IMG/VR virus record: IMGVR_UViG_3300050821_001788 | Location: 1 to 44,371 of that record | Length of the DNA stretch: 44,371 nt | Direction: 5' to 3' (one strand) | From: a virus | Shown here: positions 1 through 44,371 of the stretch, in pieces | Position numbering within the stretch: the first letter of the stretch is position 1 | Layout: the number at the start of each line of letters is the position of its first letter | The notes under the pieces: generated by a model | What the model saw: the letters and a program-made list of their open reading frames with translations, nothing else | Told to the model about the DNA's origin: nothing | Databases searched by the model: none | Made by a program: the position numbers and the translations under genes

Positions 1-158
1 AGGTAGAGAACGGGTCCGCGAGGGATCGCTCGTTCGACGGCTTCGAGGGTGGTGGTTTTCCCGGTCCCCGCGAGGGCAGAGATCATCAGATTGTCCTTGG
101 TCCCTGACGCAGCGGAAAGGATAGCGAGTTGCTCGTCGGTGTGGTGATGGGTGTCCAT
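1..158 (-). CDS. UvrD/Rep-like superfamily 1 DNA helicase, N-terminal part (cut by window edge)
   Basis: Only the first 52 residues are present; the gene runs off the left edge. A Q-motif-like DEQLAIL (residues 8-14) is followed by a Walker A loop ALAGTGKT (28-35) and then by a GPVLYL strand, the order seen at the start of UvrD/Rep-type helicases, where an LAFNK-like segment usually follows. These enzymes unwind DNA 3' to 5' using ATP, which would fit phage replication or recombination. The ATG at 158 is preceded by AAAGGAG at a good distance, so the start is well supported. It is the last gene visible in the leftward early block. A RecD- or PIF1-type helicase cannot be excluded from so little sequence. 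Confidence 0.75.
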   Translation of the reverse strand, partial: MDTHHHTDEQLAILSAASGTKDNLMISALAGTGKTTTLEAVERAIPRGPVLY

Positions 159-171
159 TGGCACGGCTCCT

Positions 172-405
172 TTAGCTCATCTTTCTCATGGCCATATCGG
201 TGATCTTGGCCTCAATCAACGCAAGCATCTCGCCCACCCCGCGCCAGCCATGCGCGAGAAGGGTATCCATCTCGTTGCCTTCGGTTTGGTGCAGGTGAGC
301 GAGGGTATAGGCACAATCCCGCGCTTCGCGCAGGTGGTCTAGCATTTTGGCGTATGTGAGACCTTTTGTTACTACTCCACCCTCAGTCTCAAATTTCGTT
401 ACCAT
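172..405 (-). CDS. Small hypothetical early protein
   Basis: A 77-residue acidic to neutral, mostly helical protein with no recognised domain. I chose the ATG at 405 because its A is shared with the TAA stop of the HNH gene upstream (TAATG) and because GGAG, embedded in the last codons of that gene, lies about 9 nt before it. A TTG at 420 in the same frame would add five residues but lacks a ribosome site. It lies between the HNH endonuclease and the helicase. The function is unknown. Confidence 0.6.
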   Translation of the reverse strand: MVTKFETEGGVVTKGLTYAKMLDHLREARDCAYTLAHLHQTEGNEMDTLLAHGWRGVGEMLALIEAKITDMAMRKMS

Positions 406-848
406 TAGATATGTCTCCAAGTGTGCCGATGTTTTATTTGATAGATAACATTTCGATTAACGCCGAATAGTTTACTGATTTCTTCGGCATTAAGGGTATT
501 TTCAGTAAGCAACCGTCTTATTTCAATTACTTGTTCTGGTATCAAAATGCGTTTGCCCAAAACTAGTCGGCCCTTACCAATCATATCATCAACATTATCT
601 TGCTGTGTACCAAGAAATAAGTGTGCCGGATTTACGCATGGAGGGTTATCACATGAATGTAATACCTTCATATCATTTGGTACATCTCCAACACAAAGAT
701 CATATGCTACTCGATGAGCTTTCTGGGGATTACCCAAAACGCTTATGATGCCGTAGCCACCATCATTACGGTACCCAGAATATTCCCAACACCCGTTATT
801 GCAAACGATCGCACGAGAGAATAAACGATCGAATAGCGTATCAGACAT
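405..848 (-). CDS. HNH homing-type endonuclease with C-terminal helix-turn-helix
   Basis: A 147-residue protein of the HNH_3 type. The core reads HRVAY (45-49), then H64-x-C66-x4-C71-x-N73-x2-H76, the usual metal-binding nuclease core. Residues 103-145 (PEQVIEIRRLL, EEISKLFGV, IYQIKH) form a short helix-turn-helix that probably recognises the target site. Such free-standing endonucleases nick or cut DNA and spread themselves between phages. The ATG at 848 overlaps the upstream TGA (TGATG) and has AGGAGG 5 nt before it. The gene is visibly richer in A and T than its neighbours, which suggests recent arrival. It sits among small early genes and is unlikely to be needed by the phage. Confidence 0.85.
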   Translation of the reverse strand: MSDTLFDRLFSRAIVCNNGCWEYSGYRNDGGYGIISVLGNPQKAHRVAYDLCVGDVPNDMKVLHSCDNPPCVNPAHLFLGTQQDNVDDMIGKGRLVLGKRILIPEQVIEIRRLLTENTLNAEEISKLFGVNRNVIYQIKHRHTWRHI

Positions 849-1216
849 CAAAACCTCCTCTTAAACGGCACCGTTGGCGCAGGTGGGAGTTGGGCGAGCA
901 ACGACGCGAGACGGTCGCGGATGACGGTGGGCGATGCGGAATGGGCGTAGTGGTCGGGGAGGGAGTCGAAATCTAATTGCTGCGCGTCGGTTTCGATATC
1001 CAAGTCTCCGAATCTTAATCCTACCAGTTGCCAGCCCTTAGCTGGATACGCCCTATGTCCGCTAGTGGGGATGATCCACCAGTAGCCGGTGCCGTCGCAC
1101 TCCATACAATCCGGTGAGTCGCTATTTATGCGGCACTCCGGACACTCCATCCGCATTGCTATATCAAACGCAGGTTCGCCGTTCACCTTATGGGCGATGA
1201 GATAAAGATCGGTCAT
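848..1216 (-). CDS. Small zinc-ribbon-like hypothetical protein
   Basis: A 122-residue protein with four cysteines in two CxxC pairs (C25-C28 and C37-C40); the second lies in CMECDGTGYWW, which resembles the CxxCxGxG repeat of DnaJ-type zinc fingers. The rest (residues 50-122) has no recognised domain. It probably binds zinc, but a nucleic-acid or protein partner cannot be named. The ATG overlaps the upstream TGA (ATGA). The C-terminus K-R-R-F is encoded by the same bases that form the AGGAGG ribosome site for the HNH gene, so translation of the two is probably coupled. Confidence 0.6.
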   Translation of the reverse strand: MTDLYLIAHKVNGEPAFDIAMRMECPECRINSDSPDCMECDGTGYWWIIPTSGHRAYPAKGWQLVGLRFGDLDIETDAQQLDFDSLPDHYAHSASPTVIRDRLASLLAQLPPAPTVPFKRRF

Positions 1217-1515
1217 TTGAGCAATCCCAACTCCAACAACGCCGCTCTCGCATCGGCTAAATCCTTTGGCGTGATCCCATCTGCCAGCAGCTTCTTCGCC
1301 ACGACCGCCGGCCGCAGGTAGGGCTCACCCCCGCCTTCGTCGCGGAGCTTAGCGCCAAGCAGCGCAAGGACCTTCGATAGCCCGCCTTCGGATAGTGGGA
1401 ACGCGATGACGCAAGGCTGGTTTAGCGAAGGCACCTCAGCGTACACGTTGCGGTGATCGGCCCAGACGCGGATGGCGTAGGGCGGTGCGGCGGAAGGGAG
1501 GATTGATGCGTTCAA
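1213..1515 (-). CDS. Hypothetical early protein
   Basis: About 100 residues: a beta-rich first half (IRVWADHRNVYAEV) and a helical second half (VVAKKLLADGITPKDLADARAALLELG). No family is recognised. I prefer a TTG start at 1515, overlapping the TGA of the SWIM-like gene and lying 5 nt after an embedded GGAGG. An ATG at 1527 in the same frame is the alternative, but it has no ribosome site. The stop overlaps the next gene by ATGA. Confidence 0.55.
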   Translation of the reverse strand: MNASILPSAAPPYAIRVWADHRNVYAEVPSLNQPCVIAFPLSEGGLSKVLALLGAKLRDEGGGEPYLRPAVVAKKLLADGITPKDLADARAALLELGLLK

Positions 1516-1922
1516 AATCGCCTCCATGATTTGGGCGCAGGTGAGATCATTGCCTCAGGCTCGCCCACCGCTTTTGCAATTGCGTTGTGGACTTGCACAG
1601 GATTATCTAAGGTAAACATTTGCACGCCGTCAGGCAGGGCCATAGTAGGTCCTATTGAACTATCTTGCATCGCTGGCTCTGGATCATCCGCCATCTGCAC
1701 CCATCCCCCGCGATCATAATCCAGCCACCAGCCAGAGCCGACCGCTTTGCGCTTGATAAACAACGGCAGCATCTCCCGATGCCGACACCTTGGCCGATGC
1801 CCCGCAGGGCAGGTGCATTCCTGCTCGGTGCAGAGGTAGCTGCTTTCGACGTTGAGATTGTGGTCAAACTTAGTGATCCGGAACTCTTGACCATCATGCC
1901 TACAACTATAAAGGAAGGTCAT
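1512..1922 (-). CDS. SWIM-like zinc-finger hypothetical protein
   Basis: A 136-residue protein. Residues 36-48 fit the SWIM zinc-finger pattern CxC-xn-CxH (C36-T-C38, C46-R-H48), preceded by beta strands as is usual for the domain. SWIM fingers bind DNA or protein partners in transposases, helicases and other factors; here the domain is almost the only recognisable part, so its role is unknown. The ATG at 1922 overlaps the TGA of the small gene upstream (ATGA) and has GGAG 6-7 nt before it; an in-frame ATG at 1934 is less likely. The C-terminus SWRRF carries the embedded ribosome site for the next gene. Confidence 0.6.
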   Translation of the reverse strand: MTFLYSCRHDGQEFRITKFDHNLNVESSYLCTEQECTCPAGHRPRCRHREMLPLFIKRKAVGSGWWLDYDRGGWVQMADDPEPAMQDSSIGPTMALPDGVQMFTLDNPVQVHNAIAKAVGEPEAMISPAPKSWRRF

Positions 1923-2086
1923 GGCAGACTCCATCCTTCTCTTCGCTCGGTCTCGAAATCAAAATCCCCCTCCGCAGGCTTTCGCGCAGGTGTCCTACAC
2001 CAGCGTTCCCATTCCTCGCGAGAGCAAACGAATTCGCGGCCGTAGTGGTGGAGGAACCATTCGCGGTAGATGATATAGCTATCCAT
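1919..2086 (-). CDS. Very small charged hypothetical protein
   Basis: A 55-residue reading frame starting M-D-S-Y-I-I-Y-R-E-W and rich in W, R and E. It fills what would otherwise be a gap: the ATG at 2086 overlaps the stop of the upstream gene by 8 nt, and its TGA overlaps the ATG of the SWIM-like gene (ATGA). That close packing on both sides, in the style of the rest of the operon, is the main evidence that it is real. No domain is recognised. Confidence 0.5.
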   Translation of the reverse strand: MDSYIIYREWFLHHYGREFVCSREEWERWCRTPARKPAEGDFDFETERREGWSLP

Positions 2087-2312
2087 TGCGGAAGAACCTT
2101 TGGGTCGAGGACACTAACATCATCGTAGCGGCTTCAAGCAGGTTCAAAGCAGATGTAGGCCTCCCGTTCGCCGTGTTAGTAATATCCTGCCCCGCAAGGT
2201 TCATACAAATCGGAGTCCAATACGCTTCGTGTATCTCTTGCGAGATTAACCATTGCTTCAACGCGGCGACTTGGGCGTCTTGTTCGGCTAGGTCTAATAT
2301 CAGTGGAGGCAT
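2079..2312 (-). CDS. Small hypothetical protein, first gene after an early promoter
   Basis: A 77-residue protein, mainly helical, with no recognised family. It starts at an ATG with GAGGAAA about 10 nt before it, and it is the first gene downstream of the strong promoter at 2349-2377, giving a leader of about 30 nt. It therefore heads the leftward sub-operon that runs through the SWIM-like, HNH and helicase genes. Confidence 0.55.
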   Translation of the reverse strand: MPPLILDLAEQDAQVAALKQWLISQEIHEAYWTPICMNLAGQDITNTANGRPTSALNLLEAATMMLVSSTQRFFRNG

Positions 2313-2348
2313 GGCTCAATTTCCTCGGCACGAGTTCCCATTGTCTCT

Positions 2349-2377
2349 ATTATACACCATTTCGGCCTAGAAGTCAA
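2349..2377 (-). promoter_or_regulatory. Sigma70-type promoter reading leftward
   Basis: On the minus strand the -35 box TTGACT (2372-2377) and -10 box TATAAT (2349-2354) are exactly 17 nt apart, close to the bacterial consensus. The transcript would start near 2342 and run into the gene at 2079-2312. A second minus-strand promoter at 5007-5034 has the same TTGACTT and GTGTATAAT elements. Confidence 0.8.
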
Positions 2378-2398
2378 TCGCCCTGATTAGTCTAGATG

Positions 2399-2629
2399 TT
2401 ACAGAGCTATAGGCGTCGCGAGAAGGCGTTCTATGAAGGCTTCCCCGCATGTTGTGGAGCTATATCCGCTAGGGGAATCTTCGTTGCGGTAGATAAGACC
2501 GTGCTGAACTAATTGTTGAGTATAGGTAATTGTTGCTATTGAATTAGCATGGGCCGGTTTGTCCTTGGCATAGGGTTCCGCGATAGCGTAGTAGTGGAGG
2601 AGTATTTGGATGTGTAAGGGTGTTAGCAT
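2399..2629 (-). CDS. Small winged-helix-like hypothetical protein
   Basis: A 76-residue protein beginning MLTPLHIQILLHYYAIAEPY. The helix-rich N-terminus, the LVQHGLIYR segment and the C-terminal GEAFIERLLATP pattern resemble small winged-helix proteins common in early regions of proteobacterial phages. I chose the ATG at 2629 because GGAG lies 6 nt before it; the frame is open further upstream, but that part overlaps the terminator hairpin. It may bind DNA, though no partner can be named. It follows the terminator at 2640-2672, so its expression depends on read-through. Confidence 0.6.
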   Translation of the reverse strand: MLTPLHIQILLHYYAIAEPYAKDKPAHANSIATITYTQQLVQHGLIYRNEDSPSGYSSTTCGEAFIERLLATPIAL

Positions 2630-2639
2630 GACTGGCTCC

Positions 2640-2672
2640 AAAGAAATTGGCCTAGCATTTGCGCTAGGCCAA
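2640..2672 (-). terminator. Rho-independent terminator after the coiled-coil gene
   Basis: On the minus strand a perfect 10-bp stem (TTGGCCTAGC paired with GCTAGGCCAA, loop of 6 nt) is followed by TTTCTTT. It begins 8 nt after the stop of the gene at 2680-3408 and ends just before the start of the next gene, so it can reduce transcription from the 5007-5034 promoter into the genes further left. Confidence 0.7.
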
Positions 2673-2679
2673 GGAAAGA

Positions 2680-3408
2680 TCACTGCGCTGCTTGTGCTGG
2701 CGGAACCGCATCCGGTCGCCAGTTGTAGTCCTCCTCAGTACCGCCACCGTTCAGCCATCCTTGGAGGGAGACGTAATAGGGATGATCGTGATAGCGTTTG
2801 TTGTGGTAGGGCTTGAGAGACCCGTCGGCTTTGGGTTCAGCTAACGAAGTCGTAGTAGGCGCAGCCGTAGTCTCGGCAGACAATATCGGGGCAATCTCTG
2901 ACGAGACAGTAGTCGTCGAACCAACAATAGGGTCCGCGACACTCTGACCCGCGTCCTCGATCGACTTGACGACCTCTGGCACGGGCTGTGTTTGATCCGC
3001 AATCTCATGCCAGCCTTGACCAGTTAAAGCCTGTTCCATGTTTGCCGTCTGAGTCGCTAGCTTTGGCTCCGCCTTCGGCGTCGCCTCCGCTACGCCTTCA
3101 GCCTTAGCTTTCGCGATAGCCTCCGGCATACCAATCGCACGCTTGATACCATCCAGCCGATCCTCCGCTTCCAAGGCGCGAAAGCCTGCCTCATCGCGCT
3201 CTGCCTCCACAGAGCGCAGCTTGGCTTGGGTTTCATCCTGCTGCGCCTTCATTTCCATAATCCGGATTTCTAGCCGGGCTATGGTTTCGCCGTCCGTAAC
3301 CCGCTGCTTCTCATGTCTGGCGATAGTGTCCAGATGGCCCTGCTCGGCCTCCAAGGCCCTATAGGCCTCCGCAATCTCGCGGATGAAATTATGTCCGTGT
3401 TCTGTCAT
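2680..3408 (-). CDS. Coiled-coil hypothetical early protein
   Basis: A 242-residue protein in three parts: a heptad-like charged coiled coil (about residues 10-95), a low-complexity stretch rich in A, T, S and P (100-195), and a compact aromatic tail (about 200-235, KPYHNKRYHDHPYYVSLQGW). No enzymatic domain is visible. The coiled coil suggests an oligomer or scaffold-like role, but this is inference. The ATG at 3408 is preceded by AAAGGA. It is followed directly by an intrinsic terminator. Confidence 0.6.
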   Translation of the reverse strand: MTEHGHNFIREIAEAYRALEAEQGHLDTIARHEKQRVTDGETIARLEIRIMEMKAQQDETQAKLRSVEAERDEAGFRALEAEDRLDGIKRAIGMPEAIAKAKAEGVAEATPKAEPKLATQTANMEQALTGQGWHEIADQTQPVPEVVKSIEDAGQSVADPIVGSTTTVSSEIAPILSAETTAAPTTTSLAEPKADGSLKPYHNKRYHDHPYYVSLQGWLNGGGTEEDYNWRPDAVPPAQAAQ

Positions 3409-3605
3409 GGCTCATTCCTTTCGATAGGTCTTGATTTACCTTCGCTTAAAGGGGCGGGGGAGATTGGGATCAATGATTGTCGGGCCTACACACGCCCCTA
3501 GACCTTGCTCTTCCCCCGTTGGGACTACTGGCCCCGTGTAGGACCTAGGCGATACGCGGATTGTATGGGCTGGCGCCGTTCCGTTTCTCGCCTAGGGAAG
3601 CTACG
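3409..3605 (-). other. Structured non-coding leader between two early genes
   Basis: This gap holds no credible reading frame. It contains nested inverted repeats: CCTAGGCGA (3544-3552) with TCGCCTAGG (3588-3596), and CCTACAC (about 3485-3491) with GTGTAGG (about 3536-3542). In the leftward transcript this could fold into two long-range stems ahead of the coiled-coil gene. I cannot match it to a known RNA class. Confidence 0.35.
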
Positions 3606-4298
3606 TTAGTGTGCGGTATGACCCGCAGCCGGCTTCTGCCTAGGCGCAGCCATACCGGCTTGCTTGGCAGACAGCGGAGCCTTGTCGCCTTTCTTCTTCG
3701 GCGGCACTTTCGGCTTCGCCTTCACCTCGTCGGAGTTGGCCTTGTCCCCGACCAACGCAAACAGGTCGAGGCCCTTCGTACCCTTGGCCTCACTCACGCG
3801 CTCAGCGAGGTTCTTTCTCGCCAATTCCATGAGATGAGGATTACGCTCAAGGATAATCTTCGCAGCCGCAGTATGCTCCTTGGCAGAATACGCTCCGACC
3901 TTCTGACCCGAACTCCGGATCAAGTCCTTGAACATATTCTTCGCAAGGCGCATGGCTTCAGTCTGCTCGGCACCGGAAGCCTTAGCCTTCTTCGCACCGG
4001 GGACAATACCATCGCGCAATTGCGCTAGGGTTTTCTCCGCTGCTTTCAAGACTTCCGCCTTCCGATCTTCCAACTCCTTGCCTTCCAGCTTGGTGATACC
4101 GGCGAGAGACTTCGCCGCACCGTTGGCCTTCGCACACAGAGTATCCAGACCAAGCTGGAAGATTGCCCTGTATGTGTTATCATCCGTGATCTCATCCGAG
4201 TTGATCGTAAGCTCTCCGGCTTCGCCTTTAAGCACGATCTTGTAAATCTTCCTCGGATCAAACTCCGGCTCGCTTTCAACCGTAACGTGTTCATTCAT
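3606..4298 (-). CDS. Lysine-rich hypothetical early protein
   Basis: A 230-residue protein. The first 60 residues are acidic and look like a small beta domain (IYKIVLKGEAGELTI); the middle is helical; the last 40 residues are a very basic tail rich in K, P and A (KPKVPPKKKGDKAP). Such tails often contact nucleic acid, but no DNA-binding fold is recognised. The ATG has AAGGA about 9 nt before it. The gene is abundant-protein-like in its alanine and lysine content, and its function is unknown. Confidence 0.6.
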   Translation of the reverse strand: MNEHVTVESEPEFDPRKIYKIVLKGEAGELTINSDEITDDNTYRAIFQLGLDTLCAKANGAAKSLAGITKLEGKELEDRKAEVLKAAEKTLAQLRDGIVPGAKKAKASGAEQTEAMRLAKNMFKDLIRSSGQKVGAYSAKEHTAAAKIILERNPHLMELARKNLAERVSEAKGTKGLDLFALVGDKANSDEVKAKPKVPPKKKGDKAPLSAKQAGMAAPRQKPAAGHTAH

Positions 4299-4426
4299 CT
4301 GCGCAATTCCTTGTTTGCACGTTCTATGGTTCTGGCGCTACGCTATCGCCGTCGGCGAGTGAGGCAAGCCCACTATTGCCCGCGATCTATGGCCTCGTCA
4401 GCAAGGGCATAACCCTTGGAGGGGGC

Positions 4427-4636
4427 TTACGCCTCCCTTTCGGCCTTGCGCTGTAATCGTGTATTCTGTCGTTCGCTGGAATAAGGATACACTCGGTTAT
4501 ATCCCAACCCGCGAACTGGATTGAGTATCCATCGCTTGGCTGTTAGCATACCGTGTCTATCTCGATCCCGCAAATCTCTCGTTGCCCCCGCGATCTTATC
4601 CTGCAAGATATTAGGCCTTTGGTTATTAACGTGCAT
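4427..4636 (-). CDS. Small very basic hypothetical protein
   Basis: A 69-residue protein with many arginines (DLRDRDRHG, KRWILNPVRG) and no recognised family. The ribosome site GAGGAGG at 5 nt before the ATG is close to ideal. Its stop codon lies inside a short hairpin (GGAGGC and GCCCCCTCC arms around 4422-4440). A nucleic-acid-binding role would fit the charge but is not shown. Confidence 0.5.
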   Translation of the reverse strand: MHVNNQRPNILQDKIAGATRDLRDRDRHGMLTAKRWILNPVRGLGYNRVYPYSSERQNTRLQRKAEREA

Positions 4637-4682
4637 CTGATCCTCCTCGATGACAAATCAGTCAGACGAATGGTTGGGGCGA

Positions 4683-4865
4683 TTAGCTATTGGGATACGG
4701 AACCTCGTGGGATAATCCTAACCTCCGCATACGCTGTTCCGCAATAATCGTCTCAGCCTTACGCATTGCAATCTGCACCTCGGCTTGTGCTTCAAGCAGA
4801 TAGCCTAATATCTCGCTATCGCTCAACTCACCGTTGCGCCATTGATCCATTCGTTGTGTTAGCAT
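4683..4865 (-). CDS. Small helical hypothetical protein, first gene of the early operon
   Basis: About 60 residues, predicted almost fully helical (LSDSEILGYLLEAQAEVQIAMRKAETIIAEQRMRRL). I prefer the ATG at 4865, which has AGGAG 8 nt before it, over the ATG at 4871, where the spacing is only 2 nt. It is the first gene after the 5007-5034 promoter, with a leader of about 135 nt that contains a strong hairpin. Short proteins in this position are often made first and act on the host, but nothing here shows what this one does. Confidence 0.5.
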   Translation of the reverse strand: MLTQRMDQWRNGELSDSEILGYLLEAQAEVQIAMRKAETIIAEQRMRRLGLSHEVPYPNS

Positions 4866-4926
4866 AGACATAGCTCCTATCTGTTCCCAGTGCCCTCAAT
4901 CCTACGCCCCAATTGTGGCGACAATA

Positions 4927-4961
4927 CGGCGCCGAAATCACAATCGCGTGATGTTGCGCCG
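4927..4961 (-). other. Leader hairpin of the early transcript
   Basis: On the minus strand CGGCGC (4956-4961) pairs with GCGCCG (4927-4932), enclosing a second stem ATCAC/GTGAT with a 6-nt loop. It lies in the untranslated leader between the 5007-5034 promoter and the first early gene. No T-run follows, so it is not an ordinary terminator. Confidence 0.4.
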
Positions 4962-5006
4962 CAGCAGTTGAGTTGGCCTGTGGTGGCGAGACTTGATTAT
5001 CCTTCC

Positions 5007-5034
5007 ATTATACACGAAATCCCGCAAAAGTCAA
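5007..5034 (-). promoter_or_regulatory. Sigma70-type early promoter reading leftward
   Basis: On the minus strand TTGACT (5029-5034) and TATAAT (5007-5012) are 16 nt apart. The element shares TTGACTT and GTGTATAAT with the promoter at 2349-2377. Transcription would start near 5000 and run into the small early genes. It lies just beside the first block of 11-bp repeats. Confidence 0.8.
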
Positions 5035-5055
5035 CAGCTTTGGTGTCGCAACATT

Positions 5056-5099
5056 CCCCGATATAACCCCGATAATCCCGCGATAGGCCCCCGATAGCC
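5056..5099 (+). repeat. Four tandem 11-bp repeats (CCCCGATANNN)
   Basis: Consecutive units are CCCCGATATAA, CCCCGATAATC, CCGCGATAGGC and CCCCGATAGCC. The 11-bp period is about one turn of the helix, so proteins bound to each unit would line up on one face. Confidence 0.75.
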
Positions 5100-5106
5100 T
5101 CATCAG

Positions 5107-5254
5107 CCAAACCATAGCACCTAGCCCCCTCCCCCTCCCTGTCTGGGTCTATCTGGGGGTTGGTGTCTTCTGTAGAGAGAGAGATTTGTGAGACGAGACA
5201 GGGCCAGATAGGCCCTTACCCATAGGGTGGGGGAGGCAGGTGCTATGGTTTTGG
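5107..5254. repeat. Long dyad with 16-17 bp arms
   Basis: The left arm CCAAACCATAGCACCT (5107-5122) matches the reverse complement of 5238-5254, which differs by one extra A. The arms are 115 bp apart and their outer ends are close to the 11-bp repeat blocks. Confidence 0.7.
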
Positions 5255-5260
5255 GTATCG

Positions 5261-5293
5261 GGCTATAGGGGGATCATCGGGGGATCATCGGGG
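5261..5293 (-). repeat. Three tandem 11-bp repeats in inverted orientation
   Basis: Read on the minus strand the units are CCCCGATGATC, CCCCGATGATC and CCCCTATAGCC. They are related to the units at 5056-5099 (the last differs from CCCCGATAGCC at one base) but point the other way. A further CCCGATA lies at 5256-5262, out of phase. Confidence 0.75.
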
Positions 5294-5404
5294 GGAGATC
5301 GAAGCGCGAGGATGTAACATTTCGTGATTGGACATTCGCGGCGATTGGGCGCAAGATGCTTGGGCGATGGCGATCAAGCCTCGCTTAACCCTAAGGGGAA
5401 TGAT

Positions 5405-5686
5405 ATGATCAAGTCCGAAACTAAGGCCAACTGGCAGACGATCGACACTGAGACCTTGCCCGCACCTATCGCGAAGCAATACGCCCATTACAAGGAAAGC
5501 TATGCGGAGATGAAAGCGGAACGTAAGGCCTTTGAGGATGCTGTGACCGATCTTATCTCGCCACCCAAGGGCAAGCGTATCGCCTTCGGCTATAACTTCG
5601 GCAAGTTATCGGTTGCTCTGGTCGATGATGATGCAAAGCCAGCTTCCAAGTCATCCATCCGTCTCGCAGAGCTATGCCGTCGCTAA
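5405..5686 (+). CDS. Small hypothetical protein, first rightward gene
   Basis: A 93-residue protein: a helical charged middle (AKQYAHYKESYAEMKAERKAFEDAV), then a PPKGKRIAFGYNFGKLSVAL segment that looks like a small beta hairpin. No family is named with confidence. I chose the ATG at 5405 because AAGGGG lies 6 nt before it; the frame is open upstream but without a ribosome site. It is separated from the virion operon by a hairpin and the control region at 5774-5898, so it may be regulated with the origin-like region. Confidence 0.65.
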   Translation: MIKSETKANWQTIDTETLPAPIAKQYAHYKESYAEMKAERKAFEDAVTDLISPPKGKRIAFGYNFGKLSVALVDDDAKPASKSSIRLAELCRR

Positions 5687-5712
5687 CCCTTTAACTGACC
5701 TCAACTAACCAA

Positions 5713-5740
5713 GGCTCTCGCCCCGAAGGGGGCGGGGGCC
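5713..5740 (+). terminator. Possible terminator hairpin without a T-run
   Basis: CGCCCC (5719-5724) pairs with GGGGCG (5729-5734) around a GAAG loop, with flanking GGC and GCC that can extend it. It begins about 27 nt after the stop of the gene at 5405-5686. The following bases are AAAATTT rather than a run of T, so it could instead only stabilise the 3' end. Confidence 0.35.
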
Positions 5741-5773
5741 AAAATTTCGTCTTCGCGCGGGGCCCATTATGCC

Positions 5774-5856
5774 TCCCCGCAAATAATATGATTTTCGAAA
5801 AGGCCATACCGATGACCTATCCCCGCAAATTGTATCAATTTCGAAGAACCCATACC
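5774..5856 (+). repeat. Two 37-bp imperfect direct repeats, period 46 bp
   Basis: Copies at 5774-5810 and 5820-5856 match at 30 of 37 positions. Both begin TCCCCGCAAAT, carry a TTTCGAA core (in copy 1 the 10-bp palindrome TTTTCGAAAA at 5792-5801), and end CCATACC. They lie directly upstream of the promoter at 5871-5898 and look like tandem binding sites for an activator or repressor. Confidence 0.7.
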
Positions 5857-5858
5857 CT

Positions 5859-5874
5859 TCAAGTGGCCACTTGA
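5859..5874. promoter_or_regulatory. 16-bp perfect palindrome overlapping a -35 box (candidate operator)
   Basis: TCAAGTGGCCACTTGA is a perfect palindrome. Its last four bases are the first four of the TTGACT -35 box, so a dimeric protein bound here would block or reposition RNA polymerase. The protein that would bind it is not identified. Confidence 0.6.
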
Positions 5875-5898
5875 CTTTCTTATAGAAGGGCGTAGAAT
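5871..5898 (+). promoter_or_regulatory. Sigma70-type promoter for the virion operon
   Basis: TTGACT (5871-5876) and TAGAAT (5893-5898) are 16 nt apart; the -10 box differs from consensus at one base. Transcription would start near 5905, about 33 nt before the ATG of the GIY-YIG gene. Only weak gaps follow until the lysis genes, so this may serve much of the rightward block, although a run of 30 kb from one promoter would be long. Confidence 0.7.
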
Positions 5899-5937
5899 AG
5901 AGGGTAGGATGAGGAGTATTTTGACTGGAAGGGAGCT

Positions 5938-6333
5938 ATGGAAGAGGACGGGTTCTTTGATTATTCGGCCTTGATGCATTGTGCTGTGTATGCGCTATTG
6001 CGGAAAGGCGTGGTGGTGTATATTGGACAATCTAAGTCCACGGCGCAACGATTAGCTACGCATTGTGGTAAGCGAAAGGGTAGGCCAAGGAAAGTTGGGT
6101 TCACTCAGAAGATTCCTGTTGGGTTTGCTTTTGATGCAATTTGGGTTCGGCCGTGTATGCTTGGCGAACTAAGCACGATTGAAGTTGCGATGATTAAGAA
6201 GTACCAGCCGAAATACAATCAAAAGCATATGCCAGCCCCACCACCGATCGCGTTGGAAATGCTGATCGACCTGATGCCGACCTATCAAATGCCGAAGCCC
6301 ACCCCCGAACCAAGGTCCTGGAGACGACTGTGA
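5938..6333 (+). CDS. GIY-YIG family endonuclease
   Basis: A 131-residue protein. The first strand VYALL (17-21) and second strand VVYIGQS (26-32) are the GIY and YIG elements; a basic helix with R38 follows, and the catalytic acid is probably E82 in IEVAMIKKYQPKYN (81-94), a typical end of the domain. Such single-domain nucleases nick DNA and are often free-standing mobile endonucleases, sometimes repair-type enzymes. The C-terminal 35 residues are proline-rich and unlike the domain. The ATG at 5938 has GGAAGGGAG just before it. It is the first gene after the promoter at 5871-5898, and its C-terminus SWRRL carries the ribosome site for the terminase small subunit. Confidence 0.85.
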   Translation: MEEDGFFDYSALMHCAVYALLRKGVVVYIGQSKSTAQRLATHCGKRKGRPRKVGFTQKIPVGFAFDAIWVRPCMLGELSTIEVAMIKKYQPKYNQKHMPAPPPIALEMLIDLMPTYQMPKPTPEPRSWRRL

Positions 6334-6998
6334 AGCCTACCCTTCACCGAGGAAAGATCGCGAAGCATCCTACGATCCTGTCAGTGCGAGTGCTGACGCG
6401 GGAGGATTTGGCGTGTCTGAAGACCAACGAGCGGACGGTGCCACGGGTGAAGAGCTTCCGCGATTCGCATCATCGCCTTGCGAGGCTTTGCGCCGCTGGG
6501 CTCCGTAATGAAGAAATCTTGCGGATCACAGGGTTCTCGTACGTTCGCCTTAGCACGCTCAAGATGGACCCGGCGTTTCAGGAACTTATCGCCCAATACC
6601 GCGATAAGGTAACCCAGGCCTTCGTCGCGTCGCAAGACGAGTTCTTCGAAACCTCGACGTCGAACATGCTTCGCGCAGAGCGCCAGATCGAGGAGCATCT
6701 AGACCGGGCGGACGAAGAAGGCGAACTCCTTCCGGTCAAGACCCTAATGGCCCTCACTGCCGATCGCGCCGATCGCTTCGGCTACGGAAAGAAAACGATA
6801 AACACCAACATCAACGTCGACTTCGCTGGTCGTATGGAGAGAATGATGGCCAAGCAAGGCCAAGCGACAGTAATCGATGCCAAACCTGCCTCGATAGCTC
6901 AACTAGAGCAGGACCTTAGAAGTCCGATGGATACAGGTGAAACTCCTGTTCGGGGCGCCACAATCGTCGCCGCTTCGGCTGGCGTTCGGCGACGATAG
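6330..6998 (+). CDS. Terminase small subunit (probable)
   Basis: A 222-residue protein immediately before the large terminase. Residues about 35-70 (HRLARLCAAGLRNEEILRITGFSYVRLSTL) form a helix-turn-helix that would bind the packaging site, and residues 75-170 are helical, fitting the oligomerisation core; the tail is low-complexity. This is the architecture of small terminases that load genome DNA on the motor. Sequence similarity to a named family is weak, so the call rests on the helix-turn-helix and position. The GTG start at 6330 overlaps the upstream TGA (GTGA) and follows GGAG by 6 nt. Confidence 0.75.
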   Translation: MKPTLHRGKIAKHPTILSVRVLTREDLACLKTNERTVPRVKSFRDSHHRLARLCAAGLRNEEILRITGFSYVRLSTLKMDPAFQELIAQYRDKVTQAFVASQDEFFETSTSNMLRAERQIEEHLDRADEEGELLPVKTLMALTADRADRFGYGKKTINTNINVDFAGRMERMMAKQGQATVIDAKPASIAQLEQDLRSPMDTGETPVRGATIVAASAGVRRR

Positions 6999-7009
6999 AG
7001 GAGGGGGAG

Positions 7010-8581
7010 ATGCTCGATCGGATATCCTGGCATGGCTCTCCGATCTCAGAGCGCTCCCCCGACTCTAATTGGCAAGAACAGCTTCTCGAATGGCTCGCCT
7101 CGGTCCGCGACGATCCGCTAGAGTTCGTCCTTGGCGCGTTCCCTTGGGGCGAGACCGGTACCCAACTCGAAGCCTACACCGGCCCAATGCCCTGGGCGAT
7201 CGATCTCATGGGTCGGATCAAATCCGGCCTCCTGACCGCAGACGAAGCGATCCAAGAAGCAGTCGCATCCGGCCACGGTATCGCGAAGTCCACCACCGTT
7301 GCAATGATCACCCTCTGGGCCTTTATGACCTTCCCAGACTGTCGCGGGGTGATCACCGCGAACACTGAAACGCAATTAAAGACGAAGACCTGGGCCGAAC
7401 TCGGCAAGTGGTTCAACCTCTGCTGGTTCTCGCGGGAGTTCTTCACCCTCAACGCCACGTCCCTCGTCTCCAAGGACCCCGAGCGCGAACGCACCTGGCG
7501 CATCGACATGATCCCTTGGTCCAAGACCAATCCGCAAGCATTCGCCGGTCTCCATAACAAAGGCAAGCGAATGCTAATGATCTTCGACGAGGCTTCCGAA
7601 ATCGAAGACATAATCTGGGAAACCGCCGAAGGCGCGTTCTCCGATCGCGACACGCAACTGATCTGGCTCGTTTTCGGCAACCCCACCCGCAACACCGGCC
7701 GCTTCCGCGAGTGCTTCGACGGTGGGCAACACCACGGCTTCTGGCACACGACGCAGATCGACTCCCGCACTGTGCCGATCTACAACCGCTCCCGCGCTGA
7801 GCGCTTAATCAAAACCTACGGCGAAGATTCCGACTACGTTCGTATCCGTATTCTTGGCCAGTTCCCACGCCAAGGCCTGATGGAATTCTTCTCCGCTGCC
7901 GACATCGACGCGGCAATGTCGCCCGACCGCGAAGTCTACATCGATGCACAGACACCGCTCGCAATGGGGGTCGACGTTGCGCGCTACGGGCGTAACAACT
8001 CGGTTATATTCCCGCGCAAAGGCCGCGATGCGCGAACGATCGCGAGAAAGGTCTTCAATGGAATCAACACCGTCGAACTCGCCAATTGGGTCTTCGATTG
8101 TTGGACTCAGTGGCATCCTGATGGTATTTTCATTGACGGTGGCGGTGTTGGTGGTGGCGTTGTCGATCAGTGTCGGGCCAAGCATCTTCACGTGTGGGAA
8201 ATCCAATTCGGCGCAAAGGACTCCGTCACTGGAGTCAATAACAACAACTCCGGTGAAAAGTACGCCAATATGCGCGCAGCGATCTACGGCGCCTGTCGCT
8301 CTGCCCTCCCAACCCTGATGCTCCCAAACGATCCCGACCTCCGCAACGCCATGCTCGCGATCCGTTACACGTTTAATAAGAACGACGAAATCCTTTTGGT
8401 CTCCAAAGAAGACTTAATGGAAGACAATCCGGGTCTAATCCTCGACGACCTCGACGCGCTCTGCCTTACCTTCGCTGGGCCCCTTGCGCCCCATCCCGGC
8501 GCTGGCCGCGAAGGTCCGCAGGTTGAAATCCACGTTAGCGAATATAACCCATTCGACGCTAAGCACATGGAAGCCGCATGA
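7010..8581 (+). CDS. terL: Terminase large subunit
   Basis: A 523-residue packaging motor. The ATPase has a Walker A-like GHGIAKST (88-95), and Walker B with catalytic acid at LMIFDEAS (189-196, D193 and E194); FGNPTR (222-227) is the usual coupling region. The RNase H-like nuclease has acids at D322 (MGVDVARYG), D376 (IFIDGGGVGGG) and D482 (DDLDALCLTFA). It cuts concatemers and pumps DNA into the procapsid through the portal. Length and motif order are complete. The ATG follows GAGGAGGGGGAG. It overlaps the next gene by ATGA. Confidence 0.95.
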   Translation: MLDRISWHGSPISERSPDSNWQEQLLEWLASVRDDPLEFVLGAFPWGETGTQLEAYTGPMPWAIDLMGRIKSGLLTADEAIQEAVASGHGIAKSTTVAMITLWAFMTFPDCRGVITANTETQLKTKTWAELGKWFNLCWFSREFFTLNATSLVSKDPERERTWRIDMIPWSKTNPQAFAGLHNKGKRMLMIFDEASEIEDIIWETAEGAFSDRDTQLIWLVFGNPTRNTGRFRECFDGGQHHGFWHTTQIDSRTVPIYNRSRAERLIKTYGEDSDYVRIRILGQFPRQGLMEFFSAADIDAAMSPDREVYIDAQTPLAMGVDVARYGRNNSVIFPRKGRDARTIARKVFNGINTVELANWVFDCWTQWHPDGIFIDGGGVGGGVVDQCRAKHLHVWEIQFGAKDSVTGVNNNNSGEKYANMRAAIYGACRSALPTLMLPNDPDLRNAMLAIRYTFNKNDEILLVSKEDLMEDNPGLILDDLDALCLTFAGPLAPHPGAGREGPQVEIHVSEYNPFDAKHMEAA

Positions 8582-8763
8582 CCCCCAGCACTCCGCAGCA
8601 AGCCCTTCCGCAACTGCCCGCATCGGTCCCACCGCCGCCTGTCTTCGGCTCGGCTCCGCAAGGTAAAAAGCCCGGCGTCAAAAGCTCCCAGCCGACTTTC
8701 CTAGGCTCTGACACTATGGCCTCCCCTGGCAACCTCGGCGGTAAGAAACTCGTAGGCGAATAA
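8578..8763 (+). CDS. Small proline-rich hypothetical protein between terminase and portal
   Basis: A 61-residue protein, rich in P and Q in the first half and ending in a GKKPGVKSSQPTFLG-like basic stretch. No domain and probably little fixed structure. It overlaps terL by ATGA and the next gene by TAATG, so it is translated with the head genes. Short proteins with similar PTFLG segments occur between terminase and portal in related phages, but the role is unknown. Confidence 0.6.
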   Translation: MTPSTPQQALPQLPASVPPPPVFGSAPQGKKPGVKSSQPTFLGSDTMASPGNLGGKKLVGE

Positions 8764-9269
8764 TGCTCAAGCCGATTCCCATAGGCGAGCCCCGCGATCG
8801 GTCGACGTTCCTTTACATGGAGCCCGACCCCGATATCCCCGACCACGCCCAATGCTCCTCCTGTCGAAACTTCAACGACGTCGAAGGCCTCTGCTTCTGG
8901 CTCTCCGCAAAGGACGAAGTCGATGGCGATGACTCTTGCGGCGAATACGGCCAAGGCGAGCCTTCGTCTGACATCGTTCCCACGGGCCAATACACAAAGG
9001 AAACCCTCGGCTTCGTCGATCACCAAGTCCGTTGCGAGAACTGTAACGCCTTCGACGACCGCGACCAAACCAACCTCCACTGCGATCTCTATGTCCAACT
9101 CAACCGAATGTTCCCGCGCCTCTGGCGCCTTATCGAAGAAGTAAAACCCCGTGGCTGTTGCAACGCCCAAATGCCCGGTAAGCGCAACCCAAAGAACTTC
9201 GGCCCTTATGGCCCGATCCCCGACGATGACGACCCGAACGTCGGTGGGTTGATAACGGAGATTCTCTGA
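8763..9269 (+). CDS. Cysteine-rich hypothetical protein in the head module
   Basis: A 168-residue acidic protein with two similar cysteine clusters: CSSCRNF followed by C and SCGEY in the first half, and CENCNAF followed by C and GCC in the second. The CxxCxxF...C...C spacing recalls the cluster-binding pattern of HiPIP-like small iron-sulphur proteins, or a duplicated zinc site; the sequence does not decide between them. It is placed between terminase and portal and overlaps both neighbours (TAATG, TGATG), so it is made with virion proteins. Whether it is part of the virion is unknown. Confidence 0.55.
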   Translation: MLKPIPIGEPRDRSTFLYMEPDPDIPDHAQCSSCRNFNDVEGLCFWLSAKDEVDGDDSCGEYGQGEPSSDIVPTGQYTKETLGFVDHQVRCENCNAFDDRDQTNLHCDLYVQLNRMFPRLWRLIEEVKPRGCCNAQMPGKRNPKNFGPYGPIPDDDDPNVGGLITEIL

Positions 9270-9466
9270 TGCCCACCGCGCCTATGCTCCCGCCAGAGGA
9301 AATGGCCAAAGCCCAAGCGGGGGCTGGCCTCAACCCGGCCAATTTCTTGATCGCCGCTGCCGACATGCACGGCTCAGGTCAACTCTCCGCACCGGTCCCG
9401 AAAGGCCCCGACCCACTCGCTCGCGCTGGCAAGCCCGCCCGCAAGAAACTCCAGATGGTTAAATGA
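9269..9466 (+). CDS. Small hypothetical protein before the portal gene
   Basis: A 65-residue protein with a short helical N-terminus (PPEEMAKAQAGAGLNPANFLIAAADMH) and a basic, proline-rich tail. No domain is recognised. It begins in a TGATG overlap and its stop overlaps the portal start (ATGA), which supports its being translated. Confidence 0.55.
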   Translation: MPTAPMLPPEEMAKAQAGAGLNPANFLIAAADMHGSGQLSAPVPKGPDPLARAGKPARKKLQMVK

Positions 9467-11220
9467 GCACCCTCGTCACCCAACGTTTCTCTGGCCTCTA
9501 CCAAGAACGGGTAACCGAGCAAGACATCCGCCTGCGCCAGTTTCAACAGGGGCGTCTCCTCGGCCTCCGCGTCAATCGCTATAGTTGGTGGACTCATGCA
9601 AGGGAGTTGGCCGACCACATCCTCCCAAGGCGTTACAAATGGCTCATAACCCAGAACCAACAGAACCGCGGGTCCCCGATCAATCAGCATATCTTAGATT
9701 CCACTGGGACCATCGCCGCTCGGAACTTAGCTGCTGGTATGATGTCAGGGATTTCCTCCCCGACGCGCCCTTGGTTCAAGTTGAAAATTGGTCGCCAGGA
9801 TTCTACGCAAACGTCACCCGTGTCATTGTGGCTTGCGGAATGTGAGCGGCTAATGTACCTGATCTTTGCGGAGTCGAATTTCTACACCGCAATGGCGATC
9901 TTCTACTTCGATCTCGTCGTCTTCGGCACTGCGGTCATGCTAATCTATGAGGACTTCGACAATGTCATCAATTGTATTAATCCCGCCTTCGGCGAATACT
10001 ACGTTGATATCGACGGGCGCTATAGGCCAGTTATATTCTATCGAGAGTTCACCTACACCATTGCCCAGACGGTGGATGAGTTTGGATGGGAAGCCACCTC
10101 CCCTATGGTGCGCCAATTCTACGATCTCCAAGACGGCGCCAACCTCACCCGCGAAATCATAATCGCCCACGCGATCGAACCCAACACGGAGCCAGAGAAA
10201 TATGGAATCCCATCACACTTCAAATACCGCGAAACCTACTGGGAATGGGGCGGTGCGACGAATCCTCAAGGCGGCACTTCCGCTCGCGGTTATCTTCGCA
10301 AGCGTGGGTTCAACGAGCGCGCTGCGATCATCGGTCGCTGGGACCTCGTGGCCAACGACCCCTACGGCCGATCGCCAGGTATGGACGCTCTCCCAGACAT
10401 CAAACAACTCCAGCAAGAAACTCGCCGCAAAGCCCAAGGCATCGACAAAGGAATCAACCCTCCCCTCGTCGCCGACGTCCAACTCAAAAACCAGCCCGCC
10501 TCGTTGCTCCCGGGAGGAATCACCTTTCTGCAAGGAATGATGTCGACTGGTAACGACGGAATGAAGCCTGCCTACGGCAACTGGAAGCCGAATATCAAAG
10601 ACATCACCGAAGACCTTGCGGAAGTCCGTGGCCGGATCAAGGAAATCTTCTTCAACTCCCTTTTCCAAGTCGCTTCGCAATTCGAGACCCGGTCGAATAT
10701 CACCGCAGTCGAATGGGACATGCGGAAGTCCGAATCGTTGATGATGCTGACGCCGGTGATCGAGCGTCTACAGTCCGAAGTCCATGCCGTCGCTATCGAT
10801 CGTGTCTGGGGAATCATGTCCCGCGCTGGGATCATCCCTCCGCCCCCGCCCGATATCGCTGGCCAAGAACTCAATATCGAATACACCTCGATGCTCTCGA
10901 TCTCCCAGCGCGCAGCCCAAGCGGGATCGATTGAACGCGTTCTCCAGATCGCTGGCCAACTCGCTGGTATCGATCCCGCCGTGGTCGATAACATCGACTT
11001 CGATATGGCCCTCGATCTCTATGCCTCTCTACTCAACCTCGACCCGCGAATGATCCGCGCTCCGCAACAGCTAGCCGCGATTCGCCAGCAGCGTGCGCAG
11101 CAGCAGGCTCAGCAGCAGCAATTGCAGAGTGCAGAGACATTGACGAAGGCGGGCGCTAATGCCTCAGCCATCGACGTCGGCGGCGGTCAGAACCTAGTCC
11201 AAAGGATGCTAGCTGGATGA
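9463..11220 (+). CDS. Portal (head-tail connector) protein, T7-like family
   Basis: A 585-residue protein in the length range of podovirus connectors of the Head-tail_con type. Typical features are the N-terminal WWTHARELADHILPRR region, the block around IAARNLAAGMMSGISSPTRPWFKL (residues about 82-105), the EYYVDIDGRYRPVIFYREFTYT strand region, and RKAQGIDKGINPPLV in the clip/stem part. The C-terminus is glutamine-rich (QQQRAQQQAQQQQLQ), as is common. Twelve copies would form the ring through which terminase pumps DNA and to which the tail adaptor attaches. It overlaps both neighbours by ATGA. Confidence 0.92.
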   Translation: MSTLVTQRFSGLYQERVTEQDIRLRQFQQGRLLGLRVNRYSWWTHARELADHILPRRYKWLITQNQQNRGSPINQHILDSTGTIAARNLAAGMMSGISSPTRPWFKLKIGRQDSTQTSPVSLWLAECERLMYLIFAESNFYTAMAIFYFDLVVFGTAVMLIYEDFDNVINCINPAFGEYYVDIDGRYRPVIFYREFTYTIAQTVDEFGWEATSPMVRQFYDLQDGANLTREIIIAHAIEPNTEPEKYGIPSHFKYRETYWEWGGATNPQGGTSARGYLRKRGFNERAAIIGRWDLVANDPYGRSPGMDALPDIKQLQQETRRKAQGIDKGINPPLVADVQLKNQPASLLPGGITFLQGMMSTGNDGMKPAYGNWKPNIKDITEDLAEVRGRIKEIFFNSLFQVASQFETRSNITAVEWDMRKSESLMMLTPVIERLQSEVHAVAIDRVWGIMSRAGIIPPPPPDIAGQELNIEYTSMLSISQRAAQAGSIERVLQIAGQLAGIDPAVVDNIDFDMALDLYASLLNLDPRMIRAPQQLAAIRQQRAQQQAQQQQLQSAETLTKAGANASAIDVGGGQNLVQRMLAG

Positions 11221-11648
11221 CCTTCGATGGCTCAAACCGAAAACAGGTCCGCGAACGTGAGAAAGAACTCAAGATTGCTGAGAACAACCGCCTCGCCTAC
11301 ACCCGAAGAATTATGTCGGATGTTCCGGGAAGAAAATGGATGCACGATATTTTGGTTCGATGCCACATCTGGCAGACTTCGTTTGCCGCAGGGCAGCCCG
11401 ACACAACTACTTTTCGCCTTGGCGAGCAGAACCTTGGTCTCCAAATCTTCGCGGACGTTATTGCCGCGTCGCCGCAAGAATACGTTCTAATGATGACCGA
11501 AGCCAGCATAAAGGAAGTAGTCAATGACCGACGTTACAGTGACGACCGAACCCCCGCAGGCGAACCAGCCGGAAGCCAGGACTCCGGACGGGACGCTGAA
11601 GGATCAGTCGCCGGGGAATACGACCCCTTCGCCCGAACCGAAGCCTGA
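11217..11648 (+). CDS. Bbp19-like head protein
   Basis: A 143-residue protein. The segment MSDVPGRKWMHDILVRCHIWQTSF (about 33-56), followed by TTFRLGEQNLGLQIFADV, is typical of the Bbp19 family found next to the scaffold gene in BPP-1-like phages. The precise role is not established; it may be a small virion or assembly protein. The last 40 residues are a low-complexity charged tail encoded in the region that overlaps the scaffold gene for 125 nt in another frame, so this tail may be shaped by the overlap. It starts in an ATGA overlap with the portal gene. Confidence 0.75.
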   Translation: MTFDGSNRKQVREREKELKIAENNRLAYTRRIMSDVPGRKWMHDILVRCHIWQTSFAAGQPDTTTFRLGEQNLGLQIFADVIAASPQEYVLMMTEASIKEVVNDRRYSDDRTPAGEPAGSQDSGRDAEGSVAGEYDPFARTEA

Positions 11649-12246
11649 AGGCGATAGCTTTCTCACAGGCAAGACCGAGAAGCCCGAGGCGCCGAAAGCG
11701 CCTGATCCGAAGGCTGATGCTCCCAAGCCAGACGCGCCCGTAGGGGCCCCTGAAAAATACGCCGATTTCAAACTCCCCGACGGTTACCAATTCGACAAGC
11801 CAGCGCTAGATCAAGCCTTAGTCACGTTTAAAGAGATGAACCTTACCCAAGACCAAGCCCAGAAGTTCGTCGATCTCTACGCAAAGCATTCCCTCGAAGC
11901 CGCCTCCGCACCCTACCGCGAATGGGCCAATCTTCAAAAGACCTGGACCGATCAGATCGCGGAACGCTTCCCCGGCGAGAAATCAACCGCGGTCAAATCG
12001 ATGATCTCCGGCGTGATCGACGCGGCCCTCCCGCCTTCCCTCGCCAAAGGCCTTCGCTCTGCACTCGACGTAACCGGCGCTGGCTCCCACCCAGATGTGG
12101 TTGAAGCTCTCTCGATCCTACTCAAACCCCTTTCCGAAGGAACGCCAGTCAAGGGCAATGCGCCGTCCAAAGAAGGACAGGCTGCCCCAGGAACTGACAC
12201 TCGGCCATCGATCGCAGACGCGATGTATGGCCATTTGAGGAAATAG
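11524..12246 (+). CDS. Capsid scaffolding protein (probable)
   Basis: A 240-residue acidic protein between portal and major capsid. Residues 1-75 are a disordered P, E, K and A-rich stretch; residues 78-135 contain EKYADFKLPDGYQFDKPALDQALVTF and LTQDQAQKFVDLYAKH, a pattern typical of podovirus scaffold proteins; the C-terminus is helical. Scaffolds guide coat assembly and then leave. The ATG at 11524 has GGAAG about 7 nt before it and lies 125 nt inside the preceding gene. No later ATG suits, so the overlap seems genuine. Confidence 0.75.
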   Translation: MTDVTVTTEPPQANQPEARTPDGTLKDQSPGNTTPSPEPKPEGDSFLTGKTEKPEAPKAPDPKADAPKPDAPVGAPEKYADFKLPDGYQFDKPALDQALVTFKEMNLTQDQAQKFVDLYAKHSLEAASAPYREWANLQKTWTDQIAERFPGEKSTAVKSMISGVIDAALPPSLAKGLRSALDVTGAGSHPDVVEALSILLKPLSEGTPVKGNAPSKEGQAAPGTDTRPSIADAMYGHLRK

Positions 12247-12247
12247 C

Positions 12248-12763
12248 ATGCCTTTTACTCTCAACTATCTTCGATCCATTCTAGACTACGATCCGTTTGA
12301 GACCGGTCTATTTACTTGGCGTCAGCAAGTTGGCCGCCGTGTAAGGGTTGGTGAAGTTGCAGGGTCTTATGATAAAGACGGCTATATTGTAATTCAAATC
12401 GGTGGTGTTAAATATAAGGCTCACCGATTAGCCTATCTCTATATGACTGGAGAATGGCCTGAGGAAGAAATCGATCACAAGGACGGCGACCCAGCAAATA
12501 ATGTCTGGAGCAATCTTCGTGATGCGACGCGTAGCGATAACTGCGCAAACTCTAACCGAGAATTAGGCGAGTCCGGCTTCAGAGGAGTCAAGTGGGTCCC
12601 GAGTACCAGAACTTGGATTGCAAGGGTCTCATACGGATATCAGCGGATATGTCTCGGACCGTTTGGCACAGCAGAGGAAGCTAACGAAGCCTACTTAGCT
12701 GCTGCTAAGACTGTTCACGGAGAATACGCTCTCCACAATCGACACCCTGAAACAGGAGCATAA
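12248..12763 (+). CDS. HNH homing endonuclease with AP2 DNA-binding domain
   Basis: A 171-residue protein. HRLAYLYMTGEWP and EEIDHKDGDPANNVWSNLR (about 59-91) form an HNH_3 nuclease core with D76-H77 and two asparagines, and residues 109-160 (GFRGVKW, WIARV, LGPFGTAEEANEAYLAAA) are an AP2-type DNA-binding domain. This pairing is typical of free-standing phage homing endonucleases. It is inserted between the scaffold and major capsid genes, where no host-range or assembly role is expected, and is somewhat richer in A and T than its neighbours. Ribosome site GAGGAAA precedes the ATG. Confidence 0.92.
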   Translation: MPFTLNYLRSILDYDPFETGLFTWRQQVGRRVRVGEVAGSYDKDGYIVIQIGGVKYKAHRLAYLYMTGEWPEEEIDHKDGDPANNVWSNLRDATRSDNCANSNRELGESGFRGVKWVPSTRTWIARVSYGYQRICLGPFGTAEEANEAYLAAAKTVHGEYALHNRHPETGA

Positions 12764-12766
12764 CCT

Positions 12767-13810
12767 ATGGCAACGATAGGTGCAACCGCACTAACGTATG
12801 CTGATTGGGCCAAGAGGATGGATGACGGCTATAAAGTGGCCGCAATCATCGAATTGCTTAGTCAGACAAATGAAATCCTCGATGACATGATGGTCGTCGA
12901 GGGCAACCTCCCGACGGGCCACAAGACCACCGTCCGTACGGGCCTTCCGCAGGCCACTTGGCGCTTGCTGAACACCGGCGTTCCGAACGCGAAGTCAACG
13001 ACCGCACAGATCGTCGACGCCTGCGGCAACCTCGAAACCTACTCGGTCATCGATAAAGACATCGCGGACCTTAACGGGAACACGCCTGAGTTCCGGCTCT
13101 CGGAATCCCGCGCGTTCCTCGAAGGCATGTCGCAACAGGTTGCTTCGACTCTGATCTATGGCAATCAGTTCGTCAACCCCGAACGATTCACAGGGCTCGC
13201 GCCTCGCTACTCGACCAAAACCTCCGCAAACTCCGCAACTGCCGCAAACGTCCTCGACGGCGGCGGCGTAGCCTCGACCAACACCTCGATCTGGGTGATG
13301 ACCTGGGGCTCGGATACCAACTTCGCCACGTTCCCGAAGGGTAAGCTGACAGGCTTACAACAGCGCGATATGGGCGAGTGGCCGGTGACCGACTCCAACG
13401 GCAACACCTACCAAGCCTATCGCGAACACTTCAAATGGGAAATCGGCCTCGTCAACCGTGACTGGCGCTATGTCGCCCGCATCGCGAATATCGACGTGAC
13501 CCAACTCACCGGCGTCTCGGCCGCGAACCTGATCAACTTCCTCGTCCGCGCGCTCTACCGCCTCCCGACCGCCCCGGTCTCCGCAACGACTATCCAAACC
13601 TCCGACTCCCCGGCGGTCCGCGCAGACATGGGTCGCACTGTCATCTACTGCAACCGTATCATCCGAACCTATCTCGATCTGCAAGCGATGAACAAAACCA
13701 ACGTTCTGCTTCGTATCGAAGAGTTCAACGGCAAACCGATCACGACCTTCCGCGGCATCCCGGTCCGGACGGTAGACGCGATCCTCAGCAACGAAGCGCA
13801 GGTGGTGTAA
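12767..13810 (+). CDS. Major capsid protein (BPP-1-like)
   Basis: A 347-residue protein with the typical beginning of BPP-1-like coat proteins (ALTYADWAKRMDDG, IIELLSQTNEILDDM, VEGNLPTGHKTTVRTGLP) and the E-loop and spine regions further on; these proteins adopt the HK97 fold. It would form the icosahedral shell, stabilised by the Bbp16-like cement encoded next. AGGAG lies 8 nt before the ATG. Codon use is strongly biased toward C at third positions, as expected for the most expressed gene. Confidence 0.93.
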   Translation: MATIGATALTYADWAKRMDDGYKVAAIIELLSQTNEILDDMMVVEGNLPTGHKTTVRTGLPQATWRLLNTGVPNAKSTTAQIVDACGNLETYSVIDKDIADLNGNTPEFRLSESRAFLEGMSQQVASTLIYGNQFVNPERFTGLAPRYSTKTSANSATAANVLDGGGVASTNTSIWVMTWGSDTNFATFPKGKLTGLQQRDMGEWPVTDSNGNTYQAYREHFKWEIGLVNRDWRYVARIANIDVTQLTGVSAANLINFLVRALYRLPTAPVSATTIQTSDSPAVRADMGRTVIYCNRIIRTYLDLQAMNKTNVLLRIEEFNGKPITTFRGIPVRTVDAILSNEAQVV

Positions 13811-13811
13811 C

Positions 13812-14345
13812 ATGATCCTCGATGGTCTTTTAGTCTTCACCGGTCCTTCTGGCACGGGCGATCTCCCGACCACTGGTACCCAAAACTCCTCCAACGTTCT
13901 TGATCTGGGCCTTGTAGGCCTTCCCGCATCCATCTCAGGCGGTGGCGGTGGTGGTGCTCGAGATATCGGCATCGGCGACGATCCGGCGATGAAGCTTCTG
14001 GTCCAGGTCCTCACGGCCTTCACAGGCGGCACCTCGCTCCAAGTCGCTCTCCAAGGTGCCCCTGACTCCGGCACCGGCACTCCAGGCGCCTACACAACCA
14101 TGCTCACCGGCCCCGCAGTAGTCGAAGCTAACCTAATCGCTGGCTCTCGCATCCTCGACGACGATATGCCTCGGCCTGTTCCTGGCCAAGCGATCCCCCG
14201 CTACCTCCGACTCTCCTATATCACCGTCGGAACCCACACCGCTGGCGCCATCTTCGGCACCATCGTCCTCGACCGTCACGATCTCCCGCTACAATCCAAC
14301 GCGACTCTCGGTGGCTATCCCGCCGGGATCACCGTTGCGAACTAA
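13812..14345 (+). CDS. Bbp16-like capsid cement (decoration) protein
   Basis: A 177-residue protein. It begins MILDGLLVFTG, contains NVLDLG, a glycine-rich loop (GGGGGG), then RDIGIGDDPAMKLLVQVLTAFTGGTSLQVALQGAPD, and ends with RYLRLSYITVGTHTAGAIFGTIVLD, the ordered beta strands of the Bbp16 jelly-roll family. In BPP-1 the corresponding protein sits on the capsid surface and cements coat subunits. Its place directly after the major capsid gene supports this. Confidence 0.88.
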   Translation: MILDGLLVFTGPSGTGDLPTTGTQNSSNVLDLGLVGLPASISGGGGGGARDIGIGDDPAMKLLVQVLTAFTGGTSLQVALQGAPDSGTGTPGAYTTMLTGPAVVEANLIAGSRILDDDMPRPVPGQAIPRYLRLSYITVGTHTAGAIFGTIVLDRHDLPLQSNATLGGYPAGITVAN

Positions 14346-14356
14346 GGAGCGCCGCA

Positions 14357-14821
14357 ATGAAAAACTTCCTCCACCGTTGGGGCACTACCTTAGCGCTGCT
14401 CGCGATCCTTGGCAGCGTCGGGATCGCCCAGAACATTACCCAATCGGTCCAGCTTTCCCAGGACCCGCGTGGTACCATTGGCGTAGACACCACTGGTAAC
14501 ATCTACTTTCAAAACAACAAACACATCCTCTCGTCCCCGAACGTCTCTCCACCGCCGGTACTCTCTGCTTGCATCACTGGCGGCTCCCCGACCCTAACCG
14601 GAACCGACTTCTCTGGCACCATCGTCTCCGGTACCACTGCTTCCACCTCCTGCGTCGTTACCTTCGGCGCAGCCTTCCTCACCGCACCGCGTTGCGTCGT
14701 AACTTGGCAATCCGGTCCGCTCGTCGCAATGTCTTGGACCACATCGACCACTGCACTGACGATTACCCAAACCTCCACCGCGTCAGTCACGATCGACTAC
14801 ATCTGCACCTCGACATCATAG
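14357..14821 (+). CDS. Secreted-type hypothetical protein 1 (Sec signal peptide)
   Basis: A 154-residue protein. Residues 1-24 form a weak Sec signal: basic residues, a hydrophobic core (LALLAILGSVGIA) and a likely cut before QN. The mature part is rich in S, T, V and G, has four cysteines that could form disulphides, and reads like beta-sandwich repeats (SCVVTFGAAFLTAPRCVVTW, TTALTITQTSTASVTIDYIC). No family is named. It is first in a run of similar export-signal genes after the cement gene; AAGGAG precedes the ATG. Confidence 0.7.
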   Translation: MKNFLHRWGTTLALLAILGSVGIAQNITQSVQLSQDPRGTIGVDTTGNIYFQNNKHILSSPNVSPPPVLSACITGGSPTLTGTDFSGTIVSGTTASTSCVVTFGAAFLTAPRCVVTWQSGPLVAMSWTTSTTALTITQTSTASVTIDYICTSTS

Positions 14822-14831
14822 GAGAATGAAA

Positions 14832-15476
14832 ATGATCAAACGCTTTCTCCTATCGCTAGGAGCCTTGGTAGCGCTTGCTACCTCGGCCTTGGCCCAGATC
14901 GCTAGCGTTCCGCAAGTCGGCCTTACCACTGGCTACTTAGCCAAAGCCACCTACTCATCGGCCTTCTTTGGCTTCGTTCCGTTCACCGGAGGTACAGACG
15001 AAATCTGTATCTCCGGCTCCGCGTCGAAGGTCGTCCGCATAAACCGTATCTCCCTAGGCGGAACAGCCTCAGCGATCGTCAACCTCCCGGTCACGATCCT
15101 TCGCCGGGCCTCACTCGACACCGGCGGAACCCCCGCAACCACCACGGCCAACCCGGGCGTCACTACCCAAATCGCTTCCCGCGATACGGGCCAAGCGCCT
15201 AATACCGCTGCGACCGCAGTCCTCGTCTCCTACACCGCAGCGCCAACCATCGTCGACTCCGCACCTGTCTACCTCGACTCCGGAACGATGGTCCTATCCC
15301 TAACCGGTACCGGTGCGGGTATCGGTAATCTAATCTTCGACTGGTCGCGGGATATCGAAAACAACGCTCAAGTCCCGACCCTCCGCGGAGCCGCTCAGCA
15401 AATCTGTGTCAACTTTAACGGCACCACCCCCGGTACCGCGTTGTTGAACGGTTCTATTGCCTGGACGGAGGAATAG
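14832..15476 (+). CDS. Secreted-type hypothetical protein 2 (Sec signal peptide)
   Basis: A 214-residue protein starting MIKRFLLSLGALVALATSALAQ, a clear signal peptide with an ALA-Q cleavage site near residue 22. The mature protein is beta-rich and low in charge, with KVVRINRISLGGTASAIVNLPVTILRRAS, a pattern like phage surface or capsid-fibre proteins. I chose the ATG at 14832 over 14826 because GGAG is 7 nt rather than 1 nt away. No catalytic motif is visible. It sits between two other signal-peptide genes. Confidence 0.7.
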   Translation: MIKRFLLSLGALVALATSALAQIASVPQVGLTTGYLAKATYSSAFFGFVPFTGGTDEICISGSASKVVRINRISLGGTASAIVNLPVTILRRASLDTGGTPATTTANPGVTTQIASRDTGQAPNTAATAVLVSYTAAPTIVDSAPVYLDSGTMVLSLTGTGAGIGNLIFDWSRDIENNAQVPTLRGAAQQICVNFNGTTPGTALLNGSIAWTEE

Positions 15477-15479
15477 CCC

Positions 15480-15914
15480 ATGCGAAAGCTTATCGCCGCA
15501 CTTGTTCTCTGCATCGGGCTAGCAAGTGCGGCGCTAGCTCAGGTTGCGCTTTTTACACAGATACCGATCGCTGGTAATCTCAGTAATATCACCAACGGTG
15601 CCACCTTCACAACCGGTACCGCTACCGCTACCCTTACCGGCGTCGCAGGCCGGTGGACCTATATCTGCGGCTTCGTTATAACCTCCGCAGGAACAACCTC
15701 CGCAACCCTCGGCGCCGTAACCGTCACCGGCACCGTCTCTGGAACCTTGCCATTCGAATACTCCTTCGTCTCTACTGGTCAAGGTATCCTCGGCATCGCC
15801 TTCGGCCCGGGTTGCATCCAATCCTCGGCCCAAAACACCAATATCGTCGTCAACGTTCCCGCAGGTGGCGCAGGGACCGTCGGCGCAGTAACCGCATGGG
15901 GGTTCACAAATTGA
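15480..15914 (+). CDS. Secreted-type hypothetical protein 3 (Sec signal peptide)
   Basis: A 144-residue protein with signal peptide MRKLIAALVLCIGLASAALAQ (ALA-Q cut near residue 21). The mature part is T, G and A-rich, with two cysteines (YICGFVITS and FGPGCIQSS) placed to form a disulphide, which would suit an oxidising periplasm. The fold looks like a single beta sandwich. No known family. It overlaps the next small gene by TTGA. Confidence 0.68.
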   Translation: MRKLIAALVLCIGLASAALAQVALFTQIPIAGNLSNITNGATFTTGTATATLTGVAGRWTYICGFVITSAGTTSATLGAVTVTGTVSGTLPFEYSFVSTGQGILGIAFGPGCIQSSAQNTNIVVNVPAGGAGTVGAVTAWGFTN

Positions 15915-16090
15915 CCCGCATCATCCGCATAATCCTCATCCTCGGCCTCTGCACTTCCCAAGCCTCGGCCCAGCTTCTCCATGGAGTCACTGACTCACTC
16001 TCTGGCGGTGGATCAATAATCCCCCCTACCTGTAATGGCACCATAGACCTATCTTCTGGCTGTGTTCAGCCAATGCTAGGAGGCCTATAA
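15911..16090 (+). CDS. Small secreted-type protein 4 (Sec signal peptide)
   Basis: A 59-residue protein, most of which is a signal peptide (RIIRIILILGLCTSQASAQ, cut before Q) plus a mature part of about 39 residues with glycine, two cysteines and a PMLGGL end. I prefer the TTG at 15911, which overlaps the upstream TGA and has GGGGG 8 nt before it. An in-frame ATG at 15896 would add five residues. It ends in a TAATG overlap. A small exported peptide in a virion operon has no obvious role. Confidence 0.5.
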   Translation: MTRIIRIILILGLCTSQASAQLLHGVTDSLSGGGSIIPPTCNGTIDLSSGCVQPMLGGL

Positions 16091-18459
16091 TGCGTAAGCT
16101 CTTACTTGTATTAGCTTTCCTAGGCCTAATCAACCCGGTCCTTGCTCAAAACTATAACGCTACCCCTGGATCAGGTCTAGTCTTTGGTTCAAAGCTAGTC
16201 ACAGCGGTCAACTACCCGCAGATCGTCTTCTGCGATCCAACGACTCCTTCTCAATGTGTCGGGGTCAATGCGTCTGGCCAAATGACTGTCCTAGTCGCTG
16301 GCACTGTAGCTGCGACGCAATCTGGCACTTGGAACATCAATAACATCAGTGGTACCATCTCACTTCCAACTGGAGCAGCCACTTCAGCCCTACAAACTAC
16401 TATCAATACCACCCTTGGTTCGCCGTTCCAAGCCGGTGGATCGATTGGCAATACAACATTCGCCGCGACTCAGTCTGGTACTTGGACAGTAAACCCGACC
16501 ACTGCGGCAAACTGGGGCATTGGTGCGACCGCTGCAGCCGTACCTGCCAATGCCGTCTTCGGAGGAATGTCTCAAGGCGGTAACCTAACCGGTCTCACAG
16601 GCACCTCCGGTAACCTCAACGTCCAATGCGCGAACTGTTCTGGCTCAGGCGTCTCCACCGCTGACGAAGCGGCCTTTACCGCAGGCACATCCCTATTCGC
16701 TGGCTCCGGTGGATTCTTCCAAACTACCGCTACTAGCAACCCACTGACCACCGGTCAGCAAGGTATGTTCCAAGTTACGGCTAACCGTGCATTGTTCACT
16801 AACCTCCGCAATGCGTCCGGTACTGAAATAGGAACATCCACGACCCCACTTGTTGATACCGCTCGCGTGGTAGGCAACGCAGGTGCGGTGATGGATGCAG
16901 CAGGGCAGAACGCTGCCGCCCCCGCGAACTGGCTAGCCACTGGATGCCAATTCCAAACAACCCCAACCACTATCACAGCAGGCAATGCCTCCCCGTGCCA
17001 GATGGATAGCGCGGGTAATATCCTAGTCAACGTTAAGTCCGCAACTGGTATCGCTCCGGGTACTGCGCCCGGTACGTTAACCGGCTCATGGATTTTAGGA
17101 GAAGTTACTACCGCTACTCCTACTGATTATACAACAGCTACGCTCGATTCTTTATCACTAACAACTGACGGTGGGCTTCGTTCTGCCCCAACTGCTCCTG
17201 CGGTTACAACCATTCAAACCGCAGCTGTCGCTAATGGTAACGGCACAAACCTAAGCACACAAGGCTACACCGCTGCCGTCCTCAACGTCCTCTGTTCTGT
17301 CGCCTGTTCCGGTGGCACCACAATCAATTTCGAAGCTAGCGTTGACAACACTACCTTCGTTCCAATCCAAGGCATCAACACTGGTGCTAGCACGATCGCC
17401 ACGACTACAACAACTTCTGGCGATTGGATGTTTAACCTTGCTGGTTATTCATTCCTCCGTGCGCGTATTAGTGCCTATTCAGCGGGCACGATTTCGGTTA
17501 AGGCCTATCAGATTACAAATACTGGCCTCCCGCCAGTTATGAATTCAATCATAACCAATACCCCTGCTGTAACTTTAGCTTCGACCACGATCACTGGCAC
17601 TGTAGCTGCTACTCAATCCGGTACGTGGAATATTGGCACGGTGACAACGCTTCCAGCACTACCTGCCAACCAATCCGTGAACGTCGCCCAATTCGGTGGT
17701 GTATCAACATCTACTGGTCAAGTTGCGGTTAGCACTGCACCAACTACTGCGGGTAATACTGCCCTTGTTGTCGACCTACGTCCTGATAGCCCTGGTATCA
17801 TTGCACTCGGTCAAACAACTAAGTCAGCCTCAGTGCCGGTTACGATTGCTTCTGATCAACTAGGTGCGAATACAGCAGCCAATTCATTACCGGTTACCAT
17901 TGGCCCTGCTCTACTGGGCTCTTATTGCATGGGAGCTAGTACTGGCACGATGGCTGCTGGTCTAGCTGGTGGATCGCCCGTATATTCATTCCGCTATGGC
18001 GGAGCCAATCTAGCAATCATCCGCAAGGTATCGATAGAGGCTGACGACGTCACCACGGCGTTCGTAGCTGGTACGGCCAAATTTGATTTGATTGCTGCTA
18101 GGTCGTTTACCGCTTCCGATACCGGAGGGACTTCTCCTACCTTGACAGGTAATAACGGCAAGTTGCGCACCAGTTTTGCTACTACTGCCATTTCCGATCT
18201 ACGTATTTCTTCCACCGCTACCTTGACAGCAGGCACCCGAACGCTCGACGCGCAGCCATTGGCTACGATCTCGTTTGCGATTTCTACCAATATCGACGCG
18301 GTGCTACTTCCGACTACTGACCTGATTAGACAAAACGTAGGCGAGAGCCCGCTAGTATTAGCTACCAACGAAGGCTTTGTTATTCAAGCAACAGTACCCG
18401 GAACCGGAACTTGGTTTACATCAGTTAGAACTTGCTGGGATGAAGTGAGCGCCTTCTAA
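16090..18459 (+). CDS. Large secreted-type fibre-like protein 5 (Sec signal peptide)
   Basis: A 789-residue protein. Residues 1-19 are a clear signal peptide (MRKLLLVLAFLGLINPVLA, then Q). The rest is very low in charge and rich in T, A, G and N, with at least three copies of an AATQSGTWN-type repeat (near residues 75, 127 and 502), a repeat known from phage and exported adhesin-like proteins. The C-terminal 200 residues are more complex and may be a globular tip. It could be a fibre, an adhesin or a surface coat; no enzyme motif is visible. TAATG overlaps link it to both neighbours. Confidence 0.7.
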   Translation: MRKLLLVLAFLGLINPVLAQNYNATPGSGLVFGSKLVTAVNYPQIVFCDPTTPSQCVGVNASGQMTVLVAGTVAATQSGTWNINNISGTISLPTGAATSALQTTINTTLGSPFQAGGSIGNTTFAATQSGTWTVNPTTAANWGIGATAAAVPANAVFGGMSQGGNLTGLTGTSGNLNVQCANCSGSGVSTADEAAFTAGTSLFAGSGGFFQTTATSNPLTTGQQGMFQVTANRALFTNLRNASGTEIGTSTTPLVDTARVVGNAGAVMDAAGQNAAAPANWLATGCQFQTTPTTITAGNASPCQMDSAGNILVNVKSATGIAPGTAPGTLTGSWILGEVTTATPTDYTTATLDSLSLTTDGGLRSAPTAPAVTTIQTAAVANGNGTNLSTQGYTAAVLNVLCSVACSGGTTINFEASVDNTTFVPIQGINTGASTIATTTTTSGDWMFNLAGYSFLRARISAYSAGTISVKAYQITNTGLPPVMNSIITNTPAVTLASTTITGTVAATQSGTWNIGTVTTLPALPANQSVNVAQFGGVSTSTGQVAVSTAPTTAGNTALVVDLRPDSPGIIALGQTTKSASVPVTIASDQLGANTAANSLPVTIGPALLGSYCMGASTGTMAAGLAGGSPVYSFRYGGANLAIIRKVSIEADDVTTAFVAGTAKFDLIAARSFTASDTGGTSPTLTGNNGKLRTSFATTAISDLRISSTATLTAGTRTLDAQPLATISFAISTNIDAVLLPTTDLIRQNVGESPLVLATNEGFVIQATVPGTGTWFTSVRTCWDEVSAF

Positions 18460-19214
18460 TGAAACGTTTAATTGCCCTTTTACTTTGCGTAGCGCTTTGC
18501 TGTCTTCAAGCAAACGCAGCGGGTTGGTTACCACTTGCTAAGTCTGGCGGTGGGGGTGGTGGCACAGTCACACTTCAGGATAAAAGCACCGCTGTTGTAG
18601 ATTCAACTATAGCTGCATCTCCATACACCGGAACGGCAAATATCACCGTTACCGGGTCGCTGACGAACCCAGCGATGACGATCACGTTGGTTTTTGGCGC
18701 TACCGTTTCCGCTGTTACTGCTCATTGGGATAGTGCAGGTGCTAATCAAGCCCTAACACAAATCGGTACGGCGGGTGAAACTACCGGGCCAACCTCCACC
18801 TATATTTTTGGTATGGTAGGGCAGCCTACGGCGGGTAATAAAACTTTAAATGTTACTTGGACCGGAACCGCTAACGAGTTACAGATTTTCGCAGAGACTT
18901 GGATAGGGGTTAATCAAACATTCGCTACGGCGTTCCCATCTGGTCATGTTTCTACGACAAATAGTGCAGCTATTTCTGGTGGCGCTACCGCAACACAAAC
19001 TATAACATCAGCCACTAATGACGCAGTGCTTGCGTCTTTTTGCAATGATCTAACATGGACATCCATCGGAGCCACGTCGTTTTATTTGACGAATGGCGGC
19101 TTTGTCGCGGGTGGCTCTAATCATGCCGCAGGCGCAGTATCCGTCAACCTAACGGCAGTCAATAATGGTGGAGATCACTGGTGCGGTGTTGGAATCGATA
19201 TCGTACATAATTAG
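18459..19214 (+). CDS. Secreted-type beta-sandwich protein 6 (Sec signal peptide)
   Basis: A 251-residue protein with signal peptide MKRLIALLLCVALCCLQANA (ANA-A cut), a flexible GGGGGG linker near residues 32-37, and a beta-sandwich-like domain with NKTLNVTWTGTANELQIFAETWIGVNQT, a pattern seen in phage tail-surface proteins resembling lectin folds. It may bind a glycan, but no binding residues can be assigned. Its T, A, G and S content and lack of charge match its neighbours. TAATG links it to the preceding fibre-like gene. Confidence 0.65.
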   Translation: MKRLIALLLCVALCCLQANAAGWLPLAKSGGGGGGTVTLQDKSTAVVDSTIAASPYTGTANITVTGSLTNPAMTITLVFGATVSAVTAHWDSAGANQALTQIGTAGETTGPTSTYIFGMVGQPTAGNKTLNVTWTGTANELQIFAETWIGVNQTFATAFPSGHVSTTNSAAISGGATATQTITSATNDAVLASFCNDLTWTSIGATSFYLTNGGFVAGGSNHAAGAVSVNLTAVNNGGDHWCGVGIDIVHN

Positions 19215-19225
19215 AAAAGCTTGGA

Positions 19226-21430
19226 ATGATCACGCGTCGAAGGGCATCTACATTGTTAGCTTCTGCGGCCACGCTACTTCTTGATAAGCCAGGAAAGGCT
19301 CAACTCGGCACGCTTCCGTATAGTGGTGCGGCAATTGGTTCTGGCCCAGTCACCGGATTTAGCCAACTCAAGATCGGTGGCGGTGGCGAGGTTACCGGCA
19401 TTAGCGCGGCCAACGACGGCACGCTAGTATGTCGCACCGATGTCGGCGGCTGCTACCTTTGCCCGTCGGGCACGACGAAGTGGCAGCAACTGATCGTCAA
19501 ATCGGCTTGGCCCGCCGCCAACTTCGGCTGGCAGAACTGGACCACCTCCAACGGTGGTGTCTTTGCCATCGCCATTGCCCCATCCAATAGCCAGGTGATC
19601 TATGTAAGCTTCCAGCAATTTATTTTTGTTTCGATTAATGGCGGCGCGTCGTTTACTAAGACCAGTTGTCCACAAGACACCGGCGCGGATGCCAACGGCG
19701 GCGGCGAGCGCGCCAACAACCATCGCCTTGCGGTGGACCCAGCCAATCCGGCTATCGCGATCTATGGTAGCACGCTCGGGGTTTACTACACTACCAACAC
19801 TGGTAGCACTTGGAACCTGATTCCTGTAGCGACCATTCCAGCAGCTTCACCTTCAGGAGAATACGTCGCATTCGATCCCAGCACCACCAGCGGCGGCTCG
19901 ACGCCCGGAATTTGGATACACAGCACCGGTCACGGTGCCTATCATGGCACTGGTGGGGTGGCTGGCACATGGTCGGGTCCGACTGGTCAAACGACGTGCA
20001 GCGGGCTGGCAGTCGATTTGAACGGTACGGTCTACCTGACCATCGCAACCTTGACAACGGGTGTTTACGTCTTTTCTGGAGGTTCATGGTCGCTCAAGAC
20101 GGTCCCAAATAGCGGCGGTCCGACGGGAGTTTGCGCCGATCCGAATACAGCAGGACGTGCGGTGTGCGTCGATCAAGATGGGCAGCTAAGCGTTACGGTC
20201 AATAGCGGCTCAACGTGGTCCGACGTCATTGCTGCCAACAACCATACCTACACAGTCCCTGCCGGGCAGGTGACTTGGATCGCGAACTATCTCGCGGGCG
20301 GCATGACCATGTTTTGCTTCGACTGCGTGTTCGATCCGTCGCATAGCAACACCCTTTATTGCGGCCAAGGCAATGGCGTTTCGGTCTGCGCCGCCCCGCA
20401 AACTCAACCAACGGCGTGGGTTGACCAGACGCTCGGCATCGAGGAGCTTGATGCAACCAGGGTTATCGCCCCACCAAGCAGTGGCAAGCGTGTGGTCTCT
20501 GCCTGGGATCATCAGGGACTTGTTAATACATCTCTCACTACATTTCCGATCAAATGCGTTCCCAATTCCGCTGCTGGCGCGTTGTTATCGGCGGGCTGGG
20601 CCTGCGACTACGCTTCTAGCGACTCCGCGAACACTTTCGTCATTCTCGCGAACTTCACGGACGATGCCCAAGAGACCTCCGGCTACAGCAACGACGGTGG
20701 CGTCACATGGACGCATTTTGGCAGTACGTCCTATTACTCCAGTGACAATGGCGGTATCGCAGCGGCGGATGTCAGTAACTTCGTCGTTCAATCAGGGGAT
20801 ATTGGACCGTTCTTTACGACTAACAAGGGAGCGACATGGACTGCCTGCACGGGGGCTCCGACCAGCGGATATAAATCAGTACAGCGGGCTTTTCAGCCGG
20901 AATATCTGGTAGCGGATCGCGTTAGTATTGGCACGTTCTATATCTTCAACCCCACCAATGTGAACGTCTACCGTTCGACTAACCAAGGCGCATCGTTCTC
21001 GTTGATGGGCACGCCTGGTGGTGGCATTCAGAACGCCACCAAACTGAAGGCCGTCAACGGCAACGCCGGGCATCTTTTCTTTACCGCTGGGAGAGGGGCC
21101 GGGACCACGCTGCGACATTCCACCGATGGCGGCGCGACGTGGAACAATTTCGGGGCCTTCACCGAGGTTGAGTGTTTCGGTATCGGTAAGGCGGCGGCGG
21201 GACAGAGCTACCCATCGATCTATGTTTATGGTACACTGACATCTTCCGGCGTTTACGGCCTATTTAGATGCATTGATGGTGTGGGAACGACATGGACGTT
21301 GCTCGTTAACGGACCGCCGCTAGGGATTGGGACATCATGGGTCTCATCGGCCGAGGGCGACATGGACAACTACGGCTATATTTATTGCTCGTTTTTTGGC
21401 AACGGCTATGCTTATGGCTATTTTCCATGA
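19226..21430 (+). CDS. Tat-signal beta-propeller protein with BNR/Asp-box repeats, GH74-like
   Basis: A 734-residue protein. It begins MITRRRASTLLASAATLLL, a twin-arginine signal, with a likely cut at GKA-Q near residue 26. The rest is a beta propeller with Asp-box/BNR motifs: SINGGASF, TTNTGSTW, SNDGGVTW, STNQGASF and STDGGATW, spread from about residue 130 to 640. The repeat spacing and beginning (TGISAANDGTLVCRTDVGGCYL) resemble GH74 xyloglucanase-type propellers, which act on plant or exopolysaccharide glycans. Catalytic aspartates cannot be assigned by eye. It may degrade host or environmental polysaccharide, or be a binding module only. Confidence 0.75.
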   Translation: MITRRRASTLLASAATLLLDKPGKAQLGTLPYSGAAIGSGPVTGFSQLKIGGGGEVTGISAANDGTLVCRTDVGGCYLCPSGTTKWQQLIVKSAWPAANFGWQNWTTSNGGVFAIAIAPSNSQVIYVSFQQFIFVSINGGASFTKTSCPQDTGADANGGGERANNHRLAVDPANPAIAIYGSTLGVYYTTNTGSTWNLIPVATIPAASPSGEYVAFDPSTTSGGSTPGIWIHSTGHGAYHGTGGVAGTWSGPTGQTTCSGLAVDLNGTVYLTIATLTTGVYVFSGGSWSLKTVPNSGGPTGVCADPNTAGRAVCVDQDGQLSVTVNSGSTWSDVIAANNHTYTVPAGQVTWIANYLAGGMTMFCFDCVFDPSHSNTLYCGQGNGVSVCAAPQTQPTAWVDQTLGIEELDATRVIAPPSSGKRVVSAWDHQGLVNTSLTTFPIKCVPNSAAGALLSAGWACDYASSDSANTFVILANFTDDAQETSGYSNDGGVTWTHFGSTSYYSSDNGGIAAADVSNFVVQSGDIGPFFTTNKGATWTACTGAPTSGYKSVQRAFQPEYLVADRVSIGTFYIFNPTNVNVYRSTNQGASFSLMGTPGGGIQNATKLKAVNGNAGHLFFTAGRGAGTTLRHSTDGGATWNNFGAFTEVECFGIGKAAAGQSYPSIYVYGTLTSSGVYGLFRCIDGVGTTWTLLVNGPPLGIGTSWVSSAEGDMDNYGYIYCSFFGNGYAYGYFP

Positions 21431-21470
21431 TTTTTATCATACTGTGATCAACAAACAAAAGGAGCTTAAT

Positions 21471-22136
21471 ATGGCAAGATGGCAGTTAACCGAACCTCAT
21501 TACCTTAACGTTCCCGGGACTAAATGGGAACTCACTATGAACGATCGTAAGACCAATCGCCCGGTGCGTAAGACTTATACGGTTCCGTTACATCTTCATC
21601 CGGATATCGAAGCCGACTGGACTCGGCGCGATGGTGAAGAAGGCATTATTACCGTTTGTCATGAAGGCAAAGGACATCCTGACGGTCGAGACGTTACGTT
21701 CGTTGGCCCACCGACTCCGGGTATGCTTCCGCTTGATGATGAGGCTAAAGCCATCTCCAGCAAATTCGACTGGAAGCCGACTCAAGGGTTAGACGACGTG
21801 TCGCAAGCCGAAAGTCATACGTCCAAGATTCTCGGTGGGCTTATCGATCAACTAACCGACATCAAGGTCAAGGCGACTGAAGCTCCAGGGATCGCTGGCA
21901 TGGATAAATTCATGGAAACCATGACTGCGATGATGGCACAGAACCAGCAGATTTTGATGCTACTCGCGGGGAAGGTTGCTACGACCGAACCCGTGCCAAA
22001 GGCAACTGACGAACGTTCAATCGAACAAATCGCCGCGGACCTTGGTATCGAACGCGAAGTCGATCTCGAAGAACCACTTCCGCCTGAGATACCCCCGCCC
22101 GTTGTCGAACGCCCTCGCTCCGCGCTACGGAGATAA
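21471..22136 (+). CDS. Hypothetical phage protein in the fibre module
   Basis: A 221-residue protein. Residues 1-80 look like a small beta domain (RWQLTEPHYLNVPGTKWELTM, TRKTYTVPLHLHPD, DVTFVGPPTPGMLPLDDEA), residues 110-170 are helical and methionine-rich (MDKFMETMTAMMAQNQQILMLL), and the tail is acidic and proline-rich. No signal peptide, unlike its neighbours. I chose the ATG at 21471 because AAAGGAG lies 6 nt before it; the frame is open further upstream, inside the propeller gene. Function unknown. Confidence 0.65.
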   Translation: MARWQLTEPHYLNVPGTKWELTMNDRKTNRPVRKTYTVPLHLHPDIEADWTRRDGEEGIITVCHEGKGHPDGRDVTFVGPPTPGMLPLDDEAKAISSKFDWKPTQGLDDVSQAESHTSKILGGLIDQLTDIKVKATEAPGIAGMDKFMETMTAMMAQNQQILMLLAGKVATTEPVPKATDERSIEQIAADLGIEREVDLEEPLPPEIPPPVVERPRSALRR

Positions 22137-22139
22137 CCA

Positions 22140-22565
22140 ATGACATCCCAGCTAGACCTAGACCAAGGAGGCACCTTTCGCCAAATGCAGAAGGTCTTCT
22201 TTGGTCCTTCTGTCGGCTGGATATGGGTGCCTGCGACGGTGATACTTCCAGTTACTGTTGCGGGCACTATCGTTGTACAAATTGGTAACTCGCTGATCAC
22301 CGTTAACGTAAACGGTGCTGTGACGTTACAGTTTCCAAAGTTCAAAGGCAACGCAGCAGGAGCCGGCGGAGTTCCTGGCTCCTTCACTGTGAATCCAATC
22401 GTAGTCGTCGATATCGGTGGGTTCGCCACGGCTAATCCGATAACACTACTCCCCGGTGCTGGCGAAACCTTCGACGGACAAGCTTCGATCTCACTCTCCA
22501 GCAATTACGGTGCCTTTACCCTTCAGCCTGATGTCATCAACGGAGGAGCTACGTTAATCCAATGA
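22140..22565 (+). CDS. Hypothetical phage structural-type protein
   Basis: A 141-residue hydrophobic, beta-rich protein (TVAGTIVVQIGNSLITVNVNGAVTLQFPKFKG), with a pattern of alternating strands typical of small tail-associated proteins in podoviruses. It carries no signal peptide. It ends in an ATGA overlap with the fibre-like gene that follows and probably is made with it. No specific role can be given. Confidence 0.6.
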   Translation: MTSQLDLDQGGTFRQMQKVFFGPSVGWIWVPATVILPVTVAGTIVVQIGNSLITVNVNGAVTLQFPKFKGNAAGAGGVPGSFTVNPIVVVDIGGFATANPITLLPGAGETFDGQASISLSSNYGAFTLQPDVINGGATLIQ

Positions 22566-24235
22566 AAAAGCTCCTCCTTATCGCGCTTCTGGCCCTTCTT
22601 CCAAGCCTTGCTCAGGCCCAATGCAATGGTGTCTTTGCCGCTAATACCGTCTGCGGAAACAATACCGTATCACCACGAACTCCATTCGCGATCCCATCAT
22701 CCACCAACCTTTCCGGTCCTGGCACTACCGTAGTCAACGACCTCGTTCTCTGGGGCAATACCTCAGGCACTTCTCTACTCGATAAGGCCCCTAGTGCCTT
22801 TACTAAGACCGATGATACCAACGTCACTATGTCCCTTGGAGGGACACCCTCGACCGCGCTGGTTAACTCGATGTCCGTTACCATGGGTTGGTCAGGGACC
22901 CTTGCCGCGGCACGACTAAACGCGAACGTCGTCCAAGCATTTACTAATGATACCAATGTCACCGCGTCGATCACCGCACAGAACGCAACCTTAGGCTGGA
23001 CTGGTACCCTTGCCGCAGGACGACTTAACTCCAATGTTGTTCAAGCTTTCACTAACGATACCAACGTCACAGCCTCGATCACAGCCCAAAACGCTATCCT
23101 TGGTTGGACCGGACAGCTAGCCATCGCCCGTGGTGGAACTGGCGCCTCAACTCAAGCAGGCGCAGCTGCATCGATCTTTCCCACACCCGTTACCACAGGT
23201 GACGTGGTTTATTGGAATGGTTCAGCTTGGGTTACGCTCACAGGGAATAGCACCGGTACGCAGTTTCTTGCTGAGAATGCTTCGGGCGTTCCATCTTGGG
23301 TCACGGTCTCTGGTACTGGTACAGTCACTGCGATCACTCCCGGTGCAGGTATAGTCTCCTCAGTCACAGCCTCTTGCTCTCAAAGCAACATAACTACCTC
23401 TGGCACCCTCTCCAAAGCTGAATGCGTTAATGCACAAACCGGAGTCACTTATACAATTCTCGATGGCGATCGTGCGAAGCTAATCACTGCGTCCAACATC
23501 GCATCACAAGCCTACACTATCGCTCAAGCAGGTGCAGCCTCGGCCTTTCAAGCTGGCTGGTACGTTGATATTCAGAACCTAAGTGCTAGTGGCGTTGCGG
23601 GTGCTGGTACCGTTACTATTACAGCTACTACGTCAACATTCTCTTCCACTGGTACTACCGCGCTTAAGGTTTACCCCGGTCAAACTGCCCGTATCATATC
23701 TGATGGAACCAATTACCAAGTTATCAATATCACACCCGGTGGTGGCTCCAATGTTTTATTGGCAACTCTAACTGCCAGTGCATCAGCATCCCTTTCTGAC
23801 ACAACCAGCCTCACTTCTGCCTTTAATGATTATGAAATCGTCTTCGAAAACATCATTCCAGGTACCACTAGTCAAAATTTACAATTACAAGTGCATGCTA
23901 GTGGGGCATTTCAAACTACGGGCTATATTACACAAGCTCAAGCTAACAACTCAGGTGCAGCATCTTTTGCACAAGTTACGACTTATATTTTTGTAATGTC
24001 GTCATTGGAAAGTGCTATTGCTCCTGGTATTTCAGGAAGCTGCCGTTTATTCGGCCCGCTGACCGCAGCAATTAGAAATTGGACTTGCTTCACTACTGGC
24101 GTATCAGGTTCTACAGCTATAACATTAATGTCTTCAGGCTTTTGGAATAGCGCGACTACGATCGACGGTTTCCAATTGTTATTTACTAGTGGCAACATTA
24201 CTAGTGGTACAATCAAAGTCTATGGAAAGAAATAA
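22562..24235 (+). CDS. Large secreted-type tail-fibre-like protein 7 (Sec signal peptide)
   Basis: A 557-residue protein. Residues 1-20 form a signal peptide (MKKLLLIALLALLPSLAQA, then Q). Residues about 120-191 are two almost identical 36-residue repeats containing VVQAFTNDTNVTASITAQNA and LGWTG, the second ending in ARGGTGAST, a motif known from tail fibres just before a glycan-binding or tip region. The C-terminal half (residues 240-557) is a beta-rich likely tip (LLATLTASASASLSDTTSLTSAFNDYEIVFENI, a pattern also seen in phage fibre tips). It is the best candidate here for receptor binding, but the export signal is puzzling for a virion fibre. Confidence 0.72.
   Translation: MKKLLLIALLALLPSLAQAQCNGVFAANTVCGNNTVSPRTPFAIPSSTNLSGPGTTVVNDLVLWGNTSGTSLLDKAPSAFTKTDDTNVTMSLGGTPSTALVNSMSVTMGWSGTLAAARLNANVVQAFTNDTNVTASITAQNATLGWTGTLAAGRLNSNVVQAFTNDTNVTASITAQNAILGWTGQLAIARGGTGASTQAGAAASIFPTPVTTGDVVYWNGSAWVTLTGNSTGTQFLAENASGVPSWVTVSGTGTVTAITPGAGIVSSVTASCSQSNITTSGTLSKAECVNAQTGVTYTILDGDRAKLITASNIASQAYTIAQAGAASAFQAGWYVDIQNLSASGVAGAGTVTITATTSTFSSTGTTALKVYPGQTARIISDGTNYQVINITPGGGSNVLLATLTASASASLSDTTSLTSAFNDYEIVFENIIPGTTSQNLQLQVHASGAFQTTGYITQAQANNSGAASFAQVTTYIFVMSSLESAIAPGISGSCRLFGPLTAAIRNWTCFTTGVSGSTAITLMSSGFWNSATTIDGFQLLFTSGNITSGTIKVYGKK
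22919..23134 (+). repeat. Two tandem 108-bp coding repeats
   Basis: Units at 22919-23026 and 23027-23134 encode 36-residue repeats that differ at only a few residues near their ends, while many third codon positions differ. A more distant partial copy precedes them. Confidence 0.75.
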
Positions 24236-24612
24236 TGGCCGAACCAGAGCATTCTGATAGCGTCTACCTCGAACGTATTTCAAAGGATATGAAGCTTATC
24301 CGCGAGATGATGGTTAAGGTCGTCAACTATATGGTCGACGCCGAAAGCGAAATCCCTGAAAAAATGCGTCGGTTCATTATGTACATGCACGACGTCCACG
24401 ACGTAATGAACATGTATCAAGAACATGGGCAAGAGCCACCGGAGCACGTCAAAGCCGAAGCCCGACGATGCGATGACCGATACCGGCAACTACTTCAAGA
24501 ACTCCACCTCGACGGCGGAACGTTCGAAAAGGTCCGCCGAGAAATGGCGCAAGACCCTGAGAATCGCTGGGACCACACGCGACAACTAACCAAACCAAAG
24601 GAGCCAACATGA
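24235..24612 (+). CDS. Helical charged hypothetical protein
   Basis: A 125-residue protein, highly charged and almost all helix (ISKDMKLIREMMVKVVNYMVDAESEIPEKMRRF), with a methionine- and histidine-rich middle (MYMHDVHDVMNMYQEHG). No family is recognised. It starts in a TAATG overlap with the fibre-like gene and ends in ATGA with the next, so it belongs to the same translational chain. A chaperone or assembly role would be a guess. Confidence 0.6.
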   Translation: MAEPEHSDSVYLERISKDMKLIREMMVKVVNYMVDAESEIPEKMRRFIMYMHDVHDVMNMYQEHGQEPPEHVKAEARRCDDRYRQLLQELHLDGGTFEKVRREMAQDPENRWDHTRQLTKPKEPT

Positions 24613-24839
24613 AACAAGGACGAGCAGACTCAAGCGGCCCGCGCGATCGCAAGGTCGAGCCCTCACCAAAGGCCGTCAACCCTGGCGCAGTCTCCTACCT
24701 CGGGAACAAAATGGGAAACCACACTACCGACGACGGAGACTTCGCACTCAAATCAACCCCTTGGGATGCGGGCCGTGGGTACCGCGCACCTGGGATCGGA
24801 GCAACGACCCATGGAAAAGGTTCACAAGGGAAATATTGA
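24609..24839 (+). CDS. Small polar hypothetical protein
   Basis: A 76-residue glycine-rich basic protein with VNPGAVSYLGNKMGNHTT and a GIGATTHGKGSQGKY tail. Small proteins with this NPGAVSxxGNxxGxHTT block are seen in the tail modules of related podoviruses, but their function is not known to me. It overlaps the preceding gene by ATGA. Confidence 0.6.
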   Translation: MKQGRADSSGPRDRKVEPSPKAVNPGAVSYLGNKMGNHTTDDGDFALKSTPWDAGRGYRAPGIGATTHGKGSQGKY

Positions 24840-24840
24840 T

Positions 24841-25209
24841 ATGACGTACAGCCCAGAACGTGCATCTATACTTCTAAATATGGTCGAGAAGGCTGGGGGT
24901 CATCCTCAACTAAAGGGTCTCCTTGACCTTGCTGCCGATGAACTTGCACAAATGTCTATCGAAGCGGCTGATCAATTTGCAAAGATCAGAGCCGATCGTG
25001 ATGCCAAAGCAGCCGAAGAAGCAGCTAAGGCCAAAGCTGAGATCGATGCGCAGAACGCCAAGGACGCTGCGGAAGCCAAGGCCGAAGCAGAGCGACAAGC
25101 TAAGGCTCAGGAGGAGGCTGCTACGAAAGCTACCCCCGCGCCTGAACCCACTCCCACTCCCCCACCTCCCGCAATCGAAACCACTCCCGCAGCTGATAGG
25201 AGGTTCTAA
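24841..25209 (+). CDS. Alanine-rich coiled-coil hypothetical protein
   Basis: A 122-residue protein: a helical start (ERASILLNMVEKAGGHPQLKGLLDLAADELAQM), a long A, K and E coiled coil (about 45-95), and a proline-rich end (PEPTPTPPPPAIET). I chose the ATG at 24841; an in-frame start at 24766 lies inside the previous gene. The C-terminus D-R-R-F contains the AGGAGG used by the next gene (TAATG). Function unknown. Confidence 0.6.
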   Translation: MTYSPERASILLNMVEKAGGHPQLKGLLDLAADELAQMSIEAADQFAKIRADRDAKAAEEAAKAKAEIDAQNAKDAAEAKAEAERQAKAQEEAATKATPAPEPTPTPPPPAIETTPAADRRF

Positions 25210-25484
25210 TGGGTCGTGATATCCTTGGCGAATTCGGCCCCGAATCCTCGCAACCGCAAGCCTCCGTGATCCGTAAAGGCGGTATCATGCCGGGCCAAAC
25301 CAAAGACGTTCGCAACTACTGCCCCCCAATGGGCCCGAAGGGAATCATGGAACCGCAATCCCCTGGCCTCCATGGCTCCAACCACGGTAACGAAAACGGC
25401 CCCGACATGGGTGGCTCCCATAGCGGAGGCCCAGGCATCGGCGGTACCAACCACGGCAACGGCGGTACCCAAGGGAGGCATTAA
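25209..25484 (+). CDS. Glycine-rich small hypothetical protein
   Basis: A 91-residue low-complexity protein, rich in G, N, H and P (NHGNENGPDMGG, NHGNGGTQGRH). It probably has no fixed fold. It starts in a TAATG overlap after an embedded AGGAGG and ends in another TAATG overlap with the tail tubular protein gene, so it is translated although its role is unknown. Confidence 0.55.
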   Translation: MGRDILGEFGPESSQPQASVIRKGGIMPGQTKDVRNYCPPMGPKGIMEPQSPGLHGSNHGNENGPDMGGSHSGGPGIGGTNHGNGGTQGRH

Positions 25485-26656
25485 TGGCTGATCAGACGAG
25501 CATGGTTAATCGAGCGCTACAAACCTTCGGTTCTCGAACAACCGTGACCGCTGCGCAGTTAGCTAATAACAGCCTTAACGAGGCCATTCAAGCAAATCTA
25601 ATCTACACCCCAATGCGTCGACGATTGCTTCGAATGGCCCCGTGGGCTTGTGCGTTCAATACTCAAACGCTCAACTTCATCACCGCAGTCTACGGTACCC
25701 CTGAGAACGTAACCTCCGCGCAGAACATCTGGGTCAAAGGCCAGCCGGCGCCACCTTGGGCCTATGCGTATCAATACCCGATTGATTGCCTTCGAGCGGT
25801 CTGGGTGACTCCGCAGACTGCGACCGGCTTCGCTTCAGGTATCCCGATCACCACCGCAGTCACAGGCGGTGCGCCGACTTTCTGGCAAGGGCCTCCGGTT
25901 AAGTATTCAGTCGGTGTGGATCAGTTCTTTAACGTAACCGCGGCAGCGGTAGTCGCGGGTGGAACTGGCTACGCCATCGGCGATATAATCGTTCTAGCCC
26001 TTCAACCTAACACCTCGATCGTTACTAACGTCCTAAACCCAACCCCTGGCTCAGTTATCGGAACTCTCACAGGAATCGTCGGATTCCCGATCGGTTCTCC
26101 GCAAGGCGCTGCGCCAATGTTTAAGGTGACTGGAGTCGGAGGCGGTGGAGCAGTCACGGCCGTGGTCCCATACCCAGCGACCCGTGACGAAGACGTTCCG
26201 TTTACTGGATCGCTCTACTACCAATACGCGGCTCAGCCCGTAGCACAAAACTATACAACCGGTGCTGGCTCTGGCGCTACCTTCAACCTCACCTATGGCG
26301 GTCCAGGCGATCAGCGCGTAATCCTTACCAATCAAGAATTCGCGATCCTCAACTACGTCCGCGACGTCACCGACGAGAACATCTTCGACGATGATTTCCA
26401 AGAAGCCTTCGCCCTGATCCTCGGCGCTCGCCTTTGTGTCGCACTCACCGGTGATAAGCAACTCGCAAACCTCAAGATCGCCGAAGCCAATGCTATGATC
26501 ACCGAAGCCCGATCGACCGATGCGAACGAAGGGCTCAAGGTCAACGATGTAACCCCAGACTGGCTCCGAATTCGCGGAATCGATTTCGTTGAAGACTACT
26601 CCGGACCATACAATACTGGCTTCAACTGGGGCGCGATTTGGCCAGGGTACACTTAA
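25484..26656 (+). CDS. Tail tubular protein A (T7 gp11-like adaptor) with inserted module
   Basis: A 390-residue protein. The start (TSMVNRALQTFGSRTTV, SLNEAIQANLIYTPMRRRLLRMAPWACAF, then WAYAYQYPIDCLRAVWV) and the C-terminal helices (DDDFQEAFALILGARLCVALTGD) match gp11-like adaptors, which join portal and nozzle. It is much longer than T7 gp11, the extra being an inserted beta module around residues 150-245 containing AAAVVAGGTGYAIGDIIVLAL. A related module occurs in the nozzle protein. The ATG lies in a TAATG overlap. Confidence 0.85.
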   Translation: MADQTSMVNRALQTFGSRTTVTAAQLANNSLNEAIQANLIYTPMRRRLLRMAPWACAFNTQTLNFITAVYGTPENVTSAQNIWVKGQPAPPWAYAYQYPIDCLRAVWVTPQTATGFASGIPITTAVTGGAPTFWQGPPVKYSVGVDQFFNVTAAAVVAGGTGYAIGDIIVLALQPNTSIVTNVLNPTPGSVIGTLTGIVGFPIGSPQGAAPMFKVTGVGGGGAVTAVVPYPATRDEDVPFTGSLYYQYAAQPVAQNYTTGAGSGATFNLTYGGPGDQRVILTNQEFAILNYVRDVTDENIFDDDFQEAFALILGARLCVALTGDKQLANLKIAEANAMITEARSTDANEGLKVNDVTPDWLRIRGIDFVEDYSGPYNTGFNWGAIWPGYT

Positions 26657-29296
26657 ATGGGCCAACCAGTAATTCAAACTTCTTTTAACGCAGGCGAATG
26701 GGCACCGACCCTTTACGCTCGTGTTGATTTAGCGAAATATCATTCAGGTGCGGCGCTACTCCGCAACTTCACTGTCGACTATCGCGGTGGCGCAACGACA
26801 CGTCCAGGGACTAGATACGTCGCAACGTCGCAAAACAACGCCGCAGGGCCTCCGCGATTAGTCCGCTTTCAAGCCTCGTTCACCGTTTCTTATATTGTCG
26901 AGTTCGGTGTCTTTAATGGCGCGGGCTATGCTCGGTTCTATACTAACGGTGCACAGGTTCTATTAGGCGGTGTGCCATATACCATTGCTTCGCCCTACAC
27001 CTCGGCTGAGCTACCACAGATCAAATTCACTCAGAACGTCAACCAACTAATCATCAACCACCCTAACCATCCCGCATATATCCTAACCCTAATCTCCGCA
27101 ACCAACTGGACCCTTGTACCAGCCGTCTTTGGTTCAACTCTTGCGGCTCCTACAGGCTTATCCCCTACCACAAATCTCGCGGGGGGAACTGTCGCATATG
27201 CTTATGTAATCACAGCTGTTGACGTTAACGGCCAAGAATCTGCTCCATCAGCTTTCGCTGTATTTGGGCCTTTCTTTGCTGATATTCGAAATACCTTAGG
27301 AACTAATACTATCACTTGGACCCCAGTCACCGGTGCACAGAGCTATAACGTTTATCGAGCAAACCCTCGTTATGGTACTAACGTTCCAGCCGGTTCGGAT
27401 TTCGGTTTTGTTGGTAATGTAACCAGTGCGATATTCTATGATAGTGATATTACACCTGACTTCTCTCAAGGCCCACCGATACCACAGAACCCTTTTGCTG
27501 GTTCTGGTGTTCAGTCTGTTAATATAACCGGTACTGGGTCTTTTGGTGGTGGGTCTGCCGTTCCTGCTATATCCTTCACTGGTGGCGGTGGGTCCGGCGC
27601 TACTGCTATAGCTACGCTTTCTGCTATAGCAGTAGGTCTTAACTCGGGAGGGAATAATTATGCGGTTGGTGATATTGTATCTATTCATGGTAATACTGGC
27701 GGTTTAACATTACAGGTTACATCCGTAAACACTCTTAGCCTACTTCAGATTACTGGGTTTATAGTTATAAATAGTGGAATAGTCACTTCAGGTAACGTGC
27801 CTACAAATCCCGTTGCGGGCACAAATCCTCGTAGTGGTGTAGAAGCTACCTTTTTCGTAACTTGGGGAGTATCTTCGATTGGTCTTACATCCCCCGGTTC
27901 AGGTTACGCCACCCCGCCAACTGTTGGTATTAGTGGCGGCGCGGGTGCTTCTGCAACTGCCGTTCTCGGTGCCCCATCATCAGGCAACCCTACTGTTCCA
28001 GGGTTCATCGACCAACGCTTCGTTGAAGCTGCACCAGTACTAAATCCACAGCAGCTTAATCTTTCTCAGCCAGGGTCTTACTTCAATTTCAATACTACCT
28101 CTCCGGTGCAACCAGATAATGCAATCCAAGGAACATTAATCGCAGGAGAGCTAAGCACTATCGAATGGTTGATCACTCAGCCACAAGGTTTAATTATCCT
28201 TGCGGATAATAAAGCTTGGCTTCTCAATGGTGGCTCTCCAAGTGCAGCGGTCTCTGCTACCGAATTCGTTGCTAGACCACAGTCTTATAATGGCGCAGCC
28301 AGTGTATGTCCGCCGATCGTTGCGAATGATAACATCCTATATGTTCAATCAAAGGGCTCGATCGTCCGCGATCTCGTCTTTAACTTCTACACTAACGTCT
28401 TCACCGGTACTGATATTACAGTCCTATCCTCACATCTATTCTACGGTTTTCAGCTTCTTGAATGGGCTTGGGCAGAGGAACCTTTCAAGATCGTCTGGGC
28501 AGTTCGCAATGATGGAGCTTTGTTATCACTAACCTTCCTTAAGGAACAAGAGCTAATTGCTTGGTCGCATAGTGATACCCAAGGTGCGTTTAAATCAGTC
28601 GCGTCGATAACGGAATCGACGTCGACGATAGGTAACGTTAACGCGGTCTACACTTGCGTACAACGGAACATTAACGGAGCTAGCGTTTACTATATTGAAC
28701 GCTTCGTCGAATTAGTCTGGCCACAAGATTACAAATCCTCATGGCAGGTTGATGCTGGGATTAACTATACTGGTGCACCGGCTACGATCTTCTCTAGTGC
28801 GCAGCATCTCGCAGGTGCGGCCGTAACTGGCGTTGCGGACGGTGCCGTGATTAACTTCACCATGCCAGTCTCGGGCACTTTCCAATTCGGCGTTGGAGGC
28901 ACGCCAGGGTTAACTGGGATACCAAATGCTAGTATCGTTACCGTTGGTCTATCCTTCCTTCCGCAACTTCAAACCCTTCCGCTAGACCTTGGCGAGCCTA
29001 CTATCCAAGGTAAGCGAAAGAAGATCGCCGGGGTCACTCTCCGTGTAGCGAATGCCTTAGGCCTTTCAATGGGTCGATCTGCCGCTACAGCGCTACCACT
29101 ACAAGACCTTATCATTGGAAACGTTGGTTCAATGACGAATCAACAAGTCACCGGCCTTGTCTCAGGCGACGCGCGTGGATACATGGACCCGCTCTGGGAC
29201 GTGCCAGGGCAATACTTTATCCAACAAACCAACCCTTACCCAGCTTCTATCCTTGGAGTTATCCCAGAGATCGTAATGGGAGACACAGAGAAATGA
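26657..29296 (+). CDS. Tail tubular protein B (T7 gp12-like nozzle) with inserted module
   Basis: An 879-residue protein with the typical nozzle start (VIQTSFNAGEWAPTLYARVD, YHSGAALLRNFTVDYRGGATTRPGTRYV) and later blocks (GFIDQRFVEA, WLLNGG, SKGSIVRDLVFNF, FKIVWAVRNDGALLSLTFLKEQELIAWSH), all of the gp12 family. Six copies would form the tail end through which DNA leaves. Residues about 275-435 are an insertion with GGNNYAVGDIV and GSGYATPPTVGISGG segments similar to the module in the adaptor. The inserted part is somewhat different in codon use. Confidence 0.88.
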   Translation: MGQPVIQTSFNAGEWAPTLYARVDLAKYHSGAALLRNFTVDYRGGATTRPGTRYVATSQNNAAGPPRLVRFQASFTVSYIVEFGVFNGAGYARFYTNGAQVLLGGVPYTIASPYTSAELPQIKFTQNVNQLIINHPNHPAYILTLISATNWTLVPAVFGSTLAAPTGLSPTTNLAGGTVAYAYVITAVDVNGQESAPSAFAVFGPFFADIRNTLGTNTITWTPVTGAQSYNVYRANPRYGTNVPAGSDFGFVGNVTSAIFYDSDITPDFSQGPPIPQNPFAGSGVQSVNITGTGSFGGGSAVPAISFTGGGGSGATAIATLSAIAVGLNSGGNNYAVGDIVSIHGNTGGLTLQVTSVNTLSLLQITGFIVINSGIVTSGNVPTNPVAGTNPRSGVEATFFVTWGVSSIGLTSPGSGYATPPTVGISGGAGASATAVLGAPSSGNPTVPGFIDQRFVEAAPVLNPQQLNLSQPGSYFNFNTTSPVQPDNAIQGTLIAGELSTIEWLITQPQGLIILADNKAWLLNGGSPSAAVSATEFVARPQSYNGAASVCPPIVANDNILYVQSKGSIVRDLVFNFYTNVFTGTDITVLSSHLFYGFQLLEWAWAEEPFKIVWAVRNDGALLSLTFLKEQELIAWSHSDTQGAFKSVASITESTSTIGNVNAVYTCVQRNINGASVYYIERFVELVWPQDYKSSWQVDAGINYTGAPATIFSSAQHLAGAAVTGVADGAVINFTMPVSGTFQFGVGGTPGLTGIPNASIVTVGLSFLPQLQTLPLDLGEPTIQGKRKKIAGVTLRVANALGLSMGRSAATALPLQDLIIGNVGSMTNQQVTGLVSGDARGYMDPLWDVPGQYFIQQTNPYPASILGVIPEIVMGDTEK

Positions 29297-29709
29297 GAGT
29301 CATTGTATCCCCGTTATTTGACAATCCAATCTCATCGTTGATCGCTACCTTCTCCGGAATGAGTCGTAGGCAGCTTGATATGTTCGATTACTTTCAAACC
29401 CTTGGCGAAGTAAGCACCGGGTTCGTCGATGGTGAATTCGTCTGCTGTTGGGGCTTGATCCCACCGTCTTTCCTCTCCACCCAAGCCTATCTCTGGATGT
29501 GGGGACCGGAGCCGATACGGCATCAATTTGTCTTCATTCGCCAATCGCAGATACAGGTACAGAGAATGCTTAAGCGGTATGATACGATCGTTGGCGAATG
29601 CCTTCCGCAGAATCGATCCGCGCAGCGTTGGCTAAAATGGCTCGGTGCGGAGTTTCAGCATCCGAGGAACGGTCTCCTCCCGTTTGTGATCAGGAGAGCA
29701 AATGGCTGA
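29293..29709 (+). CDS. T7 gp13-like small internal virion protein with GNAT-like pattern
   Basis: A 138-residue protein placed, as in T7, between the nozzle and internal virion proteins. FVDGEFVCCWGLIPPSFLSTQAYLWMWG and the end ECLPQNRSAQRWLKWLGAEFQ resemble the acetyltransferase-like fold of phage gp13-type proteins, which assist assembly of the internal core. Whether it binds acetyl-CoA is not evident, because the usual pyrophosphate loop is not clear. ATGA overlap upstream. Confidence 0.75.
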   Translation: MRVIVSPLFDNPISSLIATFSGMSRRQLDMFDYFQTLGEVSTGFVDGEFVCCWGLIPPSFLSTQAYLWMWGPEPIRHQFVFIRQSQIQVQRMLKRYDTIVGECLPQNRSAQRWLKWLGAEFQHPRNGLLPFVIRRANG

Positions 29710-30241
29710 TCCAGTCTCAGCATTAGCTGCTGTAGGTGCAGTCGGCGGCGGTGTTGGAAGTATAGTCCAAGGTATCGGCGCTGGATACTCTGGTGAGGCT
29801 CAGGCTTCAGCTAGTCGTTATAAGGCCGGGGTCGCGCTTCTCAATCAACAAATTAGCAAACAAAACGCTAGTTGGGCCTTAGAATCGGGCGATATCAAAT
29901 CCGAAGAAGCTGGGCTTAAGTCTGGTCAAGAGATTGCTCAGACCAAGACCACGCAGAGCGGTTCTGGCTTCGACGTCACTGGTGGTACCAACGAAGCCGT
30001 TCGCGACACCCAGACCAAGGTCGCCCAGTTCGATCAGAACGTGATCCAATGGGACGCTGCGAAGACTGCTTGGGGGTTTGAGTCGAAGGCTGCGACGGAT
30101 GAAGCCGAATCGAAGCTTGATCTAATGGCCGCGGATACCCAATCCAAAGCTGGTAAGATTTCCGAGATTAGTTCCTTCATCGGCGGCGCTAGCAGCGTCG
30201 CGAGTAAATGGTACCAAGGTAAATCCGTGGGGATCGTATAA
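29702..30241 (+). CDS. T7 gp14-like internal virion protein
   Basis: A 179-residue protein. The N-terminus is a glycine- and alanine-rich hydrophobic stretch (ALAAVGAVGGGVGSIVQGIGAGY), followed by a long helical region rich in Q, A and K, as in the gp14 class of ejection proteins, which enter the host outer membrane during infection. It precedes gp15-like and giant ejection proteins in the usual order. Its start lies 8 nt inside the previous gene and its stop in TAATG. Confidence 0.78.
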   Translation: MADPVSALAAVGAVGGGVGSIVQGIGAGYSGEAQASASRYKAGVALLNQQISKQNASWALESGDIKSEEAGLKSGQEIAQTKTTQSGSGFDVTGGTNEAVRDTQTKVAQFDQNVIQWDAAKTAWGFESKAATDEAESKLDLMAADTQSKAGKISEISSFIGGASSVASKWYQGKSVGIV

Positions 30242-32064
30242 TGCCTACCGCGCCCGGTCTTACCCCTACTGCCGTACCCAGCGTCTACGAGCCAGAGGTC
30301 CATCTCGACGTTCCGGTCGATGCCTTTGGCGGCGCGGTAGGCCATGCGCTTCAGGGTCTCGGTGGCCAGATCGAACAGTCCTCGGATAAGATTTGGCAAC
30401 GCGCGGTTGAGATGCAAGGGCTTCAGAATGAGACTGAGGCTAAGAACGCTGACGCGAAGTATATGATGGAATCTGGCAAGATGCATGCCGAGTTCATCAA
30501 TAAGGAAGGGCTTAACGCGGGGCCGCAGGCGCTTCAGCAGCATATCCAAGAGCTTCAAGATAAGCGCGTGGAGATCAGGAACTCGCTCGGGAACCCTGCG
30601 GCGCAGAAGATGTACGACGCGTCTTCGCTCGGGTTCATGGGCCGGAATATTTTTAACGCCGCAGGCCACTCCGGCCAGCAGATGAAGGTTGCGGGGAATA
30701 AGGCCAGTGATTCGAGAATCGATCTGGCCAAGACCTCGATCGGCGAGAACCCTGAAGACGATATAAACGTCCGCAGGATGCAGCGGGTGATCGAGTCAGA
30801 GACCGAAGCCAAAGGACGCACCTCTGGCTGGACGCCGGAACAGATCGAGGCGACGAAGCAGTCTGAGGTCTCTGAGGCAGTGATGCACCGAATCGCGGGC
30901 ATCTCCAAAACCAACGCGCCTAAGGCTCAGCGGATGCTCGACGACGCGATCGAACACGGAGCAATCCGACCACAAGACGCTGAGCGAATTCAAGCCACGG
31001 TGCAGACGCAGTTCCGTGATCAAGGCTCAAGGTTTATCTCGGATAAGGTTCTCGCAGGGCGTAGGAATGGCGATGAAGAGAATAAGCCCGTACAGGACTA
31101 TATTGATACTGCTCTGGACGAAGCTAAGAAGTACTCAACCAAAGACCCGCTATTCCAAGACTACGTCCGCAATCGAGTCGTTACCGACTACAATCGCCAG
31201 AAGGCCGTCGAGACCGATGCGGATAACCAAAACGTACGAACGATTGGGCAAGCCTTGCTCAAAGGCAATAAGGAAGGCGCCCTTCCCACTTCCATCGAAG
31301 AGCTTAAATCCATCGACCCCGCCGTAGGCCCTGCATGGGATGCGATCTCCCGCGATCCAAAGAAGCAGCAGGCGGTATTAAAGCAGCTTGAGTCCAACGC
31401 TAAGGGCGACCGCGTCGTCACCACCCCCGAGAACCTTCAACAATTCCACACCTTCCGTGGCCAAGCCCTTGCGGGAACCGATGACGAACGCGCGGAGTTC
31501 CTAGCGCATAACTTTGCCACCGAAGGAAAGATGACCATCTCTCAGCGTAACCAGCTAATGACGATGCAGGATCAGCTTAAGCATCGAGCCGCCCTTGCGA
31601 CTACCGACGACCCCCGCATCGCCCGCGCGCTACGCTTCCTGAAGCCCGATATGATCGCCGCAGGTATCGATCCTCGCGGAGGCGAACAACCTCGTAAGGA
31701 CTACTACGGCTTCGTTGGTGCGATGCAGGATCAACTGGATCAATACCAAAAAGACCACCCCGGCAAACTCCCGACTATGGAAGAAGTCCGGACCATGGGT
31801 GCGCAGTTGATGCAAGAACAGATCACTTCCAAGGGCATCATATCCTTCTTCGATACGAAGGAACCATTCTACAAGATGACCGTTCCCGATGACGATCTCA
31901 AGCGCCTCCGCGAGGACCCTTACTGGAAGAAACGCAACGTAGTTCCCAACGACGATATGCTATCCCGCATCTACCGCGCTGAGCAGTTCAAAGAAAAATA
32001 CGGCGGCTCGGCCAAGAAGCCCGCAGAAGCCGCATTCCCACCTAACGCGCCTGAGGGCAAATGA
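30241..32064 (+). CDS. T7 gp15-like internal virion protein
   Basis: A 607-residue, mostly helical protein without membrane segments. It has the helical tandem-like composition of gp15-type ejection proteins, which line the channel across the periplasm with gp16 (for example YMMESGKMHAEFINKEGLNAGPQALQQHIQEL and NAPKAQRMLDDAIEHGAIRPQDAERIQATVQ). The size is shorter than T7 gp15. TAATG and ATGA link it to the neighbours. The function comes from order and composition more than direct similarity. Confidence 0.75.
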   Translation: MPTAPGLTPTAVPSVYEPEVHLDVPVDAFGGAVGHALQGLGGQIEQSSDKIWQRAVEMQGLQNETEAKNADAKYMMESGKMHAEFINKEGLNAGPQALQQHIQELQDKRVEIRNSLGNPAAQKMYDASSLGFMGRNIFNAAGHSGQQMKVAGNKASDSRIDLAKTSIGENPEDDINVRRMQRVIESETEAKGRTSGWTPEQIEATKQSEVSEAVMHRIAGISKTNAPKAQRMLDDAIEHGAIRPQDAERIQATVQTQFRDQGSRFISDKVLAGRRNGDEENKPVQDYIDTALDEAKKYSTKDPLFQDYVRNRVVTDYNRQKAVETDADNQNVRTIGQALLKGNKEGALPTSIEELKSIDPAVGPAWDAISRDPKKQQAVLKQLESNAKGDRVVTTPENLQQFHTFRGQALAGTDDERAEFLAHNFATEGKMTISQRNQLMTMQDQLKHRAALATTDDPRIARALRFLKPDMIAAGIDPRGGEQPRKDYYGFVGAMQDQLDQYQKDHPGKLPTMEEVRTMGAQLMQEQITSKGIISFFDTKEPFYKMTVPDDDLKRLREDPYWKKRNVVPNDDMLSRIYRAEQFKEKYGGSAKKPAEAAFPPNAPEGK

Positions 32065-35000
32065 GTGACGTAGATGAATTCTTTGAGAATTCTCGACTCG
32101 CCGCGAAGCAGTCGAACTACAGCGCGCTCGACGCGGACCCGGAACAAGCTGCTCGCGCCGTCGACCTCTCCGCCTCCACCGGCGTCCCTTCCACCGCGAT
32201 CTATGGAGACCTCGATGGCTTCGAACGAGCGCACAAAGCCGCCCTTGGCTCTGCGATTATTTCCGATAACGAATACATTGCTGATTATCTTAATTCTCAT
32301 CCTATGGCTCCCAGAATCTCTCACGATGATCTTGGGGCTCTTGATGATCATAGTCGGAGCCTCACTGCACTCCCGGGCGAGAGCCGGTTGCAGAAATGGT
32401 TGAAGAGCGATAGCGTTGCGAAGTCGTTCTCGGAAGGCTTTGGCCAAGAGCCCTTTGGTCAGACGATGTTCAAGCGACCGTCTGATTTAGAGTGGGCCAT
32501 CTCGCATCCGGAGATCGCATCGGTCGCAGGCGCCGCGGCGATGCCAATCGAGTTCCTAGCACGCGCTACTGGTGGCCTTCTCCACATGGGCTACGATGGT
32601 ATGTCGCAGGTGTTTGGCGAGAAGTTCGCCCGCGAGATGACTGCTATGGCCGAATGGGGAATGATGCGGGGGGACCTGGGCGTCAAAGCCGCTGGCGGAC
32701 CTGCCGCAATGATCGAAGGCAACGCCGACCTCCTTCGCAAAATGCGCTCTGGTCTCGAGACCTCCGACCTCTACACCACCGCCAACCGCGAACCACCCGT
32801 CGGTATCCACCCTCTCCTCGACGACGCCAAGAAACTCCAAACCAAGGAGGACCTCGATGGCCTTGACGAAGCACTTAGAACAGCACAAAAATCAGCGACG
32901 CGAGATCGCTCGCCTGATTTCTTCGCGAACTTCGTCCGAGGACACGTCGGAGATCGCGAGATTGGAATCTCTGCTGATGCCGTACGTCAACTATACGGAG
33001 ACAAACCCCCAACCGTGGACGATAATCTACTCGGATGGATACCCGATATTGATAAAAAGCTCATCGCTGCGGAAGGGGTCGGGGGCGATGTCCAGGTCCC
33101 GATCGCGGATTGGTTGGCGAAGGTTGATCCGGAGGTGGCGAAGGCGTTGCATGATGATATTCGGGTAAGGGATGGGGGACTGACGGTTAATGAAGGGAAG
33201 ATCGAAGCCGAGCCGAAGGAAGTGATCTCGGAACCGGTCCCCGCCACCCGCGGCTCCGCAGGGCTCGAGCCGATGTTTTCGGTTGGGGATCGGAAGATAA
33301 CTCTAGAACGGAAAGCAGCCGCAGAGGGAACTAGATTTGGTCCTGAACAGGGCTTTCATGATTTTGATATTCTTGACGAGAATGGAAAGGTCGTTGGGGC
33401 AATTAACTTATCTCTACAGAAAGGCGGAAAGCAGGTTTATATAGAAGATATCCATGCAGGGCCTAGAGAAAGTAAGTATTACGACCCCAATTTTCTTGGC
33501 CCTTCGTTGGTTCGTGATCTACGTCGTCAGTTGAAAGAAGCTTTTCCACAGGCTGAGGAATTGACAGGTCACCGTGCTACTGGCGCTCGTTGGAAAGGAA
33601 AGCCAGATACAGCTATCGATGTAGTTAATCCAACACCGGTGATTAAGCTTGATCTAGATGGTGACGTCCAGCCTTTTCGTGATCTCCTAACGCCTTATTG
33701 GGAAGATGTTGGTAGTGGTCTAGAGGCCTTGTTTCATATTGAAGGTCAGGGCCTCGCAGCAGACTCCCCTATGGGCCAGATGGTCCTGCGGGAGATTCGA
33801 CGCTTAGCACCAGAAGCCGGTCGAGACGTTGCACATGCATTAGATATCCCCACCGCTAAGTATCGAACCTCAGGAGCTTACGTTCCGAACCTACGTTCGA
33901 TCTTCGTCTCGCTCGAAAGCAAAGACCCAATCGGCACTGCGCGCCACGAAGCAATCCATGCCCTCCGCGATATGCAATTGTTCACCGATGCCGAATGGCG
34001 CAACCTTGAAGCGTCGTCGCTACAACATGGCTGGGTGGAGAAGTATCGGATCAAGGAGAAATGGGGAAAGCTTGATCCTGAGATGCAGGTGGAAGAATCC
34101 ATCGCCGAGGCCTTTCGTGATTGGCGGAATGGTCAGCTTGAGGTCAAGGACCCAACGGTCTTCCAGCGGATCAAGGATTTCTTCGACGGCTTGCTGAAGC
34201 AGATCGCTGAGAAGCTCGGGGTCCGCAACGTCACCTGGGATCAGATTTTTGAAAGCATCGATTCGGGTGAGATCGGAGCGCGGGAGCAGATCGGCGAGGC
34301 CGAACAATGGAAGAAGCACGAGGCTGAGGATATTGATCCACAACTAAGTGTAGAGGAACCACCAAAACCAGCTAATGATCCTGATGCCTTTGGCAAAGAT
34401 AAATTCAAGTCTTATGGAGCAGCAGCACGGGATCAGTTAATCAAGAAAACGGTTGATAAGGATACTCACGTTGGCGATTATGCCTATTGGCAGAAGATCG
34501 CTGAGAAGGAGAATATTGGAGGTAGGTTAACAAATACTCCTAATGGTTACTTTGCTGCAAGGAAGTATAGTGAGGGTGATAAGACTACGATGCTTATTGA
34601 TCCTGAGGGTGTTAGAACTGTATATAAAGATGGCAACAAAGTTGTAAAAGAACTACATCGGGATGTTACTAAACCAAAGTTTCAAGTTGACGAAGGCGAA
34701 GGTCCAGGCCTCTACGATCGCGCCAAAGCCCTCGGCGTTACCCAGTCTCACATGGATCGTATGCTGCGTCTGATTGAAAAGCGCAACGCGGAAGACCTAG
34801 ACGCGGCTCAAAAGCGCGCCGAGGTTCGGCAGCGCCGTCGGTCTAACAAAGAATGGAAAGAACGCCGAACCACCCTCCGCGATGAAGTCCGCGAGTCGCT
34901 CCAGAACCGTCCCGATCTCGCGATGGATGAACTCTTTTCCAAGAACAAGATCAAGCTCGATCCCGCTACGCTATCCGAAGACCAACGCGCCCGCCTTCCC

Positions 35001-38000
35001 AAAGACTACATCCAGAAAAAAGACGGAGTCTCCCCCGATGACCTTGCTCCATACTTTGGCTATACTAGCGGCGACGCACTCGTCGAACGTCTCGGAATGC
35101 TTACTGAGGAACGACGGCGCTCCGGCATGTCTGCGCGGGAATTTTTTAATCGACTTGTCGATGTGGAAACTGACCGACGACTTAACGCAGAGTTTGGAGA
35201 TCGACAGCAATCAATCCTCGATGAAGCAAAGGATCAAGCGCTAAGCGAGACGCAGCTGAACCTAACGCATGAGGAGACCCTTGCCTATGCACTCAAGGCA
35301 GGAGCGGAGCCCCAGTTTACGAAAGAACAAACTCGTGCAATGGTCAAGCAGGTGTTCGATGATACTCCAGTTGGGCAGATATCCTCCGACCGATTGCTTC
35401 AGAAAGCCGGGACAATTGGTAAGAAGATCGAAGAAGCTGGTGCGAAAGGGAAGTGGGACGAGGCGTATCGGTTGAGTCAACAGCGGAACCATGCGGTGAT
35501 TGCAGCGAAGCTGGCGAGGGATTATGAGCGTCAGCGAGCGCAGTTCGATCGCACCGCGAAACAGTTCCGCAAGCGCGAGGTGGCTAATGTACCTGCTGAG
35601 TATACGAATTGGATACATGATATTCTTCAACGGACTGGTAACTCGGTTAACCGATCTATTCAAGACCTACAAGAGAACATCGCCCGCCAAGGTGAGACGA
35701 CCTTAGAGGACTTCGTCTCCGCGAAGGAAGCAGAATGGATGGGGCTACGAGAACTTCCCGTTGCGGACTTCTTGCTTGATACTGCTTTCAGAAAGCCAGT
35801 GGACGACCTTTCCCATCGCGATTTCATTGGCCTCAAGTCGTCTTTGGATAGTTTGATCAAGGCCGGTCGCGACGAAGGTAAGATATACCGCGAAGGCGAG
35901 GCTGCGGATCGGGCGGTGGTTCTACAAGAGATGCGTGACAAGCTCGCGACGTTCCCGATGAAGCAATTCCCCGCAACGCGTGGTCGTCTGCGAAAGGCCG
36001 CTGACTATCCGCGAGCCTTCATCGCCGGTATGACCAACATCGAAACCCTACTCAACCGCTGGGATCGCGCAGACCCTAACGGAATCTTCAACCGCTACGT
36101 CACGTATCCCCTCGCCAAAGCCTCCAACTACAAAAACGTCCTCCAGCGCCAGTACGATAGCGCGCTCAAAGCCCTAGGCCGCATCACCGACCGCGACAAA
36201 CTCGTCGACGCCCCCTTCGCCGACCCGCTCTCCCGCACGGAGGCCAATCCCAATGGCACACCCTGGACCGGCTTTACTCGAAACAACGTTATGGCGATGC
36301 TCCAGAATGCAGGGAATAAGAGCAACTGGACTGTCCTGGCGCGAGGCTATGGCGCTGATCCTGAAGCCCTCATGCAGTGGTTGCACAGGAATACGACTAA
36401 GGAAGACTGGGACCGTGCGCAGAAGATGGGTGATACAGTGTTCAAACCCCTCGTCGCAACTGCGGATAGAGTCTATGAGAGACTAACGGGTGCGACGATT
36501 GAGAAGATTCCGTTGGAGAAGATTCAGACGCCCTTCGGCGAGTATAAGGGCTGGTACCATCCGCTGATCGCCGATCCGCTCCGCAAGGAAGTCTGGGAGC
36601 AGCATCCGGATACAGGGGCTTGGGAACGGCGACCGACTGGAAAGAAGACTTCGGTCTATGATGATGATTTCTTTCATGCGTCTACGGCGAATGGGTATAC
36701 CAAGAAACGCACCGGCGCAACGTATCCGCTCGATCTCAACTTCGACGTGGTCCCTTCCCGCATCCGCCAGATGATCCACGACATAGCCTTCCGCGAGCCC
36801 ATCCTCGAGACCCAGAAGGTCTTCGATAACCGAGCCCTTCAGGCCGAGGTAACGAAGCATTACGGACCGATCTATACCGATCTCCTAATGCCCTACCTCC
36901 GAGGCCTTGCGGGAGCCGAATCGATCAACTCTAAAGCTGGCTCGATGGCGACGAAGGTCAGCGAGACCTTACGCCAGAACACCATCTCAACCCTAATCGG
37001 CTTCAACCCCTACACTGCGCTAAAGCACGGGCCAACGGCTTGGGTTATGTCGATGCGGGAGGTCGGGGGCAAGGACTTCCTCAACGCCGTTACTTCGCTC
37101 TATGGCAAGTCCGCAGAACTCGGCCTATCCAACTCCCAGTTCGCGATGAAATGGTCCGAGGAACTCCAGCGCCGCGAGCGTCATTGGCAGGATACGATCG
37201 CTGGTGAGCATCAACTACTAGGCAAAGAGATTTCCCCCCGCGAACGAATTATCCAAGCCGGCTCCTGGCTCGTTGCCCAGTCCGACATGATGTCCGCAAA
37301 GCCTACATGGATAGCACAGTATGAAAAATCAATTACTAACGGCCTTAGTCACGGCGACGCTATTGATCTGGCTGATCGGGCTGTACGTCGCGCACATGGG
37401 TCAACAGCACAGACAAACCAACCGGCCCTCGTCCGTGGCGGAGGACCGCTACATGGATGGCTCACTTCGGTGTATGGATTCTTTGGCACTGCCATGCAAC
37501 GTAGAATTGAAATCGCTCATGAATTGAATGACGCTTACCATCTGGTTAGCGATGGCGAAATCAAGTCCGCCGCGAGCAAGGTCCCCGGGATCACCGCAGA
37601 CATCTTCACCTACGTCATCTGGCCAACGATCGTGGAAGAATGGGTGACTGGCCTAACCACTGATGACCGTCGCGGGTGGGGCACCCATCTTGCCGCAGGT
37701 GCGTTTATGGGTCTATCGTCCTCTGTCCTCTACCTCCGCGATCTCATGCACGCGTTTGTCACAGGCCAGGACCCTTCGGTCGGTCTGCTCTCGACCCCGC
37801 TCCACGATGCCAATAACGTCCTTCGTCAATTCAAGAAAGGCCGTGAAGCCCTTGATCGAAAGAACGCTGGTAAGACCATCGGCGATACTCTTACCGTCTT
37901 CGGCGAGATGACCGGTATGGCACCGAAGACGATCGCCAACGCGATCCGCTTCGGCATCGACCTCGTTAACAAGCAGGCTCATCCGAAGTCTCTCACAGAC

Positions 38001-38051
38001 TACCGCATGGGCCTAACCCGTGGCACTGAAAAGAAACGAGTGGAGAAATAG
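32061..38051 (+). CDS. Giant (1996 aa) polyvalent internal virion protein with zincin metallopeptidase domain, T7 gp16 position
   Basis: In order: an N-terminal helical region (1-130) typical of giant phage ejection proteins; a hydrophobic stretch near 160-215; a conserved block with FVRGHVGD and DDNLLGWIPDID (about 280-390); a probable GNAT-like domain (about 410-523, with GKVVGAINLSL and NFLGPSLVRDLRRQL); a zincin metallopeptidase (about 548-760) with H629-E630-x2-H633 and a downstream EExxAE (678-683) as likely third ligand; an inserted domain (762-873); long helical regions; and a C-terminus with membrane-active hydrophobic segments (about 1843-1863 and 1874-1899). It is probably ejected into the host with DNA. 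Unlike T7 gp16 it has no visible transglycosylase domain; a separate lysozyme follows. Two inserts are A+T-rich. Confidence 0.85.
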   Translation: MSDVDEFFENSRLAAKQSNYSALDADPEQAARAVDLSASTGVPSTAIYGDLDGFERAHKAALGSAIISDNEYIADYLNSHPMAPRISHDDLGALDDHSRSLTALPGESRLQKWLKSDSVAKSFSEGFGQEPFGQTMFKRPSDLEWAISHPEIASVAGAAAMPIEFLARATGGLLHMGYDGMSQVFGEKFAREMTAMAEWGMMRGDLGVKAAGGPAAMIEGNADLLRKMRSGLETSDLYTTANREPPVGIHPLLDDAKKLQTKEDLDGLDEALRTAQKSATRDRSPDFFANFVRGHVGDREIGISADAVRQLYGDKPPTVDDNLLGWIPDIDKKLIAAEGVGGDVQVPIADWLAKVDPEVAKALHDDIRVRDGGLTVNEGKIEAEPKEVISEPVPATRGSAGLEPMFSVGDRKITLERKAAAEGTRFGPEQGFHDFDILDENGKVVGAINLSLQKGGKQVYIEDIHAGPRESKYYDPNFLGPSLVRDLRRQLKEAFPQAEELTGHRATGARWKGKPDTAIDVVNPTPVIKLDLDGDVQPFRDLLTPYWEDVGSGLEALFHIEGQGLAADSPMGQMVLREIRRLAPEAGRDVAHALDIPTAKYRTSGAYVPNLRSIFVSLESKDPIGTARHEAIHALRDMQLFTDAEWRNLEASSLQHGWVEKYRIKEKWGKLDPEMQVEESIAEAFRDWRNGQLEVKDPTVFQRIKDFFDGLLKQIAEKLGVRNVTWDQIFESIDSGEIGAREQIGEAEQWKKHEAEDIDPQLSVEEPPKPANDPDAFGKDKFKSYGAAARDQLIKKTVDKDTHVGDYAYWQKIAEKENIGGRLTNTPNGYFAARKYSEGDKTTMLIDPEGVRTVYKDGNKVVKELHRDVTKPKFQVDEGEGPGLYDRAKALGVTQSHMDRMLRLIEKRNAEDLDAAQKRAEVRQRRRSNKEWKERRTTLRDEVRESLQNRPDLAMDELFSKNKIKLDPATLSEDQRARLPKDYIQKKDGVSPDDLAPYFGYTSGDALVERLGMLTEERRRSGMSAREFFNRLVDVETDRRLNAEFGDRQQSILDEAKDQALSETQLNLTHEETLAYALKAGAEPQFTKEQTRAMVKQVFDDTPVGQISSDRLLQKAGTIGKKIEEAGAKGKWDEAYRLSQQRNHAVIAAKLARDYERQRAQFDRTAKQFRKREVANVPAEYTNWIHDILQRTGNSVNRSIQDLQENIARQGETTLEDFVSAKEAEWMGLRELPVADFLLDTAFRKPVDDLSHRDFIGLKSSLDSLIKAGRDEGKIYREGEAADRAVVLQEMRDKLATFPMKQFPATRGRLRKAADYPRAFIAGMTNIETLLNRWDRADPNGIFNRYVTYPLAKASNYKNVLQRQYDSALKALGRITDRDKLVDAPFADPLSRTEANPNGTPWTGFTRNNVMAMLQNAGNKSNWTVLARGYGADPEALMQWLHRNTTKEDWDRAQKMGDTVFKPLVATADRVYERLTGATIEKIPLEKIQTPFGEYKGWYHPLIADPLRKEVWEQHPDTGAWERRPTGKKTSVYDDDFFHASTANGYTKKRTGATYPLDLNFDVVPSRIRQMIHDIAFREPILETQKVFDNRALQAEVTKHYGPIYTDLLMPYLRGLAGAESINSKAGSMATKVSETLRQNTISTLIGFNPYTALKHGPTAWVMSMREVGGKDFLNAVTSLYGKSAELGLSNSQFAMKWSEELQRRERHWQDTIAGEHQLLGKEISPRERIIQAGSWLVAQSDMMSAKPTWIAQYEKSITNGLSHGDAIDLADRAVRRAHGSTAQTNQPALVRGGGPLHGWLTSVYGFFGTAMQRRIEIAHELNDAYHLVSDGEIKSAASKVPGITADIFTYVIWPTIVEEWVTGLTTDDRRGWGTHLAAGAFMGLSSSVLYLRDLMHAFVTGQDPSVGLLSTPLHDANNVLRQFKKGREALDRKNAGKTIGDTLTVFGEMTGMAPKTIANAIRFGIDLVNKQAHPKSLTDYRMGLTRGTEKKRVEK

Positions 38052-38053
38052 CC

Positions 38054-38713
38054 ATGCCTGATATCATGCAATACATCTGGCCACTGACCACGCTAGTGAT
38101 CTTCGGCGGTATGCTAGCTCTCTGCTGGAAGGCGTTGAACATCGCACATGATCTTGCGCAGATTGTGCTTAAGTCAGGGTTGGCGCAGCCGGGACAGGTG
38201 CCGCAGGTCTTGCCGATACCAAAGTCGGTACCAGTTGTACCCTCGCCTCCTATAGTCCCGGCTCCCACCCCGCCCACTCCCGAAGTCCCCGACGAAGCCG
38301 TAGACGTAGGCCTAGTGAACTTCATCAAGAAACAAGAAGGCTACTCCGCAAAGGCCTACTGGGACTTTAAGCAATACACCATCGGCTACGGTACCAAGGC
38401 CAACTCAGCAACCGAAGTTATCGACGAGGCCGAAGCCGAGCGTCGACTCCGCGCTGAGATCGTTGTGGCTGATAAGCTGGTTACCAATTTTGCCCCCGGC
38501 CTTCCAAAGGGCATCCACCAAGCCCTACTCGATCTAACCTACAACGCCGGGTCCGGCTGGGAACACCAATCCCTCGGCGCTGCGGTCAAGGCCGCGAAAT
38601 GGGACACCGTCAAAGCAGACATCCTCCAGTACAACCACGCTGGGGGACAGGTAAACGCCGCTCTAACCAAACGGCGCGAGGCTGAAGTATCGTGGTTCGA
38701 CAACCCTTTATAA
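38054..38713 (+). CDS. Membrane-anchored GH24 lysozyme (endolysin)
   Basis: A 219-residue muramidase. Residues 9-30 are a hydrophobic anchor (WPLTTLVIFGGMLALCWKAL), residues 45-80 a proline-rich linker, and residues 85-219 a GH24 lysozyme with E95, D104 and T109 (KKQEGYSAKAYWDFKQYTIGYGT region), close to the usual E-x8-D-x5-T. It cleaves peptidoglycan for lysis. The N-terminal anchor could be a signal-arrest-release (SAR) type, which would allow export by the host Sec system without a conventional holin. It heads the lysis cassette. Confidence 0.9.
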   Translation: MPDIMQYIWPLTTLVIFGGMLALCWKALNIAHDLAQIVLKSGLAQPGQVPQVLPIPKSVPVVPSPPIVPAPTPPTPEVPDEAVDVGLVNFIKKQEGYSAKAYWDFKQYTIGYGTKANSATEVIDEAEAERRLRAEIVVADKLVTNFAPGLPKGIHQALLDLTYNAGSGWEHQSLGAAVKAAKWDTVKADILQYNHAGGQVNAALTKRREAEVSWFDNPL

Positions 38714-38724
38714 AGGAGAGTGAT

Positions 38725-39111
38725 ATGACTGATACACCACAAGGCGTTGCTTCTACCATAACTACGTCTGGGACTTCTGGTATCCAGACCGCCGCTGCGA
38801 CTGCTGAGAAGGTCGTGGAGGCTATCGCAAAGGTCGAAGGCCCGATCCTTACCGGCGTTTCGATTTTCGTCCCCGGCGCTGCGGCGATCACGGTCCCGCT
38901 GGAGACCATCTTACCATTGATCATTCCCGATATTGAAAAGGCCCTTAACGATGTTGCTGCGGGCACCTACGGCGATCTCTGGGAAGTCTGCAAACAGTTC
39001 GTCGACCATATCAAAGTCGGAGCCCCGAACTCACCGATCCTATCGCAGGTCAAGGCAGTGATAGCAGCCGGTAGCCCCAAGCCCGACATGCCACCAGCGC
39101 CTTCAGCTTAA
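38725..39111 (+). CDS. Hypothetical lysis-cassette protein
   Basis: A 128-residue protein with a moderately hydrophobic middle (GPILTGVSIFVPGAAAITVPLETILPLIIPDIEKAL, about 40-75) and an end rich in P and A. No family is recognised. AAAGGAG precedes the ATG. Position between lysozyme and membrane proteins suggests a role in lysis or regulation of lysis, but the hydrophobic stretch has prolines and is not a typical single membrane helix. Confidence 0.55.
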   Translation: MTDTPQGVASTITTSGTSGIQTAAATAEKVVEAIAKVEGPILTGVSIFVPGAAAITVPLETILPLIIPDIEKALNDVAAGTYGDLWEVCKQFVDHIKVGAPNSPILSQVKAVIAAGSPKPDMPPAPSA

Positions 39112-39132
39112 CCCGAACGCAGCGGTGCGGAA

Positions 39133-39453
39133 ATGGCTGATAGTTCATTAGACCTTATCCTCAAAGTCGGGGAGATTGTTACTATCATCGGCAGCGTCGG
39201 TGTTGGGTTATTCACTATCGGCCGTTCCACTTCAAGGATGGAAACGTTGATCACAACCCAGGCCGATGATATCCTCGGTGTTAAGGCTGAGTTGAAGAAG
39301 CTAACGGATGTTATCACCGTGCAAGCTGTGCAGACGACCCGGATCGACAACCTGTCCTCGCTCCTAACCTCAGTCGAGAAACGAGTCGAGGACCTTCGTC
39401 GCGGGAATGGCTACATCACTGGTCGCAAGAGCATGGATGGAGAGTATCCGTGA
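39133..39453 (+). CDS. Membrane-anchored coiled-coil protein (possible spanin or holin-type)
   Basis: A 106-residue protein: one N-terminal membrane segment (about residues 8-28, LILKVGEIVTIIGSVGVGLFTIG) then a periplasmic or cytoplasmic coiled coil (VKAELKKLTDVITVQAVQTTRIDNLSSLLTSVEKRVEDLRR). This is the outline of an inner-membrane spanin, but no outer-membrane lipoprotein partner is seen. The ribosome site is weak. It overlaps the next gene by GTGA. Confidence 0.6.
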   Translation: MADSSLDLILKVGEIVTIIGSVGVGLFTIGRSTSRMETLITTQADDILGVKAELKKLTDVITVQAVQTTRIDNLSSLLTSVEKRVEDLRRGNGYITGRKSMDGEYP

Positions 39454-39881
39454 CCTCGCGGACCGAACCAAAAACCGTCATCGACCCAACCAAGAATGTT
39501 CTTGATCTAGTCGCGGCAGGTAGGATAGCGGATGCTAAGTTACGCGAAGCAGATGTCCGATTTAACGACAGTATGGCTAAGGCCGAGAAGGAACGGTTAG
39601 ATCAACTAGCTGCGCAGAAGTTGATGTTCGATCTGGAACTCGCGAAGGTGCTTCGGGCTAACCAAGATGCCGCATCGACCCTTCTCGCGACTCAGCTTAA
39701 GGAAGTTAAGAACGATCTCTCCGATCGCGTCTCGAAGCTGGAACAGTTCCGTTGGGAGACTGGGGGTAAGTCGCAGGGAGTCAGTTTGATCGGGGCAATA
39801 ATCACCGGCATCATCTTAGCTGTCACTGCGGCAATTGGTGCTGCGTCTTTTGTTCTTGCTGTGCTTCATCGTGGGGTATAA
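39450..39881 (+). CDS. Coiled-coil protein with C-terminal membrane anchor (lysis cassette)
   Basis: A 143-residue protein: a long charged coiled coil (about 15-105), then one membrane segment near the C-terminus (IGAIITGIILAVTAAIGAASFVLAV, 112-138). The topology is opposite to the previous gene, so they could pair across the membrane face. The GTG start is inside a GTGA overlap. Candidates are a holin-associated or spanin-like role; neither is established. Confidence 0.55.
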   Translation: MTSRTEPKTVIDPTKNVLDLVAAGRIADAKLREADVRFNDSMAKAEKERLDQLAAQKLMFDLELAKVLRANQDAASTLLATQLKEVKNDLSDRVSKLEQFRWETGGKSQGVSLIGAIITGIILAVTAAIGAASFVLAVLHRGV

Positions 39882-39896
39882 CTAAGGAGAACTAAA

Positions 39897-40061
39897 ATGC
39901 AGAATATCGGATTAATCCTACTCGTCTTCGCTTTCGTCATCGCCTGCATCTCAGTCCGTGTCGGCTCCGTCGGTGGCTGGTCATTGCTTCCGCTAGCGAT
40001 AGCGTTCTGGATCGCTTCAGAGCTAATCGGAGGCCTCGGTCGCGTTGCGGGGATGCACTAA
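39897..40061 (+). CDS. Small two-segment membrane protein (holin candidate)
   Basis: A 54-residue protein with two hydrophobic segments (IGLILLVFAFVIACISV and WSLLPLAIAFWIASELIGGLG). AAGGAG precedes the ATG at a good distance. Length and topology fit a class II holin, which would release the endolysin or depolarise the membrane. It is the best holin candidate in the cassette, but small size alone is not proof. Confidence 0.6.
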   Translation: MQNIGLILLVFAFVIACISVRVGSVGGWSLLPLAIAFWIASELIGGLGRVAGMH

Positions 40062-40150
40062 TGTTTCCTCAGGACAACTCTGGCTGGATAATTCTCCTGC
40101 TCGCCGCGCTTGTTATCTTGTTCATGTTCGCGGTTATTCAGTTCTACTGA
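40061..40150 (+). CDS. Very small single-segment membrane peptide
   Basis: A 29-residue peptide: MFPQDNSG then one membrane helix (WIILLLAALVILFMFAVIQF). It begins in a TAATG overlap with the holin candidate. Its stop (40148-40150) lies next to the stop of the convergent replication gene. It could modulate the holin or have another membrane role. Confidence 0.5.
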   Translation: MFPQDNSGWIILLLAALVILFMFAVIQFY

Positions 40151-41424
40151 AGCAGGTTCCCATCCTGATCAATATCCGGGACTGTGGCTTTATACATCCG
40201 CAGTCCCGTTTTCGGATCGAGATTCGTCGCCCGCAGCATCCCTGCCTTTTCCATGATCCCGATGACCCGTTCGATCGAATGCATTGGGATATGTTCCTTG
40301 GCGAAGTTGATTATCTTCCGCTCCGCTACTGGGCCTCGGGCTCCGATGGTAAGCACGTAATGGTATATCTCATCCATTGCTCGGGCGTCTGCATTACCAG
40401 CACCCGCTTTGAAGATATCTGGCATGGTTGATTCTGCTTCAATAAGCCAACCAAGTGCTCGGTTGAAGTCGTCTTTGGTAAGGAGTAGCACGTCACTACG
40501 ATCGATTGCAGAGACCATTGAGAGTTTGTACAGATGAACTCGTCGTCTTGTGGCATAGTGTATAAGCTTTGGGTGTGATACTTGCGGGGGCTCTCCGAGA
40601 GTTCGCCAGTTGTTGACAGCGGTTCGGTAGTCTGGTGTAACCTCAAACTTACCAACAAGGCCAGCGATAGCATTGAGATCATGTACAAGCTCGGGACTAG
40701 GGCCAGCCGCAGTCTTGATTTCAAAGTCATCGCCGATACTCCGTTCGTCTGAGAAGATCATAATCACCCGCGAGGTGAAGCCTTGTTCCCATGCGGTCTC
40801 TGGCATGTATTTCATTAGGTTGGAAGGAGTAGTGCCACATATGAGGTTGAGTTGCGGGGATTTGATTTTGATATTAAGGTCATTTCCACGTCGCGTTTGG
40901 CCATAGGGTTGAGGATCATAGAAGTCCGACATAACGCCAATAGCTTCATCATCGTATTTATGCATGAATGCTGAGAGTTCATCAGCGGTAATATAGATGG
41001 TATTGTATTCAAGTTGATCCAGGTCTTTTCCATTTGTAATCACCACGTTTCGTTTCGATTTTGCCACCGCATCGATCATCGAACTCGCACTCATACTCGT
41101 TGGCGCATTCCTCGGGTCCGGCGTCTCCAGATAATACTTCTTCGCGGCTCGGATACTCCGCGTCTTCCCCACCCCCGGATGGCCGACTAAGAAGCAGTAG
41201 ATGTTAGGATGCAATCTCTCATTCCCCGAGATCACATACACCCGCTGCTCGACCGCCGCAGCGATCGTCGATATCGCGGCCCATTTCCGAAACAACTCCG
41301 GCGACTCAAGCGCGGCCGTTGCCTCGACGAAGGATTCGATCCAAGAGCGACACTTGCGGCTGGCGTCGCCGTTGGTCTTGGCCGGCGTAGTCTTTAAGTC
41401 CGTCTGGATTAGCTTCACTGACAT
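40144..41424 (-). CDS. P-loop ATPase, DUF3987-like (putative replicative helicase)
   Basis: A 426-residue protein. Walker A is GHPGVGKT (81-88), Walker B IYITADEL (143-150, D148 and E149), with a serine- and threonine-rich sensor region (LNLICGTTPSNLMKY) and an arginine-finger-like TSRVIMIFSDE. It begins near residue 25 with WIESFVEATAALESPELFRKWAAISTIA, the pattern of DUF3987-type phage ATPases that act as helicase or helicase loader. I chose the ATG at 41424; an in-frame ATG at 41478 lacks a ribosome site. The first 119 nt overlap the end of the polymerase gene. Confidence 0.75.
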   Translation of the reverse strand: MSVKLIQTDLKTTPAKTNGDASRKCRSWIESFVEATAALESPELFRKWAAISTIAAAVEQRVYVISGNERLHPNIYCFLVGHPGVGKTRSIRAAKKYYLETPDPRNAPTSMSASSMIDAVAKSKRNVVITNGKDLDQLEYNTIYITADELSAFMHKYDDEAIGVMSDFYDPQPYGQTRRGNDLNIKIKSPQLNLICGTTPSNLMKYMPETAWEQGFTSRVIMIFSDERSIGDDFEIKTAAGPSPELVHDLNAIAGLVGKFEVTPDYRTAVNNWRTLGEPPQVSHPKLIHYATRRRVHLYKLSMVSAIDRSDVLLLTKDDFNRALGWLIEAESTMPDIFKAGAGNADARAMDEIYHYVLTIGARGPVAERKIINFAKEHIPMHSIERVIGIMEKAGMLRATNLDPKTGLRMYKATVPDIDQDGNLLQ

Positions 41425-42811
41425 CGCCCTTGTTCCACCCCACTTTACAGTCGTAAGGAATCCGCAACACGCGACCATGCTGTAACGGGATTTCTTCGAC
41501 GAGGTCTTCTTGTAGCGCTGGGATTATTTCATCTTCGAGTTCCTCGGGGTACATGAAGGTAAGCGCGTCGTGGTCTTGCATCATTAGGATCGCGGTGCGC
41601 TTGCGCCAGATGCGGAGCATGGCTCTATTCACGATATCCGCAAGACTTCCTTGAGGATCGTATGCAATTGCTTCACGAAGCGTACTCGGGTCGTTTCGTC
41701 TACCGAAGAACCAGCGCTTGCGTCCACTAAGCGAAATAAGATATCCTTCTGTGCGAAGTCGTCGATCAACTGATCCGTGCCAAAGGAGGTGAGCAGGAAA
41801 TGCTTGAAAGTACTTTGGCTGGAAGTCTCTGACAACGGTTTCTGGAAGCTTGGCTTGTCCTGCGAGGGTCTTTGGTTGTCCACCATAATTCGAACCGTGT
41901 CCGAGCTTCTTACACATGAAACGATAACTGTAGTGTCGGTAATACGGACGTTCGGCGATATGCTTATCTCGATTGAGGTCACCGGTCCATCCAAGTTTCG
42001 ACCAGCAGATTCTAGCAACAGCTGTATGCACATCTCCAGATTCGACGGCATCTAAGTATCTCCCATCTTTGAATAGATTCCACTCGATCGCTCCAACGCA
42101 GTAGCTCTCTCCGGACTTAGCGTCGAACTTTGCGAACTTATATCCTGGGTCCGCAACGAAGATAGATCGAAGTAGCTCTTCAACGTTCTGAAGGTTTCCT
42201 CCAGTACCGAATTCGGAGAAGGAGGACGAGAATCTTCCCGTGTTAGTGCCTGCAATATTATACGAAGTTCGCATTCTTCCATCGGGATCGATTCCTGTTT
42301 TGAGTACGGAGATTTTCTTAGCAAGGTCCCGCATGGCCATCAGATGCGCTACGATTGGCTTTGCGATAAGATAGACTTCCATCTTCTCTAGCGCGGTGCG
42401 GTCTACAGTGGGTCGGCCCTTGGATCGGATCACGGGGATTTGCAGGTGTTGGTAGAAGAGCTTATGGAGATCGGGGTTGGAGCGCCAGCTGAACGTCGGC
42501 ATCCCGACACCGTCGAGGACGATCTGTTCTAGCTGCTGTTCTAGCTGGTCGATTTTGTCGTGGTAGGTGTCGATGACCTCTTGCTTCCGCCCCTGATCCA
42601 CCAATACGCCCCGCAATCGCATCTCCAGAGTCGGGCCTTGTAAGGCTCTAGAGAATGTATAGGTGCGTCTGGTACAATCATCCAATTGGGGTATAATAGT
42701 TTCAAGTACTTCCAATGTGACAACGCAATCCAGTCCATTATAAACTTGGTCTCGTTCCCATTGGTTTGTGACATCATCCGGCTTTGTTTCATCGGTGTTG
42801 ATGATCCTCAT
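41306..42811 (-). CDS. Family A DNA polymerase, polymerase part plus exonuclease motif III
   Basis: A 501-residue protein. Residues 20-40 hold VYNGLDCVVTLEV, the YxxxD motif III of a DEDDy proofreading exonuclease whose motifs I and II lie in the upstream ORF. Then come SNPDLHKLF (111-119), TGRFSS (191-196), motif A with D230 and E235 (DAKSGE), motif B around YRFMCKKLGHGSNYGG (296-311), and motif C QDHDAL (412-417), with GRKRWFFGR between. The normal motif C HDE is HDA here. It replicates phage DNA. The ATGA overlap with the upstream ORF at 42808-42811 couples the two. The final tail overlaps the ATPase gene. Confidence 0.9.
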   Translation of the reverse strand: MRIINTDETKPDDVTNQWERDQVYNGLDCVVTLEVLETIIPQLDDCTRRTYTFSRALQGPTLEMRLRGVLVDQGRKQEVIDTYHDKIDQLEQQLEQIVLDGVGMPTFSWRSNPDLHKLFYQHLQIPVIRSKGRPTVDRTALEKMEVYLIAKPIVAHLMAMRDLAKKISVLKTGIDPDGRMRTSYNIAGTNTGRFSSSFSEFGTGGNLQNVEELLRSIFVADPGYKFAKFDAKSGESYCVGAIEWNLFKDGRYLDAVESGDVHTAVARICWSKLGWTGDLNRDKHIAERPYYRHYSYRFMCKKLGHGSNYGGQPKTLAGQAKLPETVVRDFQPKYFQAFPAHLLWHGSVDRRLRTEGYLISLSGRKRWFFGRRNDPSTLREAIAYDPQGSLADIVNRAMLRIWRKRTAILMMQDHDALTFMYPEELEDEIIPALQEDLVEEIPLQHGRVLRIPYDCKVGWNKGDVSEANPDGLKDYAGQDQRRRQPQVSLLDRILRRGNGRA

Positions 42812-43920
42812 TTATCTCTACCTATCGTCTCCATCTTCCGCTCCGACTTCCAAGGTCCGTGATCAGTATAAATCGACCCAAGATACCCTAAGCCTTTGAG
42901 GCTTTCCGGCTGGAGCGCGTGGTGGAGGAGCATAGTGTCTTCGACGGCTGAAAATGTACGGATGCCGTAAGCTCGCCAGAGGAAGGCGATGTCGTAGAGC
43001 CCGTTTTGGAAGACCTTGGGTATCGATCCATCCTCAAGAACCGAACGTATAAGTCTCCAACACTGTTGTTCAAGCTCTTTAGTAGGCCAATAAGATCGGC
43101 TCTTTGTTCGTTCGTCATGGATAGGTATAACGATTGCAAGGTCGTGTCTTGGAGCGAAGCCAATGCATGTAATTTGGTTGCCACTGGTTTCAATATCGAC
43201 GGAAAGGATTTTACAGCCTTTAATGAATCGCTTGATGAATGTTCTAATGTAAGCGATCTCCGGCTCGATCCAGATTTCGCACTTCGGTCTGCGCACATCA
43301 GGGTAATCCTTTTCTTTGTTGATCTTCGTCAGGTCCGCTACCGTCGTCGGTCTGAGTTCCCATTGCCGCGTGACCGCAGCAGGGTGATAAGTACACAGAA
43401 GCTTGTAACCAGAGACAGTATGACTACTGGTACAAGTAGTCCCACGAAGCTTCGTGATACCAGTCCGACCGCCCAAAGCCCACAGAGCAGAGTTACCCAA
43501 AGCAACAATGAGATTTGGATCGTGAGCGAGTATTTCGTCACCAAGGCGATCCAGTTCATATTGGAACTCCTTTCGTACGTAGCCGGATTTGATCAGGGCT
43601 GGGAAGGCAGGGATCGATCCGACCTTCGGCCCACAGAAGAACTCTAGCTTATTCCCTGGCGGATGCTGTTGAAAGACGTTCGTCCGATAGACCTCAGGAT
43701 GCAATTCCCAGATCGCGTCTAGGCACCACGGGTCGTATGTTCGATAGTACTTCCCCATGAACTCTCGGTCAGAGGAGGTGAACTGAATCACCCCCGCATC
43801 GTTCAGCATGCGGAGGAGTTCAGCGCCCGAAGGACCAACGAACCCGCGACCGATTTTGGCTTCTTGTTCGCCTTGGGCCTCGCCTACCAAAAATACGGGA
43901 GTTGAAGAACCCATACTCAT
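42808..43920 (-). CDS. Uracil-DNA glycosylase fused to N-terminal part of proofreading exonuclease
   Basis: A 370-residue protein. Residues 1-200 are a uracil-DNA glycosylase of the family 4 type: GEAQGEQE (13-20), FVGPSGAELL (27-36), LIVALGNSALWALGG (137-151) and YHPAA (178-182). Residues 236-350 are the first part of a DnaQ/Pol I-type exonuclease: motif I D242-I-E244, motif II with N306 and D310 (FQNGLYDIAFL), then EDTMLLHHAL; motif III lies in the polymerase ORF. It would remove uracil from DNA and, with the polymerase, proofread. The iron-sulphur cysteines of typical family 4 enzymes are not clearly placed. ATGA overlaps join it to both neighbours. Confidence 0.88.
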   Translation of the reverse strand: MSMGSSTPVFLVGEAQGEQEAKIGRGFVGPSGAELLRMLNDAGVIQFTSSDREFMGKYYRTYDPWCLDAIWELHPEVYRTNVFQQHPPGNKLEFFCGPKVGSIPAFPALIKSGYVRKEFQYELDRLGDEILAHDPNLIVALGNSALWALGGRTGITKLRGTTCTSSHTVSGYKLLCTYHPAAVTRQWELRPTTVADLTKINKEKDYPDVRRPKCEIWIEPEIAYIRTFIKRFIKGCKILSVDIETSGNQITCIGFAPRHDLAIVIPIHDERTKSRSYWPTKELEQQCWRLIRSVLEDGSIPKVFQNGLYDIAFLWRAYGIRTFSAVEDTMLLHHALQPESLKGLGYLGSIYTDHGPWKSERKMETIGRDK

Positions 43921-44093
43921 CCTTCGTCCTCGATCAGCAGCAGTTCCGCTTTGCCATCCGCGATACTCAGCCAGAAATCGCCTTCGTTGTCTTTGAGATA
44001 TTCGATCTGGGTCGGCGATAGTCTATGCGCGTAAGCCTCCGCAGCTTCATACCGTTCGTGACGGGCGATATAGACCTTTGCGGTGATGCTCAT
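43917..44093 (-). CDS. Small hypothetical replication-region protein
   Basis: A 58-residue acidic protein (SITAKVYIARHERYEAAEAYAHRLSPTQIEYLKDNEGDFWLSI), probably alpha/beta. The ATG at 44093 has AAAGGAG 5 nt before it and overlaps the upstream TGA (ATGA); a GTG at 44099 is less likely. It overlaps the glycosylase gene by ATGA. No family is recognised. Confidence 0.6.
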   Translation of the reverse strand: MSITAKVYIARHERYEAAEAYAHRLSPTQIEYLKDNEGDFWLSIADGKAELLLIEDEG

Positions 44094-44371
44094 TTGCACT
44101 CCTTTAGCGCAAGATGCGCATAGCCTTCGATATCTTCCCAGTGCTGCTTCTCAAGCGATCTACCAGAAAGGATACGGGAAATCTTGAGCGAGATCATATC
44201 CAAGACTTCCTTCTCCACATCGTCGAGATGATCCCAGCCGTCGTAGCTGCGGAAGACGAACTTCAGCTTCTGGCTAAGCCTAGCGTTCGTTCTAAAGTCC
44301 CCGTGGGTACTATTCCGCTCAGCAGTCAGAGCCTCAACAGCCTGTGGCGAGTGTGTTATTCGCCCTGGCTG
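44090..44371 (-). CDS. DUF6378-like phage protein, C-terminal part (cut by window edge)
   Basis: The last 93 residues of a gene entering from the right edge. STHGDFRTNARLSQKLK, then WDHLDDVEKEVLDMISLKISRILSG and HWEDIEGYAHLAL, is the pattern of the DUF6378 phage family, in which nucleotide-metabolism or replication roles are suspected but not shown. The stop overlaps the next gene by ATGA, and the AAAGGAG within the final codons serves as its ribosome site. The start lies beyond the window. Confidence 0.75.
   Translation of the reverse strand, partial: QPGRITHSPQAVEALTAERNSTHGDFRTNARLSQKLKFVFRSYDGWDHLDDVEKEVLDMISLKISRILSGRSLEKQHWEDIEGYAHLALKECK

Follow-up and report, generated by a model that had tools for sequence, protein, structure and literature searches.

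Iteron origins, such as those of phage lambda and of iteron plasmids, consist of helically phased tandem repeats next to a stretch rich in A/T. The arrays are usually located on one side of the AT-rich region, and the gene for the cognate initiator protein is commonly close by. Iterons also occur in parC of plasmid R1, where the unit length is 11 bp. In this ParR/ParM system, the iterons are arranged in two clusters around a gap (PMC5016525). In the origins OriS and OriL of HSV, an AT-rich spacer is flanked by inverted initiator sites, and hairpins can form (PMC12543377). The lactococcal c2-type phages (Ceduovirus) have an origin of variable sequence, located in the non-coding region from which the early and late modules diverge (PMC7150918). 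Three ori types with palindromic, direct and indirect repeats are distinguished there, and the function is kept in all of them (PMC7150918). No title or abstract describing the element reported here was found in the open-access literature searched.

Gene layout around the element

The window, meaning the whole stretch of DNA that was analysed, comprised the 44,371 bp of an incomplete IMG/VR record of a soil phage. Its genome was a mosaic. The structural genes were akin to those of epsilon15 and BPP-1 (portal PF12236, major capsid PF20911). Leftward genes extended from 5.0 kb to the left end and occurred again at 40-44 kb; relatives of 47-51 kb showed that these genes formed one early block. 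The early (left) and late (right) blocks diverged at a gap at 4.9-5.4 kb. Features of this region are listed in Table 1.

The polymerase of the replication gene group was split into two genes (42808-43920 and 41306-42811, - strand). Its exonuclease part carried a fused family-4-like uracil-DNA glycosylase domain, giving the impression of a polymerase module with a uracil reader of its own. On the late side, at least 27 relatives had a GIY-YIG-type endonuclease gene separating the dyad from the putative small terminase gene, in a spot held by HNH nucleases in other phages. The window and relatives also encoded a fast-evolving early protein (window 2680-3408, - strand), which starts as a coiled coil, continues through a long low-complexity region and ends in the conserved C-terminal tail KRYxxxxYYVSLxxWLxGGGTEEDYNWRP. 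A 108-bp tandem repeat in two copies, which were 80% alike, was located within a structural gene (22898-23109).

Table 1. Features at and around the inverted repeat, in window coordinates
Feature	Position	Strand	Remark
Largest conserved early gene adjoining the element	3606..4298	-	230 aa, function unassigned
Predicted sigma70 promoter TTGACT-16-TATAAT, outside the left array	5007..5034	-	reads left into early genes; 11/12 consensus bases
Left array of four 11-bp units in direct orientation, CCCCGATNNNN type	5056..5099	+	
Large quasi-palindrome, left arm	5059..5156	+	pairs with 5204-5301
Inner arm motif, left, CCAAACCATAGCACCT	5107..5122	+	
Left-arm C-rich tract	5128..5140	+	pairs with 5224-5236, 92% complementary
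Simple-sequence centre AGAGAGAGAGA, dyad loop	5174..5184	.	AG run in the window
Large quasi-palindrome, right arm	5204..5301	-	
Right-arm G-rich tract	5224..5236	-	partner of 5128-5140
Inner arm motif, right, AGGTGCTATGGTTTTGG	5238..5254	-	complement of 5107-5122
Right array, three 11-bp units, opposite direction	5261..5293	-	
Conserved flanking element TGTAACATTTCGTGATTGGACA, outside the right array	5313..5334	+	late-gene side
GIY-YIG-type endonuclease gene, first recognisable late-side gene	5938..6333	+	phrog_1111, E 2.7e-5; UvrC-like match
Putative small terminase gene	6330..6998	+	position and N-terminal HTH-like stretch
Large terminase subunit	7010..8581	+	phrog_2
Replication genes: DUF3987 helicase/primase, PolA polymerase, UDG-exonuclease	40144..43920	-	same leftward block

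Anatomy of the mirror-image element

The gap between the early and late genes held an imperfect inverted repeat of about 250 bp (5056-5301). The first-pass annotation had reported 11-bp units, dyad arms and opposite units that formed a near-symmetrical array between divergent gene blocks. All of these were recovered at their positions, and the array turned out to be larger than described, with arms of 98 nt. The units of the left array were CCCCGATATAA, CCCCGATAATC, CCGCGATAGGC and CCCCGATAGCC. Read on the - strand, the right array contained CCCCGATGATC twice and CCCCTATAGCC once. The two inner arm motifs differed by a single inserted A. Since the large arms paired over their 98 nt, with 72% complementarity and a 47-nt loop, the units, the inner arms and the C-rich and G-rich tracts were regarded as one quasi-palindrome.

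The dyad lay far above chance. Its local-alignment score was 101, whereas 500 shuffles of the gap that preserved dinucleotides gave 27 +/- 5 and at most 47. When each arm was shuffled separately, the score was 97 compared with 30 +/- 5 (maximum 59). The runner-up dyad across the whole window scored 46. Autocorrelation peaked at lag 11 in both arms, with values of 0.65 (left) and 0.66 (right), and the DNA folding energy of the single-stranded element corresponded to z = -6.5.

A sigma70 match of at least 10/12 at the left site was present in 34/43 relatives compared with 15/86 controls, and on the right side in 2/43. The flanking element at the right array recurred in relatives with different iterons, and a loose form was detected in 20/44. 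The motif on the late-side flank was either TCACGAAATGTTACA or the palindrome TCACGAAATCGTGA, with palindromic variants in L106, L113 and L117, and looked like an operator. A similar ATCACAATCGCGTGAT was located on the early side near 4936-4952.

Conservation among relatives

Relatives were collected by two IMG/VR protein scans, for the portal and the large terminase. These yielded 148 loci, about 12 of which were second loci on contigs already counted, and nearly all relatives were metagenomic contigs. The denominator comprised the 50 loci in which the sequence reached 2.6 kb or more upstream of TerL. A dyad with a score of at least 52, an empirical threshold, was present in 45 of these, with second-best scores of 33-57 in the rest of the stretch searched. 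An inverted repeat within the Cas4-like gene of G004 scored 74, slightly more than the 70 of the true dyad, so that the score alone is no proof of the element. The arm-by-arm shuffle test gave z = 4.9-18.1 in 49/49 dyads tested. The dyad was located 1.5-2.9 kb upstream of TerL, and at 3.8-4.6 kb in three genomes that had extra genes between TerS and TerL. Its distance to the putative small terminase gene was 0.8-1.6 kb in 43 genomes. In the gene orders of the window's own family, family 1, the early and late blocks diverged from a non-coding gap, and the mirror orientation was conserved among the relatives.

Autocorrelation over 88 arms peaked at lags 11, 22 and 33, and 11 was the best period in 52/88. 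The centre contained dinucleotide or A6/T6 runs in 43/44 relatives compared with 81/880 control windows. It held 64% A+T, compared with 44% in the arms. The letters of the units varied, being of the CCCCGATA type in the nearest relatives, the CAAGGTGATAC type in L106, the TCATTAG type in L117 and the TCTAGAA type in L163. The literal CCCCGAT motif was kept in the closest relatives only and was rejected as a conserved feature. A nucleotide search among cultured phages gave no match. Absence of the repeats from closely related genomes with the same gene order, which the first-pass annotation had named as a refuting result, did not apply to the architecture, present in 45/50; the literal repeat sequence was not conserved.

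Coupled change of both arms

The left arm matched the right arm of its own genome with a mean of 79, compared with 32 for mixed arms, and the own partner was the best match in 35/44. Among 26 pairs of related genomes, 236 columns grouped the two arms within a genome and 71 columns showed the cross grouping that served as the chance measure. The coupled changes included inner segments outside the iterons, for example in L137 versus L144. Coupled columns were rare in the closest genome pairs (one each), suggesting that the coupling process is slow. Coupled change may have its source in a binding protein common to both arms, in pairing between them or in homogenisation by template switching. The last of these is documented for imperfect inverted repeats (PMC8604942).

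Linkage to replication genes across phage families

Gene sharing was assessed by tblastn of proteins from the window and its relatives. The control phages were a limited choice and the dyad positions outside family 1 were not preset, so that what follows is comparative and does not amount to a formal test. The window shared portal, capsid and internal virion genes with JessA, BPP-1, epsilon15, MW202478, AF and MZH0603, as well as with MW202722, phiV10, PfDIW6, PS25B.1 and Carin1. Replication genes of the window were not detected by tblastn in these eleven phages. Ten of them showed no dyad above background, with top scores of 44-63 that were at most 8 above the runner-up. BPP-1 was ambiguous, with a repeat score of 70 near the small terminase gene. 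This repeat was not counted because other repeats in the same genome had similar scores of 67 and 65. At 26577-26740, BPP-1 carries inverted TTTGCCTCG repeats around an A/T-rich centre, approximately 300 bp upstream of the small terminase gene, which are possibly that phage's own origin or packaging site.

MW202489 and MW202554, both uncultured, shared the DUF3987 helicase/primase, PolA and UDG-exonuclease with the window at 22-30% identity (primase 22-25% and PolA 24-30% for the two families). No similarity of their terminase, portal or capsid to those of the window was detectable by tblastn, and the large terminase of MW202489 had no significant similarity to that of the window. MW202489 held a dyad with a score of 81-82 (z = 12) at 38297-38691, inside the leftward early block and approximately 1.5-2 kb from the divergence point. 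In its family of uncultured relatives (z = 12-13), the sixteen dyads examined showed 11/22/33 periodicity, with a simple-sequence centre in 15/16 and the own arms matching best in 15/16. The dyad of MW202554 (35699-36079) scored 121 (z = 18) and was located approximately 0.85 kb inside the early block. Dyads were also present in the uncultured relatives L277, L278 and L283, near MW202554. Microcystis phage Mel-JY34 showed a weaker dyad with a score of 63 (z = 9.5), and Vibrio phage VS-ABTNL-3 possibly has a weaker form.

A clear dyad was not seen in Kuura (PolA 36%), EBPR podovirus 3, Tiera and PMBT14, despite the presence of some replication genes of the module. LS06 had a related DUF3987 gene without a clear dyad; a repeat with a score of 84 in this phage sits in an AT-rich coding region and was not counted. 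The dyad was mostly absent from more divergent MW202489-type loci, with TerL identities of about 53% or less. The record of Caulobacter phage Kuura has a direct repeat of about 600 bp at its ends (1-613 and approximately 43208-43813), the right edge of which lies inside the divergent gap beside an A7 tract. DUF3987 was detected in nearly all replication-module phages compared, PMBT14 being an exception. Judged from these distributions, the element appears to follow the replication genes and not the virion genes.

Search for the reader protein

Ordered binding of one protein to the repeats had been suggested in the first-pass annotation. This suggestion agrees with the strict 11-bp period and with units that change in concert in the two arms; the protein itself was not found. 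Profile matches revealed no initiator domain in nearby or early genes. The 230-aa protein of the adjoining early gene was rejected as the unit binder, since it did not co-vary with unit similarity (partial correlation 0.03). Its AlphaFold model, of moderate confidence, had no structural match, and there was no PDB match. The putative small terminase was likewise rejected as the reader. Its correlation with unit similarity was weak, with partial correlations of 0.28 for the whole protein and 0.17 for the HTH part, and is explainable by linkage. DUF3987 proteins are predicted helicases (PMC5862659), and the DUF3987 protein of the module is both a candidate helicase and a candidate reader protein. 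A telomere resolvase (protelomerase) gene (PF16684) was absent from seven records, which may be incomplete; the positive control was detected.

Discussion

On the basis of sequence comparison, the element is best read as a bidirectional replication origin, with a probability of roughly 65%. The reading draws on three observations: the element travels with replication and not virion genes, its facing helical arrays surround a meltable centre, and it lies inside the early block in two families. The first-pass annotation had named the locus as the best candidate for a replication origin. This proposal gained from the conserved architecture and from the link to the replication module across unrelated virion genes; initiation itself is what we infer. 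Counting against it are the failure to find an initiator gene next to the element, the phages that have replication genes of the module but lack a clear dyad, and, in family 1, a position that would also suit the control of two divergent promoters. The origin would probably belong to a module of the DUF3987 helicase/primase, the family-A polymerase and the UDG-exonuclease, together with AAA_24 (Sak4-like) and PD-(D/E)XK (Cas4-like) genes in the closer members. Nucleotide skew was set aside as evidence for an origin. GC skew, which the first-pass annotation had proposed as a check, had its extremes near the dyad and half a genome away; these coincided with gene orientation, and the sign of the skew was opposite to the usual one. 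The coding strands were C-rich, in contrast to the G excess normally found on leading strands. In most genomes the AT-skew minimum was close to the dyad, where gene orientation also flips.

From the anatomy, its conservation, the coupled change of the arms and the link to the replication genes, we infer a mechanism in which protein binding, bending, opening, helicase loading and initiation would follow one another. Copies of one phage-specific protein would occupy the 11-bp units of each arm, one per helical turn and on a single face of the DNA. The mirror orientation would set two protein filaments facing each other. The two assemblies would meet across the centre, bend the DNA and open the A/T-rich or dinucleotide-repeat spacer, and the quasi-palindrome may extrude as hairpins under negative supercoiling. 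The helicase/primase would then be loaded on both exposed strands, and two forks would diverge into the early and late blocks.

Promoter control, although unlikely, is the main alternative to the origin. According to this explanation, the element is a shared control region for divergent early and late promoters, at which a phage regulator on the mirrored 11-bp units represses or activates both, possibly by looping the centre. It would fit the outward-pointing predicted sigma70 promoter outside the left array in 34/43 relatives, the conserved element outside the right array and the position of the block between early and late genes throughout family 1, and mirrored directional sites would present alike to both promoters. 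However, the dyads of MW202489 and MW202554 lie inside the early block, away from the divergence point, and the element tracks the replication genes and not the promoter position. Promoter control also needs neither complementarity of the inner, non-iteron arms nor an A/T-rich or dinucleotide centre. Improbable is a pac site at which the small terminase would initiate packaging, as at P1 pac, where repeats flank the cut. In its favour, 43 relatives have the putative small terminase gene at a distance of 0.8-1.6 kb, and in the distant relative Kuura a direct terminal repeat ends inside the divergent gap. The element did not follow the terminase genes across phages: it also occurred with unrelated terminases, at 0.9-5.3 kb from TerL, and phages whose TerL, portal and capsid genes are related were found to have no comparable element. 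Contig ends were not concentrated at the dyad, the assemblies were circularly permuted, and TerS similarity explained little of the unit similarity, as the partial correlations given above indicate.

It is very improbable that the mirror symmetry is functionless, an old inverted duplication homogenised by template switching in which only one arm matters. Polymerase template switching does homogenise the arms of imperfect inverted repeats (PMC8604942), and the coupled changes reach beyond the units. Homogenisation would explain the likeness of the arms. It would not explain why, in three families and with changing letters, the same place keeps this layout, an 11-bp period and a simple-sequence centre. 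Less probable still is a centromere-like partition site resembling parC of plasmid R1 with its 11-bp iterons. The equal unit length and the clustering around a gap are matched by such a site, but the two clusters here are mirror-oriented and not direct. The early genes searched included none recognisable as a partition gene, with a ParM search (PF06406) that had no working positive control, and no integrase or plasmid genes were present among the proteins tested.

Beyond the reading as a replication origin, we tentatively suggest, at somewhat less than even odds, that the element represents a distinct and widespread class of origins. Such origins would combine two facing 11-bp helical arrays, a quasi-palindrome of 250-400 bp and a meltable simple-sequence centre, and would form a cassette with DUF3987/PolA across unrelated virion types. 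The recognition sequence would turn over freely while unit length, symmetry and centre stay fixed, through a co-evolving putative initiator and arm-to-arm homogenisation. If true, this would provide a sequence-independent way to find origins across a large group of phages from soil and freshwater that have not been cultured. It would also offer a natural series in which the binding site of an initiator was changed many times with the geometry of the machine fixed, and would mean that origin and replication genes travel together between unrelated virion modules.

Comparison with known systems

Of the systems compared, R1 parC differs in the orientation of its repeats, which are direct in both clusters, whereas the right cluster of the element is inverted. 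The HSV origins contain few boxes, in contrast to iterons with a helical period. Among the genes tested, none was seen to be a relative of UL9, the SF2 helicase that serves as the HSV initiator; the helicase genes found here matched the SF1 (UvrD/PIF1-like) and DUF3987 families. Inverted sites, an AT-rich spacer and hairpin potential of the HSV type are features of the element. With iteron origins, the element has in common the tandem repeats in helical phase (11-bp units; lags 11, 22 and 33) and, among the relatives, the A/T-rich region beside the repeats, for which the window itself has an AG run. It departs from them in having two facing arrays within a quasi-palindrome and no adjacent initiator gene that could be found. 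For the c2-type origin, the passages on it in PMC7150918 describe neither a mirrored 11-bp array nor a quasi-palindrome of such size, and report that a plasmid with this origin replicates in the host in the absence of phage proteins. The c2-type origin resembles the element in its location in the gap between early and late genes and in letters that differ between phages (PMC7150918).

Follow-up and report, generated by a model that had tools for sequence, protein, structure and literature searches.

A block of signal-bearing genes among the virion genes of a BPP-1-like podovirus, and a possible late route for its split tail fibre

The late region and its inserted block

The record studied here is a linear virus contig of 44 kb; the window is the whole stretch of 44,371 nucleotides that was analysed. 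It belongs to a BPP-1-like podovirus: terminase, portal, protease, capsid, Bbp16, tail tube and internal proteins follow the order found in Bordetella phage BPP-1, Burkholderia phage BcepC6B and Escherichia phage phiV10, and the capsid protein is 46-55% identical to those of BPP-1-like phages. Early genes lie at the left end, on the minus strand, and the replication genes, to the right of the lysozyme gene, are also on the minus strand. The features of the late region are collected in Table 1.

Table 1. Features of the late region of the window. Single positions are gene starts; a slash marks the predicted signal cleavage site.
Position	Strand	Product	Signal	Remarks
7010		terminase
9463		portal
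11524		protease
12767		capsid
13812..14345	+	Bbp16-like head protein	none	upstream edge of block; Pfam PF21190, E 1.7e-9; phrog_427
14357..14821	+	small protein, predicted exported, family F5	..SVGIA/QNI	4 Cys
14832..15476	+	predicted exported protein, family F11	..TSALA/QIA	2 Cys; alternative start 14826
15480..15914	+	core protein of the clade, predicted exported, family F2	..AALA/QVA	predicted beta-sandwich
15911..16090	+	very small protein, predicted exported	..QASA/QLL	2 Cys; TTG start
16090..18459	+	large fibre-like protein, predicted exported	..NPVLA/QNY	10 Cys
18459..19214	+	predicted exported protein, family F20
19226..21430	+	GH74 xyloglucanase-like double propeller	Tat-like N-terminus	17 Cys
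21471..22136	+	conserved gene, family F0	none	charged; in 31/49 loci
22140..22565	+	predicted connector, family F8	none	Cys-free; gp9/gp10/TSP4 XD1 fold
22562..24235	+	putative tail fibre, signal-bearing	..LAQA/QCN	6 Cys; ATGA overlap with 22140 stop
25484		tail tube A		downstream of block
26657		tail tube B		downstream of block
29293-38051		internal virion proteins
38054		lysozyme

In BPP-1-like phages Bbp16 lies almost directly before tail tube A, whereas in the soil clade of the window about 10 kb, coding mostly for apparently exported proteins, lies between the two. The fibres of BPP-1 and BcepC6B are encoded after the large internal protein; those of the window, which carry signals, precede tail tube A. 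The typical layout has head-tail genes without export signals, and the window departs from it, although this layout is not strictly a defining one.

The capsid gene has 542 relatives in IMG/VR. In the distant ones that were compared (41-66% identity, in Bombella, Saccharibacter, Acetobacter, Agrobacterium, Gastranaerophilales and one further proteobacterium) the block is absent and Bbp16 runs almost directly into tail tube A; the block is thus a feature of the window's soil clade. Among GenBank phages, no close relative of genes 16090, 19226 or 22562 was found. Hints on the host conflict: matches to metagenome-assembled genomes point to Terriglobia (82%) and to Telmatospirillum (85%), and may be binning errors, and the N-terminus of fibre 22562 has no match in five host-side genomes. 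Two near-full relatives carry a signal-bearing protein with the mature start AADLPTKA and no Pfam match (L239, 406-1086; L242, 1256-1951); it presumably resembles Rhizobiales outer-membrane proteins, a possible host hint.

Some features outside the block can be recorded here. An HNH endonuclease gene (12248-12763) sits between the protease and capsid genes. The internal protein at 32061-38051, of 1996 amino acids, begins with the Pfam domain LPD22, which is found in large polyvalent proteins. The lysozyme (38054-38713) has a hydrophobic N-terminal segment and is possibly a signal-anchor endolysin. On the minus strand, the gene at 42808-43920, which adjoins that of a family A DNA polymerase, fuses a uracil-DNA-glycosylase-like domain to a 3'-5' exonuclease domain.

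Export signals and paired cysteines

An earlier note on this DNA had described eight signal-bearing genes in the block, seven of Sec type and one Tat-like, and all eight were recovered, each no more than a few bases from the position it gave. Signals were scored with a measure of our own, built on the n, h and c regions (charge, hydrophobic core, cleavage site), rather than with SignalP. In a calibration set of 42 E. coli genes, the two that code for exported proteins both score above the cut, and the false positives are mainly membrane proteins; the background, taken from 2180 opposite-strand ORFs of relatives, is a pass rate of 1.6%. By this predictor the Sec N-termini have the features of Sec substrates: a positive n-region, a hydrophobic core and an A-x-A site. 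Six of them score 11-12.6; 14357 itself scores lower, at 8.65, but its relatives pass clearly, 72 of the 79 related ORFs in family F5 having a signal. The Tat-like 19226 is lower still, at 6.7, and none of the other late genes of the window that were tested gives a signal score. Where the earlier note counted six signals ending in A-Q, six Sec signals do so and the Tat-like one as well, or seven of the eight. A lipoprotein signal was considered for the A-Q-C N-terminus and rejected: A-Q-C is not a lipobox.

The block recurs in related genomes. Across 47 relatives, 22% of the genes that follow the capsid gene score as signal-bearing (109 of 487), versus 2% of those before it (7 of 371), and families F1, F2, F5 and F11 recur with their signals. 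The core family, F2, counts 151 ORFs across 133 loci, and its member at 15480-15914 is the real gene, not the overlapping ORF 15653-16090. The predicted fold of this protein has many tied matches (best Z 8.7), from which we draw neither function nor kinship. Genes 16090 and 18459 have few relatives: all 20 ORFs related to the former bear a signal, and relatives of the F20 domain of the latter carry versions both with and without one. The low charge attributed to the block is borne out, D, E, K and R making up 1.6-10.4% of its predicted exported proteins versus 18.7% of the capsid protein and 28% of 21471.

Cysteines tend to be paired in proteins whose folding takes place in the periplasm. Since the predictor ignores the cysteines of the mature part, their parity is a separate test of export. 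The mature parts of the seven Sec proteins contain 4, 2, 2, 2, 10, 2 and 6 cysteines, all even, in keeping with the disulphide capability that had been proposed for part of the block. In the non-redundant set of mature signal-bearing proteins that contain cysteines, 60 counts are even and 8 odd (binomial P 3e-11), or 33 and 5 when taken by family (P 2e-6), whereas signal-less neighbours divide into 61 even and 63 odd. In the core family F2, 53 of 69 members have four cysteines, 16 have two, and none has an odd number. The Tat-like 19226 has an odd number, which agrees with the pairing rule because a Tat protein would fold before export; this is one case. Parity thus gives independent, if indirect, support to the signals, and we consider it very probable, from these sequence features taken together, that the proteins of the block are exported.

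The Tat assignment of 19226 is plausible but weak: its N-terminus, TRRRASTLL, has the twin arginine of the motif S/T-R-R-x-F-L-K, and the later positions are off consensus. The earlier note had also missed what the rest of this protein is. By sequence, residues 37-731 match the GH74 structure 6p2m of the PDB (E 1.3e-44), Pfam reports Sortilin-Vps10 (E 1.2e-10), and the homology to GH74 xyloglucanases extends over the full length, with two propellers. Of the two aspartates that are catalytic in GH74 enzymes, the first is kept (RTDVGG), and the candidate for the second is shifted by one position (AWDHQG vs AMGDQG). A single phage record, MT838787, of faecal origin, holds a relative, at 23.5% identity.

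The predicted connector gene and its fibre

Also overlooked by the earlier note was the informative partner of fibre 22562, the signal-less gene 22140 that precedes it. The predicted structure of 22140 (pLDDT 79) matches, over about 95 residues, the XD1 domain of CBA120 TSP4 (Z 12.5), T4 gp10 (Z 11.0) and T4 gp9 (Z 10.0), so that a connector fold is predicted for it. The XD1-type module occurs in connector proteins that carry the fibres or spikes of the tail (PMC8825819). Unlike these proteins, 22140 is a short stand-alone gene, and its fibre would be exported separately.

In sister phages, a search with a 22140 profile picks up its domain at the start of long fibres that lack a signal, and a wider scan for it yielded 108 loci, in which the connector is either a gene of its own or fused to a fibre. 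Where it stands alone, the gene that follows bears a signal in 71 of 73 cases, and on inspection both exceptions resolve as signal-bearing fibres: in one, the start of the fibre is masked by a longer ORF in another frame; in the other, an HNH-like gene (L148, 6400-6944) is inserted exactly between connector and fibre. When the connector is fused to a signal-less fibre, the next gene bears a signal in 0 of 19. At 68 of the 78 readable stand-alone junctions, the stop of the connector and the start of the fibre overlap as ATGA. On the connector tree the split and fused states need seven changes by parsimony, at least four of them forced by well-supported branches; the split and the signal have thus been gained or lost together repeatedly.

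The two kinds of fibre share modules: the fibres of L176 and L128 are 40% identical over 249 amino acids (E 1e-37), and those of L074 and L166 are 54% identical over 171 residues. Per 100 amino acids, signal-bearing fibres have 2.03 cysteines and fused fibres 0.56; the counts are even in 44 and odd in 4 of the former, and even in 3 and odd in 9 of the latter. The cysteine habit tracks the signal and not the fibre. The mature N-terminus of the signal-bearing fibres is conserved as QC.GVF..NT.CG. As the earlier note held, 16090 and 22562 both look like fibres; from the comparison of genes, 22562 is, we conclude, the distal half of a tail fibre split from its connector domain, 22140. Some relatives, such as L018, L023 and L031, have large signal-less beta-rich proteins inside the block, and other receptor-binding proteins may exist there.

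A possible route to the virion and its alternatives

Assembly of tailed phages is taught as a wholly cytoplasmic process. Assuming that the block is indeed exported, the following course can be conjectured. In late infection the Sec pathway of the host, or Tat in the case of 19226, would export the block proteins. The connector half of a polypeptide that is single in other relatives would remain in the cytoplasm and be built onto the particle, while the receptor-binding half, 22562, would be exported, lose its signal at A-Q and fold with disulphides in the periplasm. Lysis would bring particle and fibre together, and the fibre would dock on the connector, probably by its conserved mature N-terminus. 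The companions of 22562 would probably take the same route, 14357, 14832, 15480, 15911, 16090 and 18459 being most likely disulphide-hardened appendage or decoration proteins added likewise. For the fibre itself, we put the chances of export, oxidation and docking at lysis through 22140 at about even. The wider proposition is a little more tentative: a widespread clade of tailed phages with extracytoplasmic maturation, in which fibres and decoration proteins would be exported, oxidised and joined to completed capsids no earlier than lysis, through the connector, the switch having occurred repeatedly.

The argument for docking runs as follows. The position that holds the fibre in BPP-1 and BcepC6B holds a lysozyme here, and consequently the only fibre candidates of the window bear signals. 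Some protein of the phage has to serve adsorption, and the connector has been kept and is coupled to the exported fibre, so that docking on it seems the simplest course. The absence of another fibre is a firm argument for the window only, since the block of the near-complete relatives G010 and G015 still includes one or two large proteins without a signal. The tailspikes of P22 attach to finished particles in extracts, which makes late docking chemically reasonable; docking after lysis must compete with dilution. Connector and fibre N-terminus do co-diverge (r 0.39), but no more strongly than linkage predicts, the control of connector versus upstream neighbour giving r 0.35, and we retain this result as suggestive only.

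Export would equally be expected if the proteins were no part of the virion and acted at the surface of the infected cell or in its surroundings, as adhesins or by masking receptors, so that superinfection is excluded or progeny are protected from debris. The modules of the fibre are of receptor-binding types, and a fibre in solution would capture receptors as they are made. We nevertheless find this reading unlikely: the connector is always kept, in most cases translationally coupled to the exported fibre, no signal-less fibre remains in the window for adsorption, and sister phages have the fibre's modules in one chain with the connector. A long-term, lysogenic conversion of the surface is disfavoured in particular, because no tyrosine integrase was found in 14 near-full genomes, whose records may lack ends. 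The earlier note had offered two ideas, an exported set that changes the cell surface and fibres assembled outside the cytoplasm. The export common to both is strongly supported, and the second fits better because 22562 is, by all appearances, a split distal half and split and signal always co-occur; surface or superinfection roles are possible for the small core proteins. It is more doubtful still that the set is an extracellular kit of depolymerases and carbohydrate binders that clears exopolysaccharide for the progeny, before or at lysis. The GH74-like 19226, a weak endosialidase-chaperone match at the end of one relative's signal-bearing fibre, and a beta-helix within one fused fibre would suit such a kit, but most block proteins have no enzyme match, the second catalytic aspartate of 19226 is off its expected place, and the alternation of split and fused connectors is left unexplained.

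Two further readings concern the signals themselves. Fibres could join the virions at the envelope before lysis, for instance if uncleaved signals tethered them in the inner membrane near membrane-docked particles; the signals are hydrophobic enough for this, and connector and fibre genes overlap. However, the strong A-x-A motifs and the conserved Q at +1 suggest cleavage, and the connector has no signal, which leaves this course improbable. Virion proteins with hydrophobic N-terminal segments exist generally, and the N-termini might thus be anchoring or trimerisation peptides that are merely signal-like. We regard this as very improbable: their n, h and c regions are textbook-like, with A-x-A sites, and even cysteine counts are confined to signal-bearing proteins and, for one and the same fibre gene, to the form that has a signal.

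If export followed by docking at lysis does take place, the intracellular particle has yet to become infectious, disulphide bonds are available to the fibres, and fibres of different phages in one lysate could be swapped after lysis. Split and fused relatives then offer a natural comparison for the question of what leads a phage to export an adhesin of its own, and annotators should not take signal peptides beside tail genes for errors. Judging by the literature that was searched, such a pathway would have no precedent among tailed phages: no report of signal-bearing tail fibres was found, in a search with incomplete coverage of journals, and a study of rumen phages gives 0-2 signal peptides per genome (PMC5723332). 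The filamentous phage M13 has a virion protein with a Sec signal, G3p (PMC8310372); filamentous phages assemble in the membrane, whereas the window is that of a tailed phage, whose capsid and internal proteins are made in the cytoplasm. Endolysins that bear a signal, such as Lys44 of fOg44 and the SAR endolysins, are phage proteins that use the host Sec (PMC6116005), but they are lysis enzymes, unlike the fibres of the window.

Parallels are also found in cultured phages. The late genes of BPP-1 carry no signals, and those of phiV10 only on the spanins. However, gp19 of BcepC6B (L234, 20959-22032) and gp35 of PBR31 (L236, 11932-12741) have a good signal, after which they match tail-fibre family phrog_11393 in its distal part only: as in the window's fibre, a signal replaces the proximal part. 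The passages on PBR31 that were searched do not remark on the signal of gp35. Unlike the window's fibre, each is a single gene placed after an ordinary signal-less tailspike, and no 22140-like partner was identified for either. Since BcepC6B and PBR31 are cultured and carry these signal-bearing homologues, the proposal of export and docking at lysis is open to experiment.

Follow-up and report, generated by a model that had tools for sequence, protein, structure and literature searches.

The virus record IMGVR_UViG_3300050821_001788 (44,371 nucleotides, hereafter the window) carries two open reading frames (ORFs) that overlap by four bases, and the proofreading exonuclease site of a Pol I-type DNA polymerase is divided between them. 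Does the phage build one proofreading polymerase from two proteins, does it join the parts into one chain, or has the exonuclease been lost? We consider it very probable that the phage makes a family A replicative polymerase from two polypeptides with a composite proofreading site, and that an old fission of the gene has become a gene slot.

The features of the two ORFs are collected in Table 1. A sequence-only reading of the window had placed exonuclease motifs I and II in the glycosylase ORF, YNGLD at the start of the polymerase ORF and an ATGA overlap between them; all of these are located as claimed. It had further proposed that the two fragments have the motif order of a single Pol I-type enzyme, and this is borne out: the family profile aligns with Klenow in one continuous stretch that contains the three exonuclease motifs and the polymerase (E 1.8e-57). 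In this alignment three profile segments meet the catalytic residues of Klenow: DiET covers D355 and E357, qNglYD covers D424, and YnglD covers Y497 and D501. Since the family profile was aligned with Klenow, the assignment of the motifs is alignment-based and not made by eye. All three exonuclease motifs of a DEDDY family A polymerase are thus present, spread over two chains. ORF1 ends 12 residues past an invariant W357-K358 pair, and ORF2 starts 23 residues before motif III. In a Foldseek search the uracil-DNA glycosylase (UDG) domain matches family 4 UDG and UdgX.

Table 1. Features of the two polymerase ORFs in the window
Feature	Position	Strand	Remarks
ORF1, UDG-like domain and N-terminal part of Pol I-type 3'-5' exonuclease	42808..43920	-	370 aa
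UDG superfamily domain, ORF1 residues 6-193	43342..43905	-	Pfam PF03167, E 3.4e-13
DNA_pol_A_exo1, N-terminal part, ORF1 residues 232-347	42880..43227	-	Pfam PF01612, E 4.7e-7
Exonuclease motif I, ORF1 D242-I-E244	43189..43197	-	Conservation and alignment to Klenow motif I
Exonuclease motif II, ORF1 N306 to D310	42991..43005	-	Conservation and alignment to Klenow motif II
ORF1 C-terminal tail TIGRDK, putative docking element	42811..42828	-	Family form T[IL]K[RK][ED]x
ATGA, overlap of ORF2 start and ORF1 stop; split point, gene slot in relatives	42808..42811	-	
ORF2, exonuclease motif III segment and family A polymerase	41306..42811	-	501 aa
ORF2 N-terminal head MRIINT, putative docking strand	42794..42811	-	T6 conservation; strand in read-through model
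Exonuclease motif III, ORF2 Y24-NGL-D28	42728..42742	-	Conservation
DNA_pol_A domain, ORF2 residues 81-459	41435..42571	-	Pfam E 2.3e-30
ORF2 palm D230, D415; HDA instead of HDE	within DNA_pol_A domain	-	

An ORF with a DUF3987 domain (helicase/primase-like) overlaps the 3' end of ORF2 (41306-41478 of the window), and its nearest possible start lies inside ORF2 in 37 of 40 relatives as well.

The sequence-only reading had suggested looking for the split in related genomes. We used the best 80 of 190 confirmed IMG/VR relatives for ORF2 and 16 for ORF1, a further scan that gave the best 80 of 299, and a scan with a distant seed, L146, which is 43% identical to the window; this last scan added 80 more loci, the best 80 of at least 535. 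The close set (n = 78) leaves out five duplicate-contig loci (L087, L090, L091, L093 and L094), the loci L001-L005, and also the loci in which one part is missing (L009, L023, L030, L042, L056, L062, L077, L089, L097 and L098). In the wider set 84 loci were examined, consisting of the 80 scanned loci together with L146, L147, L099 and Caulobacter phage Kuura. ORF1 is absent from the stretch in four of the 84, at contig edges in L206, L247 and L265, and in L226. In the last of these the record does hold both parts, but some 5 kb separate them, occupied by long ORFs that by eye look tail-fibre-like; either the slot has received a large insertion or the contig is chimeric. Among the matches listed, every locus that has both parts shows the split at one shared position, 78/78 in the close and 80/80 in the wider set. 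The usual, if not strictly defining, arrangement of exonuclease and polymerase in a single chain is therefore absent from these 158 loci.

Could the true product still be one continuous chain, made by frameshifting or hidden by a sequencing indel? The motif order over both ORFs is that of a single Pol I, and the overlap in the window is just four bases. Against this, the distance between ORF1 and ORF2 ranges from -4 to +1591 b among the relatives listed, with other genes filling the gaps, and all three relative frames occur (gap modulo 3 of 2, 0 and 1 in 60, 53 and 46 of 159). A canonical slippery heptamer is found in 0/22 of the four-base overlaps when the last 48 nt of ORF1 are searched, and a separate contig, L086, has a junction identical to that of the window. 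Joining by frameshift is impossible where whole genes stand between the parts, so that programmed frameshifting is refuted for the family, and an assembly or sequencing indel would not be common to 158/158 loci. We regard a continuous product as next to impossible. The earlier proposal had left the choice between two non-covalent pieces and frameshift joining; its first half is favoured by the split in all two-part loci, the whole genes between the parts in most of the 121 loci with inserts and the retained catalytic residues, while the second half falls.

Joining by a split intein or by splicing of an intron has precedents in phage polymerases, such as the split intein described for MIJ3 PolB (PMC6892783) and the polymerase introns described in Bastillevirinae (PMC11878797). 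At this locus, however, the 12 residues after W357-K358 and the 23 before motif III leave no room for intein parts, an intron has no place where the ORFs overlap (gap of -4), and most gaps are filled by coding ORFs. We give this explanation very little credence. A split intein was rejected as no N- or C-parts are present at the ends of the halves, and an intron of group I or II between the halves as Rfam gave no match and the gaps are mostly coding: at gathering threshold 0 introns were found in 17/17 loci searched, including the 14 loci with an endonuclease in the slot and L140.

The halves directly adjoin each other in the same frame in four loci, L034, L037, L063 and L072, the first two being nearly identical copies, and the stop of ORF1 is TAG in 4/4. 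Among loci with inserts of at least 100 b TAG ends ORF1 in 1/47. Recoding of TAG is unlikely in L072, because its ORF2 also stops at TAG. It is possible that leaky read-through of TAG yields some fused enzyme in these four.

Next, we studied conservation in 159 sequences including the window (134 clusters at 90% identity). On the ORF1 side D242 and E244 are kept in 154/154 readable rows of the 159 and D310 in 159/159; on the ORF2 side Y24 is kept in 159/159 and D28 in 158/159, far more than chance would give. Sequences down to about 40% identity retain the DEDDY residues of either half, and W357 and K358, beside the break, are found in 159/159. In the polymerase part, D230, K301 and D415 (palm motifs A and C and the Lys of motif B) are present in 156/156 readable rows of 159.

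A sole locus, L088, has His replacing the Asp of motif III, and its contig stops soon after. The residue that matches position 762 of E. coli Pol I is His in 156/156 readable rows of 159, and motif C of the polymerase is mostly HDA or HDS and not HDE (regions 301-309 and 413-416 of ORF2); the accessible text of PMC6302109 discusses only Tyr, Phe and Leu at position 762.

The exonuclease might be a dead remnant, the split being tolerated because proofreading is out of use and ORF1 being retained just for its UDG domain; the retention of these residues on either side of the break to about 40% identity, together with the W-K pair, speaks against it. What could be said for a dead remnant is that ORF1 alone is not predicted to complete an exonuclease fold. 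In an AlphaFold2 model of ORF1 alone (alignment A2, window first) the protein is well modelled except for residues 331-370, where the mean pLDDT is 43-54. These residues are the helices after motif II, the last ones of the exonuclease, and they are unfolded in this model. On balance, we find a dead exonuclease improbable.

A model containing both halves could be obtained from L037, where just one TAG and one more codon separate ORF1 from an ORF2 in the same frame, so that the read-through was folded unaltered. The AlphaFold2 model has a mean pLDDT of 90.8 and a pTM of 0.86; the blocks over 321-350 reach pLDDT 96, 89 and 87, which brings the helices left unfolded in ORF1 alone to 87-96, while the junction at 361-370 has 38. 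A strand is modelled at 374-377 in the ORF2 head. Compared with Klenow (1kln), residues 209-846 of the model superpose with Z 29.2 and rmsd 3.8 over 555 residues, exonuclease and polymerase together. The halves are here linked artificially into one chain, and the alignment differs from that of the ORF1-only model. The model fits a composite site in which the break would lie in a flexible loop. Most likely, a single proofreading polymerase forms by non-covalent assembly of the two proteins.

The expression and assembly can be pictured as follows. The ribosome would terminate ORF1 and initiate ORF2 at the ATGA overlap; a Shine-Dalgarno-like core precedes 12/22 of the overlapping ORF2 starts, which makes translational coupling plausible. 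Of the functional parts, ORF1 would bring the UDG and the first two exonuclease motifs, and ORF2 motif III and the polymerase. The two chains would then assemble non-covalently into one Klenow-like enzyme, and the two-metal DEDDY site would be completed across the ORF1/ORF2 interface, presumably with exonuclease activity.

Both ends at the break show conserved forms. In the ORF1 tail T365 is found in 142/154 readable rows of 159, and a loose pattern of the tail motif in 117/159; the ORF2 head has the form M[KR]II.T with T6 in 151/159. The intact relatives, which have about 18 residues from W-K to motif III, lack both forms there. Co-evolution of ORF1 and ORF2 by distance correlation gave no clear pair-specific signal, as the two correlate no better with each other than either does with the neighbouring DUF3987 gene (r of 0.83, 0.87 and 0.83 among ORF1, ORF2 and DUF3987; partial r 0.40).

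At the break lies an old gene slot in which other genes, homing endonucleases among them, have settled. Among the matches listed, 121/158 loci have inserts of at least 100 b between the halves. Forward ORFs fill at least 90% of the insert in 108 of these 121 (median cover 100%), and in 105/121 they run from the ORF1 stop to the ORF2 start. At the next junction downstream, that of ORF2 and DUF3987, a gap of at least 100 b is seen in 2/40 loci, compared with 24/40 of the same loci at the split. The window has no insert between ORF1 and ORF2, hence no endonuclease in its break; two HNH_3 endonuclease matches lie elsewhere in it, at 591-722 (-) and 12413-12541 (+).

Recognisable endonucleases occupy the slot in 11/78 close and 3/80 wider loci, that is 14/158, and also in L140. 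In the close set they are HNH (L018, L020, L028, L033, L046, L084), endonuclease-VII-like (L012, L017, L031) and LAGLIDADG (L011, L074); the calls for L018 and L020 come from PHROGs, and that for L011 from a weak Pfam match, with a PHROG labelled HNH endonuclease. The slot of L021 contains a 38-residue piece that clusters with HNH genes, and in the wider set HNH-cluster genes are found in the slot of L235, L238 and L239. Sister loci can carry unrelated kinds: L011/L012, L074/L084 and L031/L033 on starred branches, and L017/L018 with support 86. We counted these families over 49 records (the window's own record plus the records of 48 close loci out of the 78; 1.22 Mb), in which the slot makes up 0.8% of the bases. 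All Endonuclease_7 and LAGLIDADG_3 matches are in the slot (5/5), as are 4/17 of the HNH_3 matches above cut-off. Another 50 records gave 3/12 for HNH_3 above cut-off, so that HNH genes are also frequent outside the slot.

Other genes use the slot as well. A DUF1937 gene (nucleoside deoxyribosyltransferase-like group) is in the slot of 56/80 wider-clade loci, including L146, and in 0/14 records of the subclade of the window, anywhere in the record. A link between the UDG, the nucleotide hydrolase-like DUF1937 protein and the replicase is possible. Further inserts match KTSC, deoxynucleotide monophosphate kinase and MazG.

Alignment with intact family A polymerases had been proposed as a check; besides the collinearity with Klenow, single-chain relatives exist. 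L003 and L004 encode intact chains of 779-810 aa, and UDG, exonuclease and polymerase are together in one chain in Microcystis phage Mel-JY34, at 810 aa, in MW202489, at 779 aa, and in most of L100-L138. Homologues that are intact in relatives are thus two ORFs here, as expected for a gene in pieces. In trees of the polymerase part the starred branches require that the gene was split twice at this loop, once in the ancestry of Kuura, L099, L146 and all window relatives, and once in that of L140. The latter is inside the intact clade, and its sister L135 is intact. Its ORF1 ends a few residues past W-K and is followed by a 145-codon gene, the end of which is overlapped by the GTG start of ORF2. 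This inserted gene matches HNH endonuclease PHROGs (3377, 8.8e-28; 2081, 2.4e-24), and PHROG 2081 is listed among the endonucleases of DNA polymerase introns (PMC11878797). A gene of endonuclease type can therefore occupy a fresh break at this loop, as L140 demonstrates. The sequence-only reading had mentioned neither the slot with its endonucleases nor this second split.

The old fission in the loop between exonuclease motifs II and III, which is common to a large phage clade, most likely started with an inserted homing-type endonuclease or cargo gene, and the break has become a slot that genes enter and are lost from repeatedly. Against an endonuclease as the origin it can be said that the window is without an insert and that just 14/158 loci have a recognisable slot endonuclease. 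The first fission might also have been made by DUF1937 or another cargo gene, or by a stop-restart mutation, with endonucleases arriving later in an existing slot. The 56/80 wider loci with DUF1937 in the slot would agree with this, as would the place of this gene two genes upstream of the polymerase in intact Mel-JY34 and the fact that endonucleases are found in just three of the 80. Against it stand L140, the one recent independent split, with an HNH-type endonuclease in the break, and the loci L117 and L123, which are split at the border of UDG and exonuclease, with an HNH_3 gene there in L117. We see this order of events as quite possible, while being more inclined to doubt it than to accept it.

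Another break point lies shortly before polymerase motif A, in L005, L114, L118, L119, L120, L125 and Vibrio phage VS-ABTNL-3, in the region that holds the intron of SPO1 gp31 and also the break of MEP401. From the breaks at the loop, at the UDG/exonuclease border and before motif A, it follows that this polymerase lineage has been broken repeatedly, in two or three places.

Several known systems resemble parts of this picture. In phage Aeh1 a ribonucleotide reductase gene is broken in a functionally critical region by a homing endonuclease, mobE, and the two polypeptides, NrdA-a and NrdA-b, are described as giving a fully functional enzyme (PMC2988022). That case concerns one phage; here the split enzyme is a DNA polymerase of family A, it is found throughout a clade, and several unrelated endonuclease families occur at one site. 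A replicative polymerase in two parts is also described for Aeromonas phages 25 and 44RR, whose gp43A and gp43B are T4-like family B proteins separated by a seg endonuclease or an untranslated spacer; those of phage 25 are reported to co-purify with polymerase activity (PMC2988022). In contrast, the polymerase described here belongs to family A, its cut interrupts the catalytic site for proofreading, and genes of diverse kinds are inserted. In the OM43 phages MEP401 and MEP402 a family A polymerase is likewise encoded by two ORFs, which flank a small unknown one, but there the cut is inside the polymerase domain and the exonuclease is whole in the first ORF; the authors suggest an intron (PMC10580990). 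The same domain order and catalytic motifs, unsplit at this site, are found in Mel-JY34, MW202489, SPO1 gp31 (with an intron elsewhere, shortly before polymerase motif A) and, as described, PaBG gp205 (PMC7412058). As in the fractured gene of MIJ3 PolB, an HNH gene lies between the polymerase parts in some loci, but unlike in MIJ3 no intein parts are present here (PMC6892783). In the open-licence literature we found no published account of this polymerase split. What differs from the Aeh1 and gp43 precedents is the enzyme family, the position in the proofreading site, the fixation throughout a clade and the turnover of unrelated endonucleases at one site.

A further-reaching reading, which we would put near an even call and slightly short of it, is that the enzyme is an obligate two-subunit replicase with its proofreading site at the interface, where each partner has its own docking end. 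The split would then no longer be reversible, because each partner would have evolved such an end, and homing endonucleases of at least three unrelated families, as well as nucleotide-metabolism genes of the DUF1937 type, would enter and leave the slot since the phage pays no price for an insertion at that point.

The phages with the divided proofreading site form a large and mostly uncultured group, and annotation misses the proofreading half of their polymerase: ORF1 of Caulobacter phage Kuura, the single isolated phage in which we encountered the split, is annotated as a hypothetical protein. If the proposed assembly is true, it would be a natural and long-standing fission and reassembly of an enzyme within a replicative polymerase. 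It would make testable the route from a broken gene to a fixed two-subunit enzyme, the tuning of proofreading by subunit supply, and the role of an old break as a safe harbour for selfish endonucleases.
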